NCBI RefSeq assembly: GCF_021917145.1
Contig: NC_061075.1
Location: forward strand, 3,703,038-3,767,037
Length of the DNA: 64,000 nt
Origin: Hypomesus transpacificus
Taxonomy: Eukaryota > Chordata > Actinopteri > Osmeriformes > Osmeridae
Reading direction: 5' to 3'
Shown here in pieces: positions 1 through 64,000 of the stretch (position 1 is the first letter of the stretch; every line of letters begins with the position of its first letter). Made by a program: the position numbers and the translations under genes. The notes under the pieces were generated by a model. The model worked only from the letters and a program-made list of their open reading frames with translations. It was not told the origin of the DNA and made no database searches.

Positions 1-101
1 GACCAATGAGAGCGTACTTCAGTGTTCAAAGTGGAAACGCTCAGTATGAATAATAACATTTCATTTATGTAGCAGAAGCTTGAATCCAAAGCAAAGTGTA
101 A

Positions 102-162
102 AGGGGGAGATTTGAACCGGCAACCTCTTGATCTGCAGTCTCTCGCACTGAGCTAAACCCCC
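102..162 (-). pseudogene. tRNA-Cys-like pseudogene or SINE head
   Basis: The reverse strand reads GGGGGTTTAGCTCAGTG, then CTGCAGATCAAGAGGT, then GGTTCAAAT and CCCCC. This matches tRNA-Cys(GCA) in its ends, D arm, anticodon loop and TTC loop. About ten bases are missing from the D/anticodon junction, and the 3' side of the T stem is broken, so it cannot fold properly. Its 5' G run merges into a 26-base homopolymer. Confidence 0.6.
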
Positions 163-347
163 CCCCCCCCCCCCCCCCCCCCCTCAAAGAACATCTAAAA
201 AGTGTCTAACCCTCATCTGAATCAAATCATGACGACTACAAGTCATCGCCCCGGTGGGGGAGGGGATGAAGTCAACGTTTGGTTCCTGTGTACTACAGCA
301 GCTGGTGAGTGGCCCAGGTAGGCCGGCTGAAGGCGGCGGGGACTGAC

Positions 348-3300
348 CGGAGGCTCTTGGAGTGGCCCTGGACGCTCTCCAGCTGCTGGACCTTGGTGGT
401 CAGGCGGCTGATGTCCCCCTCCAGCTCCCTCTGCGTCAGGTCCACCTGCTGGCACAGCCGCGCAAAGGTCGAGGCCATCTCCCTGGGCAACGCGGAAAGG
501 TCATGGCGTCAACTCGTTTATTTATTAAGAGCTTCCCAGGGGAAGTGGGGGGAGGGGGGCTAGTTTCCGCTGTTTGTAAAATACCGCTGCAGGGATGAGT
601 ACCCATGGATGGAGAGAGTGTTAATAATTAGCGTCATTGTACCGTAGGTAGGTTGTAGGTTCTCAAAGGATTGAGAGGGAAAAACTCAAACAAATCTTGA
701 AAATGTGTCGATTTTGAAGTGTGCGTCAACAAGCGTGACGCGCTTGGTGTGAACTCCTCTTGGGAGTTCAAAGTCCTCAATTCTACCCACTGGTTGCAAA
801 CGAGTAGGAGTATTTGCACCAAACGGATGGTATATCCGATGACTGATTTATACGGGATGTATACATCGGATCATGGATCACCGGATCATGAAGTCACTCA
901 CCGTCTTTCAATGTGTCACGCAACTTTGGCTTACGTTTATCGGCACGGCGACAACAAAATATTTCAAAACAACACTGGCTAGGTTTGAGAATAGAAAAAG
1001 GGCTAGAAAAAAAAAAAAGTGAAAACGTGTGGTGGAACGTTCCGGAACCGGTTCGTCGCCCTGCGTAAGGGAAGGACTTACTGCTGGACCTGGTGGCTGC
1101 AGTTGGCGCTGGTGAAGCTGACGATGAGCTGGAGCTTCTCCGTGGCGTAGTTGACAAACTGACGCTTGAGCGCGCGCTCCTTGGCCTTGGTGGTCCAGGT
1201 GAGCTTCTCGTACAGGTACAGCAGGGTGTAGAGCGAGGCTGACAGGGCGATCAGCCTCCAGCCCACCGTTCGCCACACCTGCAGCACACGAATAATGAGA
1301 GGGAGAGACAGAGAGAGAGAGACAGAGAGAGAAAGACAGAGAGAGAGACACAGAGAGAGAGAGACAGAGAGAGAGAGACAGATAGAGAGACAGATAGAGA
1401 GACAGATAGAGAGACAGAGAGAGAAAGACAGAGAAAGAGACAGAGAGAGAGACAGAGAGAGAGAGACAGACAGAGAGAGAGAAAGAGACAGACAGAGATG
1501 TCATATATAGAGTTGTTATCGATGGTGTATCTGGTTTGTGTATCCGTTTACTTCTTCTTGTCAAATCACGGGAATATAAATAAATGAATAAAAACTTGGT
1601 TGGGTTATATAAAAACGGGTAATGGGTTATATTATCGCCAAATCAATTCCTTCCATTTTCCCCAGAGACGGGCTGTCTGTCTCCGTTTCCCCAGGGGGGC
1701 AGCTGGGTGCCACAGGCTAGCCGCGGTTGCCAGGTTGGGTGGGGGGAACGCTCACCACTCCGCCGACGATGACCACGCTCATGGAGGTGCGCGAGGTGAG
1801 GGACGCCAGGTTGGTGGCCACCGACAGCATGAGGTCCTCCTGGGTCATGAGGGGCCCGTCCTGGGCCGGGGCCACGGCAGGGGGGCCGCTGGAGGGGGTG
1901 CGGGCCATGGGCAGCGCCGGGCGGGGGACCTGAGAATGTGGGGGTGTGTGTGGGGGGTGGAGAAACGACAAAGTAGAGAAGTTGACCTTTTCACCGTTTA
2001 TGTTTTGAGCATATTCATGTTATGAATCGATGCTTACATTCCTAGTCTACCTTGTACATTGTTCAACCATTAATGAATGGTATTCAGACGTTTTCCAACT
2101 AAAAGCTCAATTTTGGACGTGACAAACAACAATAAACACCAACAGGGCGTATTCCCAAGTATCAGTCAAACAGGAAGCTTGATTCCAACGGTGTTACCTG
2201 GAAGTTCTGGTCCACCAGTTTGAGGGCCCTCTGGGCGTTGGCGGGCCCCAGGAAGCGGTTGACCAGGGCGCTCCAGCCCAGGGAGAAGCGAAACTCGATG
2301 TTCTCCTGGAAGTCGGAGCAGAGCGTGGCGCAATTGAGGTCGTAGCTCAGGTCAAACTTCCTGTTGGGGATCAGCATGTGGAGTTGGCTCTGGACAGCAG
2401 GGGGCAGCAGAGGCTGCAGGCTCTCTGTGGGGGAGGGGGAGGGAGGGAGGAGGAGAGGGAGGGGGGATAGAAACACACCATTAAACAGGTGTCGGCAGTC
2501 AGTCTTCTAGGAATTCATACCTTCCTGTCAGGAAAACCTACACGCTTTATAAGACAACACACGGCATCGCCGAAGTATCTGCATTTCTAGTCAATGTCGT
2601 TGTGGGGGGAGGGGGGAAGTCAGGGACTTTTCTGTGCTCATGTTCCTCACAATCAGTAGATAAGCTATCGTTGTATTATCTGTTAATGTCTCCTGTCATA
2701 TTATTCATTCATATGTATGTGTCCCTAATGTAACCCTTATTGTGTTGCGATGAGTCACAAGTGTATGAGGTGGTGTCCGCCTGACTGAATAACACCTGTT
2801 GGCTGTATGTTATCCACGTCATTTCCCTTTCTACTGTCAAGTCTGTCCTCATGCCGAAAGAGAGACTTTGCGAGTCTGAACGGGTCATTTTAAATCCCGG
2901 TGTTCAACTCTCCCCAATTGGGTGGTTGTATAAGAATAAAACCCAGAACCCAAACTGATAGTTCTAGTGGAGACGGACATCTTTTTAAATTAGATTCTTC
3001 AAATGGACATCAAATGGACCTTGAGGAAATGTGTTCTTCATACTTCACACATCTTCCCCTTGGGTCAAAAGAACACCGGGGGCTCTGACAGCATATTCAC
3101 AACAAACGATCCAACCCTATCACTCGAGATTACTGTCCGAGTGTACGCTATATCCCCAGTTCCACGGGAAACTTTGTGAGGCGTGTGGGGCATGGCGTGA
3201 CACAAGGACAAGACTGGGCCTCGTCTAAATAGAACCCGAGTGCGTGTGTACCGATCATGTCTTTCTGGGAGCACTGCACCGAGGCGTTGACGGCGTCAGA

Positions 3301-3356
3301 GCAGCGGAAGGCCAGGTTCTTGCCCATGCCCTGCTCTATGTGGGCCAGCAGCTCCT

Positions 3357-3409
<53 letters not shown>

Positions 3410-6177
3410 GACAGGGGTCAAGGGTCCGGCTGGTGGAACAGGTCGACACACAAAGACGGTCCGTTTATTTCGGGGTCCCCCCCAGAACCTATGGCCGCGG
3501 TGAACAGGAGTGACGGCGGGGCCCACGTACCGTTTTATAGATCTTGAGGACGTGGGGGGAGGGGTGGAAGTCGGCGTGAAACTCGTCGATGATCACGTTG
3601 AGGCGACAGATCTCCTCGCCCATAGCACTGGAAACCTGAGGCGCACACACACACACACAGCTGTCACATCGCCCTCACAAAATCCTGCAGTGGCACAGCC
3701 TGGGGTTTGTTATGTAATATGACTGTATATGTTATCATGTTACTGCTGTCATGCTTGGCTCCCCTAAGTACAGTATGTACTCCCACATGCTACACCAAAA
3801 CAAACAGGAGTGAAGCCGTGATATGAATAAGCCCCAAACCATCTCTCTCTCTCTCTCTCTAATCTAAGTGGGCAACTACAGCATAACTCGATACTAATAA
3901 AATGCTAATCCACATTGTGGTGAACGGGGGCATGATCACGCCAGCTCCTGTCGCTCTCAAAAGACCCGCAAGGGGGTTTGGAGTGCTGTGGCGTCGGGCC
4001 AGGGGGGGTCAGTTACCTTGGCCTCCACCTCCTCAGTGATGGTCTTGATCTTCATCTTGATGTCCTGGATGAGCAGGTTCAGCTGGTTCTTCACAAACTC
4101 CAGACGGTCCATCTGGTACTCGCGGTCCTCCAGCGACAGCACTCTACACGCCCCCACCACCACACCACACCACACCAAGCACGGGACAGAGGTCAGTCGA
4201 GCACGGGGAGCTCCTCGGGCGAGGCGTGGCGGTCGTCGACAGCGTGCGGCGCATTTTGTCAAAGTGACCGTGCCATTCGCCTATTCATCTACCGAATACC
4301 CCCTTTACTTTCAATCGGGTTCAAACTGCGGGGCTCGATGAGGAAACCGCCCGCTTACTCGGTCTACAGTAGCAGGAATTGTGGCAGGCCATCGCAAGCT
4401 ACAAACGTTGAGGAGATCTTGACACAGCAATAAGTCACCTCACCCCTCACAAAACCTCACCCCCCCCCCCCCCCACACACACCTTCCCCCCTACATCCCA
4501 CCCCAGGAGAGGGGGCACGGCAGGCAGAGGGGAACGGGGGGGGGGGGGGGGCACCCACCTCTTCTCGGCCGACTCGATGTTGATGGCGTCCATGATGGCT
4601 TTGACCTTCCCTGCGATTAGCTTGGCCCTGATCGTGTGCTGCTCAAACTTTGTTTTCACTGCTGACTGCGAGATACACTCCTGCGAGGCCACAACACACA
4701 CGTTACCGCGCTGAACAGGGGGGGGGGGGGGCTGCTGCGACGCACGCGCGCGCACGCACACACACACAAACTTGTGTGTGTGTGTGTGCGCGTGTGTGTG
4801 AATTCGCTGGGTCAAAAGAAGGGTTAGATACAACCCTGCTGCCACACAATTAGGAAGAGGAAGAGACGAGGGGAAGGAAATGAAGGGAAAATGGCGGCGG
4901 CAGCAGGGTCGTGTCTCCAGTCCCACGGCCCCCCCCCCACGTGGTGTCACAGCGTCACCGTAACGTGGCAGTGAAGCGATAGCGTAAATCATAACAACAC
5001 AAAAGTCAATACAACTCAAGGAACACAACTGAAAGAAAGGAAGGCATCGTTGTACACTGCATGATAAGACTAGCATCGTGCGGCATTAGGGTTTAGTTTA
5101 CGAGCGTCTGCTAAATGACTAAATGTATCCTTTTATATATTATACTGTATGTAGGCACTTTGTATTCTTAAATGGTTTACTTAATTAAATGACTATTGAA
5201 ATCAAATCCATTTAATTAAAATGTATAAAAAGGGCCAAAGGCTGTGTTTACTGTATCAACTACAAAACATGTGTGATGAGATTAATTACATACCGTAGCT
5301 ACAGCTAGACAGTACAATAGGATTCCAAGGAGCATCCAAAGAATAGTGCTTTGGAGGTTTTGTATTGCTAATCAAGTCGGCAGATTTAAAAGCCTTCCCA
5401 AATGTACAGTATATCCAGAAGATATCCCATTAGTTGACAATAACACAACTCAGACAAAGACACAAGTGCAGGCGGAACAGAAAGAACTCAAACATACGAG
5501 ACAAACACAACTGAAAACCGAACTGAAAGGGGGGATGCCCTCGCCTTAGCAAATCTAGACTTCAGCAATGAAGACGCAGGTTGACGCAAATGCCGCACAT
5601 TCCTATTGGCTGAGGGGTCACCGAGGGCTGCGTTTGGAGACGAGCGATTGGTGAAGAGACAAGGGGTCCGGGATGGGCCGAAGACTGAATGTAGAATGTG
5701 GGCCATGAAGGTAGAATGGTTAAAACGTTCTTGTCTTAGTTCTTTTCTTAAACTTACTTCTATTCAGCGGTTCTTGGATATCATTTGGTTAACCTAGTCT
5801 AGGCTTAATCTGCTCTGACTTTAAACTTCCAACTGGTTCAAACAGGACGTTTCTGTGAATACTCTCCAGTATGGACATGCCGTGTTGTGCAGACGTATAC
5901 AACCCTCGGATCTCTCCCCGATATCCCTGCGTTTCTAGACGGGCTACATGAGACTCTGAAGCCACACCGCAGTGGAGAAACTCCCTCTAGGACCCAGAGA
6001 GCGGTCGTGCCGCTTCAGGTGAGAAGCCCTGGGAACAAGGTTAGGATTCTACCTCATTGGACGGCTTCAAAATAGGAGACATTTCAAATAAAAACACCTT
6101 TTAAGTGAGATATGGGGGCTGCATAAAGTATAGCATAGGACACCGATCTAGACACTCTTTGACCTTTTTTTTGGTGG

Positions 6178-6209
<32 letters not shown>

Positions 6210-9200
6210 TTTCCTTTTGTATTGGACCACGGCAATATTCTCCCTGCCACTACTGACGGTGGTAAATAGTTCTGCTAACTGCTTATTTTGGCCCCCTTCC
6301 CAGATTCCCCTGACGCCGGGTCCACAATGTCACGCCGTCGAAGGCCAGGCCGACAGGAAACAGAGGGACGGTTGGCATGGGGGGCTCTTTAGCCTGCCTC
6401 GAGCTCCCTGGTCAGGACACCGGGTTTGTCATCTGAGGAGTGGGCCTCTGGGGCCCCCCCCGACTGCACATCTGATTTCACCTCGGCTTCGATTCTGCGG
6501 AGCGATCCTTTTGTTGGGATCGCTCTCCACTAGGCCTATTTGGAATGGTTGTCCTTGCCTCTTAACGTGGGCTCGTCGACTGACTTCATATCACCCTGGG
6601 AGTCTCCTCCTGACGGGTGCGGATGTCCTATTTCCATCAGTAGAAACGGAAAGGACAACAAGGTTTTCAAAGTATTCGGTGAGCCCCTTCAGTCGGCACG
6701 AAAGACGCAAGACGGTCAGCACAAACACCCATGCTCTCGCGCACACACACACACACACATGCTTTTACATACGGGCACCCGCACGGTCACTTGCCTCGAA
6801 CCTCCTCTCAAAGCTCTGGAACTCTCTGAGCCTCTCTTGGAAGCCCTCTGCCAGAGCGCCACCTGTGAAAGGAAGCACACTGTCACATCCACCACGACGG
6901 AGGGACGAGAGCTTCGGGCATCCACACATCCTGCTGCTGCCATCTTAGATAAGACGTTTATTTTCAACCCTCACGCGGGGTACAAAATGGTGAGTGCGTG
7001 TGTGTGTTCTGCCATAGCACAGACCATAAGAACGGGCCGGGCTATAAACTGAGCTCACGAGACACTAAAAGCAAAGGTCAGTTGTTGTGAGAATGTGAGG
7101 GAGTGCGATTGCATAAGTGGCCTGTCCCCTTGTGAGAGGCATTGCCCAGAGTTGATGGTGCAGTTCACAGTGTCATGCGGCAACATAGCTAGGCTCGGTG
7201 TTCTTTGGAGGGCTGGGTCTAATTTGGGATGGCATACCGAGTATCCTACTTACACAGGACGGACACACACACACACACACACTGCGATGTACATACTGAC
7301 TAGGGTCACTAAAACACACACACACACACCAGGACGAACATACTGACAGTGGTCACCAAAACAAAACCTTGCCTACTCTTGGTTTGACCAGTTGTCTTAC
7401 ACAATGGTCAAAGAAGACAGCTGTTCGTTTGACCACACAAACACACACACACGCGTGTGCCATGACCACTGGGCTTACCGGTCTCGGGCATGCCCTGGGC
7501 TCTCTGCATGCGGGAGTTGAGCACCTCTTTAGCCGAGACGAAGAAGATGCGGTTGGGGGCCTGCTCGCGGTCCACCACCTTCAGCTCTTCCACCAGGAAG
7601 TTGACGCAGCGGTCCGTGTGCTGCTTCCGTACCTGCCGAGGACAGGAGACCCCCCCCCCCCGGGTAACTGACCCACACCAGCCACGAGGTCAGAGACCGA
7701 GACCTGAGGGGAGGTCAGTGAGCGTGGGGCTGACTGCAGCCTGTACGTGTGGGTCACGCCACGTCGACGCAGGCTAAACATCGCATTTTGCACGGATATT
7801 TTTCCCCCCCTAATCTGCTTTAAAATCGTATTGACGAAGATCTATATGGTCGACGCACGGTCATGAGGTGCGTAGGGGGCCGTGCGTGTGACGGGATGAG
7901 GAGGGCGGGGCCGGAGGAGGAGCTCTACTCACGTCCTCCATGTACTCGGGCTCGTTGGCCGAGGCGTCCCAGCGGTTGTTGAGGATGAAGATGTTGGGCT
8001 TGGAGAGGCGCTCGTTCACCTTGTGGAAGAAGTGCTTCTCCTGCGGGAGGTCCAGAGGGGGGGGGGGAGGGGGGAGAGGGGTGAGGTGGGTGCAAACCGC
8101 AGCTTGTACACATACTGCACGGTGAACTGACTTCTGCATTAGCGTCTTCCTCTATGCATGATTGACAGGGCCTGGGGAACGTAGGCACTGATATGCCTTG
8201 CTGTCGATTCAGAACAAATCTGTATGAGGGATAAACAGTGCTCATTTCTGTGTCTGAACAAGGTTGAACACCTTAAGCGTAGTATACTGTATTGGAATTG
8301 TTTTCACCCTTGGAATAATAGAGATTATTCATGTGATGGCAGGCTAAACAAAAGAGCATGACTGTTTGTGCTGTTTTAAGGGCAATCTTTCTAGGAACTT
8401 CAGGAGATGCACACTCTTTATATTGATATACAGAATTGTTTATTTGTGTTGTACATTGTTTTTTGTACTTGCACCACCATGAGCCAAAGGTTAACCACCA
8501 GAATAAAGGTTATAGAAAACAAACATGTATGTATTTTATATGGATCAATAGATACTGAGGTAGTCCTATTATGATGTCAGCAGAATTGGCTCTGAACCAA
8601 TGGAGACAATGGAAGCATTCTGGAACACTTAAACATTCCAAAAAGTTTACACAAGAAAACCAAACGTTCTCAAAGACACCAGATCTACTTTCAATGCATG
8701 CCATGCAACCATGATGAAAATGAACCCAATCACAGTTTGGGATCAGGTTAATTGCCTTGGTGAGTATTGAAATGTATTTTATTATATTATATGAATCAGA
8801 ACAAAAAGTATTGTATTCCTATTAAAAGTAATATTATCATAAAGTTATTACATTAAGTTTGTTTGAAGCTTAACAAACTGAATGAGTGGTCATTAAGTTT
8901 GTCATCAAGTTTGTTCAAAACTTTGCAAAAAAACTGAATGTTAGTTAATTTTGTCTTTAGGTTTGTTAAAAGCTTAACACATAATTTAAAGGGTGGTTAA
9001 GACAGGATAAATTGTCAGTTTAGAGGGTAGTTCATCCCCCAAAATGAAACTGTTCAGTAAGCAATTAAGGATAAAAAATTTTTTTGCAAACACCTTGGTT
9101 GCCATAGCTACCAAACTACAAAGCAATATGTTCCATAACTGCATGAGTTACATATCAACTCATTACCGTTTAACAATACGTTATTATACAAGAGCAAACT

Positions 9201-12200
9201 GGCATATGTTTGGGCTTTCCAGGGCTAAGTGTATGGTAACGTTGATCTCGTTCTGGTCATAACAATAAACTACCCTTTATAACAACCACATACCCCTTCA
9301 TCCATAATGTATCTTTTTACCCTTTGGAAATAACCTATAACCATAAACTTAAAAATGATTCAATGACAAAGCAACACATGTATGGTCAAATTAATCAAAA
9401 GCGTGATATGAAAGAATATTTATCATGTTCGATTTCTGGACTACATCTTGAGTGTCCTTCTGCTCTTTCAGCTACAGATTCCACACAACCCTCCAACCAG
9501 TTGTCCGGCCGTATGTGGGGCTCCTACAAAGACCAAGGAGATGCATACGTGGCCCTGAAGAACAACGTGGATCCCAATATCATCGTCATCGACTCCTCTT
9601 CTGATGAAGACAGCTCGGATGATGAGCCTCCAGACCAGACCTTGTCTGTGCATTTGTTGGCTACCGACACGGCCTCCTATGCTAGTGGCAGGCCTGCAGG
9701 GATGCATACGGAGTCGAGCAGCCACTTCATGGCCTCTATCGGTCTTCCACAACATCTAGACCCAGCTGCCTCTGCTTACCCTGGGACGAGCACTTACATC
9801 TGCCCCCCACTGCCGGCTGCCATAGCACTAACACCTGGCAACTCTGGCTTCCCTGGACCTAGCGTCTCCAGCGGTCCTGGATTTAGCAGCTCGGGCTATC
9901 CTGGGCCTAGTGTCAATAGCTGCCCTCCACAGCACCCTGGTGATATGATGTGGCCCAGCCCCATGAGTCATCCAGATGGAGGCACCTCTGACCACTACAA
10001 TGGGCCAAGCATGCCAAGCATGCCCATCTGCCCTCCACCACATATGTACCCTGATCAAAGCTCTAGGGTGAACCCTGGTTCTAGCCTTCCTAGCAACTAT
10101 CAACGTCCTGATCAGCCCATCTGCCCACCACAGCCTCCTGGTGGCTATATGGACCCTGGTCTGTACTACAATGTCTACCCTCAACAGCAGGCTAACCCTA
10201 GCACGACTGTGTACCCTCCACAGCCGGCTAGCACCTCAACTTGCTCTCGGAGCGACATGACCACCTCCCTTCCACGAGTCTCCAGCTCTCTCTATCCCAA
10301 TGACGTAGAGATGATCTCTCCTCCGGCCAGCCCGAGGATCACTAATAGGTTGGATCAAGTGGAGGACATGGAGGTGGCCTATGATGGCCGCTCCAGCCGC
10401 AGGACACAGCCAGCTACAACCCTCTCAACATCTAACACTGCTCCACAGAACACCTTCCACCATGGAGCACTTGCCAGCACCGGCTACGACATGACAGCCC
10501 CAGTCTACAGCAGCTCTGGGCCCAGCAACAGCTACAATGCTTACTCTAGCACCATGATTGCTCCTAAGGGTAGCGCTTACTACTGTAATGGGCCTAGCGT
10601 GCCCATCTGCCCACCACCACATCCTGCTTATATGCAGCCTGATCATAGCTCTAGGATGCACCCTGGTTCTAGCATTTCTAGCAAATATCAAAGTCCTGGT
10701 CAGCCCATCTACCCTCCACAGCCTCCTGATGGCTATATGGACCCTGGTCTGTACTACGATGTCTACCCTCCACAGCTGGCTAGCACTAGCTTCGCCGCAT
10801 ACCTTCCACCACAGGTTAACTCTGGCTTCACCGCATACCTTCCACAATGTGCTAGCCCTAGCACCCAAGGTTACCATCCTAGCCTCACTGTTTGCCCTCC
10901 ACAGCAGGCTAGCACTAGCATGACCGCGTACCCTCCACCACGGCAGGCTAGCACTAGCATGACCGCGTACCCTCCACCACGGCAGGCTAGCACTAGCATG
11001 ACCGCGTACCCTCCACCACGGCAGGCTAGCACTAGCATGACGGCGTACCCTCCACCACGGCAGGCTAGCACTAGCATGACCGCGTACCCTCCACCACAGC
11101 AGGCTAGCACCTCAAGCTACACGACCACCTCCCTTCCACTAGTCTCCAGCTCTCTCTATCCCAATAACATTGAGATGATCTCTCCTCCGGCCAGCCCGAG
11201 GATCACTGATCTGTTGGATGAAGTGGAGGACATGGAAGTGGACTATGATGACCGCTCCAGCAGCAGGACACAGCCAGCTGCAACCCTCTCAACATTTAAC
11301 ACTGCTCCACAGAACACCTTCCACCATGAAGCTCTTGCCAGCAGCAGCTACGACATGATGGTTCCAGTCTACAGTAGCTCTGGGCCCAGCAACAGCCTCA
11401 ATGTTCAGGCTCTGGTCCATTGCTCTGGCTCCAGCACTGGAAACAGTGTTTGGGGATCCATCCAGACCCATGCCCACCCCCAGCTGGGGGGCCTCCAGAA
11501 CCACTCTGAGAAGAAGACCAGAAAGAGGGTGAGGGAGGCCACACTGGATCACTGTGGCCTAGCAGAGGACGAGCCTGTCCCCAAGAAGAGGAGGATGATC
11601 GTCAAAGTGAATCGTCCTCGTACGCGACGGAGGATGCGCTGAGGCAATGGAGTCACTTTTCCTTCTTTAACACGGTGAAGGTTTCCGTTTCAGCATTTTA
11701 TCAAGAGGATTGTGCCACCACTATTTTCTAATATATTTTTTTTACTAAAGCATTATTAATTACTCATATTTCGAGAGTTGCACTCAATTAGAGTGCTTGA
11801 TTGAGAAATTAATAAAAAATTATAAGCATGTGTGCCAGGATTTCTTTTTCTTTTCTTGAAATTTAAGATAAGTCTGTATGATAAAAAGATGAGCAGTACC
11901 ACTTGGATATAAACTTTGCCTCTGTTGTTGAACTGAGAAGTTCACGTCGGTCACTTCACTTGGCATGGAAGTGTGTCCAAATGATCAGAGGCTGATTATC
12001 CAACAAGTCTTGTTTGACAACACAATCCAGCTATGGAGTTCTGTAATTGACTATGTGTCCTAACATAGCCTCAATACATCCGTTTGCAACCGTGAGCAGG
12101 GGGGGGGGGGGGGGGGGGGGGGATATGGGGCATGCCCCTTTAAGAGATTTGGCATTCATAAGCTCTGAGATTGCCAATGTGCTCTGACATACCATGAATG

Positions 12201-15085
12201 CTTGAGCAGACATAAACAGAGCTGAGTCTGTGGGCTGGGTCAAAACGAAGCTAGCAATACCCCGGCACCATTAGCCATTCCAAACTAAAGGAAATGAGTA
12301 AGCCCTTCTTATACAAATTGGTGGTTGCAATTTCACATAGGTTTACGGAACTTCTATCATGAATTAAAACTCTCGAGTTTCTCTTACTCTTTAGTTCTTT
12401 CTTCTTTTAAATGCAAACATATTTCTGGGAACCATAGCCATAAATATTTCACACATACATAAAAAGAATTGTGCAAAAAATAAAACCTTAAAAATTCAAT
12501 ATAAAAAATGGCAGCCAGTGCAAGCAAAGCAGATGGTTAGGTTAATTTGTTTGAACTGCTCTTGGGAATGGCTAAGCTACTTAACAGCCCAGTTTGCTGG
12601 TCTCGGAATGACAGCCATTGGTCAGGTCTTTGAGAGAAAGTCCAGCCTGTCCTTTCCTCTTACCGTGTTCATGAGTGTTGATTCCGAGTTGGCGACCAGA
12701 ACAAACACATCGGCGTCCAGACAGAACTTGTCGATCCAGCTGTCCAGCTGTGTTGTGACATCAGTCCCGGGGCTGCGGGCCAGGGTTGAAAGGTCAACAG
12801 ACATCAAGGTCTTTTCAGAGATTAAATAAGAGCCTACACCGACTCAACTATAAGTCTGATCAAGTCTGACCATCTAGTACGGGTTGAACTACAATTCGCA
12901 ACAAGGATACAGACTAGTAACGCATCAATTGGGATTCAAAAGTACGTTTTTCCTATAGATCGGAAAGGTGAGCAGGCACGTATAGCTCATCTGTGTTTAG
13001 TCAACAGCGTGGCCTGAAGTGTGCTATAGTACTACTGTAAGCCTCTCTCCCACTGTGCGAGAAGCTTAGTAGGCCCGCTGGGCGTCAGTGGAGGTGAAGG
13101 TTGTAGTCTGCCAGCGTTTCACTGCTCACCTGTCCACCAGAACCAGGTCGTCTCTCAGCAGAGCACACTTGGTCTTGGGCCAGAAGACTCGCACCAGGCA
13201 GCCTGCGTCCAGGCTCTCATCCATGTGCAGAGCATGTGCCAGCTGGTTCACTGTCTGCGGAGGGGCAGGCAAGGAGGAAGGTTGTTTGAATTGGATTTGA
13301 AATCATTGGCCCTGCTAAGCCCAGGCTATCTCTGGATACCTGGCGTTATGCTAACGCAGCACAAAAAGTTCAACTTCTCTATTGACTTAGGACAAAACCG
13401 CATAACAAAAGAGTGAATGTTGTGGGTATTTTATATGACAATGTTTCCCTTGTTCGAGCTGAATAACAGAATACGTGAAAGATGAAAGTTGATTCGATTT
13501 AGACTTTGTGACCTTGAAACAGGAGCACCACTGTACTCTTCGTCCAACTATACTGGTCTGCACCTTAGATATCTGATACCAGTGTAAACATACAGTATTT
13601 GCATGTTTGTGTCTGTTCAAATGTAGTCAGAGCTGAACCAACCAACCCAGTCCCACGGCAAGGACATTATGACAACAAGTTTATCTGGTAGTCAGGGTTT
13701 TTATTGCTCCTGTTATCAGTCGCCAAACAGACTCCAGGATACAGTGAGAAAATAAATACTTCTCGACTCTCGACCCTCCCTCTCGACATGTGACGCTCCG
13801 ACCCAAGCCGACACAACCCCTTTTCCTCGAGATCCGCACCTCCGCATGGTCAGCGCATCGACTGACGACCCCTGACAACATCTCCCACTCTCCACAGCTC
13901 TTACAACACGGCTCCAAATGACACTAGCTTACAGCCGACTCCAATCCTATTGGTGGATGATAAGACACCTAGGACCCTCCCATAGTAGCTACCAATAAGT
14001 AAGGATGTGCGTGTGTGTGTTACCTTGATGCTCTTCTCCTCTTCGGAGCCCTCCGTCTTGAGATAGGCCTTGTCCTCGTCCGTGCCCTCCACGCTCAGGA
14101 AGCAGTTCGTGGTGTGGCCGATGCCGCTGGGCAAAACTCGGTCCCTCAGCATGGCGTTGACTACAGTGCTCTTTCCATTACTTGTTCTGTGGGAGATGCA
14201 ATCACAATAATAATAATAATAATCACATCCTTGAACTTAGCGTTCCAGACAAGCTAAGTTCCAGACAATCAGGTCAGACTGCTTACTAAAATGATCGCCA
14301 GTTGTGGGCGAATGTTATGTTGATATACAGCTATGAGGGCTTAGCCGGTCATGCTGGAGACAATTAAAGATGATGTGTTTGATGTATCAGTGGTAGGCTG
14401 CTGCACTCTAGAAGTGCTGTGAGGGTGTGCGCTGGCTTTGAACTGAAACCAAAAGCGACGTAGATGGTCTCATAATCATTCTTTCAACATGCAGTGTGCT
14501 CCGGGAAATCAACCGTCAGATAGATTTGGGTTGCTCATGAGGATTTAAATGAATACAGATCTAGACTTCCAAGTTGGTTAAAAGCAAAGATTAGACAGCA
14601 CACAACAGGAACAGTGAATGAACCCAAATCAACAATTGGTGTACCTGCCAAAGAAGGCCACCTTCATGTGTCTGCGCGCTAAAACTTCTTTGATAACAGC
14701 CAGTTTGTCTGCATAAGCCTGAATCTGCTCCTGTTGGTCCTGGCTGGCAATGTTTTCCAAGGCTTCATTCTGGCAGGTTTCTGATCACAAACACAATCAC
14801 AAATACGTCTTCAAACTTCAACAAGGAAAAGACAAGAAACCAGAGCTGTTTAACAATATTAACGTAACCTACTTTAGTACTCAAATGTGTTCATTGCTTG
14901 TCTAAATGTCCTACTGGCTACAAGCGCTCACCTTCTACAAACGCAGAGGCTTCTTTCACATACTGCAGGAGTTGTTCAAACACATCACCGATCTTTTTCT
15001 TGGCCACTACAAAGTGTTTCAGAGGTGAAAAGTCCCCCTGGGCTGAATCCGTTCGTCTGAGGAGGGGGACTTTCTGGGAATCCAT
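348..15085 (-). CDS. mfn1: Mitofusin 1, outer mitochondrial membrane fusion GTPase (3' end beyond window)
   Basis: Sixteen coding exons read on the minus strand, all in consistent phase: 14932-15085, 14645-14780, 14024-14186, 13130-13254, 12664-12772, 7933-8040, 7479-7632, 6795-6862, 4559-4680, 4017-4143, 3531-3635, 3252-3354, 2198-2424, 1756-1929, 1082-1278 and 348-482, giving about 735 codons. The dynamin-like GTPase domain shows G1 GRTSNGKS (about residues 96-103), G3 DSPG (192-195) and G4 NRWD (251-254). The paired membrane segments lie near 611-650 (VVIVGGVV, then [20 protein letters not shown]). The C-terminal heptad region contains [10 protein letters not shown]. Wording such as [25 protein letters not shown] and [10 protein letters not shown] is MFN1-like rather than MFN2-like. 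The family tethers and fuses outer mitochondrial membranes. The last exon ends in phase 2 at ..SLR before a gtcagt donor, so the final roughly 20-25 residues must lie left of position 1. Intron 8 has a GC donor. Intron 5 (4.6 kb) holds an opposite-strand ORF. Confidence 0.95.
1297..1497. repeat. (GA)/(GACA) imperfect microsatellite
   Basis: About 200 bases of gagagaca-type repeats in the mfn1 intron directly upstream (minus sense) of exon 1082-1278. On the transcript strand it is a long TC-rich tract near the acceptor. Confidence 0.9.
3359..3409. repeat. (GA)n microsatellite at an mfn1 acceptor
   Basis: A pure GA run starting a few bases beyond the exon edge at 3354. On the transcript strand it reads (TC)n and serves as the polypyrimidine tract of the acceptor. 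Confidence 0.9.
4747..4800. repeat. (CA)n/(TG)n inverted repeat
   Basis: A run of CA units is followed after aaactt by TG units, giving an almost perfect palindrome (cacacacacaa, ac, ttgtgtgtgtg). It lies in mfn1 intron 8 and could extrude as a cruciform. Confidence 0.85.
5095..5130 (+). mobile_element. SINE tail fragment
   Basis: The motif acgagcgtctgctaaatgac is the conserved 3' end of fish SINEs. No tRNA head is visible upstream, so this is a 5'-truncated remnant. Confidence 0.45.
9363..11642 (+). CDS. Unrecognised Pro/Ser/Tyr-rich, probably nuclear protein nested in mfn1 intron 5
   Basis: A single uninterrupted reading frame of about 770 codons lies antisense inside mfn1 intron 5. The open frame begins at 9324 without an ATG; the first ATG is at 9363. 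A plausible splice acceptor (tctttcag, 9464-9471) lies inside the frame, so the true start could instead be a spliced upstream exon. I do not recognise the family. Visible parts, numbering from 9324: a SUMO-interaction-like acidic motif [16 protein letters not shown] (86-101); a Pro/Ser/Tyr-rich low-complexity body; two large diverged copies of one segment (from about 9995 and 10581), each with [28 protein letters not shown] and VEDMEV; a tandem 13-residue repeat ([13 protein letters not shown]) at about 10903-11100; and a basic C-terminus with PKKRR (753-757) and RTRRRMR, which looks like a nuclear localisation signal. AATAAA follows at 11811. The long open frame and retained duplicate arms suggest coding; function is unknown. 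Confidence 0.7.
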   Translation: MTKQHMYGQINQKRDMKEYLSCSISGLHLECPSALSATDSTQPSNQLSGRMWGSYKDQGDAYVALKNNVDPNIIVIDSSSDEDSSDDEPPDQTLSVHLLATDTASYASGRPAGMHTESSSHFMASIGLPQHLDPAASAYPGTSTYICPPLPAAIALTPGNSGFPGPSVSSGPGFSSSGYPGPSVNSCPPQHPGDMMWPSPMSHPDGGTSDHYNGPSMPSMPICPPPHMYPDQSSRVNPGSSLPSNYQRPDQPICPPQPPGGYMDPGLYYNVYPQQQANPSTTVYPPQPASTSTCSRSDMTTSLPRVSSSLYPNDVEMISPPASPRITNRLDQVEDMEVAYDGRSSRRTQPATTLSTSNTAPQNTFHHGALASTGYDMTAPVYSSSGPSNSYNAYSSTMIAPKGSAYYCNGPSVPICPPPHPAYMQPDHSSRMHPGSSISSKYQSPGQPIYPPQPPDGYMDPGLYYDVYPPQLASTSFAAYLPPQVNSGFTAYLPQCASPSTQGYHPSLTVCPPQQASTSMTAYPPPRQASTSMTAYPPPRQASTSMTAYPPPRQASTSMTAYPPPRQASTSMTAYPPPQQASTSSYTTTSLPLVSSSLYPNNIEMISPPASPRITDLLDEVEDMEVDYDDRSSSRTQPAATLSTFNTAPQNTFHHEALASSSYDMMVPVYSSSGPSNSLNVQALVHCSGSSTGNSVWGSIQTHAHPQLGGLQNHSEKKTRKRVREATLDHCGLAEDEPVPKKRRMIVKVNRPRTRRRMR
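10903..11100 (+). repeat. 39-bp coding minisatellite in the nested ORF
   Basis: About five head-to-tail copies of a 39-base unit containing ggctagcactagcatgacc, encoding [13 protein letters not shown]. The last copy reads PQQ in place of PRQ. The period is a multiple of three, so copy-number change would keep the frame. The units are almost identical, which implies recent expansion. Confidence 0.9.
11811..11816 (+). terminator. Polyadenylation signal for the nested ORF
   Basis: AATAAA lies about 170 bases after the TGA stop of the nested plus-strand ORF, in AT-rich sequence. It supports a real plus-strand transcript unit, although AATAAA also occurs by chance in such AT-rich DNA. Confidence 0.45.
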
Positions 15086-15093
15086 GTTTCAGA

Positions 15094-15790
15094 TCTAGGA
15101 GAGAGTGGAAGAGGCAAAATGTCGCTAGCTATGATGTTGTCAGACATTTATAATGTCTAACAACATTATTGTGCGTTGAGTTGACAATGAGCAGCAAATA
15201 CCTGCGCTCAATATTTTATATCTTATAATGAACCTAGATGCGCCTAATGGACAAATGGGTCCAAACTGCACTGTACCCGTCACTTTCGCTTTCAAATTAA
15301 ATCAATACAGATTGGTCATCTTCCCTAGCGGCTAGTTTAACGTTTATAGCGTCAGAACATTCATTCTTTTTAGTATTAGCTCTAGCTAGTTAGCTACAAA
15401 TAATATCCAACTAGCGCATATGTTCACTTAATATACAATTGTTTTGTTAAAATTGCATGTCTGCTAGCCTACTAAGTTATGCTAGCCATCTAGCCATCGA
15501 GCTAACTCGCATGTTATGATTCAGAATTCAGCTGTTTTATAACGCGTGCCGTTGTTGCGTGCATTAGCTTGCTGCAACTAGCCAACTTGCTCAAGTCAGT
15601 CTTGCTCTAAGATAAGTATTTCCTTACCACAATGTATGAGTGGACCAAACCTTCCTTTTCATACCACAGGAAAATCCTTTCGCTGTATATGACAAATACT
15701 CTATATCGGGTGCAGGTTTTTGATAAAGGTTACTTGACAATCCCCGCTAACCTTCCATTTGTTATCCTTGTCTCTGCTAGCGGTCAGGAA
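15094..15790 (-). promoter_or_regulatory. mfn1: mfn1 probable non-coding first exon and 5' region
   Basis: The first coding exon has its own splice acceptor (tcctag then ATCTGAAAC; exon begins 15094), only nine bases before the start codon, so an upstream non-coding exon is required. A good minus-strand donor (GTG/gtaagg) ends at 15628, making the stretch from 15628 up to roughly 15.79 kb the likely 5'UTR exon. The transcription start is inferred, not seen. The plus-strand plaat1 5' region begins several hundred bases further right, so the two genes are head to head. Confidence 0.5.
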
Positions 15791-16439
15791 CACAAGGCGG
15801 AGTTAACAGTGACGATTCTTGGTTGGCTGGTAGCATCCTATCATTGAATAACCAGTGGGTCCATCCTCCAAGATTCCCCTCTTGGCAATAATCAAAAGTA
15901 TTTTCCCCTCAGGGCTCTTGATTATTGTGCTGTGCATGGTGTCTCATATTTCTTACAAAAATGCTTATTTTTTTCTTCTTTTCCCCCCCCGTTTCACGTA
16001 GAAGACACACGCATTCATGGTTATCTCTTTATTTGGAAAAATCTACAAAGTTCAAGCATAGGCTAGACTTTATTTGAATGATCATCAGGTGTCAGCCTAA
16101 CAGTGTCCATTTGAAATGTAAACATTTTTAAAATTTCCGAATACCTTCAAATATGATGCCGCCCTCTTGCGAAAATTGTCAGTGAACCGAATTAGTAGGC
16201 TAGTCTAGGCCTGTCAATTGCAACTTTTGATTAAACTGTTCACTCTACACACTTTTGATTTGAAAAGGAATTTGATATAAAATAAATATATCATGATCTA
16301 ATCTCACATTTGCACCTGCAGCATGGGAAACGTATTCACCTGAATTAACGATGCAATTTCAAGGAAACGCATACCGCCGGTGACCTGTGAATAGTAGCCC
16401 CCCTTCCACTGTCCCCTGTCAAAGTTGATACCATTTCTC

Positions 16440-16656
16440 GACGTGCACCCGTGAAACACAACCTGAACTGGGACCTCAGTGCTTGCCTCTATTTCAGCTG
16501 AGCCATCAGAGGAACGAATTTAAAAATACTTCATTTGCTGATCATCTGGAAGGCTGTAAATAAACTACCATATTTTCCTCCACGTAATCTTTCGAAAAGG
16601 CCGGACATACGATGGAGAATTAACATGGTGAGGAAGAAAAAGATGCAGTTTTTTCA
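16440..16656 (+). promoter_or_regulatory. plaat1: plaat1 putative 5'UTR exon
   Basis: The start-codon exon of plaat1 begins directly at a ctctag acceptor, so a non-coding exon must lie upstream. The best candidate ends at 16656 before gtaagt. It contains two short upstream ATGs (16612, followed after two codons by a stop, and 16625, out of frame with the main start once spliced), which could lower translation. The 5' boundary is a guess. Confidence 0.35.
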
Positions 16657-17750
16657 GTAAGTATTAATCTTGCTCTGTGTCAACGTTTAGGCCTAGTCCT
16701 TCAATGCCGTGTCTAAAACATAGAATGCCATAGTTGTTCATTTGTAAAAATGTATGGTTAATCATTTAGTTCGTAACATTTGGACTTTAATTTTCCTCAC
16801 ATAGCTTAAGTCTCATGAATTGATAATTACATGGATACACACATTGCTCTCCCACATAGATATACATTACATAACGTCAGATGAATTTAGAAAGATTCCG
16901 TTCGACTGGCTGCTAATTAAATTAACATGCCCCTTTTCCCTCAGTGCTGTACATTAATTATTTGTATTTTGGGATTAAATGTGCTTTCTCAGCTGTTGTT
17001 CAGTATATTTACAATAATTTAGTATAACCTTTGTATTTGGAGTCATGCCTAGTTATTTACAGTAAAACCATCATAGGTTTAAAACATTTCCGTCAGTTTC
17101 TCTATTATGTGAGTGCCATTGTGGCATGCTTGTGTGGCACACGAGCTTGTGTGTATTGTCTGCATGTGTATGTGTGACCTTGTCCTCCACATTGTATCCA
17201 TTTATCCAGCACTCTCTCTTTATGTGGGTAATTTGTTTATCTGTCCTCTAAATGATGTATCCAGGATGCAGTTTTTATGTATGTTCTTTATTTATGTGTA
17301 CATGATAACAAATATGAAGAGATGATTCAAGTACAATATGGTTGCATTGCTACCTATAGCAAGAAGACAAAGGCCATAGAGGGAGAGGAGTGTATGCGTG
17401 GTTTAATCAATATGTCTGTTGTCAGAATTTGCGGAAACATGATGTGGGATGGATAAACAGAGAACAACCTCTAATGTGAGTATTGTTTTGTGTGTGTTTT
17501 TCCACCACATGTTGTAACCACAATGCACTACACATGATCATGGTGTGGTGGCCAAACTTATGCCAATGGGCTTATTGACCTTGAAATGTAAAGCATCCTG
17601 TTATCACTCAATATATATTATTTCAATTTGTTTTGGACAAGGACGATAAGAAAGAGGTTGACTTCAAGCAGCAGTTGTTGGATCAGTTGTGACTTTGCTG
17701 AGAATACAGAAGCTTTCTCTCTTTCTCTTTCCCACACCATCTCGCTCTAG

Positions 17751-18794
17751 ATGGCCTCTAATGACCCTGACCTTCCCTATCCCCTTGGTGACCCCCAACC
17801 TGGTGACCTCATTGAGATCTTCAGACCGGCCTATCAGCACTGGGCTCTCTACCTGGGAGATGGCTACATCATCAACTTGACACCTGTTGGTCAGTAAACA
17901 ACAGTGTGTGTTTGACCCCTGGCCCTCTGCACTCTCCATTGAATATTCAAGTCTGAATGTTCCCACTGCGTGTCACTGCCTTCTGTTCAGCCCCATGAAA
18001 GGTGTTCAATCTGATTATCAGCCATCCTTTTGTAAACCCCAGATATAAACAGCAATGATTGGTCGGAGCGATGGCTTGTCGTGCGGGGATTCAATCTCAG
18101 TCACTCTGTCGCAGCACACGAAGGGGCTCTCATTTTGGAGACTCTTAAATGTCCTCTGCTTTTTCTAGATGAGAGTCAGGCGGCTGCCATGTCCAGCGTG
18201 AAGTCCGTTTTTAGCCGCAAGGCGGTGGTGCGAATGCAGCTGTTGAAGGAAGTGGTGGGATCTGACTCGTACCGGGTCAACAACAAGTACGATGACGACC
18301 ACACGCCATTGGCTGTCGATGAGATCATTGAGCGAGCTCAAGTCCTCATTGGCCAGGAGGTGTCGTATGACCTTTTGGGTAGCAACTGTGAGCATTTTGT
18401 TACCCTGCTGCGCTACGGGGAGGGTGTGTCTGAGCAGGTACCCGTTATTGCTTTCGCACACACGCACCTAGACACACACACACACAGACACACGCACACA
18501 CACTTCCTATATCTATCACTCTATGGATATCGTAATCGATCCTTCCTGTCTGCAAAATGACACTAGGTCTCATCACAAAAATCACTTTGTCATCACTCTT
18601 TCATTCATTGTGTTCTGCCTATATAACACTTGTTCAACGTGCTTTCACTGTAGTTTAATTCATATCTCCTGTTCATGTGTTGGTGTCAACAGGCCACACG
18701 GGCCATTGGGGCCATCAGTTTGGTGACAGCTGCAGCCAGTGCCTTCTCTGTGCTGGGGCTGATCAACACTCGCTCCAGAAACAGGCCCTTCTGA
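17751..18794 (+). CDS. plaat1: Phospholipase A and acyltransferase 1 (HRAS-like suppressor)
   Basis: Three coding exons, 17751-17889, 18169-18437 and 18693-18794, join in phase to 169 residues, the normal family length. The LRAT/NlpC-P60 fold is shown by [21 protein letters not shown] with catalytic His30, and the NCEHF box with nucleophile Cys120. [13 protein letters not shown] follows, and then a C-terminal hydrophobic anchor (about 137-160, [18 protein letters not shown]). The position of the second family histidine is Asn (YIINLTPV, residue 42), as in human PLAAT1 (VINIAP), which distinguishes it from PLAAT2-5. The family shows phospholipase A1/A2 and N-acyltransferase activity on glycerophospholipids. 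The start is the ATG at the exon border, matching the human N-terminus. It lies divergent from mfn1 and directly upstream of ftsj3. Confidence 0.93.
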
Positions 18795-19116
18795 GAGGCA
18801 AAACAGCAGCATCATCTTGTCACTGCTAGTCAGAATTTAAATAGTTCTCTCTGGAAAGATCTTCTTGAGTTTTATAATCCAAATTGTGCATTCAGGGGTA
18901 ATACAATATTGTTATGATATCAGACTGTTATGCCATTAACAACAAAGAGAGATTTGTTATAAATGATATGGGTTATATTTCAGGCTTAAACAATTCATCC
19001 CCTTCTTGGATTAAATGGACTGCAAATACTGTAATTGTATTTTGACACCTTAATAATCAACTCAACAGGAGCAGTGATGGCGGTGACATTATTATTTTAA
19101 TTAAACACACATTATT

Positions 19117-19167
19117 CAATAAAATTGCTGCATCTGGCTTCTTTGTTCCTCTAGTTTGCTCAATAAA
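19117..19167 (+). terminator. plaat1: plaat1 polyadenylation signals
   Basis: Two AATAAA hexamers, at 19117-19122 and 19162-19167, lie 320-370 bases after the plaat1 stop and about 170-220 bases before the ftsj3 ATG. Either could end the plaat1 mRNA. Confidence 0.6.
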
Positions 19168-19220
19168 GTTTCCCAATCCAATGGAAACAGTGACGTTAAA
19201 TTTGTGCGCCACATGAGCCA

Positions 19221-19226
19221 CACGTG
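19221..19226 (+). promoter_or_regulatory. E-box CACGTG in the ftsj3 promoter
   Basis: A palindromic CACGTG sits 111 bases before the ftsj3 start codon in the narrow gap after plaat1. This is the high-affinity MYC/MAX and USF site, often found in promoters of ribosome-biogenesis genes. Use at this site is inferred from position only. Confidence 0.4.
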
Positions 19227-19336
19227 TTTTGTTTTCATGGACGTGGTATGGAATCATCTGTGAAGTGTTAGCTGTCTCAGTCGTAATTTTTCAAAGGAAT
19301 TAAAATTTAAGTGACCTACCACACCAGCCAGCAAGC

Positions 19337-22300
19337 ATGGGAAAGAAACTCAAAGTTGGAAAGACCCGAAAGGACAAATTCTACCATTTAGCTAAAGAAA
19401 CAGGTAAAATATGCAGTCACATTACACGACTAACGTTAGCTTGCATGGTTAGCCATAAGGCCTGTTATCCTTGCCAACTAGTTAGCAAGCTAACTTTTGA
19501 ACATGTACTGATCAATGTCATGTTATTTTTCATTGTAGGTTATCGTTCTCGTTCGTCCTTCAAGCTTATTCAGCTCAACCGGAAATTTCAGTTCTTACAG
19601 AAAGCTAGGGCTGTTGTCGACTTGTGCGCTGCCCCAGGTGGTTGGTAAGTACAGTTAACGCTAGCTGACTTTTTCATTTAATCGTCCTTGTTGAGGAGTT
19701 GGTCGCAGATTTTCTTAGTCTTCAATTTAAACGTGTAGCAATAACGAAAAATATTTGCTCTGTTGACGTGACCTTTTCTGTATTATCCCAGGTTGCAGGT
19801 GGCGTCCAAGTTTATGCCAGTTTCCAGTCTTGTCATTGGTTAGCGACCTTACGACTTACATTTACACTGATTGTGATAAGGCAAATGCTACATGTGCTAC
19901 ACGTTGACACATGTGTTGTCACCCAGTTAAAGTACCATGACAATACAAATACAGTTGTTGTACCAATGCATAAATAATACTTTTGTATGTGCTCCTCTCA
20001 GGTGTCGATCTGGTCCCCATCAGGCCCATCCCCAATGTTGTCACTCTCCAAGAGGACATCACAACAGACAAATGCAAACAGGTGGGGGCAAGAACTTGTA
20101 TGTGCTCATTCATGTAGGAGCTCAAACACACATTTTGATTAGTTGACTGTCATGCAACATGTGAAGGCAGTTGCATCTTCACAGTTGACTTTCGGTCATC
20201 ACTGTACATTTTCAGACGCTTCCCCTCTAAGCATGTCTTTGGATAGTGGAGATGTTGCCCTGACTTTTTCCCCTTCGCTTGTAGGCTCTCCGAAATGAAC
20301 TACAAACATGGAAGGTAGATGTAGTCCTAAATGACGGCGCTCCAAATGTTGGTGCCAATTGGCAACATGATGCCTTCACACAGGGTAAGTCACAGCACAG
20401 ACAAAATGAATAAACAGGACATGGACTTCAAGGTACAATCTCCATGTACTCAGCATGCTCTGTGTTTAATCAGTTATTAGTCAGGATGATAGTAGTTGGA
20501 AGCTTGATGTAATTGACGATTAAAACCCAACAAACCCAAATGAGAATTTCACCCAATCAGCTACGCCATACCATAACCTCCCTGCACATTTCCTTTCCAG
20601 CCCACCTGACTCTCATGGCCCTGAAACTGGCCTGCGAGTTCCTGGCCAAGGGCGGCACGTTTGTCACCAAGGTGTTCCGCTCCAAGGACTACCAGCCGCT
20701 GCTCTGGATCTTCCAGCAGTTCTTCAAGAAGGTGCAGGCCACCAAGCCCCAGGCCTCCAGGAACGAGTCTGCTGAGATCTTTGTCATCTGTCAGGGTGGG
20801 TGTGACCCCCCCCCCTCCCCCCACAGCTCTCTAGCTAGCTCATGTCACGTGGCCTAAGTCTCATGGAAAGAAAGTAGTTGGATGTAGTTCAGCTGATAAT
20901 CATGGCGCGATTCACCTCCCGTACAGGTTTTTTGGCCCCGGATAAAATCGACAACAAGTTCTTTGACCCCAAACACGCGTTCAAAGAAGTGGAGGTTCAA
21001 GCGAAGACTGTGAAAGAGCTGATCCCTGTGAAGAAGGCCAAGGTGTGTGTGGGTGGGGGGGGAGAATGTGGGATTCTCCTTTAGTGTTCAGTTAGTATTG
21101 ACAAGGGCTCCCGTTCTGCCTTTGATTGGCTTGTGACCCGGTGCTTCTCTTCCCCCTTCCAGGCCGAGGGCTACACAGACGGCGATCTGACCCTGTACCA
21201 CACCTTCTCCGTCACCGAGTTCCTCAAAGCCGAAAACCCCGTCGACTTCCTGGGCAAAGCTAACGAGGTGAGATTCGCACTGGGGCAGTCTGCTAAACCA
21301 GCTGCGCCTTGAACAAACCAGCCGTGTCGGCTATGTTTACCTGTCTCTGTTCCGACCGACTGTGCCGTCGCCGTCCCGCCAGATCACCTTTGACAGCCTC
21401 GAGCTGGAGACTCACCCGGCCACCTTGGACGAGATCAGAGAGTGTTGCCGTGACATCAAGGTCCTGGGCCGGAAGGAGCTCCGGTAAGCCAATCACGTGA
21501 GCCGTCGCTGGAACGGTGGAGTACTGTTGTCCTGGACCCTCATGCACGACGTCTGACCTATTTTTTATTTTTTTCACTTCCCTATTTGTTCAGACTGCTG
21601 CTGAGCTGGAGATCCAAGCTCAGGCGATACCTGGCTAAGAAGCTGAAAGATGAAAAAGACGAAGCGAAGAAAGCGGACCAAGAAATCAAGTATTGGCCCT
21701 TTTTTTCCAAAGCACCATGGCACGCAGTCATTCTTCTCCATGCACGCCAGTATATGGGGATCATGTGGTTGACACGCGGCTCTGCTCCTTCCACAGCCTG
21801 AGCTCCGGGGAGGAGGAAAGCGACACGGAGGAGCCAGCCAAGAAGACGGTGGCCGAGGGGAAGGAGGCAGAGGCCGAGGACGAGGAGGAGGAGATGGAGA
21901 AGAAAGTGGCCGAGCTGAAAGCCGAGGAGGTGGCTGAGCTCAAACGGTACGTTCACCTACGAAGCTGTGTAAACCTTGTTTGTGTGAACAACAAAAAAAA
22001 CTAAAGAATGTAAAATGTGACAGAAATGGATGAAATACAACCAACCAGAAGTGTTTTGAGAGTAGTCATTTTTTGGGGGAGGGGGTAAACAACTGTTGTA
22101 TTTGGCCGTACCAGGAAGAAGAAGAAGCTTCTGAAGGAGAGGAGGAAGCAGAGGGAGAGGGTGGAGCTGAAGATGGACCTGCCGGGGGTCTCCATCGCCG
22201 ACGGCAACGACGAGTCCATGTTCTCGCTCAGCACCATCAACAAAGCCAAGGTAAAGGCTCTGAAGCCCCCCCGCCCCCCTCATCCCTTACACACACACAC

Positions 22301-25245
22301 ACACACACAGATCTCACGCCTCCTCTCTCGCCAGGCACTGTGCGAGATCACCAAGGGGGACATGAAGGCGGCCGACAGTCTGGTGGCGGGCGAGGAGGAC
22401 CTCTACCTGTCTGACGAGGACGAGGACGACAGAATGTCGCTGGCCTCCGACCTGGACTCGGACGACATGGCGGAGGTGGAGGAGAAAGAGAAGGAGCTGG
22501 AGAAGAAGGCTCCCAAGAAGTACGTCTCCGCCTCGGTGCTTGTGACGACAAGCCGCTATACGATTACTCCACCTCTCGTTCCTGTCACGTCAGAGGTTTT
22601 TGGTACCTCGTCACAAACCCAGCGGCTCATGTTTGGGCTTGTGTTTGCAGGGTGTCCTTCTCTATGGGGGAGGAGGAGGAGGAGGAGGAAGGAGAAGGAG
22701 GAGGTGGACTGCTGGTGGAGCTGGAGGGGAAGGAGGAGAAGCAGGACAGAGAGACTAACCTGTGGTTCAGCAAGGTCTGTCACCACACGCACACGCACAG
22801 AACAGTAACATCATTTTGAAAGAAATGGATGAAAATTAGGAAATCCTCGGTGGAAAAATATATATTTGGAGAGAGAGAGTAAACGGCGTATAACTTGGTG
22901 CCGACATGGGAGAAGTTGGTTGTGCTTTAAAAAACACGATAGTAACAAGACACGCACAGCGTCACACCATATTAAAAGGAAGGTGAATACATAAGTGTCC
23001 AATGTTGTTATACAATAATAGAATTAAAACAAAGACCAATCCGTGGCTGGGTGGATAAGCGATCTCCAGCGATTCACGTCGCTGCCGTCTCCTCAGGGGA
23101 TCTTCTCGGAGCTGGACCTGGACGGAGACGCAGAGAGCGAGCTGAAGCAGTCCCAGAAGCTCCACACCCAGGACGTCCCAGGTGAGACTCCGCCCTCATG
23201 GACGGACGCAGGAAGAGAAACCTCCCGCTTCCATGCAGCCCAGACACGCCCGCCTGGAACACGGCACGCTCGTGTCAAGACAGCTGAAATAATTTGATAG
23301 AATCAATTCTGACGTTTCGATCAGAAAGCTCAGATTGTCAATATTTGTTTAAAATATAAATATCATCATAAATTGGATTTCTTTACTCGTGTTCCACACT
23401 TTCCCGCCCCAACCCGCCTCATCCTTTGTTTTTCAGTCGGCAAAGGGAGGAAGAGGAAAGCAGAGAAGGCCCAGCCGGAAGAGGAAGAGGCGGGGCCTTC
23501 ACAGGAAGCGGAGGGGGATAGCGGCAGTGACAGTGACACTGACTCTGACAATGACGATGAGAGGTCAGCTTTCACAACACTACACTTTCTAACACGGGCG
23601 AAAATACAAAACTGTGAAAGGAAAGATCCATTCAAAATGTTATCAACATACCAATACTACTTTCCGGAATGTTCTTTTGAGTGTCAAAGCTTAAGTGTCT
23701 TACGTCAAAGTAAATGTGGCTTTTTCTTCTCCACAGGAAAATTGCCCAGATGAAGGCCGGCAAAGGAGCAGGTGTCTCCCAAGGCAACACAGAAGAGGAA
23801 GATCTACAGGTGGTCCCCGTGGAGAGCACCAGTGAGTACAGGGCACGTTTGGCTTGGGGTGACCGGCGGCCGTTTCGACCAATGAGAGACGACCGCGGAG
23901 TTGTCGCCGCCCATTGAGGTGTACGTGTGTGCTCCTCAGGTAAGCGGGCTAGAATCCTGGACCCAGAAGGCTTGGCCCTGGGGTGTCAGATCGCCACGTC
24001 CAAGAAGAGAGCCAGGGATCTGGTAGACGGCTCCTTTCACAGGTAGAAGAAACCGGTTCACAAACAGTGAACCCCATGTCTTTGTGTTGAAGGCACACGT
24101 TTCCGTCCACTCATGTCTCTGAGACGGTCTTGTTTGTGTATGTCAAACTGACGTGTGTGTGTGTAGGTTCGCCAGCTCTGAGGACCAGTGCGAGGTGCCC
24201 GAGTGGTTCGTGGACGACGAGAACAAACACCGGAAGAAGCCCGTGCCCGTCACCAAGGAGATGGTGGAGGAGTACAAGGAGCGCTGGAAGGAGATCAACG
24301 CCAGGCCCATCAAGAGGGTGGCCGAGGCCAAGGCCAGGAAGAAGAGGAGGGTAAGGAGACAAGGAGGAGGAGGAGGGGGGAACCACACGGGAATGGGAGG
24401 CAGAGGGGGAACTGAGAATCTCCTCTTTTTGTTCCTCCAAAATGGGATCGATTTTTTGGATTTGAGGGAGGAAGTTGAGACTTGGGAGGGAGAGAAAGCG
24501 TGTTTTTTTTCCACGGCACTAACGACAACACGTGTGCCGAGTAACCAAGTCCACGATTTGACCCGTGTTCCAGATGCTGAAGAAGATGGAGCAGGCGAAA
24601 AAGAAGGCAGAGGCTGTGGTCAACACCGTGGACATCTCAGAGAAGGAGAAAATGTCTCAGCTCAAGACGTATGTATGCCTTCTAGCCTCGCCCTCAACCA
24701 CACACACACACACACACAGTCACTGGAGCCACAGCAAAGTGTTAAAAGCCACTAAGAAGTCCCAACCAGCTCTCACGATGTCGTCACAAAACCCCCACAC
24801 CCAGACCTCACGTTCAAAACAACTTACTTCACCTGATGGAGTCAAGCGAACGTCCAGATATCTTTCTCAGGCATAAACTACATTTCCCAAATGCGCCCTC
24901 ATGCCCATAAACGACAAAAAAAAAGCCAATTTTGTTCTCGTCTTTAAACCCCCCCTTGTTTCCTCCCCTCCCAGTATCTACAAGAAGGCGGGCGTGGGCA
25001 AGGAGAAGAGGGAGGTCACCTACGTGGTGTCCAAGAAGGGCGGCGGAGGCAAGCACGTCCGCCGGCCGGCCGGCGTGAAGGGGGTCTTCAAGGTGGTGGA
25101 CAACCGCATGAAGAAAGACATGAGGGGCATGCAGAGGAAAGAGCAGAGGGACAAGGGAGGGAAGAAAGGCGGGAAAGGCCGAGGTGGCAAGGGAGGCCGG
25201 GGAGGAGGGATGAAGGGAGGGAAGGGACGTGGACCAAGGAAGTAG
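19337..25245 (+). CDS. ftsj3: FtsJ RNA 2'-O-methyltransferase 3 (Spb1-like pre-rRNA methyltransferase)
   Basis: Twenty-one exons in continuous phase give 855 residues (human is about 847): 19337-19403, 19539-19644, 19792-19838, 20002-20081, 20285-20384, 20601-20795, 20927-21042, 21163-21267, 21383-21483, 21594-21689, 21797-21946, 22115-22250, 22335-22519, 22651-22774, 23097-23181, 23437-23563, 23737-23831, 23940-24042, 24167-24350, 24574-24668 and 24975-25245. The N-terminal FtsJ/RrmJ domain has the SAM motif DLCAAPGGW (50-58) and the K-D-K-E tetrad at about Lys31, Asp117 (VLNDGAP), Lys157 (FVTKVFR) and Glu192. A middle DUF3381-like region, acidic Glu/Asp stretches and the Spb1 C-terminal domain ([14 protein letters not shown], then [17 protein letters not shown]) follow, with a Lys/Gly/Arg-rich nucleolar tail. 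The family methylates 2'-O-ribose in pre-rRNA during 60S maturation in the nucleolus. Confidence 0.96.
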
Positions 25246-25358
25246 ATTGGATTCATGTTTTTTTTGTGCTTTTTGTTCCTTGATTTGACTGACTTTGTGG
25301 TAAATAGTCCCTGAAAAGACAGACTTTTTGGTCAGCTACGGTCCTACAGGCGTGAGGG

Positions 25359-25364
25359 AATAAA
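25359..25364 (+). terminator. ftsj3: ftsj3 polyadenylation signal
   Basis: AATAAA lies 114 bases after the ftsj3 TAG, followed within about 30 bases by T/GT-rich sequence (gggtttcttctcgttgaattgtgttg) typical of a downstream element. Confidence 0.7.
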
Positions 25365-25380
25365 CATCCAGATCCTGGGT

Positions 25381-27741
25381 TTCTTCTCGTTGAATTGTGT
25401 TGACTGCTCTAACAAACTGAAAGCCCCCTTGTGGGAAACGGTACTTGTATCAGTATCAATGAACACATGAATACGTTTTTGCCATGTCAATCCCGTTCCC
25501 TTATTTTAGTCTTGGGTAAAGCTGGGTCAAAATCATACATGAATGAGTGATCTAATGTCATCAGGGATGTCATTTCATATGTCTGTCAATACATATACGT
25601 GCTTGTGCTTTTCAGTTTTTCTAATTCATCTTGTAAATACTGATTTCACATTGATAATAAATAAGTCAGTTTACTGAATTTTTAACTTAGTACGTCTCTT
25701 TTTTCCCCACTTTATAGTAAAAATGTATTTTCAGCATCTGCAGTTTTCAAATAGTTAAGGTTTTGTTGGGGCCTTGGTGGTTCACTGGTAAAGTATGTGT
25801 ACCATGCAAGGCCTTACTGTTGGGTCTGGGGTTCAAATCCCATTTGGAAGTCTTCACTGATCTGCCCCAAACAAGACAAATGTATTTAAACAAACTCACT
25901 TTGACTTAAAAAAATGTCTCTTCAGCATCGTCTTTGTGACAGAAGGGAAGCATGGGCCATGTGTTTTGGGCCATGCAAATGCTTTGTCAGCGTGGTCAGG
26001 TTTTACCCAGTTCAAATCCAGCTACGGATTCGAGTTCAGGTGAAAACGGATGAGTCCACATCCAGGATGTGGATGAGGAGTGATGACTGGTATGGCCATA
26101 GACATAAAGGTATGGGCTCTGTCCAACAGCCACCAAACGCCCCGGCCTAGGCAGGGCCCAGGCAGGGCGGGGGCAGCATGTGGAGGTGGGCTGTGCGCTC
26201 CACCCCACAGAGTCGCATGATCCCAAGCGCTGCCAGGGCTGACCGGTCACTTTCGGGCGATGGAGGAAGGATGAGGAAGGCGCGAGGACGACTTTTAAAA
26301 AAAGGATGAGAGGGACAACGGGAGAAGGGTGCGCCGAATCCGAGAAGGCCGGCTGGGCCAAAGGGAAACTAGAAGCGAGGGAAGAGTGGAGGGAGAGTGG
26401 CGTGGGGGTGATGGTCAGTGAGAGAGAGAGAGAGAGGGAGAGATGGAGAACAAGGGACTACGAGAAAGACAGTGAGAGAGGGATTACCATCGTTCGCACG
26501 TTGCGCTCGATCTTTCTCCTCCATTGTAAGGGACACAATGAGCGCCGCGAGTAGAGGGCTTAAAAAGGATAGACACACAGACTGTGAGCAACACTGGAGA
26601 GAGACAGACGTCCACAGAGGTATTGGAAAAACGTTCCTTTTTTTGACAAGCATACCAATGGACTATATACAAAACATCACCTAGGACATCATCCAAGATA
26701 AGGAGTTGGGGTTTGGAGATGAATTGCAAATTGTTATTTATTTATTACCTGGGTTGTAAATATTTGATCCGTATTTGTAAAAGAAAAAGAAAAAAGACAA
26801 AGGTAGTTAGTTGTTTTTTTGAGTATTTCCTGTAACTGACACTGTGGTGTCTTCAAATCTTCAAATTGAGGTTGACATGCCGACGGACTACAAAAAAACG
26901 GCGCAGGAACTGGAGTTTCTAAATTCCCCATGGGACTTCCTTCATATCAAAGATTTCTTTGACCAAAGTATTGTTTGAGTAAAAGTCCTTTAGGAGCAGG
27001 TTAAAGGGGCACACATTTGCATGAGTATTAGGGTAATTGCAAAGAGGAAACCTTATTGTAGTATTGGAAGGTAAACTCAAATTGACTGGATAACAGTAGG
27101 TCAAGCACATTGCTGTGTTCATAGAGCAACATGCTGACTTATCTTTGGGATATGCAATTCATCAGTAGATGAGTTGTTTTGTGCCAGGGTGGAATTAGAC
27201 CCAAACAATGGCTTGAAATGCCTGCTCAGCGCTTCCATTGTCATGGACTCAGTTTAGGTCAAGTGCTTTGTTTGGGTTCGGGAAATTGGACAGTTTTTTA
27301 CCTCAGTTCATGTTGAACAAATTGCTTTGTAATTCTAAGTGGGTAAAACACAAGATGCAAAAGTGCTACGGAAAAAACTTTATTGACTGCATATAGCGCA
27401 CTGGATTTGAATATCCTGAAGACTGTTGCGACTAAACATTAGATTGAACTGACCATAGTGTGTGGGTGGGAGCCAGGCTCCAGTGAAACGGTGGTATTTA
27501 TATTTAGGTGTCCAAGTTGTGTTTTTAGAGTCAATCCCCTGTTCCAAGGTAGTAGATATATTTGCTATCATGTGGTTTATTAGTTTCTTGGCTTTAGGGG
27601 AATACATTTCTACAGAATAAGCTGACCTTAGTTTTCCTGGGAGGACAGTTCACATTCATGGTAATTTTGATCCAGGAGACAGAATCAAGACTAAACGTGA
27701 ACAGTGTCTCTTTCTCATGTATCTCTCTCTCTCTCCCCCAG
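25381..27741. other. ftsj3-lim2 intergenic region; no gene recognised
   Basis: No convincing coding exon on either strand. It contains a tRNA-like A/B-box stretch near 25.77 kb, a (GA)n run at about 26417-26434 and AT-rich sequence. Because the lim2 start exon opens with a ctctccccccag-type acceptor at 27741, a non-coding lim2 first exon and promoter should lie somewhere here. I could not place it. Confidence 0.5.
25765..25850 (+). repeat. tRNA-like / SINE head fragment
   Basis: The stretch ggtggttcactggtaaagt followed 40 bases later by ggggttcaaatccca resembles the A and B boxes of an RNA polymerase III tRNA promoter at tRNA-like spacing. I could not fold a full cloverleaf, so this is more likely a decayed tRNA-derived SINE than a functional tRNA. 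Confidence 0.35.
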
Positions 27742-27786
27742 CTGTGGTGCATTTAGGAGGACTGCGCTATCCCAGGATTCTCCTTG

Positions 27787-28568
27787 ATGTTGTACACTTT
27801 AGCAGGAGGCGGCACCCTCTGCGGGGTGGCCGCCCTTGTGCTTCTCATCGTCTCCACGGCGACTGACTTCTGGATGCAGTACCGCTACTCCGGCAGCTCA
27901 GCCAACCAGGGCCTCTGGAGGTTTTGCATAAATCACAAGTGCCACGCCCACACCGTCACCGTGGGTGAGTGAAATGTCGCGCCGTCAGCTGGAATTTGGG
28001 AATTCACATAGCTTTCTTCTTGTACAAAAGACACGAGACACGGAAAGAGATCCAGCGACATATTTGGCCTTTTGAACTCATTGTGACTAAGAAACCTTTA
28101 GAAGGGAACGTACCCTATTTTTCTCCGCTCAAAATATCCAAACGCGTGTATGCGAGGAAGGAGGTAGGCAGTTGGCTTACTTGAAAGGTCCCGGCCAACC
28201 CTAGGCAGGCTCAGAGGAAGGCCAGCCAGGGGAGGAGGAGGGTGTCCTAACCTTGTTCCCTTCACGCCTGCACAGCCTTCTGGGATGCCACGCGGGCCTT
28301 CATGCTGCTGGCTGTGCTGAGCTGCTTCGCCGGCGTGGTCCTGGGGCTGAGCGCCTTCGCCAACGGCACCAACAGCAGGAGGGTACGGACCGGGGGCATC
28401 GCGTTGCTCCTGTCAGGTAACGCGCCCACAGCATTGATAAATAGGACCTTTTGTTCGATGGAAACGCGAGTTCCACAGTTTAGGAGCAATGCATGAAAAG
28501 GCCCTCTCGATTTGAGGCTGACACAGAAAGATGAGTGAAGAGAACGCCGACAGATGACGGAGAAACAG

Positions 28569-28609
<41 letters not shown>

Positions 28610-29221
28610 CTGATGTGCCACCGATGCCTTGGGAACATTGCATGGTTGTAACTCACGTGAACGGTTAGAACCCGGTGATCTAGCGACCAGACTGTCACGT
28701 GTGGTTTGTCCCCGTCCAGGTTTCCTCGCCCTGCTGGCCCTGTCAGTCTACACTGGGGTGACGGTCACCTTCTTTGGCAAGCGCTTCCTCGACTGGCGTT
28801 TCTCCTGGTCCTACATCCTGGGCTGGGTAGCCATCCTTTTCTCCTTTGCTGCAGGTGAAACAACTCTCCTCCGACTTTCACCCCCTGGCCTTTAGGATTA
28901 GAGGTTGGAGTCAACCAGTGTTTTGTATTCAGAGTACAAACCCGAATCCCATTGGTCATATCCCTTATGGATCTGACGTGACTGTGATTGGCCAGAGAAC
29001 CAGGGTTTGGTGTCGTCGTCCCCTCCCCCCTCCCCTAATTAGGTTGGAGGATGCAGTCACCAGTTCAACACTCTGCTCTTTCACGGTCTCTCCGATCCGA
29101 GACCACCATCCTGACGGCTCAGTCCATTTCTCCTTCCTGCGTCTCTCTAGGTATGTTCCAGCTCTGTGCCTACCAGAAGACCGTTGCAGAACCAGCCCCT
29201 CCCAACATCCCCGACAGCTAA
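27787..29221 (+). CDS. lim2: Lens fibre membrane intrinsic protein MP20 (LIM2 family)
   Basis: Four coding exons, 27787-27964, 28276-28416, 28720-28854 and 29151-29221, join in phase to 174 residues (human LIM2 is 173). The PMP22/claudin four-helix plan is clear: TM1 after MLYTLAGGG, a first extracellular loop with the GLW..C....C signature (GLWRFCINHKC), TM2 in AFMLLAVLSCFAGVV, TM3 through YTGVTV, and TM4 in WSYILGWVAILFSFAAG, ending in QLCAYQ. DATDHWMQYR-like wording (TDFWMQYRYSG) and DWRFSWSYILGWVA are specific to LIM2. In mammals the protein is lens fibre-specific and acts in cell junction formation; mutations cause cataract. Fish carry several lim2 paralogues, so the exact one is not assigned. 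The ATG at 27787 matches the family start. A short 5'UTR (27742-27786) follows the upstream acceptor. Confidence 0.92.
28571..28608. repeat. (GT)n microsatellite
   Basis: About 19 GT units in lim2 intron 2. Confidence 0.9.
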
Positions 29222-29359
29222 GATGGAGACGTCTACCTACACAGAACCACCACAGCTACTCACCCGGAGCCTGATGTCCCCACTGGCTACCCTCGTACTA
29301 GGACCAGGACATAGGAACTGGTTCCAAGACCACAGGGTCCTGGAGAATGTGCTGAATAG

Positions 29360-29365
29360 AATAAA
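29360..29365 (+). terminator. lim2: lim2 polyadenylation signal
   Basis: AATAAA lies 139 bases after the lim2 TAA and is followed by GT-rich sequence (ggtcgtcttggagttgtgcttggtttcg). Confidence 0.65.
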
Positions 29366-29756
29366 ATGGTCGTCTTGGAGTTGTGCTTGGTTTCGCTTGC
29401 TTAAAATGGATGTATAACTTGCAGTGTATTTGAAAGATTTTTTCCATGCACTACATATAATTGCCTCCAGGTGGCGGTCTTGTATCACAGACATGTTTCA
29501 TAAAGACAACTGGCCACTGCTGTGACACTGGCTAATAATACACATTAGAGTACAGTTGAGTCCAACAAACTTCAACTCAGTCGACACGTTGCTTGGCCTT
29601 GACCTATGGCTTGCAATATATAATCTATTACCTGAACTAAGGAACTGCTTACAAAAGGTTTTTGTTTTCAATGTTTAACCATTTAAAATCGCAACCGTCC
29701 TCCAGCTCAAAATGCAAACAAACAAACAATACATTATGTACTTTTGCAACAATTGA

Positions 29757-31190
29757 TTTATTTTTCCAACAATTCCAAAGCAGTTCTCACAGAGACTACT
29801 TGGAATGACACACAATGCAAATAAATAAAACGACCATATTACAATTAAGGGCATTACGATTGATACAAAAATTATTTACAACGGCGGAATAGTGCAAAAC
29901 CACAAATACTGCGTTCTTCATTGAGAATCTTGCATTGCGCCCGTTATTCGATGTAGGGTTTCAGTTGTTGCTGCCCCCTGGTGGAGAGATGAGGTCTGAC
30001 CGTACGGCTGTATGGCATACGTCTAAATGTTTTAGCTCAACATTAGAACACAATTTCCCCAAACACCACACAAGATGGGACAGTCATCTAGTCAAAAACT
30101 AGGAGAGTGTATCCTAGACTTGAGAAAAGTTGAAACTAGACAGATGTGGCATAAAGTTAGGACAAAAAGAAAAAAAAAAGGTTGCCGAAAGGACATGGCA
30201 AGTGTTCTACAACACTGAACAGTGATGACATTCACACACTGACTGAATGCGAACCCACTGAACTGATCCTCAATGACAAATGGAGAGCTCGATTATTGGA
30301 AAATTCCTCGTGTCAGACGAGACTAACGGGAGATTTGAAAACAAAGCAAAAGGGCCTAATCGAAACCATGGCAGGTTGCCCCTGCCAACCCCTGAGAGAA
30401 ATTAAAAAGATCTTTAGCACCATCGAGACACTAGCAGAACACAACATCTGATTCCCCCCCCTGCCCCCCCTCCCCCATCAATCGTGATGTCTTTGGATTC
30501 AAAGTACATTTACAACATTATTAAAGTGCGCTTGCTCGCCTCACTTCGGTTTTCCTCTTTTACAAACTCTGTTTTAAAAAGACAACATCCAAACATCAGT
30601 GTCAGTCAGTGTAAAAATAAAAAAAAATATCCAGACATGCATAATTATTGTTGCACTTTGAAATCTTTTTTTCGGACCACCATTTTGTTGCTGCAGTAAC
30701 AACATTGCTTGATAGGTAGAAGCATTATCGACAGGTCGTTTCTCTCGCGATGACTTATAGGAGAGTGCATATGTAAATCAATCAAGTATCAGCTTGGTTT
30801 TTGACATGCTAGCAGTACATACAGTACTACAGAAATACATACAGTACTGGTGCTACTAAACCTGAAATGTTTAGGAACTTTTTTTTTTTTTTTCTCGCTT
30901 CAACACAACCATTTCTGTTCCTCGTATAAAGTACAGGAGTCATTAATGCATATCCGTCTAAAATGGGATCAAAACTATTTCGACGGCCCAAAGTAGAAAA
31001 AGGGAATCCACGCTTAGAGAAATGTGCATCGTACTTGTCTTCATGTCGTTCATTGACGATGCGGACATCCCAGTGACACGGGAGGGAGAAAATGGCCGCA
31101 GAGCATTGATATCATTAAATGGGTTTTAAGTCATGCGAATGCCAGGGTCGGCTAGAAACACTGTCCTAGATGGCTGAGGGTTATTTAGGA

Positions 31191-31224
<34 letters not shown>

Positions 31225-31230
31225 CGAGAG

Positions 31231-31275
<45 letters not shown>

Positions 31276-32021
31276 AAGAGGCCTCTCATGTGAGGAGCTC
31301 AATGTGGCGATAAAAGTTCTCATGTCAACCCAGAGCTGATGGTCACAGAGCCTTATTGAGGAGCAGTGGGAGGATTTCGAGTACGGCGAGGTCACCGCGC
31401 AAACAACATGCACTCGGTGCACTGATGTGGCACCACTGATGTTCAAGTGTCCAAGTGGAGGAGGCCAACATTTGACAAGGGTTTGTCTGCACAGACGGCA
31501 CGCCCCAAAACAGGCAACAGGTAGGAGGGAAGATGGATTAGCACAACAGACTTTTCCAGTAACCAAACAAGCTACCGAAGAGATTCAAGAAAACGAAACA
31601 AACCGCACCCCCCCCCCCCCCCCCCCCCCCCCCCCAAAAGCACATTGAATTGGCTACAGCGCTGATCATCTCCGGATAGTTCATGGTCGACCCAGGTGGC
31701 TTTGGTTTGAATCACAGGATCGCCCCGCAGCCTGGCGGGGGCGTCCGTGTGTGTTGGTTTGGCTCCGTCTAACAATTGTGGCAGGCCGGCTGCCCTCTGA
31801 AAGTATAGCCCTTCGTGTTAACCCACTTCTCCCTGGAGTGCTCCTGTAGGGGGGCATTCTGGGGGTACAAGCCTGATAGGTCGAGAGAGTTTTGCTCGCC
31901 GGGTTCTTCTCGTCGTCTCGGCAGATCTCATTGGCTAGATCTTGTAGTTGGCACCGTCCCTATTGAGGCCTCCGATCACGAGTCGACCCATCTCTCCTTT
32001 GGCCAGTGAGGTTATGCGTCT
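29757..32021 (-). other. Probable 3'UTR of the gramd2a-like gene
   Basis: AT-rich non-coding stretch downstream (minus strand) of the GRAM-domain stop codon. A minus-strand AATAAA lies at 29757-29762, about 390 bases from the lim2 polyadenylation signal on the other strand. The interval includes a 28-C run (31608-31635) and an 80-base (GA)n tract. That it is one continuous 3'UTR is inference. Confidence 0.4.
31187..31272. repeat. (GA)n microsatellite
   Basis: Almost uninterrupted GA dinucleotide run with a few gagagcgagagagcg interruptions. It probably lies in the 3'UTR of the minus-strand GRAM-domain gene. Confidence 0.9.
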
Positions 32022-35003
32022 TTATCTGAGAGAAGAATAGGGGGAAGAAAGAGGAACATCAAAAACTGGCACACCAGACAAAAACACAAAAGAATCAGCA
32101 CTGCTGCTCACGTTACAGAAATCTGATAGAGCAAGACGGATTTAAACAATGGACGCTGTGACACGGGGTTTTTTTGCTCTTGGATTTCCGCTAAACGATG
32201 ATGTTTTCGGGCGAGTGTGTGTGTATATATAAGAGAGTATGTGTCCTACCCAGCCTGTAGTGAGAATTCGGGCAGCGCTCCGAGAGAGGTGAGCTGTTCT
32301 TCCAGAGCCACGATGCGTAGGCCGATGTACCCCGAGGACAACAGGAGCAGGACGACCCTGAAAGACACGAAAACACACCCGGCTCTTAGCGTCTGGTCAC
32401 GCGCTCCCACGACACACACCTCAGGCTGTTCTCGTTCAAAGTGAGGGGTAGCCAAGGGGCACATTCCTCCGCACCTAATTTGACTAGAGGGTTCTTGAGG
32501 AACTGGATCCAGCGCGGGAGGGCTAGTGGCGTTTTTCACAACCTGACACATCCCGTTCGCAAAGACGCCGAGTCGAGCATAACCACATGTGCAGCCTTGT
32601 GAGGACCCGACCGATAACACGGGGCCTCGTGGATACAGGCCTCCAGTCATAAAAGAGTCTAGTAAAGGATTTGAGAGGGATTATGGGGGGGGGGGGTGAC
32701 CAAGGGTCTAGCTTAGTGGTTAGAGCATTTGACTGAAGTTGTTGCAGGTTCAAATCCCTCAATGCTGTACGTGGCTTTGGATAAAAGTGTCTGTCTAAAG
32801 GAATACGCAACAGTATCCAATCACAGGGGGCGTCGTATGACATCACGAGGTCAGGTGACCAGGGTGAAGGGCACGGGACTTACAGTATTAGGTAGATGGA
32901 GAGGAGCGTGTTGAGGCTGCTGGACTCTCTCTGGATGAGGAAGGAGCGGGCCCTCTCTGGCACGCTCCACACCCACGAGCAACCTGGCGGAGGACACCAC
33001 CACGGGTTAGGCACGCCATACCACCCCCATACACACACACACTAGGTCAGGGGGTGTTCCACCCTGGTCCTCAGGGGCCACTGTCCGGCATGTTCTAGGC
33101 GGCTCCCTGCTCCAGCACACCCGATTCAAATGCACGGGCCGTTATCGAGCTCTGCGGACGCCTGATAACGACTCCTCATTTGAATCAGGTGTGCGGGATC
33201 AGGGCCAGTGGACCAGGGTTGAACACCCCTGCACCAGGTCTATGAAACAGTCATAGGATGTCAATACCGTACTGTATTTAAAAAGGCCTGGAGAGATTTG
33301 GGTTTTTTGCCTCGAGCTGTAAGCCATTGCATTCCTGGCTAACATTCAAATATCTTGATCTGTGCGTGTCCCCGGGGTTCACGCGCGAGTGTTTACCTGA
33401 GAGCTCCTCCGACGAGCTGTCGATAAGCGGTGTGTGCGTGCTCCTGTAAGAGCCACTGTTCCCGCTGGGTTCTGGGTCTGGAGGGAGGGGGGAGAGAGAG
33501 AGAGAGAGAGAGAGAGCAAACATCAGCCACCACCATTCCTCACTTTACCTTGAACTCTTGCCTACGTCGGTTACGAGCCGAATGGCAGATAACGCGCCTT
33601 CATGGCCAATGACAGCAGTAAAACCATAAAAACCAGTCTGCAAATATATGCTGACGAGCTGGACGCTGCTACTGCGTATGACCTGACGGAAGAGCGATTC
33701 TAACGAAACGACACTCGCCATCAAATGGCTAATCCAGGCCAGAGGGTGATTGGGTTCGTCAGCCCTTACCTGCGTATGGTCGGGGCGGAGGGGAGGGGTC
33801 AGGGAGGACGCGGGGGTCAGAGCCGTCCAACGGCTCGAAGCCGTCTAGACTAGACTGGCTGGAGTTCTGGGGGAGGGGGGGGGGGGGGAAGAGAAAGGGA
33901 CACAGTTAAAACAATCAACCATCACAAAATCGACACGAAATGACGCTTCAACGTCCGAATCTGCCAATCCTGTAAGGAGCAGCTTACCACCAATTTGACT
34001 CGATCGAAGCTATGTTCTGCCGAGGAGAAGTGCGGACTGCCGTTGGGGCTTCCATCCTACAGGAGAAGCAGAGACCAGACTTCCATTTACACCCGCTGCT
34101 TGTACACACACACACAACTCCACACAATTTGTTCTAAAACGAGAGTACTGCAATCAAACTCGGTTGCATAATACGACAGCATACTCAAACAGAAGTGCCT
34201 GTTGCAACAGGAAATATGGCTGGTGGCAGTGGCGAAAATCTGCAATCAATTTTGGGGGGGGACAATTGTATGACATTTTTTTCAAGAGCAATTCCTGAGG
34301 GGGACACCAAAATTACTGCTGTAACACATAGCCTACATTGTAATATATGTTAAATGTATATTATTAATATAGAAATTTCCTTATGTTTGCAGTAATTTAT
34401 TGGGGGGGAATCATATTTTTCCCAGGATGGGGGGGGGGTTGTGTCCCCCCTGTCTGGTGGGAAGTTCCAAGAACTGTCTAGACTATCCAGGCCTTGGCTA
34501 AAGTAACGACACCCACCTCCAGCTGAGGACACACGGAGCGCAGGAGCTGGTAGCACCCTTCCCGGTTCCGCAGGGACACAAACAGATGCTGCGACACGGG
34601 GAGACACTTTAGATGGTTGACAGCAGGAAGACAACTTTATCTAATACCACTTCTCAGTTGGGGGGGGGGGGGTGACCAAGGGTTTAGTTGGTCTTAGTTA
34701 GCTTAGTGGTTAGCAAGCAGGGGGGGGGGGGGGCTGTACAGGAATGACTGAGCTTGTTCAGTGGAAATGCAGGGACGGGAGGGCTGAGATGTTACGTAAC
34801 CCCTCAGCTGTCGAGGACAGGATGGTGATGGTGGTATGCTGGTCTTATCGTGTTACGGTGTGTGTGTGTGTGTGTGAGGGGGGAATGTTCTGGACTACTG
34901 ACCTTGTCCCCCAGGGTGGTGCGGATGGACAGAGCGTTGGGCACCAGCAGGGCCATGTTCTGCTTCTTCAGGATGTGGATGCTGTTCACTGGGATCACCA
35001 ACT

Positions 35004-35044
<41 letters not shown>

Positions 35045-38000
35045 GTTAGTGACAAGCTAGTGTTTCTTCCTCGTTTCAAATGATTCAAATTCAAATTTGA
35101 ATTCAAGCCACACGCAAATACGACCCAGCCTAACAGAAACACTCATACGTTTGACCAAACCGCTCGTTTGAAAATGCGACGTTCTCCCGTTTCACCACTC
35201 ACGCGCGCGCACACAGGGTCAGCTTACCTTGGTGTCCTTCAGGAGCACAGACGAGTAGAAGCAGGCATGGGTGCTGGTGACGTACAGCCGCCCGTGGTAG
35301 GGCACCTCCTTCTGCAGGGCGCAGATGTACGCTGGGGTGGAGAGAGGACAGAGGAGATCAGCAGCAGTTGTGCTAAGGGCCCTCAAGGCTAGCTGGTCAC
35401 TGAGCAGGACTCTAGAACACAAACAGGGGCCCTCAAGGCTAGCTGGTCACTGAGCAGGACTCTAGAACATTAACAGGGGCCCTCAAAGCTAGCTGGTCAC
35501 TGAGCAGGACTCTAGAACATTAACAGGGGCCCTCAAGGCTAGCTGGTCACTGAGCAGGACTCTAGAACATTAACAGGGGCCCTCAAAGCTAGCTGGTCAC
35601 TGAGCAGGACTCTAGAACACAAACAGGGGCCCTCAAGGCTAGCTGGTCACTGAGCAGGACTCTAGAACACAAACAGGGGCCCTCAAGGCTAGCTGGTCAC
35701 TGAGCAGGACTCTAGAACACTAAAAGGGGCCCTCAAGGCTAGCTGGTCACCGAGCAGGACTCCTGGAACAGCTGTTTGTGTTCTAGATGTGCTCTAACAG
35801 ATCGTGGTGGACTTTTGATCTTTTCCTTTGGGCTCCACCCCTACTTAGCACAAGCCACTTTTGGAATTGTTTTGTAACAACTCAGAAGAGAAGAGTTGGG
35901 TTTACTTTACGTGGATAGTAGCCTTACCAAATATAACTAATGAAATGAAACAATGGAGACTTTACTGTTGTGCAAGATATGTCATTATGTTGCCATTATG
36001 TATGTAGTAAATAAACGTGTTTGTACTGATGATTATCTATGCAACTTACAAACTGTTCACATAATTCTCAATGGGGTCAGGACTTGGATACAATGTATGC
36101 ACTATGCGTCACAATAAACCACCTGCAGTCGAACAACTCGGTATCATTTAGCGCCTTTTTGGTTTTGCTCAGCTTACCATGCAGCAAGTCTTCGCTCTCG
36201 GGAATGTCTGGAAACAACTTGTGGAATGTTGCGTTGTGCTTGATGAAGCTCTGTGGGAAAGGACAGCAAAAGCCCACAGTGAGCAAACACACGAAAAGTC
36301 CTTCAAACCAACGATGCAGTGCGGTGGGAATGTTTTCCCCTCGTGAATCTCGTCTTTGGAGGCCAGGCCAAACCTACACTTTGTGAGCCTGTGCCTTCGG
36401 TCCTCTCAAAGCTCCGGTCTGCATCGAACGTCTCCGACCTGAGGGGGGACACACAGGAGGGGGAGGGGGGGGGGGGGTGGAGTCAGTAACTGGCCCTGGC
36501 GAGTGCGTGTGAGGGAGGGAAGGGGGGGTAACGCTTCAACACGAGAACGGAGGCTCCAGGTTCTCACCCGGCCGCTAAACTCGTCGACGGCGATGACGTT
36601 ATGCGAGTTTTGCATTGGTACGGTGCAAATACAGGGAGTGCCTTGTGCTCGTTTGCGTGTTCTGTGAGCAGGAGGAGTGGTGTGGAAGGGGGGGGACGTT
36701 GGCCTACCTGATGGGGGCTTGTCTGGTGAGGATCTTCTGCTGATGGACGGCCAGCTGGGCCTCCTCCAAGCTGAAGGCCTTCCTGGGTTCGGCCTTCTTG
36801 CTGCTCTTGCTCCTCTTCACCTTCGCCGACAGTCCACCGCTCTCCACTGGGTAGCTGGAGGAGAGAGAGGGGGGGGGCAGGGTTTAGTAAGGAAAAACGT
36901 TTTTGTTTTTCTCCTAGATGTCCGATCGAGGAGATCCCTTCACAAAAAGATACCACGAGCCAGCTCGGAGGAGAGAACAGCCAGAGGTCTCCCCTGTCCC
37001 AGCAGACAGTCGCCACCGTGGCTGATGGATGATACAAACCCCAAGGGCTAACCTGAGAGCCAGATACCCATGGAAACTATGCGTGGGCTAAGGTGTGCTG
37101 TTCCACATACCTCGACCTGCCGTCACAAAAGCGAAGGATAGCTTTTGTAGGCCCGGAGGCTTGTGTTTAACCCCCCCCCCCCCCCCCCATCAACTGGATC
37201 ACGTCAAATGACAATCTGGTGGACGTTTGTGTACTAAATCTAAGAAAGGATATTTCCCCCCAAAAGACAACAGATTAAACTCAATCAAATACAGTGCAAT
37301 CCATTATCTGTTCTAGTTTGTCCCCCAAAATCCATGACAAAACCACAGACTAAATACCAGCCTATAGTGAAGGTAAACAGCCCAGCAGTAGCTACTCCCA
37401 ACACACGAACCTGTAGCATTCTGATACATTGTCCTTCGAAAAAAGGTTGCCAACTGTAAACTGAATCCCAATGTTGTGTCTGAGGATGTCATCTGTCTTA
37501 CCCGTTGAGACGTCTCCTGGATGACCGGAAACTCATGTACCTCATCATAGCCAGTCGTTAATGTATGGAAGAACAATGTGATCAACTATAACTAGCCTCA
37601 ATCCATTATTCCATGCCTCAGACAAAAAAGAAAACAAACACAAAAAAATGAAGGACGGGAAAGTCGCCAAAAAGCTGGGAGCAGCTGAACAGACGACCCG
37701 TTACTAGAGTGACTTGTGAACTAGTTCAGCCCACATCCTGCCAGTGAAAGCTGTTGTTACATGAATGCCATTACCTAAAGGAAGTTGCCTTTGTGTTCCG
37801 AGAATGGTGTGACACAACGTTGCGGGTGACGTAGGGGCTCCGGACACGCCTCTCCGCCGCCTCAGCGAGTGAGAGCAGAGCGCACGGCCGCGGGAGCAAA
37901 TGACAGGTGCAGACACACAAGTGGAGCCCCGCCTTCACATTTTCTACCAGCCTACAGGCAAAAGAGAAACTGCCTTCCGACATGAAGCGCCACTTGCGTG

Positions 38001-40462
38001 TTTAAAGAACAGTGCAGCAACCAGGCTTTGGGGGGGGGGGGGAAGGAACAGACTTGTTTTCTCATGCTTGAAAGGCATTTCAAATCAGTCTACCAAACTT
38101 ACGGTCCACAGCCTATTCACTCCAAACCACCTTCTCTGACCGACAAGGGCTGCCCTGAACCATTTTCCCCTTTGATGTTTAGGAGTCAGCTACCCGTAGC
38201 AAAGCAGGCATTGCTCAATTGACGGACAAAAAGGCAGAACCATTAGTGCCTGAACACTGCGCAAGCTTAACACGTTTAAAAGCTTTAATATCAACAGACC
38301 AGCCATCCAGAAGCCAGCTCAAACGATTTCATGAAATAAAAATATGTCTAAATGACTTATTGGATACGTTACACAGATGTACAATGCTATGCTACTAAAA
38401 AGGCCCATTTCCAGTCATTCTATTTGACTCCTTCCGTGTAGCCTACACTTGACCTACAGTCAGTAAACTACATACTGAATGCACAGCTAAGAGGAGGCCT
38501 TTGGTAATGCAGGAGCTGACTGGAGTAAGGTTCAACGGAAAAAAACCATTGAGCAAGGTTGGTTGGGTTTCCGTCATTCTTACCCAACTGTGCAAACAAT
38601 GAGCGAGACCTTTTGTGAAAGAGATGCTTTACTGTGGCCACCTGCCTGTCCATTTAGAAACCTTTTAAAGTAGGGATGCTCCGCTCACGCTAAAAGTCTA
38701 CCACCTTTACAATGTGTAAACAAGGCCTCCGGTTTCAGGCTTCCAGCCAGTAAAACAACCTCAGGTGATTATGGGATGGGAAGGTTGAGGAGGCAACGTT
38801 TTAAGGACTTTAAAGCAGTCGAATCCTTACTTTGAGACAAACTAGCATTATGTCGAGGCTCACTTTTGCAGCGGTCTCAGAAAACGAGCCGAAGGCAAGA
38901 ACTTCTATCCGATCCCACGGCCCGTACATTGCATTCCACCAGGCGACGGAATATACAATGGCATGTTTGACAACAGATACAGCGCTCATGGCCAATTTGC
39001 CTTTGTGTGAAGAGGAGATGTGGAGAATCTCATACAACAGGTCCTGTCTATTCCTAACAAGACGGCCTGAACAGTCAGTCACATCTGGCGCAGAACGTAC
39101 ATGTGCAGAGACAGGCCGCTACTGTAACAGTGTGTGCTCTAGGGATCTGCAGCTCTGTTGACGGTGCTGTTTGCTGTGGTGGAGAAAACCAAGACAAATA
39201 CAGTGGGTCCACCACTTTATCAGGTGCAGCCTTCTGGACCCTCTCACAATCCCAGCCTTCAACAGTGCATCTGATATTTTAAAACATGGCACTATATCAG
39301 ATTATATATATTATATTTATTTTCTAATATTGCCTTTTGAAGAGGCTCGTCATTGGGAGGAATGAACGATAAATCAACCAAATCAAATGCATTCGATAAG
39401 GTTTGAATGAGTGCTTTGAGGGATAGTTTCTCTTTTAAAGCTAGCCAAAGTTCAAGGCCAAACCCATTGAGGTTACATCAGCATGTTTGATTACCATTAC
39501 CAACCTGGAATGAGTCATGTTACTTGGTGATGATTAGAAAACACCAAAAAAGGTACAGGCTGAACCAAAATGGCAGAGTTGCTTACACTTTTGAGTCAGA
39601 CTCCCAAGACACAAGAATGGCCTAATTACTTATCAGTCGGCAGCAGATATCGGCGAAACAGAGGCCTTGAACCATGCCCCACTTCCTCAGTGCTGGGAAA
39701 ATATCCGACCCGGGCTATTCCATCCACCTGACTCGGCTTGTTTTCTTCTGTGTGTGTGTTAAGCGAGATATGTGCAGAGCCAAGTGTGTGGAAACAGTCT
39801 AATCTGTTCATCTGGATTCCTCACAATGTCCCTTTTTTGTGTTGGACTCTGTCCTACAAACAGTGAGAGCTTCGTGCATTTTGACTTGATAACCCCTATC
39901 TCTTTCCATGGCCTCAGTCAGTGGTTCTCAATCCTGGTCCCCGAGACCCCCTGACCTGCAAGTTTTAAATGTTTCCCTCCTCAATCAGGCCCATTTATTT
40001 GAATCAGGTGTGTTGTAGCAGGGAAACATCTCAAACATGCAGGACAGGGGGTACTTGAGGACCAGGGTTGAGAACCACTGCTCTATGGATTGGGCTATGC
40101 CTGTGCATGTTAGACATTGAGAATACAGACATTTGCCAAAATTCGGAACACAAAATAGACACAAATACAAATCTGCAGGCGCCGGCAAACCTTCCCAGGC
40201 CAGTTCATGCAGAACCGTCGAGTGTTGATTTGATAAAGGATCTGGAGAAGAGTGTCTGCTAAATTACTAAAATTATGATAGAGTCACAGGCGCTCCCTAC
40301 AAACACAAAAACGGGCCATGGCCCTCGAGTCACTTCTGGCTGAAAAGGCTGAGGTTTTTCAGCCATGTTAAGGTTCAGAGGGGCCTACCTCCGCCCGTCC
40401 TCGGCACGAGGAGGCTCTGCCGCGTCGCCGGCTTGACCCGGGAAGCACTTCCCCTTCTCCAT
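32022..40462 (-). CDS. gramd2a: GRAM domain-containing protein 2A-like ER membrane protein
   Basis: Exons on the minus strand, all phase-consistent: 40389-40462, 36708-36854, 36378-36438, 36178-36250, 35228-35331, 34903-35001, 34517-34588, 33988-34056, 33770-33866, 33397-33477, 32884-32983 and 32250-32357, then a last exon from 32025 that holds one base and the stop. This gives 362 residues (human GRAMD2A is about 354). The GRAM domain runs from about 95 to 210: TFHKLFPDIPESEDLLH, CALQKEVPYHGRLYVTS, DTKLVIPVNSIHILKK, ALLVPNALSI and HLFVSLRNREGCYQLL. A Ser/Pro-rich linker and one transmembrane helix (about 317-340) come next, then LRIVALEEQL and a short tail. The short tail fits GRAMD2A; the SSAEHSF linker recalls GRAMD2B, so the paralogue is not certain. 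Family members bind phosphoinositides and mark ER-plasma membrane contacts. Exons 1 and 3 are the least certain. Confidence 0.82.
32686..32815 (+). mobile_element. tRNA-Cys-derived SINE
   Basis: tRNA-like head (tctagcttagtggttagagc, atttgactg, then B box ggttcaaatccct) followed by the fish SINE tail ggctttggataaaagtgtct. It lies in an intron of the GRAM-domain gene. The head most resembles tRNA-Cys with the anticodon arm altered. Confidence 0.75.
33048..33231. mobile_element. hAT-like MITE with 8-bp target duplication
   Basis: Starts CAGGGGGTGTTCCACCCTGG and ends with the near-perfect inverse, closing in GAACACCCCTG. The flanks are CACTAGGT (33040-33047) and CACCAGGT (33232-33239), an 8-bp duplication with one mismatch. 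The interior is palindromic and has no coding capacity. This fits a non-autonomous hAT element in a GRAM-domain gene intron. Confidence 0.8.
34655..34725 (+). mobile_element. Truncated copy of the same SINE family
   Basis: The poly-G run followed by gtgaccaagggtttag and agcttagtggttag matches the head of the SINE at 32.69 kb, then stops in a second poly-G run. It is a 5' fragment without the B box. Confidence 0.6.
35007..35042. repeat. (CA)n microsatellite next to a GRAM-domain exon
   Basis: Eighteen CA units starting six bases upstream (minus-strand sense) of the acceptor of exon 34903-35001. On the transcript strand this reads (TG)n and replaces most of the usual polypyrimidine tract. Confidence 0.9.
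35377..35770. repeat. 50-bp minisatellite, about eight copies
   Basis: Period-50 tandem array whose units begin gggccctcaaggctagctgg and end in ctctagaacac/attaacag. Small variants (aag/aaa, acacaa/attaac) alternate between units. It lies in intron 4 of the GRAM-domain gene, starting about 45 bases from exon 35228-35331. Confidence 0.95.
39919..40080. mobile_element. hAT-like MITE
   Basis: Terminal inverted repeats CAGTGGTTCTCAATCCTGG and, at the far end, CCAGGGTTGAGAACCACTG, with an internally palindromic body (gaatcaggtgtgttg, gcaggacaggg). No clear 8-bp flanking duplication remains, so an old insertion is likely. Confidence 0.7.
40226..40280 (+). mobile_element. SINE tail fragment
   Basis: The motif aaaggatctggagaagagtg followed by tctgctaaattactaaaa matches the conserved 3' tail of fish tRNA-derived SINEs. 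No tRNA head could be seen next to it. Confidence 0.5.
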
Positions 40463-43333
40463 GACCGGCCGGGCTCGTCCTGAACGCCTGCTTGGTACGC
40501 AGTGCGGCTGGCCACGAGCGTGTGTGCTTTCGCGTGGAGGGATAGGAATCTAATGGTCCCGACTGCGACTTCTGCACCTTGCCTTTGGACCCGGAGCGGT
40601 GTGTGTGTGTGTGTGGGGGAGGGGGGGGTGCAAAGGTCTCCACGCTTACAACGGAAAAACAACAACGGGAAGCTTTGGGAGGTGCAGTCTGAACAGGGCA
40701 CAAACAGCCAGCGGAGGAGGATTGGGGAGAGAGAGCGCGAGAGAGATAGAGGGGGCTGGGTTTGAAGCTCTACTGTCCCTCCAGCTTCAACCTCCCCAGG
40801 GATTTGGAGCCAGCTGTGTTACCTTGAAAACAGCTGACAGTAGGAGCCGGAGACAGAGGAGGGGGGAGAGCGGCTTTATTATTCAAATGGGGCAAGACCA
40901 AAGTGGATTGAAACTGAAGCACTTCCACGTTAGTCTTGCTAGATGGTCATGCTAATGGCTAGCCCCCCATTTCTGTGAGAGATCCATTGTGTCCTTACAG
41001 CCGAAAAACTAAACAAAAACTATGGTGCTTGTTTGAAAAGGAGGACTAAAACAAAAGGGGCATTCGTTCAAATGAAACTTGCGCTAGTAGGCTTATTGCA
41101 TTGGGTTTCATCTGAGTCTATGGAATAGTTTTGTTTAAGCTGATTCATGGTTGAGCTTGTGCAGTTCCCCAAATAGAAACTGACCAACTATCATCACCAT
41201 CTCAAAAGCCAAACTTTGCCTCTGCATCACCAATGACGGTTCCAGCCACCTGTTGGAGCCACCTCTCTATTGTGTAAGACTTCAACGGTTGAACATGTGT
41301 AGGAGGACACTAGGTTAGCTCTGTAGGCGAGTTGGGCTGTAGGCCATTTTGAAGCATCAGCCTGAAATGCCACAACAGCTTATGCAATGGCCAACGTGGC
41401 AATCTAAAACGAGCTACTTACTGTATGTTAAGGCCATGCATCACTGGTGCCTGGGAAAAGTCAATCACAAGTAAGAGGTTCTAGAGATTCTAGAAATGAG
41501 TGGGCATGTGGCAAGTGTGGTTGGAGTTCTCATCGAGGACACACCTTTAGGCTAACGGCTTAGGTCGAAAAAATAAAATTTCCATCATGAATTGAGTCGA
41601 CAAGACTCGCAAACCCGACATCGAGCTCTTGCTTCACTCATCGTCATCGAATGACTCACGGATCATTTTCCAATGAAGTCACAGACCACGCCCATATTCC
41701 CATTTGAGGAAAAGATTCGACTAATTAGCTTTGGCCAGAAGATTACACCTGAGTACAATTTAAACATCCAGCCAAATGTGTGCTGTACGGCTGCCAAGAA
41801 GGCAAGAGGTGGCCTTCGTATTCCTTTCTATTCAGACCAGCAAAAGCCCCAACTCGGGCACCAGCTAGCCAACGTGCGCACACATCGTACGTGCTTGGAA
41901 CAACAGTCCCGCCCAACTGCCTTCCATCTCCACCATTGTTATCCCTCCAGCGTCCTAATCTCCAGATAAGATCGGGCCTACACAACAGCAACACGAGAGA
42001 AGTGTGAGGCCTTGTCACGGCAGCGGCGCTTCCCATTGGTGGTCCACAAGAATCCACCCCCCTCCCCAAAATACTCTTAATTCCTGGTATCAGAGAAAGA
42101 CAGGGGGACTCAGATAAGCGTGAGCTCGGTAGGTTATAAATATCAGTTGGGGTGTTCTCAGGAACATGCCGTCGTGTTAGTGAGCTGGTAAGGTGGTATA
42201 CACCGGATCGGTGCTGAATTAGGGTACAATATCTCGAGTTCACAAACAGCCGAGTTGCCAAGCATTTGTAAAGGGGGGGCGGGGGAGGGTTGTCCAGGCC
42301 CCTGCCATGTAGTAAACATGAAATAGGACTAAATGTTTTCATCCATGGGAGAGGAGATGTCATTCGCTTCCGTGAAACCCCTTGACATTTGAAGCCATCC
42401 CGCGACCCCCAATCTTACCAGTGTGGGCTCTTGCACGAGTAAGTCCCCTCAAAGCCTAGCTGTCTGGGCACGGGCTCAGATAGCAGGCCCCAGTGTCCCG
42501 TTTTCCGTATCAGTCACGCATGTGCTTCGAGGACCTTGCTGTTGACTGAGCTGGAATGATCCCTATCTCCTAGTTCCTGCATTACAGAAGCAGTGTTCTC
42601 ATACTGACGCAGGATAGGGAAAACCTTGTATCTTCATTATCTACCACAGTTTTTGCACAACTAGCCTACCAGTTCTGTGCACTACACACAATAGTGAAAG
42701 CTTATTTGTGAAGCGGCGTGCAGTATACACCATCTAGTGGACACACACAGGCCTACATACTGTAAGGTCATACGAACAGCTGCTTTCCTGTTATCCAATC
42801 AAATTGGTTTAGTCTGAAACTGAGATCAGGTGACAGCAGGCACAGCTGGCGTGTTCTTGTCTTCAAAAGGGAAAACGTGTCACTGCTCGGATTAACGGCT
42901 GGGGGGGTGGGGGGGGAAGAGGAGTACAGATTTGGAGTTTCATGCCATTTCATTCCAGGCCGTCAGAAACACAAACACAAAAAATCCCCTTCTTCCTGTT
43001 TCACAGGAAAGAGGCACGTAAGTGACGCCACTGATTGTAATAGATCATGGCTGATTAATCTATAATTTCCAATTGTAAAACTATATTGATGGGGGGTGGG
43101 AACAGCCTGCAGCGTGTGTCCGAAGCACACTGGACAGGCTGTGGGGCAGGACTCTGGCCGCGGTGGCCAAACAACAACGTGAGATTTGTTGTTCCGCCAA
43201 AGCCGCTGGCGCCCTGCCCTTCGGCTCAACCACCGTGGTCCAAAGCTCGCCAACCGCGACCCTCAACCTCACAGCCCCGCTATCGCAGGTCCCAGCTAGC
43301 TGGAACAGTGAGCGCGTGTGTGTTTGCTGGCGG

Positions 43334-43336
<3 letters not shown>

Positions 43337-43371
<35 letters not shown>
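43337..43371. repeat. Poly-G tract, 35 bases
   Basis: Uninterrupted run of 35 G, the longest of several G/C homopolymers in the window; others are at 158-183 (26 C), 12099-12122 (24 G), 31608-31635 (28 C) and 46058-46080 (23 C). Such tracts are hard to sequence, so exact lengths may be unreliable. Confidence 0.9.
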
Positions 43372-43372
<1 letters not shown>

Positions 43373-44280
43373 ACAAGTGTGCGTTTGTGAGAGTCATGTG
43401 GCTCGTACATTCAGCAGATCTCCCTCCATCCTCTCTGAGACAGAGAAGCCCTTTCTTTACAGGGTCATGTGGTCATTTCAGCAGTGGTCATGCCCGGGTG
43501 GACATGTCAACCTGGATCTAATATAGGGCTGCGCTTACATGATCTGGACAGATCTGGTGACACATAGGCTCAACCAAGATATGTCATACTCTGTCAAGCA
43601 TCTTTGATTACCAAGAAAAGCGCTATACAAGTGTAATGTATTCAAATATAAAGATACACTTATTTAGATTACAGCATTTCAGTAAATAACGGGAACAGTC
43701 TTAAGGAAGCAGATCAATTATTCTTTTAAATCGGTGTGTGATGCAATGTTATCTCCGATTAGCTCTGATTAAGAGCGGGTTCATCTGGCAGGGCTCTCAA
43801 CGGTCACGTTTACGAACAAGGCAGGCGCGTGGCGTGAGGACTGGGGAAGAAAGGCATTTCGGAATCGACGTGGAATCCAACAGCACTCTGTGAAGCAGGC
43901 AGCAAAGTGCCAGAGGAAAAGAGCAGTTTCTTGACTTTCTATGCTCCCAAGGGTGCTTATTAGCCCTATATTGGGAGGCCTCACACACACCCTTCAAACC
44001 ATAGCGCTGGTTTGAACACAACCCGTACTTTGACTGTAAACCTCAGTGAGGCCTGGCGTGGCTTGCTCCCTTTTACTTAAGTTGCTTTTTTAGCATGCCT
44101 TCAGCTACGTATTATTTAAGGCTGGGACTTCCATACCCAGTTCTGCTAGTGAGATCTCCACCCTGCATGTCTTTGTTGCCTGCTGTACTTGCCTGTTGAT
44201 TCCAAACTCCCAAAACGAGAACATTCAAACAGCCCCTTAAAAACTTTAAATCGCAATAAGCGTCCTTCACAACAATAAGC

Positions 44281-44311
44281 GTCCTTCACTGTGGATTCTA
44301 CAGTGAAGGAC
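44281..44311. repeat. Perfect 12-bp stem hairpin
   Basis: gtccttcactgt, a seven-base loop (ggattct), then acagtgaaggac. A direct copy of aagcgtccttcac also lies just upstream at about 44260. No gene is near. Confidence 0.85.
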
Positions 44312-46753
44312 AGAGGGATGAGCGACTCTCTCTCAATGTGACGTACATCTAGTTAACAGCGGAAGAGACACCAGGCCAAGTCTAATCCACCGGCTGTCCA
44401 GGGAGAGGCCATAGGGAGGGAAGGAATACAGATTCTTCCATCTGGGCCGGGTATTAAGTGATATATTTTTTATAACATCAGACTGACCACCTGTGGCTGA
44501 CCAAGGGGAGGTAAAAATAGCCATTTCAAAAGGAGACATGGACTTGGTGTTTTGGACATTGTTTGTTCCCACTTAAATAGTATCAATCCGAACCACAGAT
44601 TAAAAGGTGGTCATGCTTTTTCTAGAAGAGGAAAGGACAGGATTTAGACTTCACCAGAATGAGCATGAGAACGTGCCACTACATAACTGTACTGTCAGTG
44701 AATATAACCTATACCTAGCTATATGGTTCAACACAGCAATGGCCAGAGTAATGACAACATTGCATTCTATATGTAAACAACACTGCGACAACATGCCTGG
44801 CTACAAACAATCACAAACAATTTGATATTATAAACAATAAAATAATTGTTTATTAATACAATGCAATTGTTTATAAGCCATGGTGACAGCCAAGCCCCAT
44901 CTAGCTACATCAGAGTTTAGATGAGCGGAACGGTGCAGAGCAAGGCCTCTAAAAATGAAACATTTCAGGCCAAGGAACGTTTATATATAGGGTTTCACAT
45001 ACACGTTTGATAGCCAATTTGCACAAATACATGCACAAATATTATATATGCACTGTTGGAGATCAAATAGAAAACGCTTCAACATGTCTGGCTAGCTAAC
45101 AGCTATTTTAGCCTCGCGTCCACCCTCTGATGAGTGCTCAAAGCTGATTGGCTGGAAAGCTATACAGCGGTTCCGAGCAAACAGTTATTCTTACCCTTCT
45201 TTCATGAAGTGCTTGATTCTGAAAATAGCCTTTTCATCTATCTTCCTGAGAAAGGTTTTCAACCTTTCTCTCTTGTTTTCAAGCATTCTTCTTCCAACCC
45301 AGTGCTCGATTTTGCCTCAACACGCCGCTCCACGTCGACTCCTTGGATTTGTATCGTTTCTGCTTTTTCTTTGCGACACCATGTATGCTGATTAAGATAA
45401 TGATCTTAAATCGGACCAAGTCTGTTGACCAATAGCAGACAGTGTCGAATTACAAAAAATGGCATGTCAGACCAGCTGTCCAATCAGTGCGCAGTAGTTG
45501 ACTCATAGCCTCCGCCCCGTATTAAACAACCCGCATCCTTTTAGGGTCTGCTTCACAGACTATACCGGTCTTCTGTCGTTTTGCTGCAAGTGGTTTAATT
45601 ATTTACAAATGATCTGTACATTGACAACATACTGAAAACATACTCACGGTCACGCCATACAACTTTAGAACATACAAAATGGATTATAGTATAAACATTT
45701 GACGTTCACTAAACACACAGCAAAAAGGCATTCTGCCTCGACCTAATCTTCGGTCATAACTGTCTGATGTGAGACTATCATGTTCGGTCTGACCATTTGG
45801 TGGCCGCAAAATTGTTTAAAATGTTACATTCCATTTATTTGCACTAACAAGACAACTAAACAGTTTTACTAAATAACTGAGAGAAAGAAGAAGAACACGG
45901 TCTCATAAATATTTCAAAAGTCAGATCTTTTTAGAATGACTCCATGATTCAAATAAAGACTTCTGGGGACTCAATAACTCAGCTGGAAAACGAGGTCCAT
46001 AAACCCCAGGATATCTCCTGGTCAGCCTTGGCCCTGTAAACACCAGCTGAGCCAGAACCCCCCCCCCCCCCCCCCCCCCCACTTCTGCAAGGCAGTAATT
46101 ACAGCAGCACAAGGTTAGGTCACACCTAACTCTGTGGACAGTGGGCCCCTTGCTGAAATGTGTCTCATGAAATGTGTGTTCCTTCCTTACAACATTCAGG
46201 GTAGCTACTATTGGGACACCACCGACCATCTGTTAACAGGAATCCAGTAGAATGGTGAGATCCTATTTCACTGAGAAAAGACTATGCATTACTCATAATA
46301 GTTTTGGGAGGAAGTAGTCAATATGGAGTGCATTTTCTGGGCCAAAGAGCTCATATGACTATTTAGGAAATTCCTTGCCTCACAGGGAACAGACGAGGCA
46401 ATGTGTGAGGAAATATGACACAGCAAACACGCCACCCTCACGCAGTCTGTACGGGCCTGCCTCCAGCTCCAGTGCATCCCTTAATCACCCTCACCAGGAA
46501 ACAAAGAGGATACAGTCTGGGGGTAGAGCCTTATACAGAAAATCGTTCAATCTAACACGTACGTGTTCACACCACGTAGGATGGCCAGGAGACAGCTTTC
46601 TCTCAGTTAGCTTGCCAAGATTTCCGGCTGGTTCTTTACAGTTTGGGCCCATGTGTTCAACAAAATATTGTAAAGGCTTTTATTCAGACACACGCAGTGG
46701 TAACACGTCATTGTTATTGTATGTACTGTATCTGTGCTAAGCTATGAGAGACA

Positions 46754-47402
46754 CCATGGGCGTCGTTAGACCCTTTTCACTGGGGCACGTGCCCCAGTCT
46801 AAGTCTGCTGTGCCCCAGTAAAATCAAAAGGTTTGAGTTTTAACAATTTACTTTATCAGTCAGTGCATTCATTTCGATGGATAATCCCGGAAAAAAATTA
46901 TGCAGTATCCAAATCAACGCTTGTAGAATCAGAGCAGTTTAACCGAAAACACAAACCGATGCATGCAGAATTCCATGTCAGCGCGCTCTTCTGAGCTTGC
47001 CAAATAGCCACTGCAGCACGCACAAGTCCAGGTGTCGGACTCGGCCCACAAGTTAGAATTGACGTAGGCTAAGAAAACATTACAAAACGAAAGAAAGTTT
47101 CTAAATGATACGCCTACCGATCATCTTATTTAGACTAAAACCAAAAAACGATATTACATAAAACTAAAAAAACTGTATGTGCGCTCAAATGTATGCCCCC
47201 CAAAAATGTGCACGTTAACTATGGATGTCCCTGGCAAAGCTGATATCAAACTTGCGACCCTGAACTGTTGTAGAGTGGAATGAGCAAGGGGACTTTTTGT
47301 AGATGAGTAGTGCATTATGTGCAGCAAGCTTGGAAGAGAAAAAAAGGGATATGAATAGGGGCCTGTGCCCCAGTAGAGCTTTATGTCTAACAACGCCTCT
47401 GG
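46754..47402. mobile_element. Non-autonomous hAT-like DNA transposon, about 650 bp
   Basis: The ends are inverted repeats: CCATGGGCGTCGTTAGAC at the left and, inverted, CCAGAGGCGTTGTTAGAC at the right. The flanks GAGAGACA (46746-46753) and TAGACACA (47403-47410) match at six of eight positions, as expected for an old 8-bp duplication. Both ends also carry tgtgccccagta. There is no transposase frame. Confidence 0.65.
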
Positions 47403-48725
47403 TAGACACAAAAGTTTCATTTGATCTATGGGACAGGAATATCCGAGGTGAAACATATCCTGTACGGTAAACCCAGGTGAAGGATTGCTCACATTGCATC
47501 GATCGTGCCTAAAGTAAACATTGACTCACGCAATATTGACATTTGACTTGCAAACAGACCACACGATTCGAGCCAATGATTGAGGAGATAGGGACAAGTG
47601 GGAAGCACTAAAAGTTGAATTGACTTCACCTTGATTTTTATTTCACACTCATTCCCAACAGCAAGAGTAAACGCCTTCAATTACAGTCATGAGATGCTTT
47701 TACAAAGCAAGGAGACTTTTGCACAGGATCATGTTGCTGTATTGCAAAGTCAAGAACAAATATATCACCATGGGTGTACATTTAGTAATGTTTCCAGAGC
47801 AGTAAAATCAATATTTCTGTATTGTGACATTATGTTGACGTCCAATACTCAAGTCAAGGACAGACTAGACTAGTAGTCAGGGTCGTTATAAGCACATTCC
47901 AAGGACAGGATATAGAGATGTCTATTGAAGTCAAGATTGTAGTGACTATCTGCTGTTGTAAAGTGTCTGTTTTGGTAGAACATTGCTCATTATCAGTGCC
48001 TCTAAGTAATAGTTTTAACCTCAGGATAAGAGAGACCACTTGACACAAAAAAAAACACAGATAAGAGAACTGCTATTGCTTGAATTATTCATTATGGTAC
48101 AGAAAGGTGCATTCATCTCAACCATACATATAGTCTGCTGTAAAACACAATGCCAAAGTAGTCAACAAAGTCTGATATACTGATGTTTATTATTGAAAAT
48201 CCTCATCAGGCCCAATGAGTAGACAGACATTAGACGCCATTAAAGTGCTGCCCAGAGGCAACTTTTCAAGCAGATTGCAGAAGATCATGTGGTTTATTGT
48301 GCAATGGCGATGTGTTTGTTGAGTGGCTTGCTCTTTTAAAGCCCCTGACAAAATATATCAAAAGGAAGGTGAATGCATACAATCTTCAATCTCAATATAT
48401 TCATTTGAATGAAGCATACCCCTACATTTCAGCGATGGAAGCAGTCAACAGTATGTCTTAAATGTAAAAAATAAATAAAAATCGATCCATCCTTGCTTGC
48501 TCCGTCATCAACCAAGCGCTGAAACAATGTCCTGAGCTGGATGACCTGAGCAGGGTTCTTGTGTATCTCTGGGGTCAGAAAGGTCAACACATTGTGTAGA
48601 TGCACCCTGTCAAGAATATATTTTCCTTGATGAGGAGCGGGGGGACTTCACGCCTAGCCCCCGAGTATCACCTTACCTTCAAACACTGGGTCATTGTCTG
48701 TGCTCACAGACTATGGGTGCGAGAG

Positions 48726-48763
48726 TTTGGATCTCTCTCTATGGGAATAGAGAGAGATCCAAA
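48726..48763. repeat. Perfect 17-bp stem hairpin
   Basis: tttggatctctctctat, loop ggga, then atagagagagatccaaa, about 410 bases upstream of the gipc3 start codon. The inverted arms match at all 17 positions. Confidence 0.9.
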
Positions 48764-49171
48764 TGTTTTCTTCACACTTTCTCGTGGGAGGAAAAGTGTA
48801 ACGTCATGGCATTTAGTAACCTTGTGTGCATGGAGTTCACTTGCAGCCCAGACCAGTAAAGGATTGTGGAGGGTCTTAGAGGAACGTTTACTTGCTATAA
48901 TGCGTTTGCGGTTCTGCCTGGGTGCTCAGGGTGTCTGATGTTGCGCACACATACGATCCTGCATTTACGGGGGTTTTGGGTTTCGACCAGGCAGCGCTGT
49001 GCTCCTCAAGCTACCGTTACCTGGAGACTCTCATCACTAATTTAGCAGACCAACAGCCCATGGCAGGGTCGGAGAGGTGGAGGGGGAGCGGGGAAGACTT
49101 TCTGCGTCGCAAGCCAGGGCAGCATCCAGCCAGGCTTCCAAAGGACAAAGGAGAAGCCAGATCTGGGGCCA

Positions 49172-55721
<6,550 letters not shown>

Positions 55722-56718
55722 GAGGAAAGCGACGGGGAGCCTGCTGCGATCTCCCTTTCTGTCACAGCAACCCATATCACTGACTTGAACTATCACAACC
55801 CCTCGTTTGACGATGAAATTGCGGGTATTTGCTTTGACACGCTGAACAAAATGACCAAATATTACACAAAACGTGGCCGTCATTGGGCATGGTTCTGATT
55901 GTTTGTGTCCACTAAGCAGGGCTGGGTGGGGATACTGAAAAATACTAGGAAGCACCAGGAATGCATCTCTGAAAACAGAAAGTGAGATAATGAAGCTGTT
56001 TATTCCCAATGCAGAGGGATGGGACAAACAGCAAAGGAGAGATACGTTTCGGTCTCAGAGACCACCCATCAGTCAGAGATTTATATCTCACCAATGTTCA
56101 CAAACAATATCCATCGACCAAGGCTGTGAAGCCATGGAGACTCCATACATCAGGTGGTTGAGTAATAGCACATTTGATTGAAAGGAATTGCAAGGGTAAA
56201 GTACAGTGTTACCACATAGGGACAAAATATAAGGCTGAATAAATGTCTTAATCTACTGGAACATTCTTAGCAGTGATCCCGGGGGAGGTCTACATTGTAT
56301 TTAGCCAGTTTTAGATGGTTTCCTTAAACCTAATGCAACCAAACCAAGCATTCCAATAAGTCACTATTGTGAAAGGAAACAGTACTCGTCATTTCCCCAC
56401 TCCTTATAAAGTCCACATGTTGACTACTGTGAGTTTTCTTTCAGGAAATGCATTATCTGTGCCTAAAGGTGATTGAAGATTGGTACAATAACCTAATAAC
56501 TCAAATTTGTGTAAAATGTGTTTGAAACATCTGATTCTTATGTCTTTATCTTGCCTGAGCAATGAAGGTCTTCATACATCTTCCGACGCAATCTCCCTCG
56601 AGTTATGGTCTAATGTTTTGGTTCAAAGTGTTTCTGAGCACAATAGTTCTACAATATATATAATTTAGAGGTTTGTCTTATTGACATCATGTACATAGGG
56701 GTGTCACATGCCCTTGGA

Positions 56719-56724
56719 AATAAA
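56719..56724 (+). terminator. gipc3: Candidate gipc3 polyadenylation signal
   Basis: AATAAA about 1 kb after the gipc3 stop, in continuous unique AT-rich sequence. Alternative hexamers occur near 56237 and 56932, so the true 3' end is uncertain. Confidence 0.4.
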
Positions 56725-58029
56725 GAAGACATACTAGTTATGAATCATTAATGTATAAACGTATTGGTTTAAAAACTTTGTTGAGTGTTTCTTGTCCCAA
56801 TGGCCTCATTATTGTCACTGAAAAATATGACTGTGTGGTTATTATAGAGTACTTCAATAGCTAAATCATAAGCTACTCTATGGAGACCTGAGAATAAGGC
56901 ATATTTCATGTGTATCTAAGGTTCAAATTAACAATAAAACATTGCTAATCTTAAATTGTTGTGTCATTGTGAATTCAAGACCAATTCATTAAACTGTAAC
57001 AACTTCTTAACTCGTTACTTTTACTGTATGTTACTAAAGTAGTCCATCCAAGTTAATTCCAAAGAATATCCTAAATAGGAAACTATTTACACATTATATG
57101 CAATAATTTTACATATTCCGTCAATATTTGAGTTAAATTACATTTGCATAAGAAAAACAAGGCAGATTTTATTTATTAAAGTACAATAAAGCACAAGTGT
57201 GTAGATTCAGATTATAGTCCATCCTCCAAATACACATCCCAACACACAGTAAACAAAAAGCTTTGCAACTGTGCAGGGTGATTCAACATGCAGTTTCAAT
57301 ACATTCTCCATTACAAATAAATACTGTTTTCATAATTCTCCAAGTCTACTGCTATGGACATACATCATTATGCATTTGATCAAATACACTGTCCTGTAAG
57401 ATATCTTTACTGTACATAAACCTGAAGAGTATATCTGGTGTGCTAAAAACACCTACAACAATCACACAACCTTAGTATTTATACAGAACCAAACTTTTGT
57501 AGATAATGTCATATTACCAGTCACAACTTTCACTCTGTATTTCAACACATGCATATACTGTCTTAGAACCTATGTGCCCATGAGTTACTGTATGGGGTGA
57601 GACAGATTGACATGGAGGATAAGGTCAAAGGTCACATACATTGCTTCTTTAAGACATAGGGTTACTAAAGCGCAAGAGGGAACGTTACCTGTCAACTAAT
57701 GCGCCTGTTGAGGCAAAGGAAACCTCCACTTCAAAACATCAAAGAGGATTTCCACGACCCACCATTAGTCCTAATCCCTGTAGCTGATAAACTGTCAGTC
57801 AACACCTTTCAAAGACATACCTCATTATAAAACTTATCTTTAGCTTAGCATTCTCCTTTCGATGTTTTTACTCTCTCCTTTGATACACTGGTCCCTCTGT
57901 TCTACCGCGTCTCTTATTTTCTATCATGTAACACCCTTCATGTCTATTTTCATTGTATCATTGCATTTCTGTATTCTCATTGTATTGTTAAGGACCTAGT
58001 ATTGTATTTTTGTACAAAAGGCACGATAT
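56725..58029. other. AT-rich intergenic sequence, nothing coding seen
   Basis: About 1.3 kb between the likely gipc3 3' end and the TIR transposon at 58.0 kb. No exon, repeat family or RNA gene could be recognised. Confidence 0.5.
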
Positions 58030-58031
58030 TA

Positions 58032-59142
58032 CAGTTTTTTAACCGCTTACACACATTCTTTTTTACTTTTCCTCTTTTTTTCAAAACTTTACACACAAAT
58101 CCAAGAATTGCACACAAAAGATGCGAAATGCCTTGAATCTCTTGCAAAATGAAGCACTGCATTTAAAATATCACAAACAGGTTTCAAAAGCAAACATTTC
58201 CTTACGTTGCAAACACCTTTGCCATAATATTACATTTTTGGATATATCATATACACAGAGTTATTCAAAACCTAAAACTCTTCTTTCTTCTGAGCTCAGA
58301 TGTACATTTCTGTAAAGGCAGAGATGTTGAAGAATTCATGGTAAACACGAAAACAAGATTAAAACCAAACTTTTTTTGACTGTAAGCATTTGTAGTTGTG
58401 AATACAGTATTACACAGTACAAAAGAAAGAATGTAGTAGGACAGAAACCAAATCAAATTTTGAAAAAGGTGATTACGAAATGGCGTTCGTGTCATGAACT
58501 GTAGCATACAGTAATATATACTATTTTCTACAACATTGTCAGAATGTCCTCTTACAGTCACTGTACTGTTGCGCAGTATGATAGAGTAATCCACCAGACT
58601 GTGACCAATCATGCAGTGCACTGCAGTCAATGGATGCATGGGTGCTAAAATATATGTATGTGTATAGTATACCGTGTGTTGTGCTGGAACAGCTATTTTG
58701 TGTACATTAGAACATGTGTACATTACAGTAGTCTGGACAAGTTCTTTCAGGTATGTCACATACCTGTTATCATTTCTACAGTAAAGGTTCAAATTATACC
58801 CATCAACTCAAATTAGGCTATTTACAGGCCTATTCAAAAGCCATTATTGGTTGGTGTGTTGATTAAAGCAATGAGTGTTTGCACATGTGAGGAGTTAGTG
58901 TGAGGTACTGATAAATTAGTGTGGCATTTTGATTGGTTGTGTTTGAAAAAGGAAATCAAGATGCTTCCTGTTAGAATTTTGTGTGTAACGTTGAAAATTG
59001 TGTGTTGTATTTTACAAAAAGTAAAAGAAAGAAAACTGAGTCAAAGGCCAAAAATGTGCATATGGTTTTGCAGTCTTGATGTGTGGTTCTGGTGTTGTGT
59101 GGCAAGTAAGGATTTGGTGTGTAAGCAGTTGAACAAAAACTG
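58032..59142. mobile_element. TIR DNA transposon with TA target duplication, non-autonomous
   Basis: The left end CAGTTTTTTAACCGCTTACA is mirrored at the right by gtgtgtaagcagttgaacaa plus aaactg, so each end reads CAGTTTTT then a CTTACACAC-type block. TA flanks both ends (58030-58031 and 59143-59144). Ends starting CAG with a TA duplication fit the pogo/Tc-like superfamily. The 1.1-kb interior has many cacac/gtgtg subterminal motifs and no transposase frame. Confidence 0.65.
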
Positions 59143-59763
59143 TAACTCCGGCTTGAAATGGAACATCTGCAAAGCGTCAGACAAGAGCAGGCGGACTTAC
59201 AAGTGGACGCTCTTAACACCCCCTTGCTGAAAATTATTAATACGTCGCTATGGATGAAAGCGTCTCTTGAATGAATTAAATGTCAAATGGACTCGAGCCC
59301 ACACAGAACGTTGTTGTCTTTGGAAGGGTAGACACCCAGGGAGTGCAGTTGAGGAACACTCAACTGCACTGCTCCAACACTGGACGGGTTCAGTTTGACA
59401 GTGAAGAACGCAGAAAAAAAGTACACGTGATCTAGGCCAGATGCTGCAGTCAAACACGGCATGCATCTCTCCGTTCTCCATTATTACAAGCTGAATCGCT
59501 CGAAATACTGAAGGCACGTGAACAAATATGCTACATGATGGCAGAAGCTTTCACCAGAAGGGATTTTCAGTCCGAAAAGTGCAATTATTTCAGTGGGACC
59601 GTCTAATCCAAGTTAATGACCTCCCCTCATTAAGAAGCACAGCCTACACAGACTCAAACTGAACAGGGACATACTACTATCCGTCCCCAAAATTACTTCA
59701 CTGACCTTCATGACAAAATTCATCCTCAGTTGCCAAAAGCTAGTGCGGCCAGATCATTTAAAC

Positions 59764-59950
59764 CAGGGGTCTCCAACCCTGCTCCTGCAGAGGTACCTGC
59801 CTGTGTTTTCTTTCGCTTCGACACTCATCTAGCACACCTGATACTAATAATTGGCTGGTTGATTTGCTGAATCAGGTTTGTTGCGACGTGTGATCGGAGC
59901 GTTATCATACAGGCAGGTAGCTTCCCACGAACAGGGCTGGAGACCCCCTG
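59764..59950. mobile_element. hAT-like MITE
   Basis: Ends CAGGGGTCTCCAACCCTG and, inverted, CAGGGGGTCTCCAGCCCTG, with an internal palindrome around aggtacctgcctg and caggcaggtagct. The flanks ATTTAAAC and ATTGGACC agree at five of eight positions. It ends 12 bases before the tbxa2r stop codon, so the tbxa2r 3'UTR must run through it. Confidence 0.65.
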
Positions 59951-59961
59951 ATTGGACCCAA

Positions 59962-62900
59962 TTACAGAGAGGGGGGCGGACCCTTTACAGGCTGGGGAGA
60001 GTCTTCCCCCTTCCCTCCCCCGGGATCGCCCTCCTGAGCGCCCCCCAGGGAGGAGCGGGTGAGCCTGCGCAGGGTGCCACTGAAGGAGGGGTACAGGCTC
60101 ATGATGGAGCCCCTGGACCAGTCCATGCGGGGGTATACGCGCTTGAGAACGGCTCGGCGGAACAGGATGTACACCCAGGGGTCCAGGATCTGGTTCCAGG
60201 TGGCAAATCGGAGCCAGAGCAACAGGAGGCGGACTTGGAGTCGGGTTCCCGACAGCACAGTCTGCGCAATAAACACCTAAAAGAGGAGAGAGAAAGGGGG
60301 GGTTGGGGGGAAGAGGTGCAGGAGAAGGGGAGATTTGGATGGGGGAGAGGGGGAGAGATAGGAAAGGAAACATGGCAAGATCAAAAGGAAAGTGTTAGGG
60401 ATACAGAGAGTCCGGGACATGCGAGAGACGAGAAATAGCGAAGGAACGTGTAGCGTGGAAGGAGGAGGGAGACACACATGGAGAAGATCTACAGCTTGAC
60501 ACTCTCTCTTTTTCGCACACACACAAAGTGATGTGTTATCATCCATCCCGGTGAGTCAATTTTTACGAGGGTCTCTGCGGTTGAGGCCCTGGCATCCCAA
60601 AAAGGTGTGCCTCAGGCCTTATGGTCGTACCATTAGTATTAGCGCAGTCCACTCCACATTTGCTTACAGCTGATGATTCAAGCAGTTTTTTAAATGCATC
60701 TACTGTATGCCGCATGCTGCCAGTTAGCACTGTAAATCTCCGTTTGGGGTACAGTTGTAGTAGATGGACCCTGCCTAAGACCATCTGCTCGCATGCATTT
60801 ACACAATCTGCAGCGTTTCCATTATGTAGTGACAGCTCATGGACTCAAAACAACGGTTTCATGAGATGCCTCTACCGCTCCATGATTGGTCTGAAGGGTT
60901 AGCCAACAAGGAAGCCAGCCAATGAAAGAAAACAAATTCCAATCGCTCAAGTGAGTGGTTTATTAGCCGCATGGAATGGATACAAACAAGCCCATCGGAG
61001 TGCATGTCCAGGCCAGGGGTGCTTCAAAGGAAGGGTTTCTGGGAAATGTTACATGAAAGCTGCCGGTAATCAGGGAACCTGCATGAGCGGATGGGTCCGT
61101 GAACACTGGTTATTTCGGGGCTTGATAAAGTCCAGCCAAACGATGTGATATTAAGGTTGAGCGGTGATGATAAGCTGTAGAGAAAAGGGGACACCGTTTT
61201 GTGAGTTTTTGTCGTTGTTTTTTTTTTTACTCGCCTTAGTTTCGATTCCTGACACAAAATGTAGATCCAGGGATCGCAAATCTGATTGCATGTGGCGAAG
61301 CGCAGGAAGGTTAACACAGATTGGGGTTCTACGGGCGCAGCTGACAAGGCCCTCGTCAGGCAGTACACCTATGCAGCAGGGCAAGCACACAAGGTCAAAC
61401 CTGGGAGAGGCCCTACGCGGGGACACAGAAACACACGACACCTGCAGGTCCTGTCGCAGGCGCAGAGAACAGCTCGACGATGACACCCAGCAAGGAGTTG
61501 TTTCGAATCAAATCCCTTTTGTTGAGGTGTCCGAAGAGTGCCTCACTATCAGCACCACTTTATGGGCAGAAATAGTGCGCTTGAGTAAAGTGACAGACAC
61601 CATCGAGAAAGGCCTGTCTGGGAATTGTCTGCATTCAAGCGAACTGAGAGACCGGCAGGAAAAAATGGCCTTACATGGCAATAGTTCAGCAACATTCCTC
61701 TCGTTAAGGTCTCGATCAAGCTGAAGCTGATTAGCCAGCATTGCTATGGTGTAATGAAGGACAGAAAGTGAAGTGCTAAGTGAAGCTTGGATTTTCTCTA
61801 GCCTTTCCCAAAAAGTTGGAGCTGATTACACTCTAGCTGAGAAAAAACAAGAGGAGACAGAGGGAGAAGAAGAAGGCGAGACTAAGGGAGGGAAGGAGGG
61901 ATGGCTGGAGTGTATGAGCGAGCAACTTTGAGCTGTTCAGAGTTGTTTAGACATTTGTCATTTAGCAGACACTCTTATCCAGAGCGACTTACAGTAAGTA
62001 CAGGGACATTCTCCCTGAGGCAAGTAGGGTGAAGTACCTTGCCCAAGGACACAACGTCATTTGGCATGGCCGGGAATCGAACCATCAACCTTCTGATTAA
62101 TAGCCCGACTCCCTAACAGCTCAGCCATCTGACCCCCATCAGTTCTTCAACCGTGGTTCTGAGTCACTCTAAACAACTTAGGATTTTTATGGTGCTGTCA
62201 TATCGAGTTGTTTCTTCATAAAACAACTTGAGAAACTTGAGAAAAAGTAGAGACAGAAGGGTGACGTGAAATGTCAGAGAAGGAGCCAGAAGTCTGGGGA
62301 ATGTAGGGTCCTTACCGGATATCCCCTCTGCCTCCATCTGGAGATAGCTTTAACATATGGGCCTTATCGCTCGGCAACACTCAGCTCCACTCTCTAACGC
62401 ACTGCTACACAGGCAACAATACTTCCTGGATGAGAAACTAGGGCAACTCACACTGCTTACCCCTGCTTAGAGTTCTCATTCCAATTTGAAACAACTTTAT
62501 CAGTCCCCCTCTGTGGTACACAACCAGAAGGCCAGGGAACCAGAGAGTGTTTTTGTTTAACAAGGAGGAGGAAGGCGTTTCATGTGAACAAACGTAAAGC
62601 GTAAATATTAAAACGTTTTGATAGCAGAGGCTTGAAAAGGTATGTTCATCATGGAAAAATAGAAAAAGACATGGTTGTGTCTGCGACAAATAAAATAATC
62701 GTGTTTATTTTGTGTGTGTGTGTGTGCAAGTAAGCCAGCGTGGCAGGTGGCACCGTGCGACTCACCAGCAGGGGGCACCAGCAGATGGAGGCGATCACCA
62801 TGATGAGGATGAGCTGCACCATCATCTCCACCTCGTAGTCGCGCCGGCGCTGGGCGCCGTCCTGCCCGCAGCACACCTTGACGAGGGTGACCACGCTGAT

Positions 62901-63563
62901 CGTGTTGAGCACGAACGACACCCCCAAGGACAGCAGCCCCACCGCGGAGAACAGCAGGGAGAACAACAGGTCGCTGCCCTCCGAGCTGATGTTCAGGAAG
63001 CACCAGGAGCCCGGGAACTGCATGTGGTAGCTGCCCACGCCCGACAGGGGCAGCAGAGCCACCGAGCCGGCCAACGCCCACACCATCATCACCATGGACG
63101 CCGCCCGACTCTTCGACATGCTCGCCGTGCGGGCGAAGGGCCGGTTGATGCCCACGAAGCGCTCCACGGCCATGGAGGCGCCCAGCAGCAGCGGGCACAG
63201 GCCGTAGAAGACCATGGACATGCCCATGAAGTTGCAGAAGTGGCAGTGGGGGTCCAGCTGGCGCCAGTTGAAGTGGGTGACGTAGAAGGTGACCACGATG
63301 ACGCCCGTCACCAGCAGGCCCATGAAGTCCGTCACGACCAGGCCGCAGAGGAAGATCAGGAAGGAGGAGCGCGATCGGCTGTGGGTGCGCTGGAAGGAGT
63401 TGAGGAGGACCACCAAGGCGATGAGGTTGGAGCCTAGGCCCAGGGTGCTGAAGGTGGCGGAGAAGTAGGCGGAGGGGAGGGTGGTGTTGTAGTTGAACGG
63501 CGGGCTGTTGATGGAGAAGCACAAGGGGGTCGTCTCGTTGGGGGGGCGGGTGGAGGCGTTCAT
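59962..63563 (-). CDS. tbxa2r: Thromboxane A2 receptor (prostanoid class A GPCR)
   Basis: Two coding exons, 62766-63563 (266 codons, N-terminus through TM6) and 59962-60276 (TM7 and tail), join in phase 0 to 370 residues (human 343 or 407). The N-terminus has sequons at N2, N9 and N26. Seen in order: TM1 ([14 protein letters not shown]), TM2 ([19 protein letters not shown]), TM3 ending in the prostanoid E/DRY variant ERF ([14 protein letters not shown]), the extracellular loop 2 signature GSWCFLN, TM6 ([15 protein letters not shown]) and TM7 with the prostanoid DPWVY form of NPxxY ([16 protein letters not shown]). PGSWCFL and EVEMMVQL are diagnostic of TP receptors. The family couples mainly to Gq and G12/13 in platelets and smooth muscle. 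The intron at the end of TM6 matches the position in other prostanoid receptors. The neighbour gipc3 supports orthology. Confidence 0.95.
61024..61368 (-). CDS. Possible alternative last exon of tbxa2r (second TM7 and different tail)
   Basis: Inside the tbxa2r intron, a minus-strand acceptor (ctgctgcatag) opens a 114-residue frame in the same phase 0 as the usual last exon. Its start, [15 protein letters not shown], stands where the usual exon has [26 protein letters not shown] then aligns directly with the usual [18 protein letters not shown]. The tail differs completely (KLRRVKKK, then a Ser-rich sequence to TGA). Tryptophan and leucine of the usual helix are cysteines here. Codons differ widely from the usual exon while key residues stay, which argues for an old duplicated exon under constraint rather than recent junk. 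A donor-like cga/gtaaaa after SKLRR leaves open that it is an internal exon. Decay cannot be excluded without transcripts. Confidence 0.55.
   Translation of the reverse strand: MYCLTRALSAAPVEPQSVLTFLRFATCNQICDPWIYILCQESKLRRVKKKTTTKTHKTVSPFLYSLSSPLNLNITSFGWTLSSPEITSVHGPIRSCRFPDYRQLSCNISQKPFL
61950..62138 (-). mobile_element. Full-length tRNA-derived SINE, minus orientation
   Basis: On the minus strand: tRNA-like head (gtcagatggctgagctgtta, then ggttgatggttcgattccc), a body containing ttgtgtccttgggcaaggta and cttcaccctacttgcctcag, and the fish tail ctctggataagagtgtctgc followed by taaatgac. It lies in the tbxa2r intron. Confidence 0.75.
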
Positions 63564-64000
63564 GGCGGCGGGAGGGAGAGCGGCGGGCGTTCAGAGGATG
63601 GAGAAGGCGAGGTGGATTCTAGTACGTTTTGGAGACATGGAAGTTCTCTTGCTTCACCTTGGGAAAGGAAACAGAAATGTGGCATGCGTCACACAAATGC
63701 CCGAGTCATGTCTTGTGTTTTTATTTGGTAGGCAGACAAAGGGACTTTTCTACACATTCCGTTGAACAGCACAACACATTCTGCAGAAAAATGTGTTGAC
63801 CAATCGGAAAACAGCCATGACTAACGGAAAAACATCCAAATGCGATGCAGAACACATTATTTGTATAAACAGACTTTTTCCCGATGGAGTCTTCATACTG
63901 ACAAGTGACAGGGTTTATACAAAGCTATAAACTTAGCACGCATATGGAACACAGATGTTGGTTTCTCGCTTATTGTGAAAATTATTTTTAGAGGCCTTGC

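Follow-up and report, generated by a model that had tools for sequence, protein, structure and literature searches.

A probable two-exon gene of a small, fast-changing family lies antisense within mfn1 intron 5

A long reading frame lies open on the strand opposite to mfn1, which raises the question of whether it belongs to a gene and, if so, to one of what kind. In the window (the whole stretch of 64,000 nucleotides that was analysed), the plus-strand frame at 9246–11642 stays open for 798 codons from stop to stop and is the longest of all, the runner-up reaching 336 codons. An earlier note on this DNA had described about 770 codons as open here, a description that stands: counted from a TTG at 9324, the ORF that ends with the stop at 11642 has 772 amino acids. 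As judged from related copies elsewhere in the genome, this frame very probably represents a real, fast-changing gene of two exons (Table 1).

The surrounding gene had been named as mfn1, and the host intron as its fifth, in antisense orientation; both identifications hold. On the minus strand, exon frames were found at 14921–15088, 14632–14784, 13992–14236, 13129–13302, and 12625–12843, with further ones past intron 5 at 7864–8151, 7411–7689, 6768–6944, and 4447–5085. Joined by eye, these exons scored 621.8 bits against Mitofusin-1 and 578 against Mitofusin-2; a 37-residue mfn1 exon searched alone had no match in the PDB, and the joined exons did match. Exon 5 ends in AACACG|GTAAGA at 12664 and exon 6 starts with CCCGCAG|GAGAAG at 8040, so bounding an intron that wholly contains the gene unit at 8521–11816, whose transcript ends are predicted ones.

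Could repeats alone have opened such a frame by chance? A 39-bp array and two internal duplications do lengthen it, and a 228-codon shadow frame is open on the antisense strand too. The repeat spacings (39, 864, and 588) are all multiples of three and both duplications lie in frame, in agreement with the codon-period repeats that had been pointed out before. Order-2 Markov shuffles of 9468–11642, however, gave a longest frame of 125 codons at the median and never exceeded 341 codons (500 trials), with a maximum of 300 codons in shuffles of the whole window (30 trials). Moreover, the array covers only 212 bp, a minority of a frame that lies mostly outside it, and a diverged paralogue, C18c, retains the same frame. 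Chance, to which we give next to no credence, is refuted by this conserved frame. The G+C content climbs from 0.34 (9300–9499) to 0.545 (9500–9699), where the frame starts looking coding.

To define the relatives, the same 437-Mb genome, in which the window lies on contig C16, was searched with the exon-2 protein as query. Among the matches listed, the family comprises at least five copies: the window copy, a broken copy on the same contig (C16b), and three tandem copies on contig C18 (C18a–c), whose main blocks agree at 98.8–99.6% and whose 3′ ends agree at about 94%. Three weak ones of the 19 matches, on contigs C10, C156, and C17 (E 4.8e-5 to 2.0e-4), fall over the repeat stretch 471–565 and were left out of the family. 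The C18c protein (645 amino acids, 47% identical to the window protein in the alignment) gave 76 matches, from which those outside the five copies were likewise left out; their listed query ranges lie within 107–394, a Tyr-Pro-Gly-Pro-Ser repeat. Two further genome searches returned six matches, all six of them family, and ten matches, one of which (E 0.69) was not counted. The frames around the C18 cluster identified no neighbouring gene.

Table 1 Features of the nested gene, its host, its relatives, and the rest of the window (window positions unless a contig is given).
Feature	Position	Strand	Remarks
Host intron: intron 5 of mfn1 by coding-exon count	8041–12663	−	exons match Mitofusin-1
Conserved upstream element, possibly regulatory	8235–8329	+	78% to C18:14868336–14868436
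Putative proximal promoter / 5′ UTR	8521–8719	+	79% identity to C18c
Coding exon 1 (13 codons and first base of Ala)	8720–8759	+	ATG at 8720; donor CTTG|GTGAGT at 8759|8760, common to C18a–c; 77.5% to C18c
Intron, 712 bp, GT-AG, phase 1	8760–9471	+	donor and acceptor (9471|9472) aligned with C18 copies; 58.6% to C18c
Coding exon 2 with stop	9472–11642	+	to C18c: first 386 bases 73.6%, repeat-rich middle 57.4%, last 162 bases 74.1%
SUMO-interacting-motif-like stretch, 16 residues	9579–9626	+	
Internal duplication, 189 bp, copy 1	10042–10230	+	84% to 10630–10818
Internal duplication, 189 bp, copy 2	10630–10818	+	84% to 10042–10230
Internal duplication, 289 bp, copy 1	10251–10539	+	holds 12-residue motif; 91% to 11115–11403
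Internal duplication, 289 bp, copy 2	11115–11403	+	holds 25-residue stretch in the best conserved of five blocks
39-bp (13-codon) tandem repeat, 5.4 copies	10899–11110	+	97% match
Basic C-terminal tail	11505–11639	+	PKKRR nuclear-signal-like motif at 11580–11594
3′ UTR	11643–11816	+	AATAAA at 11811–11816; 67.8% to C18c
C16b, broken copy	C16:4296939–4298127	−	about 0.58 Mb from the window, same contig
C18a–c, tandem copies	C18:14877217–14892945	+	
47-nt minisatellite, contig C18	L010:2694–3079, L010:9743–9893, L011:6533–6730		
LRAT-domain frame	18036–18557	+	Pfam
Spb1_C frame	24123–24752	+	Pfam
Tandem array, 50-bp unit, 7.9 copies	35377–35770		96% match
GIPC GH1 frame	49046–49576	+	Pfam
CCTC, 30 copies	52260–52379		
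Tandem array, 17-bp unit, 12.2 copies	53942–54149		97% match
UnaL2 LINE 3′ element	61952–62005	−	
Rhodopsin-type receptor frame	62652–63590	−	Pfam

These paralogues supplied a gene model in which the spliced window protein has 736 amino acids. The ATG, the donor, the acceptor (CAG|CT), and the intron phase are identical in the window and C18a–c, the counterpart intron in the C18 copies being 637 bp long, and the profile of identity to C18c along the model (Table 1) is that of a gene: conservation is higher in the promoter/5′ UTR, at the start codon and splice sites, at the two ends of the protein, and in the 3′ UTR than it is in the intron. A start near 9363, as proposed earlier, has to be given up: the stretch upstream of 9472 is intron, coding exon 2 begins at 9472, and the first coding exon lies upstream. 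The polyadenylation signal was found again as the AATAAA at 11811, which C18a and C18c lack at the corresponding position; BLAST homology to the C18 copies stops at 11809. On these comparisons, we consider it highly probable that the locus is a genuine coding gene, functional today or until recently, and the earlier idea of a gene nested antisense in mfn1 intron 5 becomes that of a probable protein-coding gene, backed by a model drawn from its paralogues.

Upstream of the coding sequence, the promoter and exon-1 stretch was recovered at four places in the 437-Mb genome among the matches listed—the window and C18a–c—all of them family. The best 60-bp windows of the promoter/5′ UTR (starts 8564–8566) have 56 of 60 positions identical to C18c, and the core at 8564–8625 stands well above the coding averages in this respect; by eye, an ATTGG and a CCAAT box can be made out in it. 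The conserved element further upstream had one further genome match among the matches listed, which lies upstream of the C18 cluster.

How did the copies arise? C16b matches the window at 8996–9379 (intron), in exon 2, and at 11965–12056 (3′ flank); promoter and exon 1 are absent there, C16b not being among the four places at which they were found. Nine of the 15 gaps between C16b and the window are not multiples of three (the gaps were not polarised one by one), and C16b is, by its sequence, a dead copy made at the DNA level. A 44-bp piece of the 3′ UTR (11765–11808) recurs at C16:4298952–4298994, about 0.3 kb upstream of C16b on the same strand; it may be the terminal part of a tandem neighbour that has since disappeared. 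Because intron and 5′ flank are common to the C18 copies, and intron and 3′ flank to C16b, the copies arose at the DNA level. Derivation from a retrocopy of a spliced gene, as had been suggested, would suit a single very long exon within another gene's intron. The intron, however, sits at the same place and phase in the C18 copies, and homology among the paralogues runs on into intron, promoter, and 3′ flank, so that, unlike in a retrogene, an intron is not lacking and the likeness is not confined to the mature transcript. We therefore reject a retrocopy origin as hardly credible; the shared intron refutes it unless that intron was gained before the copies split.

If the gene is real, selection should have left its mark, and it has done so most clearly on the frame. 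Between the window and C18c, 315 of 316 DNA-aligned codons lie in one frame without any stop, whereas the same changes placed at random produced at least one stop in every one of 1000 runs (mean 5.9). When random substitutions were put into the window gene, the frame survived in 9.2% of 1000 runs with 0.04 changes per site, in 0.6% with 0.08, in 0.1% with 0.10, and in 0% with 0.15. The comparison with C16b has to be read differently. Read in the frame of the window copy, 387 gap-free codons of C16b are likewise free of stops, so that it was gaps, not stops, that broke it. That neither copy has gained a stop since the two parted is thus of little weight, and the argument rests on the gaps. At the 116 of 1184 sites that differ between the two, changes are spread 41/38/37 over the codon positions, and omega (1.29, p = 0.30) is not different from 1.

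Constraint on the amino acids appears weaker. Maximum likelihood put omega against C18c at 0.66 (p = 0.0075) when five blocks picked by coordinate were used (368 codons), and at 0.60 (p = 1.8e-5) when every one of the 600 protein-aligned codons was kept, even where the alignment was poor. Block by block, the values were 0.84, 0.58, 0.04, 0.39, and 0.67, with significance only in the third and fourth: the 0.04 block has 37 codons and is saturated, and the 0.39 block (p = 0.038; residues 560–612) shows 71% identity and holds a 25-residue stretch. Codons chosen by DNA similarity gave 0.82 (0.59–1.19), a value matched or undercut in 217 of 1000 random redistributions; they did not repeat a first estimate of 0.48 (0.35–0.66; none of 1000 shuffles as low), which was biased because its codons had been picked by amino-acid identity. 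Over the 271 codons that the three copies have in common, omega was 1.02 between the window and C18c and 0.69 (p = 0.044) between C16b and C18c, and between the internal duplicates it was about 1 by counting and 1.6 by maximum likelihood (p = 0.18). Our reading of the omega and frame tests combined is that the frame is probably under selection and strictly kept, with residues only loosely constrained. Loose constraint on residues is usual for disordered proteins.

Some of these values would also be expected of a dying gene, that is, a once functional copy now free of constraint, with its open frame a leftover as in an earlier stage of C16b. In the codons common to three copies it is the window, not the dead copy, that has the higher omega; the value is near 1 against the dead copy too and near or above 1 between the internal duplicates; three of the five copies (C16b, C18a, and C18b) are visibly damaged; and the divergence from C16b is so small that luck could have kept the frame, as in the simulation at 0.04 changes per site. 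Against this, 736 codons run without stop or frameshift, the window keeps the frame of C18c although 9 of the 15 gaps between it and C16b would shift the frame, and promoter, splice sites, and poly(A) signal are all in place. We regard a dying gene as unlikely, if still a serious rival.

Alternatively, replacements may have been favoured while the frame was kept, in an adaptive conflict, for example with viruses, with transposons, or between the sexes. A frame retained at an omega of about 1 would fit, and so would the changes assigned to each branch, 4 silent and 34 replacing in the window against 15 and 20 in C16b (Fisher p = 0.0028). That SUMO-binding nuclear proteins are often drawn into host–virus conflict counts in the same direction. 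With a protein-based outgroup alignment, however, the branch contrast falls to 4/28 against 12/26 (p = 0.086), and no omega is significantly above 1. The asymmetry between window and C16b is not robust to alignment, and we find the adaptive explanation distinctly unlikely.

The protein itself had been called unrecognised, and a protein search agreed, with no convincing match in Pfam, NCBIfam, the PDB, or IMG/VR. Specifically, Pfam and NCBIfam yielded no family over threshold for the 772-residue frame (its intron part included), Pfam again none for the spliced proteins (its only hit in either scan being Pil1, below threshold with E 0.05), the PDB no relative for the single 772-residue ORF, and IMG/VR none with either the ORF or a two-member alignment. 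A two-sequence profile drew two sequences of lytic polysaccharide monooxygenases, at E 0.012 and 0.015, through a P/G/S-rich stretch, which we take as chance. An orphan sequence with internal repeats and copies at three genomic places might be a domesticated gene of a transposon or virus, and a LINE reverse transcriptase-like frame (by eye) does lie in the C18 tandem unit. Yet, among the five copies that were found, those still intact are built like cellular genes, IMG/VR and Pfam gave the negative results just stated, and a first scan showed no inverted repeat of at least 18 bases (at most 20 bases at 75% in a laxer scan), which makes domestication very improbable.

In composition, the 736-residue protein is rich in serine (15%) and proline (14.5%; S+P 30%) and has 7.2% D+E, a pI of 5.9, a GRAVY of −0.66, and 72% disorder-promoting residues. 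AlphaFold2, run on exon 2 alone without an alignment, returned a pLDDT of 36.9 (weak evidence of disorder). The protein is probably disordered along its whole length.

Two short elements stand out, both reported in the earlier note and both recovered here in a form that the paralogues have in part in common: the layout of a SUMO-binding-like motif, and a tail with a basic nuclear-type signal. PMC8616421 describes a SUMO-interacting motif as a core of four residues, most of them aliphatic, that is flanked on one side by acidic and phosphorylatable ones. The window stretch has the core IIVI followed by 12 residues and fits hhXh/hXhh with an acidic or phosphorylatable flank; in 20000 protein shuffles the strict pattern occurred in none and the loose one in 160, both patterns being post hoc. 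Its counterpart in C18c, FIFIDSSDEYTSDDE, has the same layout with the weaker core FIFI. The basic tail has a pI of 11.6 (last 45 amino acids), and the last 53 amino acids are 58% identical to C18.

From the SUMO-like motif, the PKKRR and basic tail, and the signs of disorder, we infer a disordered nuclear SUMO-binding scaffold. Our main reading, held at a probability of about 0.58, is a two-exon antisense gene in mfn1 intron 5, belonging to a small, fast-evolving family duplicated at the DNA level and encoding a disordered SUMO-responsive scaffold. Gene structure, family, and frame retention are here supported by comparison; that the product is nuclear and binds SUMO is a tentative proposal, to which we give somewhat less than even odds. 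Transcription, localisation, SUMO binding, and tissue are pictured as follows. The gene would be driven from its own promoter and end at its own poly(A) signal, antisense in mfn1 intron 5. The basic tail may carry the protein into the nucleus, where the acidic, serine-rich motif on the N-terminal side might bind SUMO, perhaps once phosphorylated. The repeated P/S/Y-rich middle would act as a flexible, multivalent linker, and the 25-residue stretch, doubled in diverged form in the window copy, could be a docking or phosphorylation module. The site of action of such a SUMO-responsive scaffold might be nuclear bodies, chromatin, or germ cells, and it might work in the manner of GCNA (germ cell nuclear antigen) without belonging to it.

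According to PMC5098910, GCNA is an acidic protein enriched in germ cells, with a protease domain, zinc finger, and HMG box in its canonical form, whereas the mouse form, the closest parallel here, is predicted to have no ordered part at all. The window protein may resemble it in having a large, repetitive, fast-evolving region of predicted disorder and a putative SUMO-interacting motif (one here, several in GCNA as described in that paper). Unlike GCNA, it is not strongly acidic, as its pI and D+E content show, and has no SprT, zinc-finger, or HMG match in Pfam; the SprT-like matches in the genome fall on C6 and C47 rather than on C16 or C18. Judged by domains and composition, the window gene is not a GCNA. 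With PIAS, PML, and Daxx it has in common a run of four aliphatic residues, then acidic ones and serines to which phosphorylation could add further charge (as in PMC8616421), a likeness of the short motif only, no folded domain having been found by Pfam.

As to genomic setting, the LRRTM genes of vertebrates lie on the opposite strand to their alpha-catenin hosts and form long-conserved families of membrane proteins. The window gene resembles them in its place within another gene's intron (PMC3933685) and differs in belonging to an unnamed, fast-evolving family.

The coding exon of the C18 genes contains, ahead of the basic tail, a 47-nt minisatellite (47 = 3 × 15 + 2) in 8.2, 3.2, and 4.2 copies. 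As 47 is not a multiple of three, the copy number sets the frame of the tail: only the 4.2-copy gene, C18c, reads into it, and C18a and C18b have lost it by frameshift. A tandem repeat scan of the window found no 47-nt array in the mfn1-nested copy. One might picture nuclear SUMO readers that are disordered from end to end and form a young family driven by conflict, with a nuclear tail switched on or off by the minisatellite. We think this quite improbable; if it were true, the mfn1-nested copy would be the member that always keeps its tail.

Elsewhere in the window, four of seven other frames given to Pfam matched, and several simple arrays and one LINE element were recorded (Table 1).

Nested genes are common, as are fast-evolving orphan proteins, and the surprise is therefore moderate. 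Fast-evolving orphan genes within introns are already known as a kind, to which the present gene adds one; among the papers listed in a literature search, no title or opening part of an abstract names such a gene. With its long exon in a host intron, a first exon of 13 codons, and a fast-changing sequence, a gene like this is easily missed. What it adds is a gene family without convincing match in the four databases searched, in which one intact nested copy, a dead sister, and three tandem copies would make the birth, decay, and frame switching of a disordered-protein gene testable.
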